From NCBI GenBank assembly GCA_021166725.1, contig JAJPES010000063.1:43330-107329 (forward strand): a DNA stretch of 64,000 nt, written 5' to 3'. Both the position numbers and the translations under genes were made by a program. Numbering within the stretch: the first letter of the stretch is position 1; each line of letters opens with the position of its first letter. The notes under the pieces are model-generated. The model was given only the letters and a program-made list of their open reading frames with translations, was not told the DNA's origin and did not search any database. Positions 1-64,000 of the stretch are shown piece by piece. Origin of the DNA: Burkholderiaceae bacterium (GTDB taxonomy: Bacteria; Pseudomonadota; Gammaproteobacteria; Burkholderiales; Burkholderiaceae_E).

Positions 1-107
1 GAACGCCGTACGAGCGGCGCGCCGCGCAGCATCCGCTGCATCGATGCGATCGACGCTTCGAGGTCGTCGACGACGATGCCGATGTGATCGATGCGGGGAA
101 GCGTCAT
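1..107 (-). CDS. VOC/glyoxalase family protein, N-terminal fragment (methylmalonyl-CoA epimerase-like), truncated by window edge
   Basis: Reverse complement reads MTLPRIDHIGIVVDDLEASIASMQRMLRGAPLVRR; the IDHIGIVVDDLE N-terminus is typical of VOC/epimerase proteins; ATGA overlap with the hyuB stop at 104. Confidence 0.6.
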   Translation of the reverse strand, partial: MTLPRIDHIGIVVDDLEASIASMQRMLRGAPLVRR

Positions 108-1873
108 CGGGCGTTGCGCAACCGGGCGGTCGCCGCTTCGTCGAGCGCGCCGTTCACCGGATCGACGGCGACGCCGTAGTCGGCATACGCGGCCTCGGCG
201 CTGATCAAGCCGTCGAGCACGTCGTCTACCACCTTTTGCGCCGGACGCTCGCGCGGATCTCCGTATCCGCCGCCGCCTCCGGCGTGCTGGCGGTACACCG
301 ATCCGCGCGCAATGTCGCGCAGGATCTCCTTGGACTTCGGGCGCCGGAGCGTGCCGTCGGGCTGCACGATCTCCAGCGTGTTCACGCTGCCGGGGCGTCC
401 GCCGAACAGACCGAAGGCGCGCGCCCGCTCGTCGATGCCGTCGCCGAACGCGATGCCGGTGACGTCTTCGCCTTCGATGACGAACTCGGTTTCGACGCCG
501 AGCCCGCCGCGCCAGCAGCCGGCGCCCGCCGAGTCGGTGGCGTACTCGTGGCGCAGCAATCGGTGCGGATCGTGTACCTCGAACATCTCGTAGTCCTGCG
601 CGAGGATGCCGCCGGCGCAGTTGATGAGTCCGATGTGATCGTAGCCGTCGGCGCCGAAGGTCGCGCCCGAGCCGCCCTTCAATGCGAGGAACAGGATGTC
701 CACGTAGGGGCGGTCGCGACGCGGATCGCGACCGGTGATCGTGAAGCCCATCATCCGGTTCCAGCCTGCCGTCACCATCTTCGGCAGCGCCTGCGCGAAT
801 GCGCGGAAGATCGCATCGGAAGTCGGGCCGGTGATCGAGTTGCCGAAGGTCGTCGCGGCCGGGAAGCGGGCGTTGAGGAACGAGCCTTCCGGGTTCACGA
901 TGCGGATCGGCCGCAGGATGCCGGCGTTGTGCGGCACCTGCGGGTCGATCAGCATCAGGAAGGTGAGCAGCAGCGCCGAGGCTGTTGCCGAGTACGGGGC
1001 GTTGACGAAACCGGGCGTCTGCGGCGACGAACCGCTGAAGTCGAACACGATCTCGTCGCCGGCCACGCGCACCGTGAGCGCGATGCGCATCTTCGAGCCG
1101 TCGCGCACGCCGTCGTAGAACGCCCAGCTTTCGCCCGTGTATTCGCCGTCGGGAATCGCGGCGATCTCATGGCGCACCATCCGTTCGGAAGCGGCGAACA
1201 GGTAGTCGATGCACGCATCGAAGCCTGCTTCATCGAAGCGCTCGCACAACTCGTGCATCGCACGCTCGCCGATGCGGGTGGCGCCGATCTGCGCCTTGAT
1301 GTCCTCCTCGACGATCGGATAGCGAATGTTCGCGAAGACCATCCGCCAGACGTCGCGACGCAGCTTTCCGCGCTCGATCACCTTCAGCGGCGGGATGCGG
1401 AATGCCTCCTGCCAGACCTCGCGCGCCTCGGGGTTGTAGCCGCCCGCCTGCGCGCCGCCGATGTCGGCCTGGTGCCCCTTGCACGCGGCCCATGCGTAGA
1501 GCCTGCCGTTGCGGAAGATCGGCCGGAATACCGCCACGTCGTTGTTCTGGTTGCCGCCGGAGAAGACGTCGTTGTGCAGGATCACGTCGCCTTCGTGGAT
1601 GTCGTCGCCGAAATGCGCGATGACCTGCTCGCACGCGGGCTGCAGCGCGAAGGCGAGCACCGGGATGTATTCGGTCTGCTCGAGCATGCGTCCCTGGGCG
1701 TCGTACAGTCCGGTGACGAAGTCGCGCGCCTCGTTGAGGATCGGCGAACGCGTCGTGCGCAGCAGCGTCAGTCCCATTTCCTCGGTGATCGACTTCAGCC
1801 GGCGGTGCAGCACCGATGCCTGGATCGAGTCGACGTTTCCGACGTTGCCGTTCATCGCTGCGTTTCTGTCCAT
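104..1873 (-). CDS. HyuB-type subunit (N-methylhydantoinase B / oxoprolinase / acetone carboxylase alpha family), copy 1
   Basis: Translation MDRNAAMNGNVGNVDSIQASVLHRRLKSITEEMGLTLLRTTRSPILNEARDFVTGLYD...GGGGYGDPRERP is typical of HyuB; homologous to the copy at 30.4 kb. Confidence 0.92.
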   Translation of the reverse strand: MDRNAAMNGNVGNVDSIQASVLHRRLKSITEEMGLTLLRTTRSPILNEARDFVTGLYDAQGRMLEQTEYIPVLAFALQPACEQVIAHFGDDIHEGDVILHNDVFSGGNQNNDVAVFRPIFRNGRLYAWAACKGHQADIGGAQAGGYNPEAREVWQEAFRIPPLKVIERGKLRRDVWRMVFANIRYPIVEEDIKAQIGATRIGERAMHELCERFDEAGFDACIDYLFAASERMVRHEIAAIPDGEYTGESWAFYDGVRDGSKMRIALTVRVAGDEIVFDFSGSSPQTPGFVNAPYSATASALLLTFLMLIDPQVPHNAGILRPIRIVNPEGSFLNARFPAATTFGNSITGPTSDAIFRAFAQALPKMVTAGWNRMMGFTITGRDPRRDRPYVDILFLALKGGSGATFGADGYDHIGLINCAGGILAQDYEMFEVHDPHRLLRHEYATDSAGAGCWRGGLGVETEFVIEGEDVTGIAFGDGIDERARAFGLFGGRPGSVNTLEIVQPDGTLRRPKSKEILRDIARGSVYRQHAGGGGGYGDPRERPAQKVVDDVLDGLISAEAAYADYGVAVDPVNGALDEAATARLRNAR

Positions 1874-3957
1874 AGTCCGACAGCCTCCTGGAGGTCTTCG
1901 AGGAGGAATCCGCCGAGAGGGTCGACTTCGAGCTGGAAGCCGCGGGGCACGAAGAGCGTCGTCGTGCGCTTCTCGACGATCGCCGGGCCGTCGATGCGGT
2001 TGCCGCAGCGAAGATGCTCGCCGTCGTATACGGGCGTGTCGGCGAAAGCATCCGCTTCGGGCTGCCAGACCGTGCGCCTTCCCTTCAGCGCGTGCTCCGC
2101 GTTCGGGTCGCTGCGTGCCTCGCGCTGCTGCGGCGGCTTGTCGGTCTCGCCGATCGCCGCCACGCGCAGGCTGATCAGTTCGACCGGGGTGGCTTCCTCG
2201 CGCAGCGCGTAGCCATAGAGCCGGTCGTGGCGATCGTGGAAGGCTTCGCGCACCGCTGCCCAGTGGCCCCCGCGGACCGTGTCGAGCCCGGTCTCGACCG
2301 AAACCTCGTGGTACTGGCCCAGGTAGCGCAGGTCCAGCGAGAGCACGAAGCGGCGACGTTCCGCGGCGACGCCTTCGGCGGCGAGCGCCGACGATGCCTC
2401 GTCGAGCATCGCGTCGACGAGCGCGACGAGCGGCGCCGGATCGGTGCCGTCGGCGAGCGTCAGCGCGAGGCTGCGCACGAAGTCGTGCTTCAGGTCGCTG
2501 CGCAGCATTCCCGAGGCGCAGAAGATCGATGCCTCGCGCGGCACCAGCACGCGTGCGATGCCCAGTTCGCGCGCGATCATCGCGGCGTGGATCGCCCCGG
2601 CACCCCCTGCGCAGACGAGCGGAAACTCGCGCGGATCTACGCCCTTCTGCACGGAGATCTCGCGGATCGCCGATGCCATGTTCACGTTCATCACGTGGTA
2701 CATGCCCGCTGCGGCGCGTGTCGCATCCATCGCGAGCGGTTGCGCGATCTCGCGTTCGATCGCTTCGCGCGCTGCGCCGGCGTCGAGTCGAAGGCGGCCG
2801 CCGGCGAAGAAGTCCGCGGACAGGTAGCCGAGCAGCAGGTTCGCGTCGCTGCACGTGGCTTGCGTGCCTCCACGCCCGTAGCAAGCCGGCCCGGGATCGG
2901 CTCCGGCGCTCGCCGGACCCATGCGCAGCAGGCCGTGGTCGATCCACCCGATCGAGCCGCCGCCCGCGCCGATCGTCGCGATGTCCATCGACGGCAGCGC
3001 GAGCGCGAAGCGGTTCACCGTCGCGGAGTTGGTGATCGAAGGTGCGCCTTCGATCACCAGCGCGGCATCGAAACTCGTGCCGCCCATGTCGACCGTGATG
3101 AATCGGTCGCTGCGGTGCGGCTCGATCGCGGCAAGCCCGGCAGTGGGGGCGGCGGCCGGACCCGACAGCAGGGTCGAGGCGGCCAGTTCGGCGACGGCCT
3201 GCGCCGAAGTCACGCCTCCGTTGGACTGCATCACGCGAAGCACGCCGGCAAATCCCGCGTCGGCGAGCCGGCGCCGGAGGTTGTCCAGGTAGCGGCGCAG
3301 GATCGGCCCGACCGCCGCATTGAGCACCGTCGTGCTCGTGCGCTCGTAATAGCGCAGCTGCGGAAGCACGCGGGCGGAAACCGACAGGTAGGCCGAGGGC
3401 AGGCGCTGCGCGACGAGGCGGGCGGCGGCCTCTTCGTGTTCCTGGTTCGCGTAGGCGTGCAGGAAGCAGATCGCCACCGCTTCGACCCGCTGTGCGGCGA
3501 AGTGTTCGATGGCGCGCTCCACGTCGTCGAGCGACAGCGGTTCGATCTCGCTGCCGTCTACGGCGATCCGCCCGCGCACGGGCAGGCGCAGGCGGCGCGG
3601 CACGAGCGGCGCCGGCGCGGCGAACTTGTTGTCGTAGAACGCTTCGCGCACGCCGCGCCGCATCTGCAGCGCATCGCGGAACCCCCAGGTGGTCAACAGG
3701 CCCGTCTTCGCGGTGCGCCCGGTAAGCACGGCGTTCGTCGTCACCGTCGTTCCGTGCACGACGAGGTCGACCTGGCCGAGGAAGCCGTCGAGCCGTTGTT
3801 CCTCGGCTTCGGCGAGCTCCGCGAGTCCCTGCACCACTGCACGCGACGGGTCGTCCGGAGTGGACAGGACCTTGTGTGCGCGTGTCTTGCCGTTCGCGTC
3901 GAGGAACAGGTAATCGGTGAAGGTGCCGCCGACGTCGATGCCGATCCGATAGCCCAT
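1852..3957 (-). CDS. HyuA-type subunit (N-methylhydantoinase A / oxoprolinase / acetone carboxylase beta family), copy 1
   Basis: MGYRIGIDVGGTFTDYLFLDANGKTRAHKVLSTPDDPSRAV...HGTTVTTNAVL: DVGGTFTD ATPase motif; start re-assigned to 3957. Confidence 0.92.
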   Translation of the reverse strand: MGYRIGIDVGGTFTDYLFLDANGKTRAHKVLSTPDDPSRAVVQGLAELAEAEEQRLDGFLGQVDLVVHGTTVTTNAVLTGRTAKTGLLTTWGFRDALQMRRGVREAFYDNKFAAPAPLVPRRLRLPVRGRIAVDGSEIEPLSLDDVERAIEHFAAQRVEAVAICFLHAYANQEHEEAAARLVAQRLPSAYLSVSARVLPQLRYYERTSTTVLNAAVGPILRRYLDNLRRRLADAGFAGVLRVMQSNGGVTSAQAVAELAASTLLSGPAAAPTAGLAAIEPHRSDRFITVDMGGTSFDAALVIEGAPSITNSATVNRFALALPSMDIATIGAGGGSIGWIDHGLLRMGPASAGADPGPACYGRGGTQATCSDANLLLGYLSADFFAGGRLRLDAGAAREAIEREIAQPLAMDATRAAAGMYHVMNVNMASAIREISVQKGVDPREFPLVCAGGAGAIHAAMIARELGIARVLVPREASIFCASGMLRSDLKHDFVRSLALTLADGTDPAPLVALVDAMLDEASSALAAEGVAAERRRFVLSLDLRYLGQYHEVSVETGLDTVRGGHWAAVREAFHDRHDRLYGYALREEATPVELISLRVAAIGETDKPPQQREARSDPNAEHALKGRRTVWQPEADAFADTPVYDGEHLRCGNRIDGPAIVEKRTTTLFVPRGFQLEVDPLGGFLLEDLQEAVGLWTETQR

Positions 3958-3984
3958 GCGAGTCCCGTCGATGCGCTTTCCGAC

Positions 3985-4014
3985 GATGGTACTGAAACTG
4001 ACGATTTGGTACCA
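3985..4014. promoter_or_regulatory. Putative TetR operator: GATGGTACT-N11-TTTGGTACCA
   Basis: Lies in the divergent hyuA1/tetR intergenic region; same bipartite motif with the same 11-nt spacer recurs at 21887-21916. Confidence 0.6.
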
Positions 4015-4054
4015 GTCCTTCTTTTTGCGATGCCTCGCCGCTATCCTGCGTGCC

Positions 4055-4639
4055 GTGCCCGATTCGCGCCGCGCTCGCCCGACCACGCCGAGGCAGGAGC
4101 TATTGCTCGATGCCCTCGAGAACCTGTTCCTCGACGAGGGATTCCGCGAGGTCACGGTCGCCGCGCTCGCGAAACGCCTGCGCTGCTCGCGTCGAAGCTT
4201 CTACGAACTGGCTCCGAGCAAGGAAGCATTGTTCCTGCGCGTGTTCGATCGCTACCTGAAGCGCTTGCGCGAGGCGGGACGACATGGCGCGCACGGCCTG
4301 CCGGCGCAGGAGGCGATCGTCGCCTACCTCGCTCCCGCGCTCGACGCAGCGCGCAAGCTTTCGACGCGCCTGATGGGCGATGTGCAGTCGTACCCGCCGG
4401 CGCGCGCGCTGTGGGAACGGCATACACGCGAGCGGATGACCGGACTGCAGGTGCTCATCGACGACTGCGTGCGGACCAACGTGTTTCGCGGCGTCGATCC
4501 GTACCTCGTGGCCGAGGTGATGAGCGCGTCGCTGCGCCGCATCGGCGAGCCGGATTTCCTGACGAAGGCGGGACTCAGCTATCGCGACGCCGTGCAGGAG
4601 TTGTACGGCCTGCTGCTGCGTGGACTGCAGGCGCGCTGA
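4055..4639 (+). CDS. TetR/AcrR family transcriptional regulator (GTG start proposed)
   Basis: PRQELLLDALENLFLDEGFREVTVAALAKRLRCSRRSFYELAPSKEALFLRVF: TetR HTH; divergent from hyuA1. Confidence 0.88.
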   Translation: MPDSRRARPTTPRQELLLDALENLFLDEGFREVTVAALAKRLRCSRRSFYELAPSKEALFLRVFDRYLKRLREAGRHGAHGLPAQEAIVAYLAPALDAARKLSTRLMGDVQSYPPARALWERHTRERMTGLQVLIDDCVRTNVFRGVDPYLVAEVMSASLRRIGEPDFLTKAGLSYRDAVQELYGLLLRGLQAR

Positions 4640-4697
4640 GTCGCGGTTCGTGCAATCATCGACCACTGCAACGGGAACGAGGAAAGGGAAGGCTGCG

Positions 4698-5444
4698 ATG
4701 GACGCGGGACTCTTCGATTCGATGCTGGCCGAACGCGCTGCAGGGCGGCCTTTCGCCGTCGTCACCTGCCTGCGCGACGGCGCCCAGGCGCTCGTCTGCG
4801 AAGACGCCGTGCGCGGCAACCTCGTCCTCGACGCTGCGCAACTCGACGAGACGCGCCGGCGCACGCTCGCCGACCGCAGCGGCGCACTCGATGCCGCCGA
4901 CGAGCCGATGTTCGTGCGCTGCCACGCCCGCCCGCCGCGGCTCGTCGTCGTCGGCGCGGTGCACATCACGCAGGCGCTCGCGCCGATGGCGGCGATGGCC
5001 GGTTTCGAGGTTCACGTGATCGACCCGCGTCGCGCCTTCGCCGCTGCCGAGCGGCTGCCCGGCGTCAGTGTCAGCACCGAGTGGCCGGCCGAGGGGATCG
5101 AGCGCATCGGCATCGATGCGCGTACCGCGGTCGTCACGCTGTCGCACGACCCGAAGCTCGATGACCCCGCGCTGATCGCTGCGCTGCGCAGCCGCGCGTT
5201 CTACATCGGTGCGCTGGGCAGCACGCGCACGCACGCCAAACGCGTGGCGCGCCTGACCGAGGCGGGACTGGGCGATGCGATCGCACGCATCCACGCGCCG
5301 GTCGGCCTGGACCTCGGCGGCCGTGCACCGGTGGAGATCGCGGTGGCGATCGTCGCGCAGCTCATCCGCGCGCGCTACGCGACGCCGGCCGGCGAGCCGG
5401 CGCAGGACCAGGCCTGCGCGGCAGGCTCGGTGCGAGCAGCATAG
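4698..5444 (+). CDS. XdhC/CoxI family protein (molybdoenzyme maturation factor)
   Basis: MDAGLFDSMLAERAAGRPFAVVTCLRDG...RLVVVGAVHITQALAPMAAMAGFEVHVIDPR...FYIGALGSTRTHAKR...GLDLGGRAPVEIAVAI: XdhC domain. Confidence 0.88.
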   Translation: MDAGLFDSMLAERAAGRPFAVVTCLRDGAQALVCEDAVRGNLVLDAAQLDETRRRTLADRSGALDAADEPMFVRCHARPPRLVVVGAVHITQALAPMAAMAGFEVHVIDPRRAFAAAERLPGVSVSTEWPAEGIERIGIDARTAVVTLSHDPKLDDPALIAALRSRAFYIGALGSTRTHAKRVARLTEAGLGDAIARIHAPVGLDLGGRAPVEIAVAIVAQLIRARYATPAGEPAQDQACAAGSVRAA

Positions 5445-6579
5445 GTCCGCAGCAGGCCAGCCAGGCCGCGAAGGCGAGCGCCCACAGCAACGCGGACAGC
5501 GCCACCGGCGCATTGCCCAGCGCGTGCACGCTCGCCGCCAGCCGCAGCAGCGCTGCAGCGAACATCGTCGCGCCGGCGACGGCGATCAGCGGTGACGCGC
5601 CGAGCGGTCGGCCGGTATGCCGCAGCACGACGCGCGTCATCAGGCCGAGCATCATCATGCCGAGCGCGCCCACGGTGAACGCGTGCACCCAGGCATCGGC
5701 CGGAACGAGACCGCCGAGCGCAGCGGCGGCGCGCAGCGCGAACGCCGCGACGAGCCACGCGAAGCCCAGGTTCATCGCAAGCACGATCCGGTCTTCGCTG
5801 GCGCGCCAGCCGCGCCAGCGCACTACGCGCCAGCCGTGCACGAGCGTGCAGGCGAGGGCGGCGGCTCCGACCCAGGCGTCGGGCGCACCGGACAGGTCGA
5901 GTGCAGCGAGCGCGACGACGAGCGCGACGGCCACGGCTTCGAGTGCGGGCACGAACGGAGCCTGGTCTCCCCGGCCGTGTTCGCGCAGGACGTTCCCGGT
6001 GAACACCGGCGTGAACAGGCCGCCGACGAGCACGTAGAGCACGACGATCGCGTAGACCGCCGCCTGCGCTGTCGCCCGCGTGGCGCCGGTGCCGGAAGCA
6101 TCGACCAAGCCGTGCGCCGCGAACTGCGCGGCGAACAGCGCGGCCAGCACGGGCAGCAGCAGAAGGTAGCGCCGGTTCGTCACCCGCAGCAGGCGCGGCG
6201 CCACGACGGCCAGGAGTGCGGGAACGAACAGCAACTCGACGAGCGCGATCGACGCGATGCCGCAGGCCGACGCGAGCCAGACGCCGGCGCGCCCGGCGAT
6301 CCACAGCGCGGAGAGCAGCGCGAGCGGCAAGCCGTGTACTTCGTCGATGCCCGCCCAACTCGGCAGGGCGGTGAGAACGACGCCGGCGACGATCGCGGTC
6401 GCGAAGCCGAAGAGCATTTCGCGGGCATGCCACGATCGCGCGGCGAACGCGGGCCAGGGCACTGCATCGGGCGCCGCGAGCGCAAACGCCCACGCGAGCA
6501 TCAGCGCCGCCCCGTAGCCGACGCCGAGCAGGAAGAAGGGGCGAAAGCCGCTCGCCCAGAGCGGCGTCGCGAAGCGCAT
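5362..6579 (-). CDS. nnrS: NnrS family membrane protein
   Basis: MRFATPLWASGFRPFFLLGVGYGAALMLAWAF...ARSWHAREMLFGFATAIVAGVVLTALPSWAG: NnrS signature; polytopic. Confidence 0.85.
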   Translation of the reverse strand: MRFATPLWASGFRPFFLLGVGYGAALMLAWAFALAAPDAVPWPAFAARSWHAREMLFGFATAIVAGVVLTALPSWAGIDEVHGLPLALLSALWIAGRAGVWLASACGIASIALVELLFVPALLAVVAPRLLRVTNRRYLLLLPVLAALFAAQFAAHGLVDASGTGATRATAQAAVYAIVVLYVLVGGLFTPVFTGNVLREHGRGDQAPFVPALEAVAVALVVALAALDLSGAPDAWVGAAALACTLVHGWRVVRWRGWRASEDRIVLAMNLGFAWLVAAFALRAAAALGGLVPADAWVHAFTVGALGMMMLGLMTRVVLRHTGRPLGASPLIAVAGATMFAAALLRLAASVHALGNAPVALSALLWALAFAAWLACCGPMLLAPSLPRRPGPAPARRPASRSARG

Positions 6580-6650
6580 CTACAACGCGGCAACGCGCGG
6601 GCGATCGCGACGGCGCGCAGCGCGTCGCCGACGATGCCCGGCGAGCCGGA

Positions 6651-7802
6651 TCAATCCTTCACCAGCGAGAACTTGCCGTTCTTGACGGTGAGCAGCACGC
6701 GTCCACGCTTGTCGTAGCCGGAGTGATCCTGCGCCGACATGTTGACGACGCCCTGCGCGGTGACGAGGTCGTGCGTGTTCTCGAGCGCATCGCGCAGTGC
6801 CGCGCGGAACTCGGGCGTGCCCGGCTTCGCCTTCTTCGCGGCTTCGGGAATCGCGTGCTGCAGCAGCATGCCCGCGTCGTGCACGCCGGCGCCGAAGATC
6901 GGCGGACGCTGGCCGAACTGCTTCTCGTATTGCGTCACGTACTCGAGCGCGACCTTTTTGGTCGGCACGCTGTCGGGGATTTCGTCCAGCACGAGCAGCA
7001 GCGGACCGACGATCAGCGCGCCCTCGACCTTCTTGCCGCCGATCTGGATGAATGCGCCCGATGCCGAGCCGTGCGTGTGGAAGATCGGTCCCTTGTAGCC
7101 GGAATCGACGAGCTGCATGTGCGGCAACGCCGCGCCTGCGGCGACGCCGGCCACCATCACCGCGTCGGGCTTCGCCGCGATCAGCTTGAGCACCTGGCCG
7201 GTCACGCTGGTGTCCTGGCGCGAGTAGCTCTCGTTGGCGACGATCTTCAGCCCGGCTTTCTCGGCCATCGGCGCGAAGACCTTGTACCAGTTCTCGCCGT
7301 ACGGGTCGTTGTAGCCGATGAAGCCCACCGTCTTGATGCCGCGCGCCTTCATCGCCTCGACCAGCCCGTCGGCGATCACGTCGTCGTTGGGGTGCGTCTT
7401 GTAGGCCCAGCGCTTGTTGTCGTCCATCGGCAGCACGACCGCGCTCGTGCCCACCGGCGCGAGCATCGGCGTCTTCGCCTCGGCGACGAACTGCAGCACG
7501 GCCATCGCGTTGGGCGAACCCGACGGGCCGATGATCGCGTCCACCTTGTCCTCGGCGAGCAGCTTCTTCGTGAGCTGGACGGTCTGCGTCGAATCGCTCG
7601 CGTCGTCGTACGATACGTATTCGACGCCCACGTCGCCGACCTTGCGCGGCAGCAGCGCCACCGAGTTCTTCTGCGGGATGCCGACGAACGCGGTCGGTCC
7701 GGTTCCCGACGTGATCACGCCGATCTTCACCTGTGCCTGCACCGGCACGGACGCTGCCAGCAGCGCGCCCGCCAGTGCCCATCCGAGACTGCGAAACTTC
7801 AT
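6651..7802 (-). CDS. Branched-chain amino acid-type ABC transporter substrate-binding protein (LivK-like), copy 1
   Basis: Signal peptide MKFRSLGWALAGALLAASVPVQA, then VKIGVITSGTGPTAFVGIPQKN...; periplasmic binding protein fold type I. Confidence 0.9.
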   Translation of the reverse strand: MKFRSLGWALAGALLAASVPVQAQVKIGVITSGTGPTAFVGIPQKNSVALLPRKVGDVGVEYVSYDDASDSTQTVQLTKKLLAEDKVDAIIGPSGSPNAMAVLQFVAEAKTPMLAPVGTSAVVLPMDDNKRWAYKTHPNDDVIADGLVEAMKARGIKTVGFIGYNDPYGENWYKVFAPMAEKAGLKIVANESYSRQDTSVTGQVLKLIAAKPDAVMVAGVAAGAALPHMQLVDSGYKGPIFHTHGSASGAFIQIGGKKVEGALIVGPLLLVLDEIPDSVPTKKVALEYVTQYEKQFGQRPPIFGAGVHDAGMLLQHAIPEAAKKAKPGTPEFRAALRDALENTHDLVTAQGVVNMSAQDHSGYDKRGRVLLTVKNGKFSLVKD

Positions 7803-7899
7803 CGTTGCCTCCTTCCCCTCGGTCGAACTTCGATTCGAACACCGTGCGGCGATTGCCGCACCCAACTCGGGGCCTGCATCACAGGCCCTCGAAACCGTT

Positions 7900-9741
7900 T
7901 CAATCGATCCCGCCCAGATACGCCTCGAGTACCGCCGGGTCGTTCTGCACCTGCTCGGGCAAGCCCTCGGCGATCTTCTCGCCGAACTCCATTACCACAA
8001 CGCGATCGGCCAGGCCCATGACGAACTCCATGTCGTGCTCGACGAGCAGCACGCCCATCCCGTCGGTACGCAGCCGTGCGAGCAGTTCGGCCAGTGCCTG
8101 TTTCTCACGATAGCGCAGGCCGGCAGCGGGTTCGTCGAGCAGCAGCAGGCACGGATCGGCGGCGAGCGCGCGTGCGATCTCGACCAGGCGCTGCTGCCCC
8201 AGTGCGAGGCTGCCTGCGGCTTCGAACATGCGCTCGCCCAGTCCGACGCGCTCGATCTGGCGCGCGGCCTCGGCGAGCAGGCGCCTTTCCTCGTCGCGCT
8301 CGGCATGCAGCGACGCGGCGACGACGCCGCGCGTGCCACGCAGGTGCGCACCGATCGCGACGTTCTCGAGCACGCTCATCGCCGGCAGCAGGCGCACGTG
8401 CTGGAACGTGCGGCTCATGCCCAGCCGCGCGATGCGGCGCGCGCGCATCGCGTCGATGCGCCGGCCCAGGAAGCGCACCTCGCCGTCGGTCGGAGGGATC
8501 ACTCCCGACAGGCAATCGAACAGTGTCGACTTGCCGGCGCCGTTCGGTCCGATCAGCGCGAGCACCTCGCCGGCGCGCACGTCGAGCGAGATGCGATGGT
8601 TCGCGACGAGTCCGCCGTAGCGCTTGCTCAGGTCGCGCACTTCGAGCAGCGTCGTTTCGTGCGCCGGCAGCGCGCGTTGTTGCAGCGGCGCACCCTGCGG
8701 AACCTCGCGTGCAGCGGCGCGCGTTCGCGGCGCGAACAGGCGCGCCAGGATCGGCCACAGTCCGTCGGGCGCACGATGCAGCACCAGCACCATCAGCACG
8801 CCGAACACGATCACCTCGAAATTGCCGGTCTGCCCCAGCAGTGCCGGCAGCAGGTCCTGCAGCCACTGCTTCAGGATCGTGATGAGACCGGCGCCGATGA
8901 CCGCGCCCCATACGTGCGAGGCGCCGCCGATCACCGCCATGAACAGGTATTCGATGCCGAAGCCCAGGCTGAACGGCGTGGGGTTCACGAAGCGCTGCAT
9001 GTGCGCGTACATCCAGCCCGACAGCGCCGCGAACAGCGCCGCGATCAGGAAGGCGACGATCTTCGCGCGCGCGGTGTCGATGCCCATCGATTCGGCCATC
9101 ACCGCGCCGCCCTTGAGCGCGCGGATCGCACGGCCTTCGCGCGAATCGAGCAGGTTGCTGGTGATCCAGATCGCGGCGAGCACGAGCGCCCAGATCAGGT
9201 AGTAGAAGCCGCGCGCGTCGCGCAACTGCACGCCGAACACCTCGAGCGCCGGAATGCCGGTGATGCCGGTGTGCCCGCCGAGGAACTGCAGGTTGCCGAA
9301 CAGGAAGTACAGGCTGATGCCCCAGGCGATCGTCCCCAGCGGCAGGTAGTGTCCGGACAGGCGCAGCGTGAGCGCGCCCAGCATCCAGGCGACGACGAGC
9401 GTGAGCGCCAGGCCGAGCGCCAGGCCCGCCCAGGGCGAACCGGCTGCCCACGCCAGCCACGCGGGCGGCGAGGGCGTCGTCGTCAGCCAGGCGCTGGCGT
9501 AGGCGCCGATGCCGACGAATGCGGCCTGCCCGAAGGAAGTGAGGCCGGCCACGCCGGTGAGCAGAACCAGGCCGAGCGCGACGAGCGCGTACAGACCGAT
9601 GTAGTCGAGCAGCGTGACGTGGAAGTCGGCGAGCACGAGCGGCGCCAGCGCGAGCAGCGCGACGAAGCCGCCGATCGTCGCCGCGCGCAACGGCAGCGCG
9701 CGCGATCGCGCGGGCTGCGTTCCGATCGCCGGCGCGCTCAC
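7900..9741 (-). CDS. LivM permease-LivG ATPase fusion protein, copy 1 (GTG start)
   Basis: N-terminal LivM membrane domain ([43 protein letters not shown]) continuous with an ABC ATPase ([18 protein letters not shown]...[30 protein letters not shown]). Confidence 0.92.
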
Positions 9742-10787
9742 TCGTCCTCTCCGGTGGCGCGCGACGTGAGCGAGCGCCACAGCAGCACCGGGATGATGAC
9801 CGTGAAGACGATCACCTCCTTGTAGGCGGACGCCCAGAACGACGAGAACGATTCGAGCAGCCCGACCAGCAGCGCTCCGGCGGCCGCCAGCGGATAGCTC
9901 GCCAGGCCTCCGACGATCGCCGCGACGAAGCCCTTCAGGCCGAACAGGAAGCCGGTGTCGTAGTAGATCGTCGTGATCGGTGCGACCAGCACCCCGGAGA
10001 GCGCGCCGATCAGCGCCGCGAGGGCGAACGAGAGCTTGCCGGCGAGTACGGTGGAGATGCCCATCAGCCGCGCTCCCGCGCGGTTGATCGCCGTGGCGCG
10101 CAGCGCCTTGCCATAGAGCGTGCGCTCGAAGAACAGATAGAGCACCGCGATCAGCGCCAGAGAGGCGCCGATCACCCACAACGTCTGCCCGTTCACGCCG
10201 ATCGGACCGAGTTCGAAGCGTGCGTCCGAGAACGACGGCGTGCGCGTGCCCTCGGCGCCGAAGAAGAGCAGTCCGAGGCCGACCAGCGCGAGATGCACGG
10301 CGACAGCGACGATCAGCAACACGAGCACCGAAGCATGCGCGATCGGCTGGAACGCCAGCCGATAGATCATCGGACCGAGCGGGACGATCAGTGCGAGCGC
10401 GAGCGCCACCTGCAGCGGGAGCGCGAGCCGGGCGGGGTCGAAGGCGTAGAGCACGAGCGCCGCGAGTGCCGGATACGCGAGGTTCCAGCCGACGATCGAC
10501 GCGATGCGCGCGTGCGCAGCGCCTTCGCGTGCACGCCGCCAGGCCATCACGCCGTCGACGATCGCCACCGCCACGCCGGCGCCGATCAGCAGCCATAGCG
10601 TGCCGGGCGTGCGGCCCGCCTGGAAGCTCGCCAGCGTGAGCGCGCCCATCGAGACGAACTCGCCCTGCGGAATGTAGATGACGCGCGTGACCGCGAACAG
10701 CAGGACGAGCGCGAGCGCGAGCAGCGCGTAGATCGCGCCGTTGGTGATACCGTCCTGCGACAGCAGCAGTGCGATCTGCAGGTTCAT
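9738..10787 (-). CDS. LivH-type ABC transporter permease, copy 1
   Basis: [53 protein letters not shown] overlap with the livMG fusion. Confidence 0.92.
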
Positions 10788-10813
10788 GCGGCGACGATCC
10801 AAAGGAGCATGCG

Positions 10814-11758
10814 ATGAAGGCGGTGCGTGTTCACGCGTGGGGCGCAGCGCCGGTGGTGGAAACCGTGCCGGCGCCGATCGAGCGCGAAGGTCGCAGCATC
10901 GTGCGCATCGAGGCGGCAAGCGTCGGACACCTCGATCGCACGATCTGGCGCGGTGAGTTTCTTCGCCCGCCGATGCTGCCGTACGTGCCCGGCATCGAGG
11001 GCAGCGGCGTCGTCGAGCAGGGTGCAGCGCTCCCGGCCGGCACGCGCGTGTGGTTTCGCGGCGGCGGCCTCGGCACGCAGGAGGACGGCACCTGGCGGGA
11101 ACGCTGCCCGGTGCCCGACACGATCCTCTCGCCGTTGCCCGACAGCGTGTCCTTCGATGCGGGCGCGAGCTTCTTCTCGCCGTGCACGTCGGCGTGGGTT
11201 GCGCTGCACGACGTGGGGGCGCTGCGCGCGGGCGATCGCGTGCTCGTCAGCGGCGCCAGCGGCGCCGTCGGCAGCGTCGCCTGCCAGCTCGCGCTGGGCG
11301 CCGGTGCGCGCGTCTTCGGCGCGGTGGGCAGCGCCGAGCGCATCGCGCAACTGGCGAAGGGCGTCGAACCGATCGTGGTCGAGCGGGTCGCGCCGCGCAC
11401 GCCGAACGACGTGCAGGCCGATCTGCTGATCGACACGGTGGGCGGCCCGATGCTCGCCGCACTGCTGCCCGTTGTCGCGGCCGGCGGGCGCGCGGTGCTC
11501 GTCGGCTATCTCGGCGGTGCGCAACTCTCGCTCGATCTCACGCGGTTCATCCAGCGCGATGTGTCCTTGCTGCCGTTGAACATGCTGCGTCGCGAAGCGG
11601 CGGGGCGTGCCGCGGCACCCGGGTTGCTCGCTCGCATCGCGGAGGGGTCGTTGCGCGTCGAGCGCCGTTGCTTCGACTTCGCCGATGCGGCGAAGGCGCT
11701 CGAATGGCTCGAGCGTCCCGATCACCGCGGACGCGCCGTGCTGCAATGGCACCGTTGA
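10814..11758 (+). CDS. Zinc-type alcohol dehydrogenase / NADPH:quinone oxidoreductase family
   Basis: [23 protein letters not shown]...[15 protein letters not shown]...[30 protein letters not shown] superfamily. Confidence 0.88.
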
Positions 11759-11791
11759 TCGTGCGGAAGTCGGAGACACCAGGTTCCCTGC

Positions 11792-12769
11792 TCAGCGCGC
11801 ACCGGCCGGTGGCGAGGCGATCGTTGCGATGATCCGCCCGTACTTCTCGATGTCGCGCCGCACCAGCGCTTCGAGTTCGGCCGGCGTGCCGCTCGTCGGT
11901 TCGAGCCCGGCGGCTTCGAGTCGCTCGATGACCTGCGGCTCCTTCAGCGCGATGCCGATCTCCCGGTTCAGCCGCTCGACGACTGCCGGCGGTGTCCCGG
12001 CCGGTGCGAGGATCGCGTACCAGTTGACGAGCGCGAACTCCGGGTAGCCGCTTTCGGCGATCGTCGGCACGTCGGGAGCGATCGGCGAGCGTTTCGGACT
12101 CGTCACCGCCAGCGCGACGAGCTTGCCGGCCTGCGCGTGGCGGATTCCATTGCCGGCGACGATGAACGACAGGTCGATCTGGCCGCCGAGGTTGTCGGCG
12201 AGCGCCTGGCCGCCGCCTTTGTACGGAACATCGACGACATCGATGCCGGCCAGCCGCTGGAACCACTGGAATCCGAGGTAGTGCGGGCTCGTCGTGCCCA
12301 GCGACGCGAAGGTGAGCTTCCCCGGCCGTGCCTTCGCCGCGGCAACGAGTTCGCCGATCGAGTGCGCGCCGAGCGCCGGATGCGCGACGAGCATCAGCGG
12401 CGACGTCGTCAGTTGAGAGACGAACGCGAAGTCCTTCACGGAGTCGTAGGGCATCGGCTGCCCCGACACCGCGTTGATCGCGTGGATGTCGGTGGTCAGC
12501 AGCAATGTGTAGCCGTCGGGCTGCGCGCGCGCCACCGTCTGCGTGGCGATCACCGAATTGCCTCCGGGCCGGTTCTCGACGACCACCGTCTGCCCGAGCG
12601 CCGGCGTCAAGCGCTCCGCGAGGATCCGCGCCGCCGTATCGGTGCCGCCACCCGGGCCGAAGGGGACGACGATGCGGACCGGATGCGCCGGCCACGTTTC
12701 GGCCGCGGCAGCGCCTGCGCCCAGCGCCGGGGCGAGCAATGCCAGAGCGAGCGCGAGGAGTCGTTTCAT
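11792..12769 (-). CDS. Bug/TctC family tripartite tricarboxylate transporter substrate-binding protein
   Basis: Signal peptide, then WPAHPVRIVVPFGPGGGTDTAARILAERL...VVENRPGGNSVIATQTVARA: Bug family signature. Confidence 0.93.
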   Translation of the reverse strand: MKRLLALALALLAPALGAGAAAAETWPAHPVRIVVPFGPGGGTDTAARILAERLTPALGQTVVVENRPGGNSVIATQTVARAQPDGYTLLLTTDIHAINAVSGQPMPYDSVKDFAFVSQLTTSPLMLVAHPALGAHSIGELVAAAKARPGKLTFASLGTTSPHYLGFQWFQRLAGIDVVDVPYKGGGQALADNLGGQIDLSFIVAGNGIRHAQAGKLVALAVTSPKRSPIAPDVPTIAESGYPEFALVNWYAILAPAGTPPAVVERLNREIGIALKEPQVIERLEAAGLEPTSGTPAELEALVRRDIEKYGRIIATIASPPAGAR

Positions 12770-12813
12770 CTTCGAGCTTTCCACGAGGTAGAGGTGTCCG
12801 GTTCGAGCGTCAT

Positions 12814-14829
12814 TCAGCCCGTGCGTCCGAAGTCGGGACTGCGCCGTTCGCCGAACGCCGCGATGCCCTCCCGAGCCGCAGCGGTGCACGCGCTCGCGCC
12901 GAACGACGCATAGCCGACCTCGAGCGCCTGCGCGAGCGTGGGCGCAGCCGCCGCCTCCCGCACCGCCTTCTCGATCAGGCCGATCGTGGTGGCGCTCAGC
13001 ACCGTTCCGTTGGATGCGCGTTCGACGCGCTCGCCGAAACCGGGCACCTCGACCGCGCCTTCGGTGATCCTCGGCATGCGCTGCGCCAGCGCATGCACGC
13101 GCTCCACCGCGCAGCCGATCAGTTCGCGATAGTCGGCGGCGAGCGCATCGACGATGCCCAGTTCGTGCGCCCGTTCGGCGCCGAGCCGCTCGCCCTTGCG
13201 CAGCATCGCGTGGAAGACCTCGGCGGCTCGCGGCCAGCGCCGATAGGGCACGACCATCGCGCCGATGCCCGGAACGATGCCGAGCGTGACTTCGGGCAAC
13301 TGCATCGACGCGCCGCGCACCGCGACGAGCGCGTGGCAGCGCATCGCCAGTTCGAAGCCGCCGCCCAGCGCCATTCCGTTCAGCGCCGCCACCACCGGCT
13401 TGCGCATCGCATCGAGGTGCACGAGCAGCCGCGAGCAATCGCGCGCGTACTGCGCGGCGGCCCGGGCGTCGCCGAGCATCGACGGGAAGCGACCGATGTC
13501 GGCGCCGGCGCAGAACGCGCGCGTGCCGTAGCCGACGACGACGAAGCCGGCGACGGCCGGATCGTCCTCGTGGCGGCGGATCACGTCGAGGATCTCGTCG
13601 GTCATCTCGTCGTGCAGCGCATTCAGCGCCTCGGGGCGGCGCAGCGTGATCACCTTCACGTCGGCCACGTCATCGACCAGCACGTGGCGTTCGAATCGCT
13701 GGTATTCGCCGAGCGCGCGCCGCGGCTGCGGCATGCCGGGCCGCTCGGCGACGAAGCGTTCGAGCACGCGCGCGCCTTCGGCCTCGCCCAGGCTGCGCAT
13801 CAGCGCGAGCGGACCCTCGCGAAAGCCGAGCGCGATCCGGCAGCCGAGATCGAGATCGGCGGGTTCGCCGATGCCGCGATCGAGGATGTCGACCGACTGC
13901 GAGAACAGCACGCCGAGCAGGCGGTCGCGCACCGCTGCCGCGGTTTCGGCCTCCACCGGCACCGACTTGCCCGGCGCGACGGTGAGCCAGCGCTCGACCG
14001 AGCCGAAGATCGACGCCGGACGATAGTGCTCGCCTTCCTCGTCGGCCTGCAGCGTGTTCGTCTCGACGATGATCGGATTGCCGTGCGCGAGGTTCAGCAC
14101 GAAGAACGGACCCGCGTGCACGTAGTCGGACGCCACCGTGTCGACCTGCGCGGCGCTCGCCCGATCGAGCAGCAGCGCCGATTCGTTGCACCAGTTGTCG
14201 AAGATGCGATCGAGCATGAAGCAGGGTGCATCGGCCGTGACCAGCGGCAGTTTTCCGGTCTCGCAAAAGAAGCGGCGCAGGTGCTCGACGAGGCCGGCGT
14301 CGACGCGCTCCCAGTCGATCACCTCGACCGCCGGGTTGCGCCAGGCCGGCGCGAAGAAGTGCGTGACGGTGGCACGGCGCGGATTGCGCAGCTCCGAGAA
14401 GATGCGCGCCGCGGGCAGGGAACTCGTATTCGACGTGATGATCGCATCGTCGGCGACGCGCTTTTCGACGTCGGCGAAGATGCGTCGCTTCAACGCGAGA
14501 TTCTCGGTGGCGGCCTCGAGCACCCAGTCGCACCCGGCGATCGCGTCGTAGTCGGTCGTGCCGTGCACGTCGCGCAACACGCCCTCGGCTTCCTGCGCTT
14601 TCATCTTGCCGCGCGCGACGGCCTTGTCCGCGTAGCCGCGAAAGCGCGCGAGCGCCGCGTCCAGCGCGGGCTGCGCGAGGTCGACGAGCGTGAGCTTCAG
14701 CGTGGGCAGCGCGCTTTTCAGGTAGTAGCCGATATCCGGCCCGATCGAACCGGCGCCGATGATTCCGACGTGCCGCGGCATCGCGCGCGCGGGTTCGGCC
14801 AACAGCGGGTTCGCGAATCGATGCGTCAT
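12814..14829 (-). CDS. 3-hydroxyacyl-CoA dehydrogenase (N-terminal)-enoyl-CoA hydratase (C-terminal) fusion
   Basis: N-term [34 protein letters not shown] (Rossmann), C-term [26 protein letters not shown]...[10 protein letters not shown]...[15 protein letters not shown] (crotonase). Confidence 0.9.
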
Positions 14830-15581
14830 GCGTGGATTTCCTTGCCTTCGTTCGTGCGCTTGGCGAGCCCGAGATACGACTCGACGACGCGCGGGTTTCC
14901 GCTCAACTCGGCCGAGGTTCCGGCGAGCGCGATGTCGCCGGTCTCGAGAACGTAGCCGTGATCGGCGACCTGCAGCGCCGCGCGTGCGTTCTGCTCGACG
15001 AGCAGGATCGAGACGCCGGTCTTTCGCAGGTCGGCGACGATATGCATGATCTCGCGCACGATGCGCGGGGCCAGGCCCAGGCTCGGCTCGTCCAGCATCA
15101 GCAGCCGCGGCTTGCCCATCAGCGCGCGGCCCAGCGCGAGCATCTGCCGTTCGCCGCCCGAGAGCGTCGCGGCGAGCTGCGTGCGCCGCTCGTGCAGTCG
15201 CGGAAAGCGCGCGTAGACCTCGCCGAAATCGGAGTCGGCGCCGCGCTCGCCGTTACGCACGCGCTGGAAGGCGCCCAGGCGCAGGTTGTCCTCCACCGAC
15301 ATCTCGCCGAACAGTTCGCGGCGTTCGGGCACCAGGCACACGCCGCGCGCCACACGGGCTTCGATCTCGGTGCTTCCGAGATCGTTTCCGGCGTAGCGCA
15401 CGCGGCCGGTGGAAGGCAACAGGCCCATGATCGCGCCGAGCAGCGTGGACTTGCCCGCGCCGTTCGGCCCGATGACGGTGACGATCGATCCTTCGTCGAC
15501 GCGCAGCGAGACGCCGTGCAGCGCTTCGACCTTTCCGTAGCACACTCTAAGCGCGTCGACTTCGAGCAGCGGCGCGGTCAC
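14826..15581 (-). CDS. LivF-type ABC transporter ATP-binding protein (GTG start)
   Basis: [53 protein letters not shown]...[33 protein letters not shown]. Confidence 0.92.
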
Positions 15582-17413
15582 TCGATTCCTCCCAGGTATG
15601 CCTCGAGCACGGCAGCGTCGGACTGGATCGCCTGCGGCGCGCCTTCGGCCAGCTTCTCGCCGAAATCCATCACGACGAGCCGGTCGACGAGGCCCATCAC
15701 GAAATCCATGTCGTGTTCGACGAGCAGCACGCTGATGCGCTCGTCGCGCAGCCGGCGCAGCAGCGCGGCCAGCGCCTGCTTCTCGGCGAAGCGCAGACCG
15801 GCTGCCGGCTCGTCGAGCAGCAGCAGGATCGGGTCGGCCGCCAGCGCGCGCGCGATCTCCACGATGCGCTGCTGGCCGAGCGCGAGACTGCCGGCCGGTT
15901 CGTGCAGGTGTTCGCCCAGTCCGACGCGTTGCAGCTGGCGTGCCGCTTCGGCGAGCAGCCGCTCGTCCTCGACGCGTTCGGCGTGCGCCATCGCGGCGAG
16001 CGTGCCGCTGCGTCCGCGCAGGTGCGCGCCGATCGCGACGTTTTCGAGCACCGACATCGACGAGACGAGGTTCACGTGCTGGAAGGTGCGCGCGACGCCA
16101 CGCCGTGCGATTCCGCGCTGTCCGAGCGTGTCGATGCGTTCGCCGAGGAAGCGGATCCGGCCGCTCTCCGGCTGCAGCACGCCGGTGATCAGGTTGAACA
16201 TCGTCGTCTTGCCGGCCCCGTTCGGCCCGATCAGCCCGAGGATCTCGCCGCTGCGCAGCTCGAACGACATGCGGTTGACGGCGACGAGTCCGCCGAAGCG
16301 GATGCGCACCGCATCGAGCTCGAGCAGCGGCTCGCCGCGGGTCGGCTGCTCGCGACGCGGTAGCGGCGCGGCCTGCAGCGAAGGAGTACGGCGCTTCGGC
16401 GCCGGCAGCAGGCGGGCGAGCGCAGGTGCGATACCGTTGCGCGTGCGCTGCAGCAGCACGAGCATCAGCACGCCGAACACGACGATCTCGTAGTTGCCGG
16501 TCCGCTGGATGGCCGCGGGAAGCAGGTCCTTGAGCCACTCGCGCAGCATCGTCAGCACCGAGGAGCCGATCACGGCGCCCCAGACGTGGCTGGCGCCGCC
16601 GATCACCGCCATGAACAGGTAGTCGATGCCGGCGTTCACGCCGAAGGCGTGCGGGCTGACGAAGCGCAGGAAATGCGCGTGCAGCCAGCCCGACACTCCG
16701 GCGAGCAGCGCGGCATACAGGAAAATCAGCACTTTCAGGCGTGCGGTATCGACGCCGAAGCTCTCGGCCATGACGCCGCGAAAGCGCAGCGCACGCAGGG
16801 CACGCCCGGTGCGCGAGTCGAGCAGGTTCGTCGCCGCCACCAGTGCGGCGATCGTCACCGTCCAGATCAGGTAGTAGATGCGCGGCGCGGTGTCGAGCGG
16901 CCAGCCGGCCAGCGTGATCGGCGGCAGGTCGTCGATGCCGCTGTACGCGCCCAGTCCGGGCAGGTTGCCGAACACGTAGTAGAGGGCGATGCCCCAGGCG
17001 ATCGTCGCGATCGACAGGCAGTGTCCGGACAGGCGCAGCGTGATCGCGCCCAGCACGAGCCCGAAGACGCCGACCAGCGCCAGCGCCGCCGGGAGTGCGA
17101 TCCACGGAGACAGCCCGGCGGTGGTGGTCATCACTGCCGTCGTGTAGGCGGCAATGCCGACGAAGGCCTGCTGGCCGAAGGAGACGATGCCGGCAATGCC
17201 GGTGAGCAGCACCAGTCCGAGCGCGACCAGCGTCGCCAGGCCGATGTAGTTGAGCAGCGTGACGTAGAAGGCCGGAACGACGAGCGGCGCGAGCGCGACG
17301 GCGATCGCGAATGCGACGAAGGGCCAGTGAGCGAGCCACTGCGCGAGCCACAGCGCGAGCCCCTGCGTGGACCACTGCGCGGACCACCCGGCCGACCGGC
17401 GCGCGCGCGTCAT
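15578..17413 (-). CDS. LivM permease-LivG ATPase fusion protein, copy 2
   Basis: Same architecture as copy 1: [44 protein letters not shown] followed by [25 protein letters not shown]. Confidence 0.92.
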
Positions 17414-18453
17414 TCCTCCTCGTCCTCCACGTGGTGGCGCGAGGTGAGCGAGCGCCAGACGAGCACCGGGATGATGATCGTGAAGACGATGCTCTCCTTC
17501 AGCGCGCTCGCCCAGAACGACGAGAAGGATTCGAGCAGGCCTATGCCCAGCGCGCCGAGCGCCGCCAGCGGATAGCTCGTCATGCCGCCGAGGATCGCGC
17601 CGACGAAGCCCTTGAGGCCGATCATCAACCCGGTGTCGTAGTAGATCGTCGTGATCGGCGCGATCAGGACGCCCGACACGGCACCGATGAACGCCGCCAG
17701 CAGGAAGCTGAGGCTGCCGGACATCTCGGTGCGCACGCCGACCAGGCGCGCGCCGATGCGGTTGATCGCGGTGGCGCGCAGCGCCTTGCCGTACAGCGTG
17801 CGCTCGAAGAACAGCCACAGCGCGGCCATCACGACCAGGCTCGCGACGACGACGACCAGGCTCTGTGCGCTCACGTTCAGCGGCCCGGCTTCGAAGCTCG
17901 CATCGGAGAACGCGTTCGCGCGCAGGCCCTCGCCGCCGAAGAACACGAGCCCCAGGCCGGTGAGCACGTAGTGCGCGGCCATCGAGACGACGAACAGCAC
18001 GATGACCGAAGCGCTCGCCAGAGGCTGGTACGCGACGCGATACAGGATCGGCCCGAGCGGCACCACGAGCCCGACAACGACGAGCGACTGCAGCCACGGA
18101 TCGAGATTGCGCGGCGCAGCCCACCAGGCGACGGCCGACATCGCGATCGGCACGACGATGTAGATCGCGACGACGCGCGGCAGCCGATGCAGCGCGCGCT
18201 CGCGCCACGCCTTCACTGTGTCGAAGCCCGCTGCCAGCAGCCCGCCGCCGACCAGCACCCAGACCGTTCCCGGCACCTTCCCCAGCTGCAACATCCCCAT
18301 CGACAGCGCCGCATAGGAGATGAATTCGCCCTGCGGCACGAAGATCACCCGCGTAACGGCGAACACCAGCAGCAGCGCCAGCGCAAGCAGCGCATAGATG
18401 GCACCGTTGGTGATGCCGTCCTGCGTGAGCCATAGCGCTATGTCGAAGGTCAC
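17410..18453 (-). CDS. LivH-type ABC transporter permease, copy 2 (GTG start proposed)
   Basis: [51 protein letters not shown]; paralogue of 9738-10787. Confidence 0.9.
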
Positions 18454-18578
18454 GTGAAGGGTGAAGGGTGAAGGGTGAAGGGTGAAGGGCAACCGAGCGG
18501 GCGGTGAGTTGTCGCGCGTCAGGGAGGGTTGAAGGTCGAGGGCGGTGGCCCCTTCACCCTTCACCCTTGACCCTTCAC
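18454..18578. repeat. Heptamer tandem repeat (GTGAAGG)x5 with an inverted counterpart (CCTTCAC)x4, one copy CCTTGAC
   Basis: Left arm 18454-18488 = five exact GTGAAGG units; right arm 18551-18578 = four CCTTCAC-type units; arms are reverse complements separated by about 62 nt. Confidence 0.9.
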
Positions 18579-19723
18579 TGCTTCATCAGCTTCCACTCCC
18601 CGTTCTTCACTTCCACGAGCACGCGCGCGCGCTCGTCGAGGCCGTTGTGGTTCGTCGAGCTCAGGTTGTAGACGCCGTGCGTGCCGACGACGTCGTGCAC
18701 GTGCTCGAGCGCGTCGCGCAGTGCGGCGCGGAACTCGGGCGTGCCGGGCCTGGCTTTCTTCAACGCTTCGGGGACGGCGGCGTTCAGCAGCAGCGTCGCG
18801 TCGTAGCTGTAGCCGGCGAAGGCGTTGCGCGTCTCGGGACCGAAGGCGGCTTCGTAGCGCTTGGTGAAATCGAGCGACACCGCCTTGGTCGGGTACGAAT
18901 CGGGCAGCTCCTCGGGGACGATCAGCGCGCCGGTGGGCGCGATCGCCCCTTCGACGGCCTTCTTGCCGTTCTGGATGAACGCCAGGTTCACCGTGCCGTG
19001 GTTGTGATAGATCGGGCCCTTGTAGCCGCGCTCGCGCAGCGCGATGTGCGGAGTGGCTGCCGGCGAACCCGAACCGCCGACGACGACCGCGTCGGGTTTG
19101 GCGGCGATCACCTTGAGCACCTGGCCGGTGACGCTGGTGTCGGCCCGGCCGTAGCGCTCGTTGGTGACGACCTTCATCCCCGCTTCGGGCGCGAGCTTCT
19201 GCATCGCGTTGTAGACGAGGTCGCCCCAGGTGTCGGAGAAGCCGATGTAGCCGATCGTCCTGATGCCCTTCTTCTTCATGTCGTCGACGACCGCGCTCAT
19301 CATCAGCTCGGTCGTCTGCGGCACGACGAAGCTCCAGTGGGCACGATCGCCGTCCAGCGGCGGGATCGGCGTGAGCGCGATCATCGGCGTCTTCGTTTCG
19401 GCCGCCACCTGCGTCATCGCGACCGCCGACGGAACGCCGTTCGACCCCATGATCGCGTCTACCTTGTCTTCGGTGACGAACTTGCGCGCGTTCTTCGCCG
19501 CGTTGTCGGGCTTCGATTCGTCGTCGAGGATGATGTAGGTGACGGGTTCGCCGCCGATCGTCTTGGGGATCAGCTGGAAGGCGTTCTTGTACGGAATGCC
19601 CAGCGACGAGCCGGGGCCGGTGGTGCCGAGCGATACTCCGATGCGGATCTCGGCGTTGGCGGCCGGGGCGGCGAGCGCGGCCGCGGCCGCGAGCGCGAGG
19701 GCTTGCAGGATGCTGCGTTTCAT
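18575..19723 (-). CDS. Branched-chain amino acid-type ABC transporter substrate-binding protein (LivK-like), copy 2
   Basis: Signal peptide MKRSILQALALAAAAALAAPAANA, then EIRIGVSLGTTGPGSSLGIPYKNAFQLIPKTIGGEPVTYIILDDE; paralogue of 6651-7802. Confidence 0.92.
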   Translation of the reverse strand: MKRSILQALALAAAAALAAPAANAEIRIGVSLGTTGPGSSLGIPYKNAFQLIPKTIGGEPVTYIILDDESKPDNAAKNARKFVTEDKVDAIMGSNGVPSAVAMTQVAAETKTPMIALTPIPPLDGDRAHWSFVVPQTTELMMSAVVDDMKKKGIRTIGYIGFSDTWGDLVYNAMQKLAPEAGMKVVTNERYGRADTSVTGQVLKVIAAKPDAVVVGGSGSPAATPHIALRERGYKGPIYHNHGTVNLAFIQNGKKAVEGAIAPTGALIVPEELPDSYPTKAVSLDFTKRYEAAFGPETRNAFAGYSYDATLLLNAAVPEALKKARPGTPEFRAALRDALEHVHDVVGTHGVYNLSSTNHNGLDERARVLVEVKNGEWKLMKQ

Positions 19724-20754
19724 GAGGCTCCTCCAGTGGACGTCGGTCGATCGAATTCGTCCGTGGCCGGTGCGCGCAGCAGCCCCATGTGCGAGAGCAT
19801 GCCGAGCAACCGCCCGAGTGTTTCGGAACGGTATCGCGCGAGGTCGACGCCGTCGAAATCGTGGAAACCCTTGCCGTCGCGCAGGCCGTTGCGCCCTTCG
19901 CGCATGTGCCGATCGACGATCGGCGGCGACGCATAGCGTTCGTCGCCCAGCGCCTGCGCCAGGTAGCGGCTCGCGTAGTACAGGATGTCGTTGCCGCCGT
20001 AGTCGATGAACTCGACGACACCCATGTTGGCGAAGCGAAAGCCCAGGCCGTAGCGCGTCGCGCGGTCGATCTCCTCGGCGCTCGCCACGCCCTGCTCGAT
20101 CATCCGCGCGGCCTCGTTCATGACCAGCGACTGGAGCCGCGGCACGATGTATCCCGGCGCGGCCTTGCAGTGCACCGGCACCTTGCCGATCGATTCGAGC
20201 AGCGCGTGCAGCGAGCGCAGCGCCTGCGGCGCAGTGTTCTGGTGCGCACTCAACTCGACCAGCGGGATCACGTGTGCGGGATTGAGCCAGTGCGCGTTGA
20301 GGAAGCGCTCGGGCCGTTCGACGAAGTCGGCCAGTTGCGTGACGAGGAAGGTCGAGGTCGTCGATGCGACGATCGCGTCGGCGCGGGCATGCGCGCCGAC
20401 GAAGCCGAGCGCTTCGCGCTTGGCGTCGAGCACTTCGGGCACGCCTTCGAAGACGAAGTCGGCATCGGCAAGCGCCTCGACCGCTTCGTCGCGTGCGGCG
20501 AAGCGCACTCGCCGCAACACCCGCGGGCGCAGCGAATCGTCGAAGGCGCCCCACGCCGACATCGCGGCAAGCGAAGCGTCGATCTCGGCGAACGCGTCCC
20601 GGCGCAGCGCCTCGGTGGCCGTGCTTTCGCGCGGCTTGAGGTCGACGAGCTGCACCTCGTGTCCTGCGTAGGCGAATGCGGTGGCGATGCCGCGTCCCAT
20701 GCGTCCCGCGCCCAGGGCTGCCACGCGGCTGCGGCGCGACGGGGCGACGTTCAT
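19720..20754 (-). CDS. 3-hydroxyacyl-CoA dehydrogenase family protein
   Basis: RVAALGAGRMGRGIATAFAYAGHEVQLVDLKPR...NAHWLNPAHVIPLVELS...PGYIVPRLQSLVMNEA. Confidence 0.88.
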   Translation of the reverse strand: MNVAPSRRSRVAALGAGRMGRGIATAFAYAGHEVQLVDLKPRESTATEALRRDAFAEIDASLAAMSAWGAFDDSLRPRVLRRVRFAARDEAVEALADADFVFEGVPEVLDAKREALGFVGAHARADAIVASTTSTFLVTQLADFVERPERFLNAHWLNPAHVIPLVELSAHQNTAPQALRSLHALLESIGKVPVHCKAAPGYIVPRLQSLVMNEAARMIEQGVASAEEIDRATRYGLGFRFANMGVVEFIDYGGNDILYYASRYLAQALGDERYASPPIVDRHMREGRNGLRDGKGFHDFDGVDLARYRSETLGRLLGMLSHMGLLRAPATDEFDRPTSTGGAS

Positions 20755-21830
20755 GCGGCGTTGCCGTTGCTCAGCAGTTCGCGCATCGATGGCCTGTCGA
20801 GCGACGCGAGTCCGAGCGCGGCGAGCGTGCGCGGGCCGCGATCGAGCGGCTCGCCGACCAGCGCCGAGGCGATCGACAGCAATCCGCGCGCGACCGGGCA
20901 GGCGACGCCCGCCCAATCGGCGACGGAGACGAGGAACGCGAGCCCGTAGGCGACGTCCTCGAGCATGTAGCGGTGGCTGCGCAGGTCGATGTGTTCGCGC
21001 CAGTCGCCGCTGTCGACGAGCTTGTCGTGCGCGTTGCCGTACATCCAGCGGTCGTTCTCGTAGTGGTCGGACAGCGGGAAATGCGGCGCGGCGTAGCCGA
21101 GCGCCTCGCGCAGCGCGATGCGTTCGCCGTCGAGCGCGTCGGTGACACGCCGGATCGCCGGCTGCGTGCCTTCGGCGTGGATGTCCCAGCGCTCGAAATG
21201 CTCGAGCGGACCTGCGTTCATCAGGATCAGCGGCGGGTGGATGACGGGGCCCGCGTTCATCAGCGCCGCCGACAACGCGTCCTCGACGGCCTCGATCGCC
21301 GGATACGCGCGCGCGATCGTGGCCAGTGCCTGTTCGCTGTCGGCGGCCGGGTAGACGCCGGTGGGCAGGCGCGTCGCGCGCGTCGTGATGGCGACTTCGG
21401 TCGGGCCGTGCTTGCGGGCGAGGTAGGGCAGCGTTCCGGTCTCGGCGAACGAAACGCGCGCGTGGCTGCCGGCGTCGCGAACGGCCTGCGCCATCGCGAA
21501 CGAGCCGAAGGTTCCGGGGGGCAGGTAGACGACCTGGCCGTCGCGCAGATGCGGGCCGACCGCGCGTGCGATGTCGGCCTGCGCGAAGGCCGGGCAGGGT
21601 GCAAGCACCAGTTCGGCGCCGCGCAGCGCTTCGCCTGCATCGGGCGTCGCGCATTCGATCCGCACGTCGCGTCGCCCGGCGTGATCGACCAGCGTGATGC
21701 GTGGCGACTCGATCAGCGGCGCCAACGCGCGCACGTCGCGGCGCCACAGCCGCACTTCGTGTCCCTGCTCGGCGAGATCGGCGGCGGCGGCGTGACTGCC
21801 GTTCCCGCCGCCCAGGACGGCGATGCGCAT
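20751..21830 (-). CDS. NAD/NADP octopine/nopaline dehydrogenase family protein
   Basis: MRIAVLGGGNGSHAAAADLAEQGHEVRLWRRD...; C-terminal PLSDHYENDRWMYGNAHDKLVDSGDWREHIDLRSHRYMLEDVAYGL matches the octopine DH domain. Confidence 0.8.
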   Translation of the reverse strand: MRIAVLGGGNGSHAAAADLAEQGHEVRLWRRDVRALAPLIESPRITLVDHAGRRDVRIECATPDAGEALRGAELVLAPCPAFAQADIARAVGPHLRDGQVVYLPPGTFGSFAMAQAVRDAGSHARVSFAETGTLPYLARKHGPTEVAITTRATRLPTGVYPAADSEQALATIARAYPAIEAVEDALSAALMNAGPVIHPPLILMNAGPLEHFERWDIHAEGTQPAIRRVTDALDGERIALREALGYAAPHFPLSDHYENDRWMYGNAHDKLVDSGDWREHIDLRSHRYMLEDVAYGLAFLVSVADWAGVACPVARGLLSIASALVGEPLDRGPRTLAALGLASLDRPSMRELLSNGNAA

Positions 21831-21886
21831 CAGTGCAAGCCTCGGCAATTCCGCCGTGCTGCAAGCACGACGGGCAGGTTTCGGCG

Positions 21887-21916
21887 GATGGTACTAGACG
21901 AGAGTGTTTGGTACCA
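21887..21916. promoter_or_regulatory. Second copy of the putative TetR operator: GATGGTACT-N11-TTTGGTACCA
   Basis: Same half-sites and 11-nt spacing as 3985-4014; 57-86 nt upstream of the 21830 start of the dehydrogenase/transporter operon. Confidence 0.6.
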
Positions 21917-21960
21917 CATCATTTTTCCGCGGACTGCACGGTTGCGGCGTGGCGGATCGC

Positions 21961-23148
21961 TTACGCGGCCACGCCCTCGGCAACGAACGCTTCGATCTGC
22001 CCGCCGTCGTAGCCGGCCTCGGCGAGCACGCGGCGCGTGTCGGCGCCGTACTTCGGCGGGAACGGCAACTCGGTGCGTGCGCCCTCGATGTCGACCGCCA
22101 TCGGCTGCATGCGGATCGTTCGGCCGTCGGGCATCGTCGTGTGCGTCAGCCGATCGCGCAGTGCCGGCAGTTCGCGCACCTGCCGGATGTCGAGGATGCG
22201 CGTCGCCGGGATCTTCGCGTCCTGCAGGTCGGCGAGAATCTGCTCGACGGGGTGCTGCGCGGTGACCGACGCCATGTCGCGATGGATCGCCTCGCGCTCG
22301 CGGTGACGTCCCTCGTTCGTCGCGCGCACTTCGTTGGCCAGTGACGCGAACTTCGGAATCGCGGTCAGCCGGCGCCACTGCACGTCGCTGCCGATGGCGA
22401 GGTAGACGAAGCCGTCGCGTGCCGGATAGACGTTGGTCGGGATGAACTTGCGGTGCTCGTTGCCGGCGCGGGTGATCTCGTTGGGCGCGCAGTCGAAGTC
22501 GACCAGCGGCAGCACGGTGGTGAGCCACGAGGCCGCCGCCTGCAGCATCGAGACGTGGATCTCCGAGCCATGGCCGGTCTCGTGGCGTTCGAGCAGGGCG
22601 CGCATCACGTTCGCGTAGACCTCGTCGCCCGCCTTCAGGTCGATGACCGGTATGCCGGAGAGCATCGGCGGACCGTTCGGGTCGCCGGTGACCTCCATGT
22701 AGCCGGCCATCGCCTGCAGCACCGGATCGTAGCCCGGCGCTTCGGGGAAACGCGGGCCCATCGCCGAGATGCCGGCCCAGATCAGGTCGGGCTTCGCCGC
22801 GCGCAGCGTCGCCGGGTCGATGCCGAGCGACGCGTAGCGCGACGGGACCGTGTTGCAGCAGAAGACATCCACGTCGAGTTCGTGCAGCAACCGGCGCACG
22901 ATCTCGTGCGCGCGCGCGTCCTTCAGGTTCAGTGCGATCGCTTCCTTGCCGACGTTCGGCGCGATGAAATAGCTGCGCCTGTCGTCGTCGGCCACGCGCG
23001 AGCCGATGTAGCGGTTCGGATCACCCGGCAAGCCCCCGCCGCCGACCGACTCGATGCGGATGACTCGCCAGCCCAGTTGCGCGAAGCGCAGCGTCGCGTG
23101 CGGCAGCGACAGCGCCTGTTCCATCGAGAGGACGGTTCGACGCTTCAT
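21961..23148 (-). CDS. CaiB/BaiF family CoA transferase (family III)
   Basis: [58 protein letters not shown]...[34 protein letters not shown]. Confidence 0.92.
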
Positions 23149-23160
23149 TTCTGTTTCAAT

Positions 23161-23412
23161 TCAGCCACCTGCGATCGGCGGGGTCAGCAGGACTTCGTCC
23201 TCGTCGTGCACCGGATAGCCGCGCTCCGCGTAGTGCGAGTTGACCGATACCAGCACGACGTCGATGAATTCGAACGCCTTGCGGAAGCGCTCGTCCTGCG
23301 TCGGCAGCCAGTCGAGCAGCATGCCGACGGTGCGGATCTCCTTCGGCAGGACGATCGTCTCGGAGTCGCAGCCCAGGCTGTCGCGCAACCAGGCGAAGTA
23401 CTTCAGTTTCAT
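23161..23412 (-). CDS. MoaD/ThiS family sulfur carrier protein
   Basis: MKLKYFAWLRDSLGCDSETIVLPKEIRTVGMLLDWL...NSHYAERGYPVHDEDEVLLTPPIAGG: ends in the diglycine. Confidence 0.9.
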   Translation of the reverse strand: MKLKYFAWLRDSLGCDSETIVLPKEIRTVGMLLDWLPTQDERFRKAFEFIDVVLVSVNSHYAERGYPVHDEDEVLLTPPIAGG

Positions 23413-23418
23413 CTGCGC

Positions 23419-25782
23419 TCAAGCGGTCACGCCTTCGAGCGGGGTTACCGACGCGCCGGCGGCGGCCTGCATCTTCCGGTCGTGGATGGCGCGCGCGACC
23501 TTCTCCGGCGACATCGGCGGATCGAAGATGCGCACGCCGGCCGCGTTGTACAGCGCGTTGGCGACGGCCGGCGCGATGACGATCGTCGGCAGTTCGGAGA
23601 TGCCCTTGGCGCCGTACGGGCCCTCGGCGCAATCGCTTTCGATCAGGTGCATCTCGATCGGCGGCATTTCGGGCGCCGTGATCAGCTTGTAGTCGCGGAA
23701 GCACGCGTTCCTCAGGTGGCCGGCTTCGATGCGCATGTCCTCGCTCAACGCATAGCCCAGGCCGATCGCGATGCCGCCTTCGACCTGGCCTTCGAGTCCC
23801 ATCCGGTTGATCACGCGCCCGACGTCCTGCGCCACGGTGATCTTGTCGACCTTGATCTCGCCGGTGAGCGTATCCACGGTGATCTCTGCGACGTGCACCG
23901 CATGCGCATACGCCGCCGAATGGTCGGACACGTGCTTCGCGCCCTCGGGTTCGCTCTTCGGTTCGTAGTAGTCGGTGACCATCACCAGTTCGGGCTCGGC
24001 CTGGAAGTGCATCTGGCGCAGCAGGCGGTCGAGCTTGATCAGCGCAACGCCGTCGCGCTCGCGCACCACCGACCCTTCGCGCAGCTCGAGCCCCTCGACG
24101 GGTTCGTCGAGCATCCGCGCAGCCGCGTTCAGGATCTGCGCCTTCGCCTTGCGCGCCGCGCGGCGCGTTCCGTTGCCGGCGATGAAGGTCGTGCGCGACG
24201 CGTGTACGCCGACGTCCCATGGAGCGATGTCGGAGTCGTTGTTGACGATCGTCACGTGCTCGAGCGGCACGCCCAGTTCCTCGGCGACGATCAGCGTGAT
24301 GACGGCGTCGATGCCCTGGCCGATTTCCGATGCGCCGGTGATGACCGTGACGCGTGCGTAATCGTCCACCTTGAGAATGGTGCCGATGCCGTCGGACTTG
24401 TGGATCTTCGCGCCGCCGGCGTTGTGGATCGACGAGGCCAGCCCGATGCCCTTCTTGTAGCGGCCGGGCTGCTCGCGCTGCGCGGCGTACTCCTTGCGCT
24501 TGCGGCTGTAGTCGCTGGCTTCGGCGGCCGTCTGCAGGCACTGCGCAAAAGCGCTCTCGCGCAGGAACGATTGCTGCGGCGTGACTTCGCCGGATTTCTG
24601 CGCGTTCTTCAGGTGGAATTCGAGCGGGTCGATGTCGACCAGGTCGGCCAGCATGTCCATCTGCTGCGCGGTTGCCCAGGTGGTCTGCACGTTGCCGTAG
24701 CCGCGGAACGAACCGGCGTACGGATTGTTCGTGTAGATCGCCTGCGCCTTGAAGTCGACCACCGGTACGCGATAGTGGCCGGAGGTGGTGCGCATCATGA
24801 TGACCGGGATGGTCGGCCCCCAGGACGTGTACGCGCCGTTGTCGAGCAGCGCGTCGGCCGTGCGGAAGGTGAGCACGCCGTCGCGCGTGCAGCCGGTGCG
24901 CATGTGGATGATCGCCGCCTGGCGCGTCGGCGCGGCGCGGAACTCCTCCTCGCGCGTGTAGAGCACCTTCACCGGCCGGCCGGTCTTCTTCGCCAGCAGC
25001 GCGGCGATCGGTTCGTACGGGTAGACGTCGAGCTTGGAGCCGAAGGCACCGCCTACCGGCGGCTGGATCACCCGAATGTCGCCGGGACCGATGCCGAGCG
25101 CCGGCGCCAGGTCCATCTTGTAGTTGTACGGATACTGCGTCTGCGTCCAGATCGTCAGCTTGCCGTTGTGGTCGAAGTCGGCGATCGCGCACGACGTGCC
25201 CATGCAGCAGTGCGTGACGTGGTGCGGGCGGAACACGCTGTCGACGACGAAGTCGGATCTCGCCTCTGCCTCGGCCAGGTCGCCGTGCTGGAACTCGAAA
25301 TGCAGGCTGCGGTTGCCGGCGAAGTTGTCGTGGATCAGCGGTGCACCTTCGCGCGCGCCGTCCTCGGGCGTGAACACGCCCGGAAGGTCTTCGTACTCGA
25401 CGTCGATCAGTTCGAGTGCGCGGGCGGCGATCTCCTCGGTCTCGGCGGCGACGGCCGCGACCTCGTCATGCTCGCAGCGCACCTTGTCCTTGAGCGCGAC
25501 GTTGTCGCGTACGAAGCCGAATTTCAGGTCGGCGGCGTCCTTGCCGGTGAGCACCGCGTGCACACCGGGCAGCGCCAGCGCCGCCGTGGTGTCGATGCGC
25601 ACGATGCGCGCATGCGGCCGGCCGGCGAACAGCACCTTGCCGACGAGCATCTGAGGCAACACCATGTCGTTGATGTAGCGCGTCTTGCCGGTGGCCTTGT
25701 CGGGTGCGTCGGGCTTCCTGACGCGCCCGCCGATCAGGGTCTTCTTCGAAGCGATCGAAGCGGTATCGAACTTCTTGTCCAT
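23419..25782 (-). CDS. Xanthine dehydrogenase/CO dehydrogenase family molybdopterin-binding large subunit
   Basis: GGRVRKPDAPDKATGKTRYINDMVLPQMLVGKVLFAGRPHARIVRID...GGAFGSKLDVYPYE...AGSFRGYGNVQTTWATAQQMDMLA. Confidence 0.93.
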   Translation of the reverse strand: MDKKFDTASIASKKTLIGGRVRKPDAPDKATGKTRYINDMVLPQMLVGKVLFAGRPHARIVRIDTTAALALPGVHAVLTGKDAADLKFGFVRDNVALKDKVRCEHDEVAAVAAETEEIAARALELIDVEYEDLPGVFTPEDGAREGAPLIHDNFAGNRSLHFEFQHGDLAEAEARSDFVVDSVFRPHHVTHCCMGTSCAIADFDHNGKLTIWTQTQYPYNYKMDLAPALGIGPGDIRVIQPPVGGAFGSKLDVYPYEPIAALLAKKTGRPVKVLYTREEEFRAAPTRQAAIIHMRTGCTRDGVLTFRTADALLDNGAYTSWGPTIPVIMMRTTSGHYRVPVVDFKAQAIYTNNPYAGSFRGYGNVQTTWATAQQMDMLADLVDIDPLEFHLKNAQKSGEVTPQQSFLRESAFAQCLQTAAEASDYSRKRKEYAAQREQPGRYKKGIGLASSIHNAGGAKIHKSDGIGTILKVDDYARVTVITGASEIGQGIDAVITLIVAEELGVPLEHVTIVNNDSDIAPWDVGVHASRTTFIAGNGTRRAARKAKAQILNAAARMLDEPVEGLELREGSVVRERDGVALIKLDRLLRQMHFQAEPELVMVTDYYEPKSEPEGAKHVSDHSAAYAHAVHVAEITVDTLTGEIKVDKITVAQDVGRVINRMGLEGQVEGGIAIGLGYALSEDMRIEAGHLRNACFRDYKLITAPEMPPIEMHLIESDCAEGPYGAKGISELPTIVIAPAVANALYNAAGVRIFDPPMSPEKVARAIHDRKMQAAAGASVTPLEGVTA

Positions 25783-25829
25783 GGCTGGCCTCCGCGGAAT
25801 TCGAGCCAATCGGATGATCGAGGATGCGC

Positions 25830-26360
25830 TCAACCTTTGCGGCGCACGTCCGAGCCGTTACGGCGAGCCTCCGGCCTGTCACGGCGAGCTTCGCTCGCGG
25901 CCACGGCCTGCACGGCGTCGAGCACCTTCGTGTAGCCGGTGCAGCGGCACAGATTGCCTTCCAGGCCGCGCTGCGCTTCCTCGCGCGTGAGATTCGGGTC
26001 GTTCTCGATCAGGTAGTTCGCCTGCATGATCATGCCCGGCATGCAGAAGCCGCACTGCACGGCGCCGTGATCGACGAAGGCCTGCTGGACCGGGTGCAGG
26101 CCTTCGGGCGTGCGCAGTCCCTCGATCGTCACCACCTCGCGCCCGTCGCAATCCGCGGCATACATCAGGCAGCTGTTGACCGTCCTGCCGTCCACCTGGA
26201 TCGTGCACGCGCCGCATTCGCCTTCGCCGCACGCGTATTTGGTGCCGGTGAGGTCGAGGACGTCGCGCAGCATCGCCAGCGTCTTCATCGTCGCCGGGAT
26301 CTTCACGGACACTTCGCGGCCGTTGAGCCGGAAGCGGATTTCAGTCTCGACGCAGATCAT
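25830..26360 (-). CDS. 2Fe-2S subunit of molybdenum hydroxylase
   Basis: FRLNGREVSVKIPATMKTLAMLRDVLDLTGTKYACGEGECGACTIQVDGRTVNSCLM...VQCGFCMPGMIMQA...EGNLCRCTGYTKVLDAV: both 2Fe-2S cysteine sets. Confidence 0.95.
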   Translation of the reverse strand: MICVETEIRFRLNGREVSVKIPATMKTLAMLRDVLDLTGTKYACGEGECGACTIQVDGRTVNSCLMYAADCDGREVVTIEGLRTPEGLHPVQQAFVDHGAVQCGFCMPGMIMQANYLIENDPNLTREEAQRGLEGNLCRCTGYTKVLDAVQAVAASEARRDRPEARRNGSDVRRKG

Positions 26361-27225
26361 GGAGTACCTCTTCGACGAATACTCGAACGAGATGGCCGCG
26401 ATACCAGGCGCTGGCTCGCACGTCATCGATGGGCTTGGCGTCGTGCTCGCTCGCGGCCACCGCGGCGGCGACGGTTGCGGCAAGGCTCGATGCGTCGATC
26501 GGCTTGCCTTCGAGCGCCGCCTCCAGGTGACGCGCGCGCAAGGGAGTCGGCGCGACCGACCCCATCGCCACGCGCACGTTGCTCAGGCGATCGCCTGCAA
26601 CGCGCGCACCGAGCGCCAGCGACACCGTGGAGATTTCGAGAGCGGGACGTGGACCCGACTTGCGGAACCGGCACGCGAAATCGCCCGCCGGCCGATCGAA
26701 CACGACGGCGGTCAGCAGCTCTTCGGCACGCTTGACGCTCTTGCCCGGGCCGACGAAGAAGCGTTCCAGCGGCACCCGGCGCGTCTGCACGGCGCCGTCA
26801 CGCCAGCACGCGAGTTCCACCGAAGCGTCGAGCACCAGCAGCGGGGGGCTCAGGTCTCCGGCCGGAGAGGCGTTGCACAGGTTGCCGCCAACCGATGCCG
26901 CGTTGCGGATCTGCTCGCTGGCGAAGTGCTCGGCCGACTCGACGAGCGCCGGCGCGATTTCGGCCAGCGCCGCGCTGCGGCGGATCTCGCTGACGGTGGT
27001 GGTGGCGCCGATGCGGATTTCGCGGCCTTCGGTGTCGATGCCGCCGAGTGCTTCGATGCGCCGAAGGTTCAGCAGCGTCGCTGCATAGCGACGTGCGCCG
27101 GATTCGGTCTGCGGCGAGAGGTCGGTGCCGCCGCAGAACAGCGTCGCGTTGCCCTCGGCCATCGCCTGCAGGGCCTCGTCGACGCTGCGCGGCGCGAGGT
27201 AATGGGTGATTGTCTGCATGTCCAT
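26341..27225 (-). CDS. FAD-binding subunit of molybdenum hydroxylase (CoxM/CutM-like)
   Basis: HYLAPRSVDEALQAMAEGNATLFCGGTDLSP...IRIGATTTVSEI...RNAASVGGNLCNASPAGDLSPPLLVLDA. Confidence 0.93.
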   Translation of the reverse strand: MDMQTITHYLAPRSVDEALQAMAEGNATLFCGGTDLSPQTESGARRYAATLLNLRRIEALGGIDTEGREIRIGATTTVSEIRRSAALAEIAPALVESAEHFASEQIRNAASVGGNLCNASPAGDLSPPLLVLDASVELACWRDGAVQTRRVPLERFFVGPGKSVKRAEELLTAVVFDRPAGDFACRFRKSGPRPALEISTVSLALGARVAGDRLSNVRVAMGSVAPTPLRARHLEAALEGKPIDASSLAATVAAAVAASEHDAKPIDDVRASAWYRGHLVRVFVEEVLHDLRRD

Positions 27226-27230
27226 GTCAG

Positions 27231-28844
27231 TCAGAACCGGATCGGTTCACGGTAGCGCCCGAACACCTGGACCATCTCGCGCGTGATCTCGCCGACGCTG
27301 GCGTAGGCCTTCACCGCCTCGACGATCGCCGGCATCAGGTTCACGCCCGATCGCGCGTCGGCGTTCACGCGGGCCAGCGCGTTCGCCACCTTCGTTTCGT
27401 CGCGCTCGGCGCGCACCTGGTTCAGCGCCTCGACCTGCCGTCGCGCGTCTTCTTCCTTGTACGGATGGAATTCGACCGGATGGTCTTCCTCCTTCTCGTT
27501 GCGGTAGCAGTTCACGCCGACCTTCGGGAACGCACCCGACTCGATGTCGCGCTGCATCCGGTACGCCTGCTCGGAGACCTTCGACTGGATCGTGCCGTCG
27601 GCGATCAGCTTCACGATGCCGCCTTGCGCATCGACGTCGGCGATGATCTCCTTCATCAGGTCGCGCATCCGGTTCGTCATCGTCTCGATGTAGAACGAGC
27701 CGCCCAGCGGATCGACCGTTTCGGTGAGCCCCATCTCCTCGATGAGGATCTGCATCGTGCGCAGCGAGATGCGCGCCGAATATTCGGTGGGGATCGTGTA
27801 GGCCTCGTCGTACGAGCACAGCGCCATCGTCTGCGCGCCCGACAGCGCGCTGATCAGCGCGTAGTAGGCACCGCGCACGATGTTCATCTCGGGCTGCTCG
27901 AAGGTGAGCCCGCCGCCGCCGCCGCCGGCGATCATGCGCAGCCACATCGAGCCTGGCTTCTGCGCGTCGTATTCCTCCTTCATGATCTGCGCCCACAGGC
28001 TGCGGCCGGCGCGGAACTTGCAGATCTGCTCGAAGAGGTTGCCGAAGATGTTGAAGTTGTACGACAGGCGTCCCGCGAACTCGTCGACGGCCAGGCCGCG
28101 GCGGATCACGTCGTCGGCGTAGGCGCGCGCGATGCAGAACGCGTAGGCCATCTCCTGCGCCGGCGTCGCGCCCGATTCGCGGATGTGGTAGCCGCACACC
28201 GACACCGGGCTGTATTTCGGCGCGTGCTTCGCGCAGTACTCGATCGTGTCGCCGACCAGCCGGATCGACGGTTCCACCGGATAGATCCAGGTGCCGCGGC
28301 CGACGAACTCCTTCAGGATGTCGTTCTGGCAGGTGCCGCGCAGTTTCGCGACGTCGTAGCCGCGCTTCTCGGCCATCGCCAGGTACATCGCGATCAGGAT
28401 CGCCGCCGCGCCGTTGATCGTCAGCGACACGGTGATCTTGCTGAGATCGATGCCGTCGAAGGCGATCTCGACGTCGCGCAGCGTGTCGATCGACATGCCG
28501 ACGCGACCGACTTCGCCTTCGGCCATCGGGTCGTCGGAATCGAGACCGATCTGGGTGGGCAGGTCGAAGGCGACGTTCAGCCCGGTCTGGCCGTTGGCGA
28601 TCAGGTACTTGAAGCGCTGGTTCGTCTCGTGCGGATTGCCGAAGCCCGCGTACTGGCGCATCGTCCACGGCTGCTTGCGGTACATCAGCGGGTGGATGCC
28701 GCGCGTGAACGGATACTCGCCCGGCTGGCCGAGCATCGCCAGCCCGCCGCTGTCGTCGACGTCGGCCGCCGTGTACAGCGGCTGCACTTCCAGGCCCGAT
28801 TCGTTGAGAACGGGCTTCGCTTCGATCGGGGCGCGATCGTTCAT
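27231..28844 (-). CDS. Methylmalonyl-CoA mutase-family acyl-CoA mutase, large (catalytic) subunit
   Basis: YPFTRGIHPLMYRKQPWTMRQYAGFGNPHETNQRFKYLIANGQTGLNVAFDLPTQIGLDSDDP...TVDPLGGSFYIETMTN; no B12 domain in this ORF. Confidence 0.93.
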   Translation of the reverse strand: MNDRAPIEAKPVLNESGLEVQPLYTAADVDDSGGLAMLGQPGEYPFTRGIHPLMYRKQPWTMRQYAGFGNPHETNQRFKYLIANGQTGLNVAFDLPTQIGLDSDDPMAEGEVGRVGMSIDTLRDVEIAFDGIDLSKITVSLTINGAAAILIAMYLAMAEKRGYDVAKLRGTCQNDILKEFVGRGTWIYPVEPSIRLVGDTIEYCAKHAPKYSPVSVCGYHIRESGATPAQEMAYAFCIARAYADDVIRRGLAVDEFAGRLSYNFNIFGNLFEQICKFRAGRSLWAQIMKEEYDAQKPGSMWLRMIAGGGGGGLTFEQPEMNIVRGAYYALISALSGAQTMALCSYDEAYTIPTEYSARISLRTMQILIEEMGLTETVDPLGGSFYIETMTNRMRDLMKEIIADVDAQGGIVKLIADGTIQSKVSEQAYRMQRDIESGAFPKVGVNCYRNEKEEDHPVEFHPYKEEDARRQVEALNQVRAERDETKVANALARVNADARSGVNLMPAIVEAVKAYASVGEITREMVQVFGRYREPIRF

Positions 28845-29275
28845 CGCACGTTCTCCCGGATGTAGTCGCAGATCGCGTCGAGCTTCGAGCCGGTGGGGAA
28901 GATGCCGGTGAAGCCGAGCGCGCGCAGTTCGTCGTGGTCCTGCGCCGGCAGGTTGCCGCCGATCACCCACAGCTTGTCGGTCAGGCCTTCGGCCTCGAGC
29001 AGCGTCTTCAGCTTGCGGCAGAACGGCAGGTGCGAGCCGGCCAGGCTGGACAGCGCGATCACGTCGACGTCCTCGTCGAGCGACATGCGCGCGACCTGCT
29101 CGGGCGACTGGCGCAGCCCGGTGTAGATGACCTCGAAGCCGGCGTCCATCATCGCGCGCGCGACGACCTTGGCGCCCTGGTCGTGCCCGTCCAGGCCGGG
29201 CTTGGCGAGCAGCACGCGGATGCGGCGCGTGTCCGCCGGCGCGGCTGCTCCGGCAGCAACGGTGCTCGTGCTCAT
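28841..29275 (-). CDS. Cobalamin-binding small subunit of acyl-CoA mutase
   Basis: RIRVLLAKPGLDGHDQGAKVVARAMMDAGFEVIYTGLRQSPEQVA...SSLAGSHLPFCRKL: DxHxxG B12-binding motif. Confidence 0.95.
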   Translation of the reverse strand: MSTSTVAAGAAAPADTRRIRVLLAKPGLDGHDQGAKVVARAMMDAGFEVIYTGLRQSPEQVARMSLDEDVDVIALSSLAGSHLPFCRKLKTLLEAEGLTDKLWVIGGNLPAQDHDELRALGFTGIFPTGSKLDAICDYIRENVR

Positions 29276-30405
29276 GACGTGACCTCTTTTGCAATGATGA
29301 GTTTGAGGATCTCGCTGGTGCCGCCGCCGATCAGCGTGAAGCGCACGTCGCGCAGGTAGCGCTGCACCGGGTATTCCATCGCGTAGCCGTAGGAGGCGAG
29401 CACGCGCGCCGCCTGGTCGCAGATCGACGCGGCGGTCTCGGTGGCGAACAGCTTCGCCATCGCCGCTTCCTTGTGATGCGGGCGCTTCGCGTCGGCGAGC
29501 CAGGCGGCGTAGCGCACGAGATGCGTGGCGGCCTCGAGCCCCGTGGCCATTTCGGCGAGCTTCATCTGGATCGCCTGGAAGCGGTCGATCGGCTTGCCGA
29601 ACTGCTTGCGCTCGCCGGCGTAGCGCACCGCCTCGTCGAGCGCGGCGCGCGCGACGCCCAGCGCCATTGCACCGGTGATGATGCGGATCTCGGCGAGCGT
29701 CTTCTTCAGGTGCACCTCGCCGTCGCCTTCCTCCTTCGACAACCGGTGCGTATCGGGAACGAAGCAGCCGTCGAACGAGACCTCGGAGGTGGGCAGCGCC
29801 CAGACGCCCATCTTGTGGATCGGGCGCCCGACGTGCAGTCCGTCGAAGTGCTTCTCGACGAGGAAGATGGTGAGCTTCTTCTCGTCGCCCGCCCTGGCGA
29901 AGACGGTGAAGAAGTCGGCCACCGGCGCCGAGGTGATCCATGTCTTGCGGCCGTCGATGACGTAGCCGCCGTCCACCTTGCGCGCACTGGTTGCGATCGA
30001 GCCGAGGTCGGAGCCCGAGTCGGGTTCGGTCATGCAGATGCCGCCGATCTTCCTGCCCTGCAGCGCGGGGCGGAACAGTCGCTCGACGATGTCGGCGTTG
30101 CCGAGCATCTGCAGGAACTTCGTTCCCATCAGCGATTGCATCGCGGCGGCGCCGGCGAGCGACATCGAGCCGCGCGCGATCTCGGTGAGCGCCAGGCAGA
30201 ACTCGGACAACGCCATGCCGCTGCCGCCGACTTCCTCGGGATAGCGCATGCCGAAGAAGCCCAGCTCGGCGAGCTCGCCGAACAGCTCGCGCGGGAACTC
30301 ATGCGCCTCGTCGATCGCCGCCGCCTCGGGGGCGATGCGACGGTCGCAGAAGCGCGCGAAGGTCTCCTGGACCGCGCGCTGGTCGTCGCTGAGCGCGAAA
30401 TCCAT
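29272..30405 (-). CDS. Acyl-CoA dehydrogenase
   Basis: MDFALSDDQRAVQETFARFCDRRIAPEA...ICMTEPDSGSDLGSIATSARKVDGGYVIDGRKTWITSAPVADFF...GGGTSEILKLIIAKE. Confidence 0.93.
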   Translation of the reverse strand: MDFALSDDQRAVQETFARFCDRRIAPEAAAIDEAHEFPRELFGELAELGFFGMRYPEEVGGSGMALSEFCLALTEIARGSMSLAGAAAMQSLMGTKFLQMLGNADIVERLFRPALQGRKIGGICMTEPDSGSDLGSIATSARKVDGGYVIDGRKTWITSAPVADFFTVFARAGDEKKLTIFLVEKHFDGLHVGRPIHKMGVWALPTSEVSFDGCFVPDTHRLSKEEGDGEVHLKKTLAEIRIITGAMALGVARAALDEAVRYAGERKQFGKPIDRFQAIQMKLAEMATGLEAATHLVRYAAWLADAKRPHHKEAAMAKLFATETAASICDQAARVLASYGYAMEYPVQRYLRDVRFTLIGGGTSEILKLIIAKEVTS

Positions 30406-30407
30406 CG

Positions 30408-32153
30408 TCAGCCTTCCCAGCCGTAGAGCTCGCGCGCCTTCGCGGGCGAGATCACGCCGTTGCGCACTTCTTCGGCGAGCACGCTGCGGTCGCGCTTCTT
30501 CGGGTCGCCGTAGCCGCCGCCGCCGCTGGCCACCTGGTGATAGACGGTGTCCTTGGGCACGCCGGTGATCAGGTCCTTGTTGCGCGGCACGACCTCGCGG
30601 CCATCGGGGTAGGTGAGGCGAATGAAGTTCAGGCCGGCGTCGCCGCCGCCGAACAGGCCGAAGGCCGGCTCGAAGTCGCCGTCGCCGAAGGTGACGAGCT
30701 GCGTGTCGTCCGAGCCGATGCGGAAGATCGTCTCGACGCCCAGTCCGCCGCGCCACTGGCCGGCGCCGGCGGAGTCTTCGAGCAGTTCGTGGCGCAGCAG
30801 CGTGTGCGGCGTCTGCTGCTCGAACATTTCGTAGTCCTGGTCGAGCACCCCGCCCGAGGCGGCGATCATGCCGATGTGGTCGTAGCCGTCGGTGCCGAGC
30901 ATCGCGCCCGAGCCGCCCTTCAGCCCCATGAAGCCGATGTCGACGTACTTCTCGTTGGTGTGCGGATCGATGCCGGTGGTGAGCGATGCCAGCAGGTTGT
31001 TCCAGCCGGCGGTGACGCGATCGGGCAGCACCGGGCCCAGTGCGCGCTGGATCGCGTCGGCGTTGGGCGGGCACAGGTGGTTGCCGAAGGTGGTTGCCTT
31101 CGGATAGGCGGCGTTCAGGATCGTCCCTTCGGGGATCACGATGTCGATCGGCTCGACCATTCCCTCGTTGTGCGGGATGTCGGGGTTGACCATCTGCAGC
31201 AGCGTGAGGATGGTGGCCGACGCGCTCGACGTGAAGGTGCCGTTGACGAAGCCGTTGGTCTGCGCGTCGGTGCGCGAGTAGTCGAAGCGGATGCGCTCGT
31301 CTTCGACGTCGATGTCGACGCGGATGGTGAACTTCGAGCCTTCGTGGCGCCCGTCGTAATAGACGCGGCCTTCGCCGGAGTAGCGCCCGTTCGGGATCTT
31401 CGCGATCTCGGCCTGCATCATGCGGCGCGTGGCGTCGAACAGCGCCTGCTTGTGCGCCTCGAAGCTCGCCAGGCCGTACTTGCCGAGCAGTTCGAGCACG
31501 CGCCGCTCGCCGACCGTGCAAGCGCCCATCTCGGCCTTCATGTCGTGCTGGACGATGTCCAGCCGCACGTTGGCGAAGATCAGGTTCCACACGTCCTTGC
31601 GCAACTTGCCGCGATCGACGACCTTCACCGGCGGGATGCGCAGCGCCTCCTGCCAGACTTCCACCGCGTTCGGGTTGTAGCCGCCGGCGACGTTGCCGCC
31701 GATGTCGGCCTGGTGGCCCTTGACGGCCGTCCACGCGACGAGCCGGCCTTCGAAGAACACCGGCTTGAAGACGGCGACGTCGTTGTTCTGGTTGCCCAGG
31801 CTGAACACGTCGTTGTGGAAGATGACGTCGCCGGGATGCAGGTCGTCGCCGAAATAGTCCTTGATGTACTTGCACACCGGCGCCAGCGAGAACGCGAGGA
31901 TCGGCAGGTTCTCGGTCTGCTCGAGCATGCGGCCTTCGCCGTCGTACAGCCCGGTGACGTAGTCCTTCGCCTCGCACAGGATCGGCGAGCGCGTCGTCAT
32001 CTGCATCGAGATGCTCATCTCGTCGGTGATCGACTTGAAGGTGCGCGCGTACACCGACAGCAGGATCGGGTCGATGGCGACGGTCGCTTCGGGGGCGTTC
32101 ATCTTCGTCTCCGGTTGCGCGGCGTGCAGGGACGGGGAGGTGGGTGCGTTCAT
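30408..32153 (-). CDS. HyuB-type subunit (hydantoinase/oxoprolinase/acetone carboxylase family), copy 2
   Basis: ARTFKSITDEMSISMQMTTRSPILCEAKDYVTGLYDGEGRMLEQTENLPILAFSLAPVCKYI...SGGGGYGDPKKRD. Confidence 0.93.
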   Translation of the reverse strand: MNAPTSPSLHAAQPETKMNAPEATVAIDPILLSVYARTFKSITDEMSISMQMTTRSPILCEAKDYVTGLYDGEGRMLEQTENLPILAFSLAPVCKYIKDYFGDDLHPGDVIFHNDVFSLGNQNNDVAVFKPVFFEGRLVAWTAVKGHQADIGGNVAGGYNPNAVEVWQEALRIPPVKVVDRGKLRKDVWNLIFANVRLDIVQHDMKAEMGACTVGERRVLELLGKYGLASFEAHKQALFDATRRMMQAEIAKIPNGRYSGEGRVYYDGRHEGSKFTIRVDIDVEDERIRFDYSRTDAQTNGFVNGTFTSSASATILTLLQMVNPDIPHNEGMVEPIDIVIPEGTILNAAYPKATTFGNHLCPPNADAIQRALGPVLPDRVTAGWNNLLASLTTGIDPHTNEKYVDIGFMGLKGGSGAMLGTDGYDHIGMIAASGGVLDQDYEMFEQQTPHTLLRHELLEDSAGAGQWRGGLGVETIFRIGSDDTQLVTFGDGDFEPAFGLFGGGDAGLNFIRLTYPDGREVVPRNKDLITGVPKDTVYHQVASGGGGYGDPKKRDRSVLAEEVRNGVISPAKARELYGWEG

Positions 32154-34291
32154 GCGGTGACTCCGGCCGGCTGCTGCGCCTGGCGCTCGCCGAGCGCGGC
32201 GCGAACGAGATCCTCGCGGCCCTTGCGGTACAGCACGAAGGAGCCGAGCGCGTCGACGACGCAGTCGAAGCTGGCGTCCACGAAGATCGCGGTGGTCACC
32301 TGTTCGATCATCGCCGGCCCTTCGACACGGTTGCCGTGGCGCATCGCGTGGCCGTCGTGGATCGGCACATCGGCGAAGGCCTGGCGCGCGGGAACGTACA
32401 CAGCGCGGCGGCCCTTCAACGTATGCGAGCTGTCGGCGCCCTGCCAGTCGTCCTTGCGGTAACCGGGCTTCGACGTGTTGCCGATCGCCTGCACGCGCAC
32501 GTTGATGATCTCGATCGGCGTCGCCTCCTGTTCGAGCGAGTAGCCGTACAGCCGCTCGTGCTCGGCGTGGAAGAGCTTCGCGATGCCGCCCGCGTCGCGC
32601 GCGGCGACCCGTTCGCGCGGCACCACGAAAGACACCTCGTGGTACTGGCGGATGTAGCGGCAGTCGAGCTTCAGCTGCGTGCGCCGCTGCGCGGCCGGCA
32701 CGCGCTCCTCGTCCAGGTGCGCGTCGCCTTCGCGCGCCATCTCGTCGACCATCGCCGCCAGCCGCTCCCAATCGACCGAGTCGAGCCGCGCGACGAAGGT
32801 GCGCACGTAGTCGTGCTTCAGTTCGCTCATCAGCATGCCGAAGGCGCACAGCACCGACGATTCGCGCGGCACGATCTGCAGCGGGATCTCCAGCTCGTCG
32901 CAGATAGCGCAGGCGTGGATCGGCCCGGCGCCGCCAGCGGGGACGATCGGGAATTCGCGCGGATCGAAGCCGCGCTTGATCGTCACCTCGCGCACGCCCT
33001 GCGCCATGTTGTTGCAGGCCACGCGGTACATGCCGGCGGCCGCTTCCTCCACCGACAGCCCCATCGGGCGGGCGATGTGCGTCTCGATCGCGCGGCGCGC
33101 GGCCTCGACGTCGAGCTTCATCTTCCCGCCGGCGAAGAACGCCGGATCGAGGTAGCCGAGCACGACGTTGGCATCGGTGGTGGTCGGCAGCTCGCCGCCC
33201 TTGCCGTAGCAGGCCGGCCCGGGGTCGGCGCCGGCGCTCTGCGGACCGACGCGCAGCAGGCCGCCTTCGTCGAGCCAGCCGATCGAGCCGCCGCCGGCGC
33301 CGATCGTGTGGATGTCGAGCATCGGCAGCGCGAGCTTGTGGCGCGCGATCTCGCCGTCGTTCTTGATCATCGGCGCATCGACCGACACCGAGGCCTCGAA
33401 GCTCGTGCCGCCCATGTCGGTGGTGATGCACTTGTTCTGGCCGTGCGCGCGCACGTAGAACAGGCCCGCACCGGGCCCGCCCGCCGGACCCGACAGCAGC
33501 GTGAGCGCGGCCTTCTCGCGTGCGAGCTGCGGCGTGATCACGCCGCCGTTGGACTGCATGATCAGCAGCAGCCCGCCGAAGCCGGTGCGCTTCAGCCGCG
33601 CGACCAGCTGGTCGAGATAGTGGTTCAGCTTCGGACCGACGTAGGAGTTCAGCGCCGTCGTGCTCACGCGCTCGTAGAAGCGGATCGACGGCAGCAGGTC
33701 GGCGGACACCGTCAGGTAGGCCTCGGGCATCTCGCTGCGCACGAGTTCCGCGGCGGCGCGCTCGTGCTCGGCGTTGGCGAACGAGTTCATGAAGCAGATC
33801 GACACCGCCTGCACGCCTTCGGCGCGGAACTGGGCGATCGCGCGGCGCACGGCGTCCACGTCGAGCGGTTGCGTCTCGGCGCCGTTGCGGTCGAGCCGCC
33901 CGGGGATGCCGGCGCGCAGGTAGCGCGGCACCAGCGGCTTCACGTTCGTGTAGCGGTTGTTGTACTGCTCCTCGCGGATGCCGCGGCGCATCTCGAGCGC
34001 GTCGCGCACGCCTTCGGTGGTGAGCAGCGCGCTCTTCGCGCCGGTGTGCGTGAGCGTGGCGTTGGTCGTCACCGTCGTGCCGTGCACGATCGTGTCGATG
34101 GTCGGCGCGAAGGCTTCGAGCGTCATCGGCGGGCTCATGCTCGCCGCGATGTCGGTCAGGCCGTCGACCACCGCGATCGACGGGTCGGACGGCGTGGACA
34201 GCGTCTTGAAGATCGCCGGCTCGGCGCCTTCGCGCGTGACGACGAAATCGGTGAAGGTTCCGCCGACGTCGATTCCGATCTTGAGCGTCAT
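32150..34291 (-). CDS. HyuA-type subunit (hydantoinase/oxoprolinase/acetone carboxylase family), copy 2
   Basis: MTLKIGIDVGGTFTDFVVTREGAEPAIFKTLSTPSDPSIAVVDGL...VHGTTVTTNATLTHTGAKSALLTTEG. Confidence 0.94.
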   Translation of the reverse strand: MTLKIGIDVGGTFTDFVVTREGAEPAIFKTLSTPSDPSIAVVDGLTDIAASMSPPMTLEAFAPTIDTIVHGTTVTTNATLTHTGAKSALLTTEGVRDALEMRRGIREEQYNNRYTNVKPLVPRYLRAGIPGRLDRNGAETQPLDVDAVRRAIAQFRAEGVQAVSICFMNSFANAEHERAAAELVRSEMPEAYLTVSADLLPSIRFYERVSTTALNSYVGPKLNHYLDQLVARLKRTGFGGLLLIMQSNGGVITPQLAREKAALTLLSGPAGGPGAGLFYVRAHGQNKCITTDMGGTSFEASVSVDAPMIKNDGEIARHKLALPMLDIHTIGAGGGSIGWLDEGGLLRVGPQSAGADPGPACYGKGGELPTTTDANVVLGYLDPAFFAGGKMKLDVEAARRAIETHIARPMGLSVEEAAAGMYRVACNNMAQGVREVTIKRGFDPREFPIVPAGGAGPIHACAICDELEIPLQIVPRESSVLCAFGMLMSELKHDYVRTFVARLDSVDWERLAAMVDEMAREGDAHLDEERVPAAQRRTQLKLDCRYIRQYHEVSFVVPRERVAARDAGGIAKLFHAEHERLYGYSLEQEATPIEIINVRVQAIGNTSKPGYRKDDWQGADSSHTLKGRRAVYVPARQAFADVPIHDGHAMRHGNRVEGPAMIEQVTTAIFVDASFDCVVDALGSFVLYRKGREDLVRAALGERQAQQPAGVTA

Positions 34292-35883
34292 GCTCGGGCT
34301 CCTGCGTGGGTCAGCGCCTGCGCGGCGCTCGTGTCGGTTTCGCTCGCCTGCGCGGCGCTTATTCCGGTTTCGCTCGCTTGCGCGGCGAAACGCCGTACCT
34401 CTTCCTTGCGCACCTTGCCGAGCGCGGTCTTCGGCAGCGCGTCGACGAAGACGACGTCCTTGGGGTGCTTGAAGCGGGCGATGCGGCCTTCGAGCAGCGC
34501 GAGCACGCCGGCGGCATCGATCGTGCTGCCAGGATGGCGCACGACGACGGCGACGACGATTTCGCCCCAGCGATCGTCGGGGCGCCCGACGACGGAGGCC
34601 TCGTCTATATCGCGCGACTCGATCAGCACGTTCTCGATCTCGGCGGGGTAGATGTTCTCGCTGCCCGAGATGATCATGTCCTTCTTGCGGCCGTCGACCC
34701 ACAGGAAGCCGTCGGCGTCGAAATGGCCGACATCTCCGGTGTGGAACCAGCCGTCGACGAGTGCCGCGTCGGTGGCGGCGCGGTCGTTCCAGTAGCCGCG
34801 CATCACGTTCGGCCCGCGCACGAGGATCTCGCCGCTCGCGCCGGGGGCGACGTCTCGCGCGTAATCGTCGACGATGCGCAGTTCGCAGTCCTTCGCCGGG
34901 CGTCCGGCGCTGCCGACGCGAACCGCTTCCTCGCGCCGCTGGTAAGCGGCGATCGGACAGGTTTCGGTGGCGCCGTACACCTGCACCATCGGAACGCCGC
35001 GCGCATGCACCGAGTGGATCAGCTTCTCGGCGATGACCGTCGAGCCGGTCGTTATCATGCGCAGGCTCGACAGGTCCGCACTCGCCCAGCGCGGGTGCGC
35101 CATCAGCGCGTCGAACTGGGCGGGGACGATGACGGTGAGCGTGATGCGTTCTCGTTCGATCGCGTCGAAGGTCGGCTCCACGTCGAAGCGCGGGTGCAGC
35201 ACGACGGTGGCGCCGACGCGCAGCGCCGGTGTCGTCTGGTTGTTCAGCCCGCCCACGTGGAACAGCGGCAGCGTGGTGAGGATGCGGTCGTCCGCCGTCA
35301 TGTCGTGCATCGCCGCGCTGCTTTCGGCGTTGGCGGCGAGTGCGCGCTGCGTGAGCAGTACGCCCTTGGGCTTGCCGGTGGAGCCCGACGTGTAGCAGAC
35401 GAGCAGCGGCTCGTCGTCGAAGTCTGCGCGTGCGGGCAGGGCGCCGTGGGCGGCGTCGGCGAGAAACTTGTTCCAGCCGACCCAGCCTTGCGGGGCCTCG
35501 CCCATCGAGACGAGACGCGTACCGCTCAACGAAGTGCGGTACGCGTCGGTCTGACCGACGAAGGCGGGCTCGACGACGAGCACGCCGGGCGGGCAGTCGG
35601 CGAGCATCTGCCGGTGCTCGGGCGCCGCGAGCCGCCAGTTCAGCGGCATGAACATCGCGCCCAAACGCGCCGCCGCGAACAGCAGCGCGAGCATTTCCGG
35701 GCTGTTGTAGCCGAGCCAGGCAACGCAGCCGCCGCGGCCGACGCCGCTGCGCGTGAGTGCCGCGGCGGCGTCGCGCACGAGCTGCGACAGGCCCGCATAG
35801 CTCAGGTCACGGCCGGGGAAGCGGATCGCGATGCGCTGCGGCGTGCGCTTCGCGTGGTCTTCGATCCATTCGTCGAGGCTCAT
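34288..35883 (-). CDS. Acyl-CoA synthetase (AMP-forming, ANL superfamily)
   Basis: LLVCYTSGSTGKPKGVLLTQRAL...GWFHTGDVGHFDADGFLWVDGRKKDMIISGSENIYPAEIE...LPKTALGKVRKEEVRRF. Confidence 0.94.
   Translation of the reverse strand: MSLDEWIEDHAKRTPQRIAIRFPGRDLSYAGLSQLVRDAAAALTRSGVGRGGCVAWLGYNSPEMLALLFAAARLGAMFMPLNWRLAAPEHRQMLADCPPGVLVVEPAFVGQTDAYRTSLSGTRLVSMGEAPQGWVGWNKFLADAAHGALPARADFDDEPLLVCYTSGSTGKPKGVLLTQRALAANAESSAAMHDMTADDRILTTLPLFHVGGLNNQTTPALRVGATVVLHPRFDVEPTFDAIERERITLTVIVPAQFDALMAHPRWASADLSSLRMITTGSTVIAEKLIHSVHARGVPMVQVYGATETCPIAAYQRREEAVRVGSAGRPAKDCELRIVDDYARDVAPGASGEILVRGPNVMRGYWNDRAATDAALVDGWFHTGDVGHFDADGFLWVDGRKKDMIISGSENIYPAEIENVLIESRDIDEASVVGRPDDRWGEIVVAVVVRHPGSTIDAAGVLALLEGRIARFKHPKDVVFVDALPKTALGKVRKEEVRRFAAQASETGISAAQASETDTSAAQALTHAGARA
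34321..34390. repeat. 30-nt imperfect tandem duplication in the 3' end of the acyl-CoA synthetase gene
   Basis: cgcggcgctcgtgtcggtttcgctcgcctg / cgcggcgcttattccggtttcgctcgcttg (25/30 identical) plus a partial third unit; encodes AAQASETGIS-AAQASETDTS-AAQA. Confidence 0.8.
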
Positions 35884-35937
35884 TCCCCGTCTCCCGTCGG
35901 AATCCCTCGTTCGGTCTTTCTTCTCTTCTCGCGGTTC

Positions 35938-37143
35938 TCAGGCGTCGCCGACTTCGATCACGACCGACATCGCCGTATCGCCGGCTGCGCAGCCGGTGAA
36001 GAGTCCGAGGCCGCCGCCGCGAAGCACGAGCTCCTCGATCACCTCGATCACCGCGCGGGTGCCCATCGGCGCCTGCGGATGGCCCCAGACGAGCGAGCAG
36101 CCGTAGTCGTTCATCTTCGCGATGTCGGCTCCGGTGGCTTTCGCGAAGAAGACGTCGTTGACCGCGAAGGGGTTGTGCGTCTTGATCGCCGCCATCTGCG
36201 CGATGCCGACGCCGGCCTGCTCGAGCGCGCGCAGCGCGGCCGGCACCGTTGCCTCGGGCATGTGCGCAAGCTCTGCGCGTGCGAGGCCGAAACCGCGCAG
36301 CCGCACCGCGACCTTCGGGTCCTTCGACAGCTCGCGCGCCCGCTCGGGCGTGGTGACGACGATCGCCGCGTTGCCGTCGGCCGGGTGCGTCTGTCCGCCG
36401 AAGGTGACGCTGCCGCCCTCCATCACCGGCTTCAGTTTCGCCAGGCCCTCGACGCTCGACTGCGAGATGCCTTCGTCGCCGGTCATCGTGCCGGCCGTCT
36501 TGCGGAAGTTCGGTGCCGGCACGTCGAAGGGCAGCGTCATGAAGCGCTTGAGGAACGCGCTGTCGTCGGCCAGGGCGCGGCGGTACTGTTCCTCGCGCAT
36601 CAGCACCACTTCGTGCTGCTGCGAGGTGGAAATGCCGTGCTTCTTCGCGACGTTCTCTGCGGTCTGCAACATCGAGTGCGGACCGAGCGGGTCGCAGCCG
36701 AAGTTGTCGAGCACCCAGTCCTCGGCGGCACCGGTGCCGCCCGGGCCTTTCGGGTTCGGGTAGTACAGGTGCGGGCCGTTCGACGTGCGGTCGCAGTTGA
36801 CGACGAGCGCCGTCTCGGCCATGCCGACTTCGATCTCCTGCGCGGCGGCCAGCAGCGTGCGCACGCCGGTGGCGCACGCCTGCATCAGCGTCGGTCCGCC
36901 CGCGCTCTTCGCACCGATCATGCCGGTGAGCCACGGCAGCCCGTAGAACGAATGCTTCTGCGGCACCGAGAAGCCGAGCACGCCGTAATCGAAGCGCGAC
37001 GGATCGATGTCGCGCTTCTTCAGTTCGTTGCGCGCGACGTGCGCGGCGAACTCGACGCTGTTCAGGTTCGAGAAGCTGCCCTGCCAGCGGGCGAAAGGCG
37101 TGCTCCAGTAGGCTCCGTAGGGGATTTCGGCGCGGTATTTCAT
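35938..37143 (-). CDS. Thiolase family protein (SCP2/acetyl-CoA acetyltransferase-like)
   Basis: KSAGGPTLMQACATGVRTLLAAAQEIEVGMAETALVVNCDRTSNGPHLYYPNP...GGSVTFGGQTHPADGNAAIVVTTPERA. Confidence 0.88.
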   Translation of the reverse strand: MKYRAEIPYGAYWSTPFARWQGSFSNLNSVEFAAHVARNELKKRDIDPSRFDYGVLGFSVPQKHSFYGLPWLTGMIGAKSAGGPTLMQACATGVRTLLAAAQEIEVGMAETALVVNCDRTSNGPHLYYPNPKGPGGTGAAEDWVLDNFGCDPLGPHSMLQTAENVAKKHGISTSQQHEVVLMREEQYRRALADDSAFLKRFMTLPFDVPAPNFRKTAGTMTGDEGISQSSVEGLAKLKPVMEGGSVTFGGQTHPADGNAAIVVTTPERARELSKDPKVAVRLRGFGLARAELAHMPEATVPAALRALEQAGVGIAQMAAIKTHNPFAVNDVFFAKATGADIAKMNDYGCSLVWGHPQAPMGTRAVIEVIEELVLRGGGLGLFTGCAAGDTAMSVVIEVGDA

Positions 37144-37823
37144 GCGGCTTCCTCGTCCTGCAGTCCGATGGCGATGATGAAGGCGTGACGTGCGTGCATC
37201 AGGTGCCGTTGCGTGCTCTCGGCCGCGGCATCGCCGTCGCCCGCGCGCAATGCCCTGGTGATCTGCTCGAGGCCGTCGAGCACGATCGTGCGGATCTGCG
37301 GGTCGTCGAGCGTGAGCGCGCCGATGTGCTGCAGGTGATCGCCGTACTGCTCGATGACGCGCACCAGGCGGCGGTTCGGCACGAGCGCCAGGCACGCGGC
37401 GCGGAAATGAGCATGCGCCTCGCGAAAGGCCGGCACGTCGCCGGTTTCGTGTGCGCGAGCGGCCGCTTCGAGCGCTTCTTCGATCGGCGCGCGTATTTCG
37501 TCGACTGCGCAGAGCGGCGCGATGCGGCGCATGGCCGCCGTTTCGAGCAGGAAGCGGACTTCGTAGATGTCTTCGGCGTCGTCGATGGTCAGCGCCGGAA
37601 CCGCGAAGCTGCGGCCCGACAGAACCAGCAGCCCTTCGCTGGCCAGGCGGGTAAGTGCTTCGCGTACCGGTGTGCGGGAGACGCCGAGCTGCTGCGCGAG
37701 CTGGACCTCCTGCAGCGGTCGGCCGGCGGCGATGGCTCCGCTGCGCAATTGCGCGCGCAGCGCCTGGTAGACCTGGTCACCCAGGCCGGGAGCGCGTTCT
37801 ACGGGGGCGAGGGAGGGGACCAA
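37140..37823 (-). CDS. GntR family (FCD domain) transcriptional regulator; TTG start proposed, in-frame ORF extends to 37928
   Basis: GLGDQVYQALRAQLRSGAIAAGRPLQEVQLAQQLGVSRTPVREALTRLASEGLLVL: GntR wHTH followed by an FCD-like helical domain. Confidence 0.92.
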   Translation of the reverse strand: MVPSLAPVERAPGLGDQVYQALRAQLRSGAIAAGRPLQEVQLAQQLGVSRTPVREALTRLASEGLLVLSGRSFAVPALTIDDAEDIYEVRFLLETAAMRRIAPLCAVDEIRAPIEEALEAAARAHETGDVPAFREAHAHFRAACLALVPNRRLVRVIEQYGDHLQHIGALTLDDPQIRTIVLDGLEQITRALRAGDGDAAAESTQRHLMHARHAFIIAIGLQDEEAA

Positions 37824-37864
37824 CGGCAGGCCTGCGGGGATCAGCGGTGGCGTCGACGGGATAC

Positions 37865-37872
37865 TGTATACA
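37865..37872. promoter_or_regulatory. Candidate GntR operator core TGTATACA
   Basis: Perfect 8-bp palindrome about 42 nt upstream of the proposed gntR start. Confidence 0.35.
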
Positions 37873-38071
37873 TTGAGGAAGGGCGTGTAAAGAGGGCTAA
37901 CGCGGTTCGTCAGGGTGCAGGGCCGCATCGGGCCGGGTCAGGCCAGGGCATCGGTTACGGAACCGGGCGTAGATCCGGGAGCCGGCCACGGTCACTCACA
38001 AACCCGGCCTGTCGGCGGATCTGCGGATCTACGAGTCGCTTCGGTTCAGCGGGTGCGCTTCGCCCACGGAT

Positions 38072-38458
38072 CTATGCCGGAGCATCGGCCCCATGCAGCG
38101 CTTTCGGGTTCGGCCCGTATGCGTTCGTGTCGCGCTCGCTATCCATGACGGCGAATACGAAGAGCACGATCGCCCCGATGATTGGTACGAACGCGACGAG
38201 CAGCCACCAGCCCGTACGGCCTATGTCGTGCAGACGCCTGACACCTACGGCCAGCGACGGAACCAGCATCGCCAGCATGAACAGGCCGGAGAACAGACCG
38301 AAATCCCCGGTTTCGCTGAACGTGCCGAGGAGCACGTCGACAAATGCGAGCACGAAAACAATGAGCAGGTAGAAAAGAAGGAAATACCAGTACTCGCTTC
38401 GCTGTGATCTTCCGCGAAAGGCCGCGTACTTCTTCAGAGCAAGCAGGAACCAGGACAC
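38072..38458 (-). CDS. DUF805 family small membrane protein
   Basis: MSWFLLALKKYAAFRGRSQRSEYWYFLLFYLLIVFVLAFVDVLLG...AVGVRRLHDIGRTGWWLLVAFVPIIGAIVLFVF: classic DUF805 pattern. Confidence 0.92.
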   Translation of the reverse strand: MSWFLLALKKYAAFRGRSQRSEYWYFLLFYLLIVFVLAFVDVLLGTFSETGDFGLFSGLFMLAMLVPSLAVGVRRLHDIGRTGWWLLVAFVPIIGAIVLFVFAVMDSERDTNAYGPNPKALHGADAPA

Positions 38459-38489
38459 TACTTTCCGCCTTCTTTGTCGTGAACCGTGA

Positions 38490-38846
38490 TCAGTCGCCGG
38501 TTTTTCCGATTGCGAACCTGGAACCGAAGCGCGCCGCGATGAACTGGGGAATGGAGATGATCGTCATGAAAATGATTGCGAACGGTAGCAGCGAGAGAGA
38601 GCTACCGTTCAGCAGCGCACCGACCGCCTGACCGGCGGCCATCCAGAGCGCCCATCGCCAGGGCATCACCGGAAACCGATAACCGATGACGAAGGCGACG
38701 AAGCACATGAACGGGATTCCAACCAGGTAATACGAGCCGTCGTCCCAGGCCTCGATCCGGCCCGTCGCAGCGAGGATCGATATGTAAACGATCAGCCCGC
38801 AAAGAAAGGAAGCGGAGGCGGCGAAAAGGGAGTCGTCTTTTTTCAT
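38490..38846 (-). CDS. Hypothetical membrane protein
   Basis: Four hydrophobic segments, MKKDDSLFAASASFLCGLIVYISILAATG...; plausible start and lower-GC codon usage. Confidence 0.65.
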   Translation of the reverse strand: MKKDDSLFAASASFLCGLIVYISILAATGRIEAWDDGSYYLVGIPFMCFVAFVIGYRFPVMPWRWALWMAAGQAVGALLNGSSLSLLPFAIIFMTIISIPQFIAARFGSRFAIGKTGD

Positions 38847-39255
38847 GGAGCCATCGAATTCGAGCTCGGCGGGTTCGACGCGGCGGAGCGGCCACGAAAG
38901 CGGCCCGGGGTGCGGGTCGAGCGTCCTTTGCTCCGAAGCGTTCGTCTGACGTGATAGCGGGCCGATCCGTCGACGACAACCAGGGTGCGCTCCGTCGGCG
39001 ATCGGTCCCTGACGAACGGGCGCCTCGCGTTAACGGTGGGAAAGCTCGTCCCGCTCGAATTGGTCCACCCCTTGTCGCTGAAAGCGTGAGCGCCACTGTT
39101 CCGTCCTTCTCCATCGATTCGAACAGAGAAAGAATGACGCCCACCTCTTCTTCATCGGGGTTGAGAGGCCACTCGAAGAAGCTAGCGTGTCCACGTGAGC
39201 GTCTTAGTGCCTCACGAAGTTGCTTTCCCACGCGGTCACGCTCGTCTGGCGACAT
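38602..39255 (-). CDS. Hypothetical cassette-type ORF; only the N-terminal ~64 aa look protein-like, C-terminal part likely out of frame
   Basis: ATG lies 5 nt after the GTTAGAC end of attC1 (minus strand); MSPDERDRVGKQLREALRRSRGHASFFEWPLNPDEEEVGVILSLFESMEKDGTVALTLSATR. Confidence 0.4.
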   Translation of the reverse strand: MSPDERDRVGKQLREALRRSRGHASFFEWPLNPDEEEVGVILSLFESMEKDGTVALTLSATRGGPIRAGRAFPPLTRGARSSGTDRRRSAPWLSSTDRPAITSDERFGAKDARPAPRAAFVAAPPRRTRRARIRWLHEKRRLPFRRLRFLSLRADRLHIDPRCDGPDRGLGRRLVLPGWNPVHVLRRLRHRLSVSGDALAMGALDGRRSGGRCAAER

Positions 39256-39259
39256 TGAC

Positions 39260-39337
39260 GTCTAACGTCGGACATGAGCGGCGGACAGTGGGCGGCGAAG
39301 CCGGTCGATGGCCGTCCGCTCGATGGACCGGTTAGGC
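39260..39337. other. attC-like recombination site 1 (78 nt)
   Basis: + strand GTCTAAC...GTTAGGC ends; internal imperfect inverted arms ATGAGCGGCGGAC / GTCCGCTCGAT and a central CGGC-GAA-GCCG hairpin; hicB TAA falls inside the terminal box. Confidence 0.75.
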
Positions 39338-39544
39338 CTCAACGCGTACGAACTGACTTGTCGACTTCGGTTCGGGGACGGGGTGTCCGTCTGCGCGCAA
39401 GCCTTCAATGTGGAACTCAATGGCTTCCTGAATAAGCGTTTCCACTTCTTCGCGCGACTCACCGACTGCAACGCATCCGGGCAAATCCGGCACATACGCC
39501 CCGTAGCTCGTTGGTCCGCGTTCGATGACGACGAGGTACTGCAT
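39332..39544 (-). CDS. hicB: HicB family antitoxin (type II toxin-antitoxin)
   Basis: MQYLVVIERGPTSYGAYVPDLPGCVAVGESREEVETLIQEAIEFHIEGLRADGHPVPEP: HicB fold signature. Confidence 0.93.
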   Translation of the reverse strand: MQYLVVIERGPTSYGAYVPDLPGCVAVGESREEVETLIQEAIEFHIEGLRADGHPVPEPKSTSQFVRVEA

Positions 39545-39553
39545 ATGTCGACC

Positions 39554-39748
39554 TCACTTCTTCAAGCCCGCTTGCTTGAGGATGTTGCTCAATGTTCCGG
39601 GCGGCACGTCCACGCTCGGCTTTCCGGCGACAGTCACCGTTCCGGGCTTGCTCGGGTGATGGTACTGCCGATGACTGCCCTTCTGCCGCACCTGGCACCA
39701 CCCATCTGCCTCAAGACGGGAGATCAGTTCGTGGACGTTGGTCGGCAT
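39554..39748 (-). CDS. hicA: HicA family toxin (mRNA interferase, dsRBD-like)
   Basis: MPTNVHELISRLEADGWCQVRQKGSHRQYHHPSKPGTVTVAGKPSVDVPPGTLSNILKQAGL: GSHRQYHHP motif. Confidence 0.93.
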   Translation of the reverse strand: MPTNVHELISRLEADGWCQVRQKGSHRQYHHPSKPGTVTVAGKPSVDVPPGTLSNILKQAGLKK

Positions 39749-39791
39749 AAAGAAATGTTACGTGAGCACTCGACTCGGCACCTTCTTTGAC

Positions 39792-39870
39792 GCCTAACGT
39801 TCGACATGAGCGGCGGCTGGAGGCTTGCGCAGCAAGCCGCAAGACGTCCGCTCGATGGATCGTGCCCCAT
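39792..39870. other. attC-like site 2, degenerate at one end
   Basis: + strand GCCTAACGTTCGACATGAGCGGCGGCTGG...GACGTCCGCTCGATGGAT, near-copy of attC1 arms, but the expected GTTRRRY box is replaced by CGTGCCCC. Confidence 0.6.
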
Positions 39871-39920
39871 CCTTTGAACCGACCGCAAATCGGAACTCCC
39901 GCAACGGCTGCCTTTCTGAC

Positions 39921-39998
39921 GCCTAACGTTGGAGTTCACCCGCGGGCGACAGACGGCGAAGCCGGCTGTCGCACGCCGGGTGCGACGACGTGTTAGAC
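39921..39998. other. attC-like recombination site 3 (78 nt)
   Basis: GCCTAAC...GTTAGAC ends; nested arms CACCCG/CGGGTG, GCGACAG/CTGTCGC and central CGGC-GAA-GCCG. Confidence 0.78.
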
Positions 39999-40431
39999 CG
40001 CATCGGTGCCCGGCGATATATGCGCCTTGTAGTCGCGAGCAGCGAGCGTCGTACTGCTGGTCAATGTGCGTCGCAACATGTCCAAGCGGATCGCCACTAC
40101 AAGTCTTCCGACCCGTTCTAGCCGTTCTTCCATTGGCACAATTGTTCCTTCGACCATTACCTCCATCGCTTCGTTGGCTGCCTTGATTACTTCGTCGCTG
40201 AAGTAAAGCCAACAGCGCTTGTACTCCTCCAGGAACTCCTCTCGGTATCTTTGGGCTTGCTGCGTGCTTGTAGAACCCAGAGAGAGTTCGAAGCAGCGCC
40301 CGATATCGCTCCTCCTTGCGAAGATACTCTTCCCATGCCCGGCGCCGCCTCTCGTTCATAAACCAGGCGAGAACTGCGCCAGCCAGAGGAACAAAGAACT
40401 TGAGGAAGTCAGCGCTTAGTAGATCTTGCAT
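39993..40431 (-). pseudogene. Cassette gene of unknown function with a single-nucleotide frameshift
   Basis: Frame A: MQDLLSADFLKFFVPLAGAVLAWFMNERRRRAWEEYLRKEERYRALLRTLSGFY; shifted frame: STSTQQAQRYREEFLEEYKRCWLYFSDEVIKAANEAMEVMVEGTIVPMEERLERVGRLVVAIRLDMLRRTLTSSTTLAARDYKAHISPGTDAV* with TAA inside the attC3 box; span 439 nt = 3n+1. Confidence 0.7.
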
Positions 40432-40456
40432 AGCTTGGCAGGGAGCTGCTGATCCG

Positions 40457-40463
40457 GTCTAAC
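40457..40463. other. Isolated cassette boundary box GTCTAAC (possible truncated attC 4 or attI-like remnant)
   Basis: On the minus strand GTTAGAC sits about 25 nt upstream of the 40431 ATG; no matching partner box recognised to the right. Confidence 0.4.
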
Positions 40464-40809
40464 GTGTTTTGTATCGGCGCATGAACCGAATTAACGCCAC
40501 GACGACGCGAATGCCCTGCTCGCTCGCGGCATGCAAGTTCCTTTGAACATTGGACTTTCTGCGTCCCGTCGTTATCGAATCGGCGTAACGCGATGTCGAA
40601 TGTGTCGCTCCTCATCGGCAGCGACACCGGCTCATTTTTGTCGACACATGGCAGTCGCGGGCGTAACAAGCGGAACACCGGGATTCGGAACTCGTTGCTA
40701 TACCGAACTCCAGGCGATACCTGAAGATACAGTCAGTATCCGCTTTTCGTCTATGCCGCGGTTGCCCGATCACTGGCGAGACGATCACGCATTCATACCG
40801 CCACCTACG

Positions 40810-42147
40810 TCAGAGGCCGCGGTCGGAGACGACTGAGCGGCCGTCGTACTCATCAGCGATGGTGTTCACTTCATTGGCCAGCACCTTTGCCTGGATCGAT
40901 TCTCCGCACGCCTCGCGGCGCTGGCACCCCCACCCAAAAAACCCCGCGATCTCCTCCCGCCGCGCCAGCACATCGCTCTCCCCCAGCTCCATCAGCGCCC
41001 GCGTAAAACTCCCCTCGAACAGCAGATAACTCGCGAACGCCGCCCCGCGCAGATCCCCGGCGAGGCTGCTCACCCCCACCGAACGCAGCAGGCCCCGAAT
41101 CGTCACCGGAAGCGCCTGCACGTGGTCGGCCGCAATGCGGTCGATGCGTTTGCTGGGCGTGATCGACAGCACCTGGATCCGGCGCAGGCCGCTGAGATGC
41201 GCCTTCTCTTCGGGCAACGCCGCGAGCAGCTCGTTCAGCCGCTCGACGCGCTCGATGTCGGCGGTGAGCGTGTCCAGGAAGATGCTCGACAGCGCATGCC
41301 CGGCGATCTGCGCGAGGTTCGGGTAGTCGGGCGAGATCAGCGTGCCGTTGGCCGGCTCGTTGGTGCGCGCCGAGCCGATCACCAGGATGCGTTGCGCGCC
41401 CAGGTGAATGGCGGGCGAGAGCGGAGCGGTCTGGCGCATCGAGCCGTCGCCGAAATACTCCGGCACGTTCTGCACCGGAATCGGCACGGCTGGGAACAGG
41501 AACGGGATCGCCGCCGAGGCGAGCAGGTGGTCGTTCGTCAGTCGCGTGCGAATCGCGTGGCGTTGCGAGCGGCTCCAAGGTTCGATCGACCGGTGCGACT
41601 GGTAGAAGACGGAATGCCGCCCCGACGAATAGCTCGATGCGGTGACGGCAACGGCCTGCAGGAAGTCCTCGCGCAGCATCCGGTCGAGTCGCTCCATGTC
41701 GATCGTCTCGGCGAGCAGTCGAGCGAGCGGGTCGTTGTTCAGCAGCGACCGCGGTCGCGCACGGTGCCAGCGCGCGATCAGCCATCCGAGCGAGAGCATC
41801 GAGAGCCATTTCGCGCCGGATTCGATGACGCGGATCGAGTCGGTGCGGTAGACGTGATCGGCGTGGAACTCGCGCCATACCTGGCCGAGCTTCGACACGG
41901 CGCCGTCGAAGTCGTCGGCGTGGCAGGCGAGTGCGGCGCAGTTGATGGCGCCGGCCGAGCTTCCGACGATGATGTCGAAGGGACTCGCCGGCGAGCGGAT
42001 GCCCGATTGGCGGCGCAGGCGGGCGATCGCGCGCAATACGCCCGCCTGGTAGGCGGCGCGTGCGCCGCCGCCCGTCAGTACGAGCGCCGTCCGTGCGGCC
42101 GGGGCCGCAGGCACGCTCGGCTCGTGCGCGGGCTCGGTCCGCTGCAT
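40810..42147 (-). CDS. Patatin-like phospholipase family protein
   Basis: TALVLTGGGARAAYQAGVLRAI...FDIIVGSSAGAINCAALA (GxSxG)...EYFGDGSMRQTAPLSPAIHLGA (DG). Confidence 0.92.
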   Translation of the reverse strand: MQRTEPAHEPSVPAAPAARTALVLTGGGARAAYQAGVLRAIARLRRQSGIRSPASPFDIIVGSSAGAINCAALACHADDFDGAVSKLGQVWREFHADHVYRTDSIRVIESGAKWLSMLSLGWLIARWHRARPRSLLNNDPLARLLAETIDMERLDRMLREDFLQAVAVTASSYSSGRHSVFYQSHRSIEPWSRSQRHAIRTRLTNDHLLASAAIPFLFPAVPIPVQNVPEYFGDGSMRQTAPLSPAIHLGAQRILVIGSARTNEPANGTLISPDYPNLAQIAGHALSSIFLDTLTADIERVERLNELLAALPEEKAHLSGLRRIQVLSITPSKRIDRIAADHVQALPVTIRGLLRSVGVSSLAGDLRGAAFASYLLFEGSFTRALMELGESDVLARREEIAGFFGWGCQRREACGESIQAKVLANEVNTIADEYDGRSVVSDRGL

Positions 42148-42244
42148 GGCTCCTGATCGGCGAAGGGCGTCAACCCTCGTTATCGACCGGACGGCGCCCC
42201 AGTTGATGGCCCGTCGGTCGTCCCCCCGTGGGACTCACTGCCGA

Positions 42245-43378
42245 TCAGACGCCCGAAGCGCTCTTGTCGTTCCGCGCTTTTGCCCGCGACCCGTACCGCC
42301 CCGCGTACACCCACGTGAACTCCGCGCCGAGCAGGAAGATCTGCGCCGAGTAGTAGACCCACACCATCACGACCACGATCGAGCCCGCGGCGCCGAAGCC
42401 CGAGCCGACGCCGCTGGTGCCGATGTACAGGCCGATCGCCCACTTGCCGATCGTGAACAGCAGCGCGGTGACGGTCGAGCCGAGCAGCACGTCGCGCCAG
42501 GCGATGTCCACGCTGGGCATCAGCTTGTAGATCAGCGTGAACATCGCCGTGAGCAGTCCGAAGCTCACGGCGATGTTGATGACCTGGGCGAGCCATTCCC
42601 AGCCGCCGAACACCGGCGCCCACCATTTGCCCAGCGCGGAGATCGCTGCGCTGGCGACCAGCGAAACGATCAGCAGGAATCCGAGCGCCAGGATCAGGCC
42701 GAACGAGAGCAGGCGGGTGCGCACGAGGTTCCAGATGCCGCCCGACTTCTGCTGCTGGGGCCTGCGCCAGATGCGATCGAGATCGCTCTGCAGTTCGCCG
42801 AAGACCGTGGTGGCGCCAACGATGAGCAGCACGATGCCGATCCCCGTGCCCAGCGGTCCCTTGCCGCTGACCTGGACGCTGGCGAGCAGGTTCTCGACGG
42901 CGGCTGCGCCGTCGCTGCCGAGCATTCCCTGCAGCTGCCCGAACAGTTCGCCGCGGGCGGCTTCGCCGCCGAACACGAGTCCGGCGATCGACAGCACGAT
43001 CAACAGCAGCGGCGCGAGCGAGAACAGCGTGTAGTACGACAGCGCCGCGCCCATGCTCGGCGCGTAGTCCTCGATCCACGACGAGACCGTGTCGACCAGC
43101 AGGCGGTAGAAGCCGCGCAGTCCGCGCGGTGGGGCCGATGCAGCCTGCTCGCGGGTCAGCGCGGCGCGATGCGCCTGCCGGTTGCGCCGCTGTCGCTTCG
43201 ATTCGCCCGGAATCGCCACGCCGCCGAGCGCGACGCCGGCGGCCCGCGCAACGCGCCCGAGCGGCACCGGTTCGTCGGGCGGGGACCTCCACAGCCGTGC
43301 GGCGGCGAAAGCGGCCCCGAAGGCGGTGGCTGCGGCAGCGAGGGTGGGGGCGATCGAGGGCAGGACGTTTCTCGGCAC
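42245..43378 (-). CDS. YihY/virulence factor BrkB family membrane protein
   Basis: GFYRLLVDTVSSWIEDYAPSMGAALSYYTLFSLAPLLLIVLSIAGLVFG...VGATTVFGELQSDLDRIW...AEFTWVYAGRYGS. Confidence 0.92.
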   Translation of the reverse strand: MPRNVLPSIAPTLAAAATAFGAAFAAARLWRSPPDEPVPLGRVARAAGVALGGVAIPGESKRQRRNRQAHRAALTREQAASAPPRGLRGFYRLLVDTVSSWIEDYAPSMGAALSYYTLFSLAPLLLIVLSIAGLVFGGEAARGELFGQLQGMLGSDGAAAVENLLASVQVSGKGPLGTGIGIVLLIVGATTVFGELQSDLDRIWRRPQQQKSGGIWNLVRTRLLSFGLILALGFLLIVSLVASAAISALGKWWAPVFGGWEWLAQVINIAVSFGLLTAMFTLIYKLMPSVDIAWRDVLLGSTVTALLFTIGKWAIGLYIGTSGVGSGFGAAGSIVVVMVWVYYSAQIFLLGAEFTWVYAGRYGSRAKARNDKSASGV

Positions 43379-43400
43379 GGCGGAGCTCCGTTCGTTGCGT

Positions 43401-44549
43401 TCAACTGCTCGTGATGTCTGCGCCCAGCGGGCTGACGCGGCCTGCGCTGCGCGGTGCGGACAGGCGCGCGAGCAGTTGTGCGATCTGCGCGACGCTGTCG
43501 TCGAGGTCGAAGCGCTGCAGCGCGAGGGCGCGCGCGGCTTCCGACATGCGCTCACGCTTTCGCGGCGATGCGAGCAGTTCGACGACCGCGTCGGCCGCGC
43601 TTCGACAGTCGCAATATCCGGCGAGGAAGCCGGTGGATCCGTGCACGACGAGATCGGGCACGCCGCCGACGCGCGTGGCGACGATCGGCACGCCGCAGGC
43701 CATTCCTTCCATCAGCGCCAGCGGCATCGCCTCCGAACGCGAGGTGGAAACGAGCAGGTCGAGTTCGCCGTAGATCTGCGCGAGGTCGTCGCGCAATCCG
43801 GCCAGGTGCACCCGCGTGCGCAGGTCTTCCTCGTCGATGCGAGCGAGCAGTTCGTCGCGCATCGGGCCGTCGCCGATCAGCACGAAATGCGCGTCGGGCG
43901 CCGCCCGGCACGCCAGTTCGGCGACGCGCACGAACAGGTCCGGCCCTTTCTCCGGCGAGAGGCGGCCGACGAAGCCGACGAGGGGCGCGGACGCATCGAC
44001 GCCGATTGCGTCGCGCAGTACGTGCGGTCGTTGCGCCGATGGGCGGAACCGCTTCGTATCGACGCCGTTCGGAATGCAGCAGATGCGATCGGCGTCGACA
44101 CCGACGCCGAGCGCCTCGTAGTACGTCTGGCGGCACACCGTGTGGATATGGGAGCCGGTGCAACGGTGCACTTCGAGATCCTGCGGCGTCATCCGCAGGC
44201 CGTGGATCGTGGTGACGATCGGCTTGCCGGACAGGCGCGCCGCCAATGCGGCGAGCATGTGCGCGTTCGGCAGATGCGCGTGCAGCACGTCCACGCTCGC
44301 CGCCTGCACGAGCGCGCAGGTCACCTGCAGCGCGGCCCACGAAGGATCGTCGGGCGGCATCGAGACGACCATCGTGTCGATGTCGAGCGCGCGCAGGCGT
44401 TCGGTGATCGAGCTCTCGAACGGGCAGAGCGCGGTGACCGTGAAGCGTTCGCGCGGCAGCCGTTCGAGGAGCCGCAGCACCCAGGTCTCCATGCCGCCGA
44501 CGATCGCGTTGCCGAGGACCTCGAGCACGTGAATGCGCTTGTCGGCCAT
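43401..44549 (-). CDS. Glycosyltransferase family 4 protein
   Basis: IHVLEVLGNAIVGGMETWVLRLLERLP...RICCIPNGVDTKRFRPS...VGFVGRLSPEKGPDLFVRVAEL...SRSEAMPLALMEGMACGVPIVATRVGGVPDLV. Confidence 0.94.
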   Translation of the reverse strand: MADKRIHVLEVLGNAIVGGMETWVLRLLERLPRERFTVTALCPFESSITERLRALDIDTMVVSMPPDDPSWAALQVTCALVQAASVDVLHAHLPNAHMLAALAARLSGKPIVTTIHGLRMTPQDLEVHRCTGSHIHTVCRQTYYEALGVGVDADRICCIPNGVDTKRFRPSAQRPHVLRDAIGVDASAPLVGFVGRLSPEKGPDLFVRVAELACRAAPDAHFVLIGDGPMRDELLARIDEEDLRTRVHLAGLRDDLAQIYGELDLLVSTSRSEAMPLALMEGMACGVPIVATRVGGVPDLVVHGSTGFLAGYCDCRSAADAVVELLASPRKRERMSEAARALALQRFDLDDSVAQIAQLLARLSAPRSAGRVSPLGADITSS

Positions 44550-45400
44550 CAGCAGCACCTCGGGCGAAGCGCCGGTCCGGGCGCCGACTCGCGCGCTTCG
44601 ATGCCGAGCCAGGCGGCCGCGGTTCCGCTCCAGATGCGCTCGCGCGCATCGGGCTGCACGTCGATCTCGTCGAGCAGGTCCTGCACCCAGCCGAGCCGCT
44701 CGGCGATGTGGCTGCCGCTGCAAGGCAGGAAGCAGTCGCTGCCGAACTGCAGCAGTTCGGCGCCGAGCACTTCGAGCGCGAGTTCGAGTGCCCGTCTTCG
44801 GTACGGCGGCGGCGGGCCGAAGGAGATGTCGAAGCGGAACGCGCATTCGTCGGGCGCGACGCCGTTGATGCGGTCGATGACGCCGACGGCGATCGCTTCG
44901 TCGGTCCACGGCCATCCGAGGTGCGCGAGAGTGACGCGCGCGCCCGGATGATCGCGCAGCGCTTCGAAGAACGCCGGTCGGCAGAAGCGCCCCGAGCGTC
45001 CGTCGATGAAGATCCCGCTGTGGAAGAGCATCGGCAGCTTCAGTTCCGCCGCGACGGCGAAGGTGGGCTGCACGCGTTCGTCGTGCGGATACCAGCCGGT
45101 GGGCACCATCTTCACGCCGTCGAGCTGCCACGATTCGATCGCGCGCTGAAGCAGTTGCGGGGCGCGTTCGTCGCGCGGATCGACGACCGCCAGGCCGCTG
45201 AGCCGGTCGCGGTGGCCGCGCACCAGGTCGGCGAGATGCCGGTTGCCGCGTTCGAGCGATTCGAAGTCGTCGAGCGAGTAGCCGTCGCCGAGGAAGGGCG
45301 CGAGCAGCACGCCGCGATCGACGCCGGCGTCGTCGAGCGAGCGCAGGACGTCGTCGGCGCGTTCGCGTCCGGTGCAGTGCAGGTGGGCGTCTATGATCAT
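44549..45400 (-). CDS. Amidohydrolase family 2 (TIM-barrel metal-dependent hydrolase)
   Basis: MIIDAHLHCTGRERADDVLRSLDDAGVDRGVLLAPF...PMLFHSGIFIDGRSGR...VTLAHLGWPWTDEA...LLQFGSDCFLPC. Confidence 0.88.
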   Translation of the reverse strand: MIIDAHLHCTGRERADDVLRSLDDAGVDRGVLLAPFLGDGYSLDDFESLERGNRHLADLVRGHRDRLSGLAVVDPRDERAPQLLQRAIESWQLDGVKMVPTGWYPHDERVQPTFAVAAELKLPMLFHSGIFIDGRSGRFCRPAFFEALRDHPGARVTLAHLGWPWTDEAIAVGVIDRINGVAPDECAFRFDISFGPPPPYRRRALELALEVLGAELLQFGSDCFLPCSGSHIAERLGWVQDLLDEIDVQPDARERIWSGTAAAWLGIEARESAPGPALRPRCC

Positions 45401-45414
45401 CGCGTCGGCCTCTG

Positions 45415-48400
45415 TCAGGCTGATGCGGTACGCAGCCGGCGCGCGTCGGCGGCCAGCGCCTGTTCGCCGGCGCGACGTCCGGCGATGAACGCGTGATCCG
45501 AGTTGTAGTACTCCCACTCGCTGTAACGGCCGGCGAGGATCACGCCGAACTGCGCGAACCAGTCGCGGATCGTTTGCACGTTGGCGGCGCGCGCGTGGTC
45601 GTAGACGACGTACGCATACGGCATGTCGATCTGGTTGGCGACGAGCACCGGGTCGTCGGCGCCGACGATGCCCACTCGCCTGCAGTCGTCGACGACGCGC
45701 TCGACGAGCGCAGCGCCGTCGCAGGGCAGCGGCTTGTGCTCGCTGTACGAGATCTCGCAGATCAGGCCGAAGCCGCCGGGCGGATTGTTGTGCGGGCTCG
45801 CGTTGCCCTGCAGGAAGATGCGGTGGAAGACCGTTTCTTCCGGGTAGTAGATCCAGTGCTTGTCGGACAGCCGCTCGCGTCCGATGCCTAGGTTCACGCA
45901 GCGCACCGAAACGTGGCGCAGCGCGGCGGCTGCCGTGCGCACCGTCTCCGGGGCTTCGTCGCCGCAGGCGGCAACGAGTTGCGGCAGCGGCATCGTGCTG
46001 ACCAGCGACTCGAAGGCCACCGAGCGGCCGTCGTCCAGCCGCACCGTGCGCGAGCGCGGAGAAACGTGCAGCACGTTGGTCTCCAGCGCGAGCTCGCAGC
46101 GCAAGCGCGGTACGAAGGCGTCCATCAGTGCCTGGAAGCCGCCGCGCAGCGGATAGCCGAAGCGCGCGTTCGGGCCCATCGGCGCCGGCGTCGGCACGAG
46201 CGCGCCGCGGATCATCTGTGCGAGGTCGGGCAGCGGGACGCGCCCGCCGAGCCACGAGGTCTCGATCTCGTCGAGCGGGACCGCCCACAGTTTCTCGTTG
46301 TACGGAACGGCGAAGTGCTTCGCGATGCCGGCACCCCAGACGCGGTGGATGAATTCGAGGAAGTTCGCCGGTGGCGACGCGGCGTGCGCCGGCGCATCGC
46401 CGTCGATCGAGCCGAAGCGTGCCTCGATGGCGCCGATCAGGCATTCCTCGAGCACCTGCGGCGGCAGTCCGTGCAGCGAGCCCTGGAACGGATAGCGCGT
46501 GTGCACGCCCTTGCTCCAGATCCACGCTTCGCGGTTCTGCCAGTGCAGGTTCTCGCCGAGCAGCAGGTCGTAGAGTTCGAGCACGTACGGGTCGTTCGAG
46601 AACATGATGTGGCCGGCACAGTCGAAGACGAAGCCGCCGTCCTCGATCGAGCGGCACCAGCCGCCGACGCGCTTGCCGCGCTCGACCAGCAGCACGTCGG
46701 TCTCGCCGGCCAGGCCGAGGTGGTAGGCCGCCGACAGACCGGTGGGGCCGGCGCCGATCACGAGGTGGCGAACGTCGCGCTGCGCCCGCCTTGCCGGCGC
46801 GCGCTGGGCGGCGGCGAGCGGCTCGGCGTCGAGTGCTTCGTCCTGGTTTACCAGGCCGGCGAGCTCGCGCATCGCCACCGGCGTCGTCCCTCTCGCCAGG
46901 TGGCCCTGCAGCAGCTCGTCGATCCGTTCGACGCAGCGATCCCAAGAGCACTGCGCGACGTGGGCCGCCATCCGCTGTTCGCGCGCGCTGCGCGCCGCGG
47001 GCGCTTCGTCGAGCAGCGCTTCGCAGGCGCGAACGAAGCCGTCGGCGTCGTCGGCGAGCGCGACGACATCTCCGTACAGCGTGGCGACATCCTTGACCGC
47101 GGTGCTGACGATCGGCTTGCCCGCGGCCATGTACTCGAGCGTCTTCGTGGGACTGATGAAGCGCGTCGCCGCGTTGGCGGCGAAGGGCAGCAGGCACAGA
47201 TCCCAGTCGGCGAGCAGGAACGGCAGTCGCGCGTACGACTGCATGCCCAGCCAGTGCAGGTTCGGTCGCCGCGGCAGCGAAGCGGGGTCGATCTTCGCCG
47301 TCGGACCGACCATGACGATCTGCCATTCGGCATGGGCATCGGCCAGCCGTGCGACCAGTTCGCGGTCGAGGCGCTCGTCGACGACGCCGAAGAAGCCCAG
47401 GCGTGGATGCGCAATGTCCCGCTGCAGTTCGGCGGCGTCGCGTGCTTCCTCCGACTCGAAGGCCTCCGGTGGCGGTGCGAAGTGCAGCGCCTCGACGGCG
47501 CTGGGCATGCAGTGCACCTCGCTGCGATGCGCGCAGCGGGCTTCGTGCAGCGACGGTCCGCCGGTGAAGACGAGGTCGGCCGCCTTCAACAGCGCCGCTT
47601 CGCGCTGGCCGAGCTGGCGCGGCGCGGCGGCAAAGGCGGACAACTCGTCCATGCAGTCGTAGACGAGTGCGCGCGGACGCATCGAGCCGAGCAGCGGCAC
47701 TGCCATCGGCGTGAAGCACCAGACGAGGTAGTCGTCGATGCCGTGCTCGCCCAGGTAGCCGGCGAGCAGCGAGCGCAGCATCGGCAGCTGGTCGTCGTGA
47801 AAGCCGGCTGCGGCCAGCGGCGTGTGCGCACGCAGCACCTGCACGCCGGGGCCGCCGGCGTGCGTCTCGAGCCGGGGCTCGCCGTCGCTGCGCACCGGCT
47901 CTTCGACGAACAGCACCGGGTAGCGCCGCGCGAGGCGCGACATCAGGTGCTGCGGACGCTGGCGCACGAAGTTCCAGCGCAGGTGGGAGAAGACGATCAG
48001 GTGCGGCATGTTGCTTTCCGTGGATTGTTTCCGGGGCAGCAGCGCCTGCCAGCTTCGCAGCCGTTCGGCGCATTCGAGGTTCAGCAGTCGCGATCCGTCG
48101 GGACGATCGCCGAAGCGGCGCTCCCGGCGAACGACGTCCCACAGGCCGCTGTCGTGCCAGTGGTTTTCGTCGTCCCAGTCACTGCGGTTGACCAGCGGGT
48201 ACAGGCTCAGCCCGTGCACCGGCACGCCCCGATCGAGCGCGCGGGCGACCTCGGCGGCGACGTCGTCGAGCCATTGCGCGCGTCCTGCGCCGAAGTGACC
48301 GGTCTCGGCAACGATCAACGGACGTCCGTAGCGTTTCCAGGCAGTCGCCAGCAGCGTCGAGAATTGCGCGCGCCGCGGGTCGCGCTCGCTCCACGACAGC

Positions 48401-49281
48401 CGCTTTTCGGAGACGATTTCCCATTGGCTCGAGTGATAGTGGTTCGCGCCGAGCCAGTCGACGGCACCGGGCGAGCCACCGAGCTCCGGGGCTTCGCGCC
48501 CGCAGAGCATGTCCCACGCCTGCCACTGGTACGAGTCGATCTCGCGCGCCAGCGCGTCGAGCGCGGCCTGCCGTTGCGGGTCGGCGGTGACGGGAGCCGC
48601 GACGTGGATCAGCGGTTCGACGTGCAGGAAGCGCACTTCTGAATCCAGTGCGCGGATTTCCTCGATTGCGCGCAGTGCCGCGCGCACGAGACGGCGCTTG
48701 ACGAGATAGCCGCTCTCGCGGCTGCTCTCGTCGCCGGAGGTGCTGGCGCAGTACGGATGCAACAGCCGGGACTCGCAGGCTGCCCAGGCGAGGAATCCGA
48801 TCTCGTTGATCGGGGTGACGAAGGCGCCGCGTTCATCGTGAGCGACCAGTTCCCGGGCAGCGGCGCCGGCGAAGCGTGCGAAACGTTCGATGAGCGTGTC
48901 GTCGAGCAGGCTGACGTCGTCGGGGGTGCCGTAGTGCATCAGCGTCCACAGCACCTGGATGCCGTGGCGCCGGGCGGCGGAGCGGATGGCGTGCAGCCGA
49001 CGCCAGTCGAAGTGTCCTGGCTGCGGTTCCGAGACGCGCCACCCGATGCTTTCGCGTACCGTTCGAATGCCGAGTCGAGCGGCGGCGGCGTAGTCCTCGT
49101 CGATCCGTTCGAGATGGGCGTTCGTGCGCGCCATGTCGAGATCGACGCCGGACCCGTTGCGATGATCCGCACCTTCGTAGCCGCCCATCCAGAACGAGCG
49201 AAACGGCGCAGCCGCCGCACCGTGCGTCTCCGACAGGGCAGTCGGCACGTGCACGGCGCCGCGCCGAACCGGGTACTGCAT
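45415..49281 (-). CDS. Three-domain protein: GH1-like glycosidase + GT4 glycosyltransferase + UDP-galactopyranose mutase/FAD amine-oxidase-like domain
   Basis: One uninterrupted 1288-codon frame. GH part: RESIGWRVSEPQPGHFDW, TPINEIGF, IVAETGHFG. GT part begins MPHLIVFSHLRWNFVRQRPQHLMSRLARRYPVLFVEEPV at 48009. FAD part: HLVIGAGPTGLSAAYHLGLAGETDVLLVERGKRVGGWCRS...NEKLWAVPLDEIETSWLGGRVPLPD. Confidence 0.88.
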   Translation of the reverse strand: MQYPVRRGAVHVPTALSETHGAAAAPFRSFWMGGYEGADHRNGSGVDLDMARTNAHLERIDEDYAAAARLGIRTVRESIGWRVSEPQPGHFDWRRLHAIRSAARRHGIQVLWTLMHYGTPDDVSLLDDTLIERFARFAGAAARELVAHDERGAFVTPINEIGFLAWAACESRLLHPYCASTSGDESSRESGYLVKRRLVRAALRAIEEIRALDSEVRFLHVEPLIHVAAPVTADPQRQAALDALAREIDSYQWQAWDMLCGREAPELGGSPGAVDWLGANHYHSSQWEIVSEKRLSWSERDPRRAQFSTLLATAWKRYGRPLIVAETGHFGAGRAQWLDDVAAEVARALDRGVPVHGLSLYPLVNRSDWDDENHWHDSGLWDVVRRERRFGDRPDGSRLLNLECAERLRSWQALLPRKQSTESNMPHLIVFSHLRWNFVRQRPQHLMSRLARRYPVLFVEEPVRSDGEPRLETHAGGPGVQVLRAHTPLAAAGFHDDQLPMLRSLLAGYLGEHGIDDYLVWCFTPMAVPLLGSMRPRALVYDCMDELSAFAAAPRQLGQREAALLKAADLVFTGGPSLHEARCAHRSEVHCMPSAVEALHFAPPPEAFESEEARDAAELQRDIAHPRLGFFGVVDERLDRELVARLADAHAEWQIVMVGPTAKIDPASLPRRPNLHWLGMQSYARLPFLLADWDLCLLPFAANAATRFISPTKTLEYMAAGKPIVSTAVKDVATLYGDVVALADDADGFVRACEALLDEAPAARSAREQRMAAHVAQCSWDRCVERIDELLQGHLARGTTPVAMRELAGLVNQDEALDAEPLAAAQRAPARRAQRDVRHLVIGAGPTGLSAAYHLGLAGETDVLLVERGKRVGGWCRSIEDGGFVFDCAGHIMFSNDPYVLELYDLLLGENLHWQNREAWIWSKGVHTRYPFQGSLHGLPPQVLEECLIGAIEARFGSIDGDAPAHAASPPANFLEFIHRVWGAGIAKHFAVPYNEKLWAVPLDEIETSWLGGRVPLPDLAQMIRGALVPTPAPMGPNARFGYPLRGGFQALMDAFVPRLRCELALETNVLHVSPRSRTVRLDDGRSVAFESLVSTMPLPQLVAACGDEAPETVRTAAAALRHVSVRCVNLGIGRERLSDKHWIYYPEETVFHRIFLQGNASPHNNPPGGFGLICEISYSEHKPLPCDGAALVERVVDDCRRVGIVGADDPVLVANQIDMPYAYVVYDHARAANVQTIRDWFAQFGVILAGRYSEWEYYNSDHAFIAGRRAGEQALAADARRLRTASA

Positions 49282-49351
49282 CGAAGCCTCGAAGGTTGCC
49301 GATGATGGAGCGGCGCAGCAATCGGCGTGCCGCTTCGCGTCGCGGCAGGCG

Positions 49352-50422
49352 TCAGATGGAAGTGCGGGTGTTGCGCGTGTTGTGTGAACGGACGCCGGAT
49401 GCGAGCGTCGAGCCGGCGGCACCGCCCAGCAGCAACCGGTCGAAATACTCGATCGTGCGCGCGAGGCCGGCGCGCAGCGATACGGCGGGCTGCCAGGCGA
49501 GTTCGTCGCGCGCGCGGGCGAGATCGGGGCGGCGCTGCGCCGGGTCGTCCACCGGCAAGGGTTCGAAGACGATCGGCGAAGCCGAGGCAGTGAGCTCGAG
49601 AACCAGGCGTGCGAGGTCGATCATCCGCGTTTCGTTCGCGTTGCCGATGTTGATCGGACCGGTCAACCGGGGAGGCGTGTCGGCCAGGCGCAGCAGCGCG
49701 GCGACCGTGTCGTCCACGTAGCAGAACGAGCGCGTCTGCGTGCCGTCGCCGTACAGCGTGATCGGCTCGCCGCACAGTGCCTGCACGATGAAGTTCGACA
49801 CGACCCGTCCGTCGTCCGGGTGCATGTTCGGGCCGTAGGTGTTGAAGATGCGGGCGATCTTGATCGGCGTTCCGTATTGCCGGTGAAAGTCCATGAACAG
49901 CGTCTCGGCGCAGCGCTTGCCTTCGTCGTAGCACGCGCGAGGGCCGATCGGGTTGACGTGTCCCCAGTACGCTTCGGTCTGCGGATGCACGGCAGGGTCG
50001 CCGTAGACCTCGCTGGTCGAGGCCTGCAGGATCGGCACCTGCAACCGGTGCGCGAGTTCCAGCAGGTGCAGCGCGCCCAGCACGTTGACCTTCGCCGTGT
50101 AGACCGGATCGACCTGGTAGTGCCGCGGCGACGCCGGACACGCGAAGTTCAGGATCAGGTCGCAGTCGAGCTGCAGCGGCTCGACGATGTCGTGCTCCAC
50201 GATCGTGAACCGCGGCCTGGAGGCGAGCGGCCGCACGTTCGCGCGCGATCCGGTGCGGAAATTGTCGACGCACAGCACGCAGTTGCCGGCTTCGAGCAGG
50301 CGCGCGCAGACGTGCGAGCCGATCAGTCCGGCGCCGCCGGCGACCAGAACCCGTCGGGTTCCCGACCCTCCCGACCTGGCCGCCGGCCGCGTTCGCCTCG
50401 TTCCTGCACTGTCGATTCGCAT
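49352..50422 (-). CDS. NAD-dependent epimerase/dehydratase, UDP-glucuronate decarboxylase (UDP-xylose synthase)-like
   Basis: [41 protein letters not shown]...[25 protein letters not shown]...[15 protein letters not shown]...[27 protein letters not shown]. Confidence 0.93.
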
Positions 50423-50441
50423 GGTCGGCTCCGTTGGTCCG

Positions 50442-51410
50442 TCACAGGAAGAGCACGCGATGGCGAACCGACGCGACGCTTCGCCAGAACACCGAAGCGA
50501 GCGGGATCGCCGCCGACGTGATCGCCATCTCGGCCACGTGCCGTGGCGAGTGCGTGGTGCCGCGCAGTCGCTTCGAAGTGAGATACAGCGTGACGAGCAG
50601 CCACGGGACCAGCGCGACGAGCGCGCCGAGAGGCCGGCCGGTCGCCGTCGCGAGGATCGCCGCCAGTACCGAGGCGGCGGCCACGTAGTACTCGATCGGC
50701 GGCATGCGCCGGATGCGCTGCCGGTACAGGCGCGGGTGCTTGCGATAGAGCAGCGCGTCGAACACGACCTTGCGTTGCTGCGCCAGGCTCACTCCGAAAC
50801 CCGCCTCGCGCACCGGATGCACGACGAGTGCATCGGGCGCGCGCTCGATTCGGCAGCCGGCTTCGAGCAGCCGGAAATGCAGATCGGAGTCCTCGCGCCA
50901 GGCCGACGTGAAGCGCTCGTCGAAGCCGCCGATGCGTTCGAGCACGTCGCGTCGCACGAAGCAGTTCGCAGTGACGAACTCGGCGCGCGTGAGGCCGGCG
51001 GCGTCCTTCTCGTAATCGGTAGGGCGCTGCGGCAGCGGCATCTCGATGCGCCCGGTGACCGCGCTCGCGCCGGCGGCGAGGGCGTGCAGCCCTGCGAGCA
51101 GCCAGCGCCGGTCGGGAACCGTGTCGTCGTCGGTGAATGCGATGATCTCGCCGGATGCGGCCCGCCATCCGGCGTTGCGCGCGCCGGCAGCGCCCTGCGT
51201 CTCGCGCACCGGCACATAGCGCAAGGCGCAGCGGCCGCGTGCCTGCAGCCGGTCGACGAGCGTCTGCACCGCTTCCGCGGGCGCGTCGTCGGCGACGACG
51301 ATCTCGTACAGCGCGGGGTGCAACGTCTGCGCGAGCAGTGCGTCCAGACAGCGCGCGAGCAGCGCCGGCCGGCGAAAGGTGGGAACGACGACCGAGACGA
51401 GCACGCTCAC
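50442..51410 (-). CDS. Glycosyltransferase family 2 protein (GTG start)
   Basis: [44 protein letters not shown]...[31 protein letters not shown]...[13 protein letters not shown]. Confidence 0.93.
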
Positions 51411-53191
51411 GAGCGGCCTCGTTGCGTCGCGTCGCGCGCGCCGGCGGGCGCCGCCTGCTTGCGCAACAGGAACGAGCCGATGACGAGCGCGTCGAGCGGC
51501 GACGTCCAGAAGCACTCGATCGCATCGCGCGGCGAGCAGACAATCGGCTCACCGCGCGTGTTGAACGACGTGTTGATCAGCACCGGCACGCCCGTGCGCT
51601 GCTCGAAGGCGGTCAACAGCCGGTGCAGCAGCGCGTTCTGTTTCGCGTTCACCGTCTGCACGCGCGCCGTGCCGTCGAAATGCGTGACCGCCGGGATGCG
51701 GCGCGCCTGCTCGGGCGGAACGTCGTAGACGAACAGCATGAACGGGGCCTGCAACGGTGTTTCGGCTTCGATGCCGCGGCCCTCGCGCGCGAACCAGTGC
51801 GCGGCGCGCTCCTCGGCGACCACCGGCGCCACCGGGCGGAAGTCTTCGCGGTCCTTGATCTCGTTCAGTCGAGCCTGCATCGCCGCGTCGATCGGCGAGG
51901 CGAGGATCGATCGTGCGCCCAGCGCGCGCGGACCGAACTCCATGCGTCCCTGGAACCAGCCGAGCACCAGGCCGTCGGCGAGCAGGTCGGCGGCGCGCGA
52001 CGCGACATCATCGAGTCGCTCGTAGGGCAGCTTCGACGAGCGCAGGAAAGCTTCGACCTCGTCGTCGTCGTATTCGGGACCGAGGTAGGCGTGTTGCATC
52101 GACCAGCTGCGCCGGCCGCCGCGCTCGCGGTAGTCGATCCACAGCGCCGCGCCGAGTGCAGTGCCGGCGTCGCCCGCCGCCGGCTGCACCCAGACTTCGT
52201 CGAAGGCGCTGCGATCGCGCACGCGCGCATTGAGCACGCAGTTCAGCGCGACGCCACCGGCCATCGCGAGCTGCGTCATGCCGCTTTCGCGCTGCAGCCA
52301 GCCGACCATCTCCAGCACGGTCTCCTCGAGCACCTTTTGCAGCGAGTGCGCGATGTCCCGGTGACGCGCTTCGAAGGGTGCTCCCCGCTCGCGCGGGGCG
52401 CCGAGCAACTCGGCAAGTCGCGTGCGGTGCACCGTGTAGCGTCCGTCGTTTCCGAAGCGCACGACTTCGCGGAAGGCCGGCAGCAGCGTCGGACGACCGT
52501 AGGAGGCGAGCGCCATCACCTTGTACTCGTCGGACGAGTGCAGGAAGCCGAGGTGGCGCGTGACGTCCTCGTAGAGCAGTCCCAGCGAATCGGGCAGGTC
52601 GATCTGTCCGAGACGCTGGTAGGCGCTACCGTCGAAGGCACCGTAGCTCGTCGTCGCCCGTTCGCCGCGCCCGTCCATCGTGAGCACCGCGCAGCGCTCG
52701 AAGGGCGCCGCGAGAAACGCGCTCGCCTCGTGCGCAAGATGGTGCTCGACGAACTCCCAGCGCGCGGCGATGTCCTCGTGATGCAGGCCGCGGAAGCGGC
52801 GCTGCAGATGATGCGGCGCGCCACCGGCCAGCTGGCGCGGCGCGTTCACCACGGAGGCGACGAACAGCGGATGCCACGGGTCGTCGCCGGCGGCTGCGTG
52901 TGCCGAAGGCTGCATCGGCAGTACGAGTTGCCCGTCGACGGTATCGACGCCGAGCAGCGACGGGTCGTACGAATAGGCGATGCGATCGACGTCGCGCAGT
53001 TCGATGCCGGCCGTCGCCAGGCAGAAGTCGATCGCATCGAACGGCAGCTGCCAGGTCGAGAACGGCACCGGACGCTTGCCGTGCTTGATGCGCGTGAAGC
53101 GCTCGTCCTCCGCCGCGGCGACGACTTCGCCGTCGACGATCAGCGCGGCTGCGGAGTCGTGATAGGCGGCGTTGATTCCGAGCGTGTGCAA
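51407..53191 (-). CDS. Carbamoyltransferase (NodU/CmcH family), TTG start
   Basis: LGINAAYHDSAAALIVDGEVVAAAEDERFTRIKHGKRPVP...EHHLAHEASAFLAAPFERCAVLTMDGRGERATT...GGVALNCVLNARV...GRMEFGPRALGARSILA...LINTSFNTRGEPIVCSPRDAIECF. Confidence 0.96.
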   Translation of the reverse strand: MHTLGINAAYHDSAAALIVDGEVVAAAEDERFTRIKHGKRPVPFSTWQLPFDAIDFCLATAGIELRDVDRIAYSYDPSLLGVDTVDGQLVLPMQPSAHAAAGDDPWHPLFVASVVNAPRQLAGGAPHHLQRRFRGLHHEDIAARWEFVEHHLAHEASAFLAAPFERCAVLTMDGRGERATTSYGAFDGSAYQRLGQIDLPDSLGLLYEDVTRHLGFLHSSDEYKVMALASYGRPTLLPAFREVVRFGNDGRYTVHRTRLAELLGAPRERGAPFEARHRDIAHSLQKVLEETVLEMVGWLQRESGMTQLAMAGGVALNCVLNARVRDRSAFDEVWVQPAAGDAGTALGAALWIDYRERGGRRSWSMQHAYLGPEYDDDEVEAFLRSSKLPYERLDDVASRAADLLADGLVLGWFQGRMEFGPRALGARSILASPIDAAMQARLNEIKDREDFRPVAPVVAEERAAHWFAREGRGIEAETPLQAPFMLFVYDVPPEQARRIPAVTHFDGTARVQTVNAKQNALLHRLLTAFEQRTGVPVLINTSFNTRGEPIVCSPRDAIECFWTSPLDALVIGSFLLRKQAAPAGARDATQRGRS

Positions 53192-53291
53192 GGCGGCTTC
53201 GCCTCCGGTGAGTCGGTGGACCTGCGCGGTCCACGACTACCCCGACGACGGAGAACCGCGCGCCCGGTACGTTGCAGGCGGCGTGCCCGGC

Positions 53292-54278
53292 TCAGGCGCG
53301 CGGTGCGTTCCAGTGAGCGTCGAGCGCTCGCATCTCGTCCCACGCCTGACGGTATTCGGCAGCGAGCCGATCGATGTACGCAGCGGCCGGCCGGATCTCG
53401 TCGATCGCGCCGATACCCTGGCCGCAGCCCCAGATCGTCTTCCACGCTTTCGGCTTTTCGCCGGAGCCGAAGTTCATCTTCGACGGATCGCTGCTCGGCA
53501 GGTTGTCGGGATCGAGTCCCGCGTTGCGGATCGACGACTTCAGGTAGTTGCCGAGCACGCCGGTGAAGAGATTCGTATAGACGATGTCCTGCGCGCCGCT
53601 GTCGACGATCGCCTGCTTGTAGGCCGCGTCGGCGCGTGCTTCCTCGGTGGCGATGAACGCCGAACCGATATACGCGAGGTCGGCGCCGGTGGCCTGCGCG
53701 GCGAGCACGCCGCGCCCGGTGGCGATCGCGCCCGACAGCAGCAGCGGACCGTCGAACCAGGCGCGGATCTCCTGCACCAGCGCGAACGGCGAATGCCCTC
53801 CGGCATGTCCGCCTGCACCGGCGGCGACCGCGATCAAGCCGTCGGCGCCTTTCTCGATCGCCTTGCGCGCGAAGCTGTCGTTGATGACGTCGTGCAGGAC
53901 GATGCCTCCGTACGAATGAACGGCGTCGTTGACGTCGGTGCGCGCTCCCAGCGACGTGATGACGATCGGCACGCGATGCTTCACGCACAGCTCGAGATCG
54001 TGCTCGAGCCGGTCGTTCGAGCGGTGCACGATCTGGTTGACGGCGAAGGGTGCCGAGGGTCGCTCGGGATGCGCGCGGTCGTGGGCGGTCAGCGTTTCGC
54101 GAATCAGCGTCAGCCACTCGTCGAGCTGCTCGGCCGGCCGCGCGTTCAGCGCGGGAAACGAACCGACGATTCCCGACGTGCATTGCGCGAGCACGAGCGC
54201 AGGGTTCGAGACGATGAACATCGGCGCAGCAACGATCGGCAGTCGCAGGCGCTCGGCAAGGATGGGGGGAAGACTCAT
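53292..54278 (-). CDS. Nitronate monooxygenase / 2-nitropropane dioxygenase family flavoprotein
   Basis: LAERLRLPIVAAPMFIVSNPALVLAQCTSGIVGSFPALNAR...GADGLIAVAAGAGGHAGGHSPFALVQEIR...LLLSGAIATGRGVLAAQATGADLAYIGSAFIATEEA. Confidence 0.93.
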   Translation of the reverse strand: MSLPPILAERLRLPIVAAPMFIVSNPALVLAQCTSGIVGSFPALNARPAEQLDEWLTLIRETLTAHDRAHPERPSAPFAVNQIVHRSNDRLEHDLELCVKHRVPIVITSLGARTDVNDAVHSYGGIVLHDVINDSFARKAIEKGADGLIAVAAGAGGHAGGHSPFALVQEIRAWFDGPLLLSGAIATGRGVLAAQATGADLAYIGSAFIATEEARADAAYKQAIVDSGAQDIVYTNLFTGVLGNYLKSSIRNAGLDPDNLPSSDPSKMNFGSGEKPKAWKTIWGCGQGIGAIDEIRPAAAYIDRLAAEYRQAWDEMRALDAHWNAPRA

Positions 54279-54364
54279 GGCGGCTCCGTTTCCGTGGCAG
54301 CGCGCATGGTGCCAGTTTTCGCGCCCGCTACAATCCGGCCGATGCCCGCCCGAGCCGTCGCCGC

Positions 54365-55606
54365 GTGATCGCCGTTTCCCGTCCCGGGCCGGGGCGCGTC
54401 GAGAGCGAGGTTGCGCGCGCCGGCGTCGTCGTGCTGGCGGGCCTTACTTCCGCGATGCAGATCGGCAAGCTGCCGCCGACGCTGCCGATCCTGCAGGCGG
54501 AGTTCCAGCTGTCGCTGGTGCAAGTCAGCTGGATGGTGTCGCTGTTCATGCTCGGGCCGGCGCTGATCGGTGCCGTTGCGGGCTCGGTGGCCGATCGCTT
54601 CGATGCCCGGCGCACGATGATCACCGGACTCCTGCTCAGCGCAGTCACCAGCGCGTTCGGCGCGTTCGCGTCGTCGCCCGGCGCACTGTTCGCCAGCCGG
54701 GCGCTCGAGAGCATCAGCTATCTGGTGACGGTGCTTCCCGCGCCGGCGCTGATCGCGGGCCTCGTGCCGCGCGCCCGGGTGCGCGGCTGGCTCGGCGTGT
54801 GGTCCGCGTACATGCCCGCGGGCATGGGAATCGCGTTGCTTGCGACGCCTGCGCTGACGGGTGTCATCGGCTGGCGAGGCGTCTGGCTCGCATGCGCGGT
54901 GCTCGCGGCGCTCGCCGCGGTACTCGTTGCGCGAATCGCGCACATTCGTCCGCCGACGGACGCAGTCGAGGCAGCGCCTTCGCTCGGCGATGGCGTCCGC
55001 GTCGCCGCGCTGGTGCAACAGACGTTGTGCTCGGCAGGGCCCTGGTTGCTCGCGCTGTGCTTCCTCTTCTACGCGGGTCAGTTCACTGCGATCTTCAGCT
55101 TTCTGCCGAGCATCTACCAGGACGCGGGGTTGTCGGCGCAGTGGAGCGCGACGTTGACCGCGATCGCCGTGATGATCAGCATGGCCGGCAATCTGGCGGC
55201 CAGTTACCTGCTGCAACGCGGCGCCTCGCGCGGAGCGCTGGTGGCGGTCGCAGGTCTTGCGATGGCCGGCTGCGCCTGGCTTGCGTTCGGCAGTTCGTCC
55301 GGCTTCGTGCTGCGCTACGTGGCGATCCTGCTGTTCGCAACGTCGGCAGGAGTGATTCCGGGAACACTGTTCGCCACCGTCCCGTCGTACGCGCCGTCGC
55401 ACGATGCGATCTCGACGACCGTGGGCATGATGCAGCAGGGATCGAGCCTCGGGCAGTTGTTATTGCCTCCCGCCGTGGCCGCGCTTGCGCAGTACAGCGG
55501 CGGGTGGCAGTCGATCTGGATCGCCACCGGGGCGGCGGCGATGGTCACCGTGGCGATCGGAGCGGCGATGAGGAGCTACGAGCGTTCGCATCGGCGATCC
55601 GGCTGA
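54365..55606 (+). CDS. MFS transporter (CynX/NimT-like)
   Basis: About 12 hydrophobic segments; LQAEFQLSLVQVSWMVSLFMLGPALIGAVAGSVADRFDARRTMITGLLLSA. Confidence 0.88.
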   Translation: MIAVSRPGPGRVESEVARAGVVVLAGLTSAMQIGKLPPTLPILQAEFQLSLVQVSWMVSLFMLGPALIGAVAGSVADRFDARRTMITGLLLSAVTSAFGAFASSPGALFASRALESISYLVTVLPAPALIAGLVPRARVRGWLGVWSAYMPAGMGIALLATPALTGVIGWRGVWLACAVLAALAAVLVARIAHIRPPTDAVEAAPSLGDGVRVAALVQQTLCSAGPWLLALCFLFYAGQFTAIFSFLPSIYQDAGLSAQWSATLTAIAVMISMAGNLAASYLLQRGASRGALVAVAGLAMAGCAWLAFGSSSGFVLRYVAILLFATSAGVIPGTLFATVPSYAPSHDAISTTVGMMQQGSSLGQLLLPPAVAALAQYSGGWQSIWIATGAAAMVTVAIGAAMRSYERSHRRSG

Positions 55607-55717
55607 GCGCGGTCGCCGCGAGCGCTCGTTGCGCGGCGTTGCGAAGGTCGCGGTCGAAATCCATCGTGATCCAATGGGCCGCCGTCTCCCGCGAGGCGCG
55701 GGAATCGACGATCCCGG

Positions 55718-56893
55718 TCAGTCCTCGACGTCCGACAACATCACGTACTGCTCGGCGATCGACCGCTGGGCCGCCTCTGATCGCGCGATGTACTCGAGCT
55801 CCGCCATCTGCACGCCCCGGTCGAATGGCGACTGTTCTGCGAAGCGGTGCAGCAGGCCGGTCATGTAGGTCGAGAAGCGGATCGTCTTCCAGACGCGCAG
55901 ACCGCATTGCTCGCTGTAGCGGTCGAGCTCGGCGCGCGAGCGGCCGCCGAAGTACTGCCCCATGCCGCGCGCGAGCAAGCGCGCATCGGCCACCGCCATG
56001 TTCAGGCCCTTTGCGCCGGTGGGCGGCACGATATGCACGGCGTCGCCTGCCATGTAGAGGTTTCCGTGCTGCATCGGGCTCGCGATGAATGCTCGCAACT
56101 GCGCCATGTCGCGCTGGAAGATCTCGCCTTCGGTCACTTCGATTCCGCGCTCGTCGAACATGCGCGCATGCAACTCGTTCCAGATCTTCGCGTCGGACCA
56201 GTTCTCGGGCCGATCGGACGACGGTACCTGCAGATACAGGCGGGATACGCTGCGCGAACGCCGGCTGCACAGCGCGAAACCGCGGTCGTGGTTGGCGTAG
56301 GTCATGTCGGGCAAGGGCGGCGCCTTGGCCAGAATACCGAGCCAGGCGAAGTCGTAACTGCGTACGTAATTCGTGATCGCGCTCTCGGGGACGGACGCGC
56401 GCGAGATGCCATGGAATCCATCGCATCCCGCGACGAACACGCAGTCGAGTGTCTTGTCCGCTCCCTGGCGGCGGTAGTGCACGCGCGGCGACGAGGTGTC
56501 GAGTCCTTCGAGGCGCACGACTTCCGCATCGAACAGCAGCGGATCGCCGGCTGCGAGGCGGGCGGCAACGAGGTCCTTCACCACTTCCTGCTGGCCATAG
56601 ATGCAGACGTTGCGCCCGACCAGCGACGGGAAGTCCATGTGGATCGTGCGCCCCCGGAAACGGATGTCCAGGCCCTTGTCGACCAGCCCTTCGCGCGCCA
56701 TGCGTTCGCCCAGGCCGAGGCGGTTCAGCGTGTCGATGGTGCCCGCTTCGAGTACGCCGGCGCGCACGCGTGCCTCGACGTGCTCGCGGCTGCGCGCCTC
56801 GAGCACGACGGATTCGATATTCTGCCGCTGGAGGAGATGGGCGAGAAACAGGCCGGCGGGCCCGGCTCCGATGATGGCGACCTGCGTCTTCAT
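55718..56893 (-). CDS. pobA: 4-hydroxybenzoate 3-monooxygenase
   Basis: MKTQVAIIGAGPAGLFLAHLLQRQNIESVVLEARSREHVEARVRAGVLEAGTIDTLNRLGLGERMAREGLVDKGLDIRF...YMAGDAVHIVPPTGAKGLNMAVADARLLARGM. Confidence 0.95.
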   Translation of the reverse strand: MKTQVAIIGAGPAGLFLAHLLQRQNIESVVLEARSREHVEARVRAGVLEAGTIDTLNRLGLGERMAREGLVDKGLDIRFRGRTIHMDFPSLVGRNVCIYGQQEVVKDLVAARLAAGDPLLFDAEVVRLEGLDTSSPRVHYRRQGADKTLDCVFVAGCDGFHGISRASVPESAITNYVRSYDFAWLGILAKAPPLPDMTYANHDRGFALCSRRSRSVSRLYLQVPSSDRPENWSDAKIWNELHARMFDERGIEVTEGEIFQRDMAQLRAFIASPMQHGNLYMAGDAVHIVPPTGAKGLNMAVADARLLARGMGQYFGGRSRAELDRYSEQCGLRVWKTIRFSTYMTGLLHRFAEQSPFDRGVQMAELEYIARSEAAQRSIAEQYVMLSDVED

Positions 56894-57588
56894 GCGCCGG
56901 CGATCGGAGTTGCGGGCAGGAGGATCTCGTCGAGCAGTTCGTCCGCAGTGACGACGTCGCCGAAGCTCTGGTAGACCGTCTGGAAGCCGACGTCGTGGTC
57001 GTCATCGAACCGCGCGGCATTCGCATCGGCGACCATCGCCACGCGGTAATCGAGCATCATTGCATCGCGCGCGGAGGTCTCGCAGCAGAAGTTGGTGAGC
57101 ATTCCCGCAATGGCGACGTTGCGGATTCCGAGCGCTTCCAGCTGCTGCGGCAGGTCGGAGTATTTCGGAATGAACGCGCTGAATCGCTGCTTTTCAGCGT
57201 AGATGTCGCCCGCCTGCGGGCGGAGATCGGCGTGGAGTTCCTGCCCTGGGTGCCCTTTCGTCAGGTTGTCGCGGTGACGACGCGCGTTCTCCGGCGTGAA
57301 GAAGTAGTCGTGATAGAGCGGCCAGAGGCTTCTGCCGTTGTCGCCGGCCACCATCTTCACCCAGGCGACGCGTGCGCCGCGTTCGCGAAAAGCGCGCGCC
57401 AGGCGATCGATGGCCGGGAGTATCGCCACGGCCGCGGGCACGTCGCGAACGTAGAACTCCTGCATGTCGATGACGACCAGCGCGCTCTCGCGCGGTTCGA
57501 AGCGCTCGAACACGCGCCGTCGGCCGCGCTTCTTCATCACGCGGTCGATGACGTACTGAGGCATTTTGAACGGGACGGAGTGAACCAT
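56890..57588 (-). CDS. Isochorismatase-family cysteine hydrolase
   Basis: ESALVVIDMQEFYVRDVPAAVAILPAIDRLARAFRERGARVAWVKM...KQRFSAFIPKYSDLPQQLEALGIRNVAIAGMLTNFCCETSARDAMMLDYRVAMVADA. Confidence 0.92.
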   Translation of the reverse strand: MVHSVPFKMPQYVIDRVMKKRGRRRVFERFEPRESALVVIDMQEFYVRDVPAAVAILPAIDRLARAFRERGARVAWVKMVAGDNGRSLWPLYHDYFFTPENARRHRDNLTKGHPGQELHADLRPQAGDIYAEKQRFSAFIPKYSDLPQQLEALGIRNVAIAGMLTNFCCETSARDAMMLDYRVAMVADANAARFDDDHDVGFQTVYQSFGDVVTADELLDEILLPATPIAGA

Positions 57589-57593
57589 GTCGC

Positions 57594-57605
57594 ATCACAT
57601 GTGAT
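57594..57605. promoter_or_regulatory. Perfect 12-bp palindrome ATCACATGTGAT
   Basis: Located 6-17 nt upstream of the 57588 ATG, between the hydrolase-pobA pair and the upstream TRAP gene. Confidence 0.4.
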
Positions 57606-57638
57606 TTCGGCTCGGGACTGCCATCCTCGGACAGTTTG

Positions 57639-58664
57639 CTAGCCGCTGTACTTCGCGATCAATCGGTTGGCCTCGTCGTAGAGGGCCCTGCCGTTCGGTG
57701 TCGATTGAATCCACGCGTCGACGACCGGCCGAGTCACCTGTTTCCAGCGCGCTTTTTCGGCTTCGGAAAGTTCGCCGATCCCGTGGCCGAGTTCCTTTGC
57801 CTGCTGCAGGCCCTGCGACTCGGCGTCGTCGAACATTCTGCCTGTCTCCGAAACGAAGTTCGAGTCCGTGTTCTTGTCGATGACTGCCTGGAGCTCCGCC
57901 GGCAGACTCTCGTACTTGTGCTTGTTCATCACGATCGTGAACACGGTCGTGTAGAGGTCGGTTGTGGTGTGGTACTTCACGAGCTCGAAGAGACGCAACG
58001 ACCGCATGGCCTCCCACGGCAAGGTGACGCCTTCGGCGACGCTCCGCGAGAGTGCTTCATAGGCTTCCGTCAATGGCATTCCGACGGGTATCGCGCCCAT
58101 CAGCTTCAGTGCATCCCCAACCGGCTTCGTCGGCAGGCGGATCTTCATGCCATGCAGGTCCTCCATTTTCGTGACCGGGCGATCCTTCGTATGCACGAGC
58201 CCGGGTGCATGGCAGAGAGTCGTCAGGAGGTGGACATCCTTGAACTCTTCCTTCAGGTGCTCGTTGTAGAAATCCCAGATTGCCCGGCTCGTCGCTTCGG
58301 CGGTCTTCGCCGTCATGAACGGAAGCTCGAAGACGCCGCTGATGGGAAACCGTCCCGGGGTGTAGCCGGGCAACGCCCAGGCGATGTCGGCGACTCCGGT
58401 TCGTGCCAGGTCGTACGATTGCGGGGGCTTGCCGCCGATTTGCATCGACGGGAAGATCTCGCACTTGATGCGTCCGCCGGAATCCTTTTCGATGCGCTGC
58501 GCCCAAGGCTGGAACAGCTTGGTGTGGTGATGCGAAGCCGGCGAGAGGAAATGCGATATCCGCAGCTTGATCGGCTCCTGCGCCGCAAGCGACCCGATGG
58601 TGCCCGATGCAGCCGCCGCTCCCGCGACAGCGAGCGATTTCTTAAGGAACGTTCTCTTTTCCAT
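57639..58664 (-). CDS. TRAP transporter substrate-binding protein DctP
   Basis: MEKRTFLKKSLAVAGAAAASGTIGSLAAQEPIKLRISHFLSPASHHHTKLFQPWAQRIEKDSGGRIKCEIFPSMQIGG: TRAP/DctP signature. Confidence 0.94.
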   Translation of the reverse strand: MEKRTFLKKSLAVAGAAAASGTIGSLAAQEPIKLRISHFLSPASHHHTKLFQPWAQRIEKDSGGRIKCEIFPSMQIGGKPPQSYDLARTGVADIAWALPGYTPGRFPISGVFELPFMTAKTAEATSRAIWDFYNEHLKEEFKDVHLLTTLCHAPGLVHTKDRPVTKMEDLHGMKIRLPTKPVGDALKLMGAIPVGMPLTEAYEALSRSVAEGVTLPWEAMRSLRLFELVKYHTTTDLYTTVFTIVMNKHKYESLPAELQAVIDKNTDSNFVSETGRMFDDAESQGLQQAKELGHGIGELSEAEKARWKQVTRPVVDAWIQSTPNGRALYDEANRLIAKYSG

Positions 58665-58698
58665 CTGTTCCTCCCTCGAGTCGTGGACTCGGTCGTGG

Positions 58699-60051
58699 CT
58701 AGATATCGAGCACGAGACGTTCGGACTTCGCGCGCGAGACGCACACGAGCATCGTGTTTCCCGCCGCGTGTTCCTGGGAGGTCAGGCAAAAATCGCGGTG
58801 CTCGACGGTGCCTTCGCAAACGCCCGTTTCGCAGGTGCGGCAGGTTCCTTCACGGCAGTAGCTCACCAGCGGAACGCCGTTCTGTTCCAGGATCTCGAGG
58901 ACGCTCTTGTCGGCCGGTACCGTGAAGGAACGCCCGCTGCGGCGAAGCTCGATCGTGAAAGGCTTCTTCTCGGGGAATGCGGCCACCTCTTCGGACGGCG
59001 CGTTGAAATACTCGAAGTGGATGGTCCCCGGATCTCGATGGCTCGCGGCGGCCTTCACGGCTGCCATCATCGGAGCCGGGCCGCAGCAATAGACATGCTC
59101 CCCTTGCGGGGCGCCCGATAGCCAGGGGACGGGATCGAAGACGCCCGACTGCCGGTCATCGCAGTGCAGATGGAGCGAGCCGCCGCCGATCGTTCCGAGG
59201 GTTTCGAGAAAGGCGGCGCGTTGCGCGCTTCGTACCGCATAGACCAGTCGCCAGGGGCGCTTGTTCGCCTCGCACCAGCGGAGCATGGCCAGGATCGGTG
59301 TGATGCCGATGCCACCGGCGAGGAACAGGTACTGCGTGGCCGACGGATCGAGTGGGAAGCCGTTGCGCGGAGCGCGGACGGGCAGGGTCATGCCGCATCG
59401 CAGGGCTTGGTGAATGAAGATTGCACCTCCCTTGCTTTGCGGGGCGCGCGCGACACCCAGTACGTACCGGTCACGCTCGCGCCAGTCGTTGCTGAGCGAG
59501 TAGTGACGGATCAGGCCGTTGGGTAGCTCGACTGCTACATGGGCGCCCGGCTCGAACGCAGGGAGTTCGGTGTTTCCGGGAGCGCGCAACTCGATCCGGA
59601 TGACGTCGCGCGCCTCGGCCTGGATGTCGGTAACCTGGAGTTGAAGCTTCTGGCCCGGCGAGGTCGCAGCGGGCAGAGCCGCAGTGCCTGCCAGCGGGAG
59701 AGATGCTGCTTCGGGGATGCCGGGACTCTTGATGAACAGCAGCACGAGACGGCTGTTCGCGCTCGCAGTCAAGCCATGCCGAACACCGGCCGGAATGAAG
59801 ATCATGCTGGTCGGTTCGACCGCAAGGCGCTCCTCACCGACCGATATCTCGCCTTTGCCTTCGAGTACGACCCAGATCTCGTCCTGAACGGGATGGTAGT
59901 GGGAGGCGGTCGACTGTCCGGGCTCGTAGCAGACGATCTCCGAAATGAGCGTCGGGACCTTGAGAATCGGCTTTCGAACCCGCAACGCCGGGTCGTACTC
60001 GATGAAATCCCGCAGGACGAAGCTGAGCATCTCCGGTGTCTCCTCGCGCAT
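58699..60051 (-). CDS. Cupin-ferredoxin reductase fusion (N-term cupin; C-term phthalate dioxygenase reductase/VanB-like)
   Basis: N-term SHYHPVQDEIWVVLEGKGEISVGEERLAVEPTSMIFIPAGVRHGL; C-term HYSLSNDWRERDRYVLGV...GGIGITPILAMLRWCE...SYCREGTCRTCETGVCEGTVEHRD (2Fe-2S). Confidence 0.9.
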   Translation of the reverse strand: MREETPEMLSFVLRDFIEYDPALRVRKPILKVPTLISEIVCYEPGQSTASHYHPVQDEIWVVLEGKGEISVGEERLAVEPTSMIFIPAGVRHGLTASANSRLVLLFIKSPGIPEAASLPLAGTAALPAATSPGQKLQLQVTDIQAEARDVIRIELRAPGNTELPAFEPGAHVAVELPNGLIRHYSLSNDWRERDRYVLGVARAPQSKGGAIFIHQALRCGMTLPVRAPRNGFPLDPSATQYLFLAGGIGITPILAMLRWCEANKRPWRLVYAVRSAQRAAFLETLGTIGGGSLHLHCDDRQSGVFDPVPWLSGAPQGEHVYCCGPAPMMAAVKAAASHRDPGTIHFEYFNAPSEEVAAFPEKKPFTIELRRSGRSFTVPADKSVLEILEQNGVPLVSYCREGTCRTCETGVCEGTVEHRDFCLTSQEHAAGNTMLVCVSRAKSERLVLDI

Positions 60052-60140
60052 CTCATGGACGGACGCGTCGTTTCCAGCGACGGTAGTCGCTTCGCGCGGT
60101 GTGCACTAGGTCTAAGATTGCGGACGCCCTGTTCAGCTTG

Positions 60141-61094
60141 ATGGACGATGCCGCGATGAGAAACGCGTGGCCGAGCGACCTGATCGATCTGTGCGCGGTT
60201 GTCGAACACGGCGGTCTCGGTGCCGCGGCGCGGGCGCTCGGCCGGCCCAAGTCGAGCCTGAGCCTTGCCGTACGGCGCCTGGAGGACAATCTTTCGGTGC
60301 GTCTTGTCGATCGCACAAAGCGTCGCTTCGATCTCACCGAGAGGGGTCGCACCCTCTACGAGAGCATCGCCCCGCTGCTCGGCCAGGTGGATCGCATCAC
60401 CTCCGATTTCCGCGCGTCGAGCGGCCAGATCGTCGGCTCGCTGCGTATCGCCGCTCCCTACGAATTCGGTGCGCACCACCTGGCGCTGGTAGCGCGCGAC
60501 CTCGTAGCGCGAAATCCGCAACTCGCGATCACCGTCGATGTGCAATATGCGCCGGTGCGCGAACTGCTGGCCGGCGGATACGACGTCGTGTTCGTCATGA
60601 CCAACGGCAAGCTCACCGACCCCGGTCTCGTGACCTGCCGGATGTTCCTGCTCGAGCGCGCGCTGTTCGCGTCGCCCGCCTTCCTCGACCAGCACCCGCC
60701 GATCCGCCGCCCGGAGGATCTCGCGCAACTCGCACTGATCGCGTCGTCGCAGGACCTGCAATGGCGGTTTGCCGATGCAGACGGTCGAACGATCGAAGTA
60801 CCGATTCCCGATTCGCCGATCCGCAGTTCGAACGCGAGCATCCGCAAACAGGCGGCGATCGGAGGCTTCGGTATCACGCGAACCGTCGCCACCTTCTGCC
60901 GCGACGAGGTCCGCAGTGGGCTCCTGCGCAAGGTGCTGCCGTCGTTCCGCTGCACTCCGCTCAGCGTCTATGCGGTGATCAACGAGCGGCGGCTCATGCC
61001 GGCTCCGGTGAAGGCGCTTTTCGAAGAACTCGAGCGGGTCGCGCCCGACCTGTTCATCGAAATGCGCGAGCCGGTCGAAGCAGGAATCCGATGA
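60141..61094 (+). CDS. LysR family transcriptional regulator
   Basis: WPSDLIDLCAVVEHGGLGAAARALGRPKSSLSLAVRRLEDNLSVRLVDRTKRRFDLTERGRTLYE: LysR HTH. Confidence 0.93.
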   Translation: MDDAAMRNAWPSDLIDLCAVVEHGGLGAAARALGRPKSSLSLAVRRLEDNLSVRLVDRTKRRFDLTERGRTLYESIAPLLGQVDRITSDFRASSGQIVGSLRIAAPYEFGAHHLALVARDLVARNPQLAITVDVQYAPVRELLAGGYDVVFVMTNGKLTDPGLVTCRMFLLERALFASPAFLDQHPPIRRPEDLAQLALIASSQDLQWRFADADGRTIEVPIPDSPIRSSNASIRKQAAIGGFGITRTVATFCRDEVRSGLLRKVLPSFRCTPLSVYAVINERRLMPAPVKALFEELERVAPDLFIEMREPVEAGIR

Positions 61095-62116
61095 AGGCAG
61101 TCGTCGTGCCGGCATTCGGCGACCTCGAGGCACTGCGCGTGCGCGATTGGCCTGACCCGACGCCCGGCGACGACGAAGTCGTCGTCGACGTGATGGCGGC
61201 CGGGGTGAATTTCTCGGATCTGCTCGTGATCGGCGGGCACTACCAGGTGCGGCCGTCGCTGCCGTTCGTGCCCGGTGAGGAAGCGGCCGGCATCGTGTCG
61301 TCCGTCGGAAAGAATGTCGATAGCTGCAGGTCCGGCGATCGCGCCCTCGTGCTCGTCGACAGCGGTGCGCACGCCGAGCGGGTGCTCGCGCCGCAGTCGA
61401 GCTGCTTCGTGCTGCCCGCTGCGATGGGCTTTCTCGAAGCAGCCGGTTTCGGGCTTGCCTTCCAGACCGCCCACTACGCGCTGGTCGATCGGGCGAACCT
61501 GCAGCCCGGCGAGGTCGTGCTGGTTACCGGTGCAGCGGGCGGCGTGGGCCTGGCCTGCGTGCGCCTGGCCAAGGCGCTGGGAGCGCAGGTCCTCGCCGGC
61601 TTGGGCAGCGCCGGCAAGGAGCGCGCCGCACTTGCCGCCGGCGCGGATGCGACGATCCGGTTGTCGGGCGAGCGCCTGCGCGATTCGATTCCCGACGAGG
61701 TACGTGCACGAACCGGCGGCAAGGGCGCCGACGTGGTGGTGGAGGTGGTAGGCGGCGATGTCTTCGACGGAGCTTTCCGCTCGCTCGCTTGGCGCGGGCG
61801 GATCGTGGTGGTCGGCTTCGCGGGCGGACAGATTCCGAGCATCGCCGCGAACCGCATCCTGCTTCGCAACGTCGCGGTCATCGGATTGAATTCGAGCGAC
61901 TACCGCCAACGACATCCGCAGTGGATGCAGCGGGTGCAGCGGGAATTGTTCGCGCTCTACGGAAAAGGGCTGCTGCCTGCCGAACCGGCGGAATGCTTTC
62001 CGCTGGAGGACGCGATCCGCGCGCTGGCGCAGCTTCGTGACCGGCGCGCCATCGGAAAGATCGTGCTGACCACCGATCGCTGGGGGCAGAATACGCTCGG
62101 GGGGGAACCGGCATGA
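61091..62116 (+). CDS. NADPH:quinone oxidoreductase (MDR superfamily)
   Basis: MKAVVVPAFGDLEALRVRDWPDPTPGDDEVVVDVMAAGVNFSDLLVIGGHYQVRPSLPFVPGEEAAGIVSSVG...VLVTGAAGGVGLACVRLAKALGAQV. Confidence 0.93.
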   Translation: MKAVVVPAFGDLEALRVRDWPDPTPGDDEVVVDVMAAGVNFSDLLVIGGHYQVRPSLPFVPGEEAAGIVSSVGKNVDSCRSGDRALVLVDSGAHAERVLAPQSSCFVLPAAMGFLEAAGFGLAFQTAHYALVDRANLQPGEVVLVTGAAGGVGLACVRLAKALGAQVLAGLGSAGKERAALAAGADATIRLSGERLRDSIPDEVRARTGGKGADVVVEVVGGDVFDGAFRSLAWRGRIVVVGFAGGQIPSIAANRILLRNVAVIGLNSSDYRQRHPQWMQRVQRELFALYGKGLLPAEPAECFPLEDAIRALAQLRDRRAIGKIVLTTDRWGQNTLGGEPA

Positions 62117-62493
62117 ATCAATTCTTGTTGCGGATCTCGGCCATCGCGGCGGTGTCTATCCTGGTGGGAACCGGTGTTGCCTGGGCACAGCACGCGCTCT
62201 CGGGCGACGAGATCGCCCGGCGCTTCAGCGACACGAGGGTCGACATCGTTGCGCACGGCAAGACGGGTGATACTGCGATGACGCTTGTGTTCCGGCCCGA
62301 CGGCACCGTGGTGTCGCAGCGCGCGGGCCGTGCCGACATCACCGGGCGATGGCGTATCGACGAGCGCGGGCTTCACTGCACGCAGTGGGAGACGAACAAG
62401 GAAACCTGCGCGCAGATCGTCGAGAATCCCGACGGAACGTATCTGCGGGTGCACGAAGCCAAGGTCCGCGCGACCTGGCGCCCTGCTCGATAG
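62113..62493 (+). CDS. Hypothetical secreted/periplasmic protein
   Basis: Signal-peptide-like N-terminus MNQFLLRISAIAAVSILVGTGVAWAQ; ATGA overlap with the upstream gene. Confidence 0.7.
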   Translation: MNQFLLRISAIAAVSILVGTGVAWAQHALSGDEIARRFSDTRVDIVAHGKTGDTAMTLVFRPDGTVVSQRAGRADITGRWRIDERGLHCTQWETNKETCAQIVENPDGTYLRVHEAKVRATWRPAR

Positions 62494-62512
62494 CAGGGAG
62501 GCGCCCCAGGCG

Positions 62513-63181
62513 TCAGGAGCCGTCGAGCAATCGACGCGCGCTTTCGAGATCGGCGTTGCTGACGACCTGCGCGCCGGCGGAAGTTCCCGTGCCGGGCCTC
62601 TCGAACTGCTGCTGCGCGGCCAAGGTCGTGTCGATATCGCGCCCGTCCCTGGCCGCCGCGCCTGTATCGCGATGCGAGCGCTGCACGCGCCACCACACCA
62701 CCGCACCGATCACGAGCAGCGCGAACGGACCGCCCCACAGCATCCAGGTGTTCCGCTGCACCGGCGGCCGATACAGCACGAAGTCGCCGTAGCGCTGCAC
62801 GAGATACGCCTTGATCTCGTCGTCGCTGCGTCCGGCCAGCATCAGCTCCTCGACTTCGCGACGCAGGTCTGCGGCGAGCGACGCCTCGGAGTCGGCCAGC
62901 GTCTGGTTCTGGCAGACGAGGCAGCGCAGTTCCTCGGCGAGCGCGTGGAAGCGCTCGCGCTCGGCCTGCGTCGGCAGGAGGCTCGCCGCGGGCGCCGGCG
63001 CTTCGCGCGCCGGTTGCGATTGCGACTGTGCGAAGGCGATGCCGCTTGCGCCGGGCAGCGCGAGCCAGGCGGCGGCACCGAGGATCAGCGCTGCGAGCCA
63101 TCCAACGAGGCAGTGACGGGCACGCGTCCTTCGGTGAGCGAGCACGGTGTTGCGAGCTTTCACGACTCGGCAGCCCTTCAT
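62513..63181 (-). CDS. ccmH: Cytochrome c maturation protein CcmH (CycL-like)
   Basis: RFHALAEELRCLVCQNQTLADSEASLAADLRREVEELMLAGRSDDEIKAYLVQRYGDFVLYRPPVQRNTWMLWGGPF: RCLVCQNQ motif. Confidence 0.94.
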   Translation of the reverse strand: MKGCRVVKARNTVLAHRRTRARHCLVGWLAALILGAAAWLALPGASGIAFAQSQSQPAREAPAPAASLLPTQAERERFHALAEELRCLVCQNQTLADSEASLAADLRREVEELMLAGRSDDEIKAYLVQRYGDFVLYRPPVQRNTWMLWGGPFALLVIGAVVWWRVQRSHRDTGAAARDGRDIDTTLAAQQQFERPGTGTSAGAQVVSNADLESARRLLDGS

Positions 63182-63711
63182 GAAGCCGCAAGTTCGCGCG
63201 CGAGCGGCAGCAGCTTCTGCTGCAGCAATTCCGGCGTGACCGGTCCCACGTGCTTGTACCGGATGATCCCCGCTCCGTCGATCAGGAAGGTTTCCGGCGC
63301 GCCGTAGACTCCGTAGTCGATACCGACGCGACCCTGCACGTCGCTGACGACGACCGAATACGGGTTGCCCAGCTTGCGCAGCCACGCGATCGAGTTCTCC
63401 GGCATGTCCTTCCAAGCGAGCCCGATGAGCGGGATCTCGCCCGTGCGCGCGAGATCGTTGAGCACCGGGTGTTCGACCTGGCAGGCAGCGCACCAAGAGC
63501 CCCAGACGTTGAGCAGCCAGACCTTGCCGCGCAGCGCCTGCGGGGACCACGTGCGCGCGAGATCGTGCGTGACCGGCAGCGAGAAATCCGGCGCCGGCTT
63601 GCCGATCAGCGGCGACGGAATCTCGCGCGGGTTGCGATCGAGCCCGGCCAGCAGGAACCACGCGATGATCGCGAAGACCGCGACCGGCACGATGAAACGC
63701 AGCGCTCTCAT
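63178..63711 (-). CDS. ccmG: Thiol:disulfide interchange protein DsbE/CcmG
   Basis: RNPREIPSPLIGKPAPDFSLPVTHDLARTWSPQALRGKVWLLNVWGSWCAACQVEHPVLNDLA: WCAAC thioredoxin motif. Confidence 0.95.
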   Translation of the reverse strand: MRALRFIVPVAVFAIIAWFLLAGLDRNPREIPSPLIGKPAPDFSLPVTHDLARTWSPQALRGKVWLLNVWGSWCAACQVEHPVLNDLARTGEIPLIGLAWKDMPENSIAWLRKLGNPYSVVVSDVQGRVGIDYGVYGAPETFLIDGAGIIRYKHVGPVTPELLQQKLLPLARELAAS

Positions 63712-64000
63712 CCGACTCCCTTTGCGCGTTTGGCAGCGATGAAGCACGCGATCGTCGGCGCGTCGGATCGCTGTCGCGAGCGTGTCGCTTCGCCTTGCCG
63801 CGCGCACGGCTTCGGCCCGTGCTGCGCGCGGGCTTCCCGGGCCTGCCTCGGAAATCCGCACCCGCGGCCGAGGGGCGCTGGGCCGCCCCCGGCCGCGGGG
63901 GGCGAGTTGCGACGCACGCCCGGGACCCCCGGGGGCACCACCGGCCGCAGCCGGTCGCGCGGCAAACCCCAGCGCCACGCACCCGACACCCAACCGACCC

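Follow-up and report, generated by a model that had tools for sequence, protein, structure and literature searches.

Two identically armed palindromes as predicted operators of a lineage-specific, two-operon TetR regulon in a Burkholderiaceae bacterium

We analyzed a 64,000-nucleotide stretch of DNA from a Burkholderiaceae bacterium, referred to here as the window (Table 1). The genes hyuA1 (start 3957, minus strand) and tetR (start around 4055, plus strand) diverge from an intergenic region that holds the first of two palindromes, operator 1, and the hyuA1-hyuB1 operon runs on to the left of the window with genes for a PaaK-like CoA ligase and an SDR. The second palindrome, operator 2, lies in a 130-bp gap between two minus-strand genes, encoding a CaiB-type CoA-transferase and an octopine-type dehydrogenase (OctDH) whose best PDB match is N-(1-D-carboxylethyl)-L-norvaline dehydrogenase. 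As the CaiB gene is co-directional and upstream, operator 2 implies an internal promoter within a long gene train. A plus-strand gene for a zinc-type alcohol dehydrogenase (window 10769-11758) sits amid this otherwise minus-strand train. The presumed OctDH leader contains a hairpin (window 21851-21873; core CGTGC-N5-GCACG), the outer pairs of which are changed yet still pairing in the relatives G010 and G012, in a comparison of three sequences only with z values of -0.6 to -1.6. The window also encodes a two-subunit B12-dependent mutase (27231-29320), with 2-hydroxyisobutyryl-CoA mutase as its best solved relative, in the neighborhood of an acyl-CoA dehydrogenase, a molybdenum hydroxylase, and a second HyuA.

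Table 1. Features of the window bearing on the two putative operators
Feature	Position	Strand	Remarks
hyuB1	104..1855	-	Hydantoinase B/oxoprolinase
hyuA1, first target gene	1852..3957	-	Hydantoinase/oxoprolinase A; caprolactamase-alpha-like, below that model's cut-off
Operator 1	3987..4014	.	TGGTACTGAAACTGACGATTTGGTACCA; between divergent tetR and hyuA1; kept beside tetR/hyuA1 in relatives
tetR, predicted regulator	4055..4639	+	194 aa, GTG start; Pfam TetR_N, E 2e-10
TctC-type substrate-binding protein	11792..12700	-	Last gene of presumed operon
FadJ-like 3HCDH + enoyl-CoA hydratase fusion	12814..14829	-	Orthologue within G011 hyuA1 operon
Liv permeases + ATPases	14826..18564	-	Two permease domains, two ABC ATPase domains
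LivK2 substrate-binding protein	18575..19657	-	Start approximate
3-Hydroxyacyl-CoA dehydrogenase (3HCDH)	19720..20745	-	Start approximate
Octopine/nopaline-type dehydrogenase (OctDH)	20751..21830	-	First gene behind operator 2; Pfam Octopine_DH
Operator 2	21889..21916	.	TGGTACTAGACGAGAGTGTTTGGTACCA; CaiB-OctDH intergenic gap; also only in G010, G012
CaiB-type CoA-transferase	21961..23148	-	Co-directional, upstream of operator 2

The tetR product carries an N-terminal helix-turn-helix TetR_N domain (PF00440; 40.7 bits against a cut-off of 24). Its AlphaFold model is all-helical, with ten helices and a pLDDT of 85.5, in keeping with the family's fold of an HTH joined to a ligand-binding domain, and the PDB fold matches listed for it are TetR-type regulators. 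In a profile search of solved structures, the best match was PfmR of Thermus thermophilus (PDB 3vpr; E 3.4e-13), which has the same TetR fold at about 21% identity in the fold match. The recognition-helix residues C44, S45, R47, and Y50 are invariant across 14 homologues, with identities down to 33%. TetR proteins are usually, but not always, repressors. The sequence TATCCT is located seven bases 5' of the tetR GTG (window 4042-4055) and also occurs in G010, G012, and G004b; a leaderless transcript is possible.

The initial annotation had described one identical bipartite operator in front of two operons, and the exact motif GATGGTACT-N11-TTTGGTACCA is indeed found at 3985-4014 and 21887-21916, with identical arms, whereas the 11-nt spacers are alike in length only. 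After alignment of the relatives, the conserved unit is a 28-bp palindrome, TGGTACY-N14-RGTACCA, and the leading GA ahead of it is kept only on the target-gene side. GGTAC/GTACC is unchanged in 21 of 21 sites, and the 14-bp centre drifts. The palindromic pattern has two matches in the window, against zero expected from dinucleotide shuffles of the window. In a scan of the genome (3,566,393 bases [3.57 Mb], approximately 89% complete), the two window copies were the only exact sites of the 30-bp motif, and allowing up to three mismatches added a single three-mismatch chance match on another contig; the base composition gives a chance expectation of about 4e-5 exact sites per genome. A literature search on the half-site string was uninformative, returning apparently mostly primer matches.

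The pairing of this palindrome with the adjacent regulator was followed across the family. TetR orthologues in genus mates are 57 to 94% identical, and a profile search identified an orthologue in 13 of 74 genomes. The site is present in all 13, adjoining tetR (within about 200 bp) in 12 and located at hyuA1 alone in G002. In 12 of the 13, the site at tetR or hyuA1 conforms to YGGTACY-N14-RGTACCR; in the remaining genome, G073, the site next to tetR reads TGGTACC...GGTACCC and departs from the pattern by one end base, and an exact but unrelated match lies elsewhere. Among the 61 orthologue-free genomes, the pattern occurs in one (G018, with two chance matches). This degenerate pattern is not rare by itself, since 0.23 chance matches are expected per genome of this size from base composition, and it is therefore the association and the positions that carry the evidence for pairing. 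With only pattern-exact orthologue sites counted as positive (G073 thus scored negative), Fisher's exact test on 12/1 versus 1/60 gives a p of about 8e-12, a value that is descriptive only, the genomes being related. In G002, tetR and hyuA1 are on different contigs, the operator is still in front of hyuA1, and no GTAC was found within several hundred bases upstream of tetR; the operator thus belongs with the target gene rather than being merely a tetR promoter element. HyuA1 orthologues of at least 70% identity occur in exactly the ten genomes with a hyuA1-type operator, leaving aside one G016 copy truncated by the end of its contig. A second operator on G004 contig 252 (L056 4772-4799) is flanked by a TctC gene and, at the end of the contig, a truncated paralogue of tetR, and it adjoins a second hyuB-PaaK-SDR set. 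Both window palindromes are almost certainly docking sites of the one adjacent TetR, as predicted from this co-occurrence.

Operator 2 has a narrower distribution. The CaiB-OctDH-LivK order is kept in G016, G014, G006, G002, G004, and G073, where roughly 70 to 100 bp separate the CaiB and OctDH genes, and the operator is absent at this junction in all six. Only in G000, G010, and G012 does the gap widen, to about 130 to 137 bp, and contain the operator. Both clusters are on one contig in G000 and G012; in G010 the contigs break within LivK2, with a matching gene order. As the other genomes are without an operator there, a gain in the G000/G010/G012 lineage is the simpler reading, and control of the OctDH operon by operator 2 rests on three closely related species. 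This confinement, together with the lack of a consensus promoter at operator 2, would also suit a scenario in which TetR genuinely acts at operator 1 alone and operator 2, lacking a promoter, is either a remnant in decay or a neutral copy. We consider that scenario improbable: the arms of operator 2 are intact in the three species while the spacer changes and the adjacent protein is 89 to 92% identical, and both operators share the same orientation, with an ATC extension toward the target gene. We also considered whether operator 2 is a direct copy of operator 1 with its flanks and found no support for this origin, as the spacers match at 2 to 4 of 12 positions and the flanks are inconsistent; the upstream flank in G000 aligns above chance (reached by 5 of 500 shuffles), which is not repeated in G012 or G010.

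The palindrome also extends beyond these genomes. It is found in a Ramlibacter-labelled MAG, and in a different family G413 and G387 each have two operator units between tetR and an AMP-ligase gene, one of these units being a perfect 28-bp palindrome. The operator is absent in G378, which has a more distant TetR relative and marks the predicted edge of the operator-bearing TetR subfamily. The genome analyzed here contains at least one further TetR-like gene, and the palindrome could in principle be the site of a different regulator, either a global factor or another TetR, that co-occurs by chance. This is very unlikely given that, both within the family and in another one, the palindrome comes and goes with this TetR subfamily and that the site is missing from genomes whose only TetR-like genes are not orthologues. 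It is comparison across genomes, then, that identifies the predicted pairing of operator and TetR, the putative target genes, and the lineage-specific second site. The proposal that one local TetR controls both hyuA1-hyuB1 and the 21.8- to 11.8-kb operon is very probably correct, supported by the genome scan and the co-occurrence in the family. Both sites were flagged by a terminator scan, but an intrinsic terminator, with either 28-bp unit as its stem and a T-rich tail, is scarcely credible and was rejected, as the relatives hold GGTACC arms generally without the T-rich tail or inner stem pairing and a terminator does not belong in a region from which two promoters diverge.

In three distant sites (G078, G079, and G079b), the target-side half-site GGTACC lies inside the spacer of a TTGACR/T-N17-TCTAAT promoter, the spacing having been read by eye. 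RNA polymerase would be kept off by any protein occupying this position, and repression by occlusion is therefore the best candidate mechanism. At the window sites, we found no sigma-70 consensus promoter at either site and, by eye, no sigma-54 consensus, so we infer an occluded promoter from the distant members. In the hyuA1 group, where no consensus promoter was found, the base next to the operator is T on the target side in 13 of 14 sites and mostly G on the opposite side, an asymmetry that would fit a -10-like TACCAT at the operator's end. TGGTAC and TACCAT are exactly 17 bp apart, and it is conceivable, though rather doubtful, that the 28-bp element is itself a self-contained repressible promoter. 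If so, one gained element could bring both an internal promoter and TetR control to the CaiB-OctDH gap, and an existing operon would have been recruited into the regulon once the two clusters became neighbors.

The half-sites had been proposed to form an inverted repeat suited to a TetR dimer; the inverted repeat stands, but a single dimer does not fit, the half-site centres being 20 bp (about 68 A) apart. Recognition helices of a TetR dimer are 31 to 38 A apart, and dimer-of-dimers operators measure 22 to 32 bp, compared with 15 to 17 bp for single-dimer TetRs (PMC4150764). Because the spacing exceeds the reach of one dimer, and with a conserved unit of 28 bp that falls within the dimer-of-dimers range, two TetR dimers per operator are likely. 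The dimer-of-dimers regulators QacR and CprB have operators of 28 and 22 bp, respectively (PMC4150764); the operator described here is similarly long but differs in half-site sequence, and its dimer number is drawn from length and spacing alone.

We infer binding itself, repression, the two-dimer stoichiometry, and the inducer, and consider it highly probable that the two copies are operators of the TetR encoded at 4055-4639, that it represses both operons until released by a metabolite, and that operator 2 was gained within the lineage. Each 28-bp palindrome would most likely take up two TetR dimers, and TetR would occupy the hyuA1 promoter and its own divergent promoter, as well as the internal promoter between CaiB and OctDH, blocking RNA polymerase. 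Both operons would be turned on when a metabolite of the pathway frees TetR, the likeliest candidate being a CoA thioester from the co-regulated ligases. Operator 2 would have been gained in the lineage where both gene clusters came to one locus.

A comparable arrangement is known from MbdR of Azoarcus sp. CIB, a TetR repressor of 3-methylbenzoate degradation with 3-methylbenzoyl-CoA as inducer, whose 18-bp palindrome (ATAC-N10-GTAT) recurs at multiple promoters within a single catabolic cluster, among them its own and an operon-internal one (PA), and overlaps the -10/-35 regions (PMC4424350). Similarly, a local TetR-type regulator is predicted from sequence here to have its palindrome at more than one promoter within a cluster, again including an internal one. 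However, the operator core, GGTACY-N14-RGTACC, does not match ATAC-N10-GTAT, and MbdR was not named among the solved-structure matches of the TetR profile search. As the operators differ, MbdR is a lead rather than a claim of membership. Ligase genes adjoin every operator-bearing tetR examined; combined with the MbdR precedent, our guess would be a CoA-ester inducer. The likeness of the nearby mutase to 2-hydroxyisobutyryl-CoA mutase is a hint, and only that, to the substrate.

Both operons had been assigned to one pathway. In this lineage they are likely co-regulated, but a strict single pathway is not established, as the six relatives keep the second cluster operator-free; in G014, the second cluster is present without tetR and without hyuA1, which counts against it. 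The hyuA1 operon of G011 holds orthologues of the FadJ-like protein (69%) and of an acyl-CoA dehydrogenase (75%), circumstantially linking parts of the two gene sets.

That a local TetR regulator governs a lineage-specific regulon of two operons is thus a well-supported prediction. A TetR regulator with a small regulon is of an already known kind and represents fairly ordinary bacterial gene regulation. A motif seen by eye has nevertheless become a testable small regulon, and an uncharacterised TetR subfamily that occurs in at least two Burkholderiales families now has a defined operator. One gene junction with and without the operator offers a natural comparison for the recruitment of an operon to a local regulator, and the function of the uncharacterised HyuAB, octopine-dehydrogenase-like, and Liv genes is narrowed to co-regulated catabolism.
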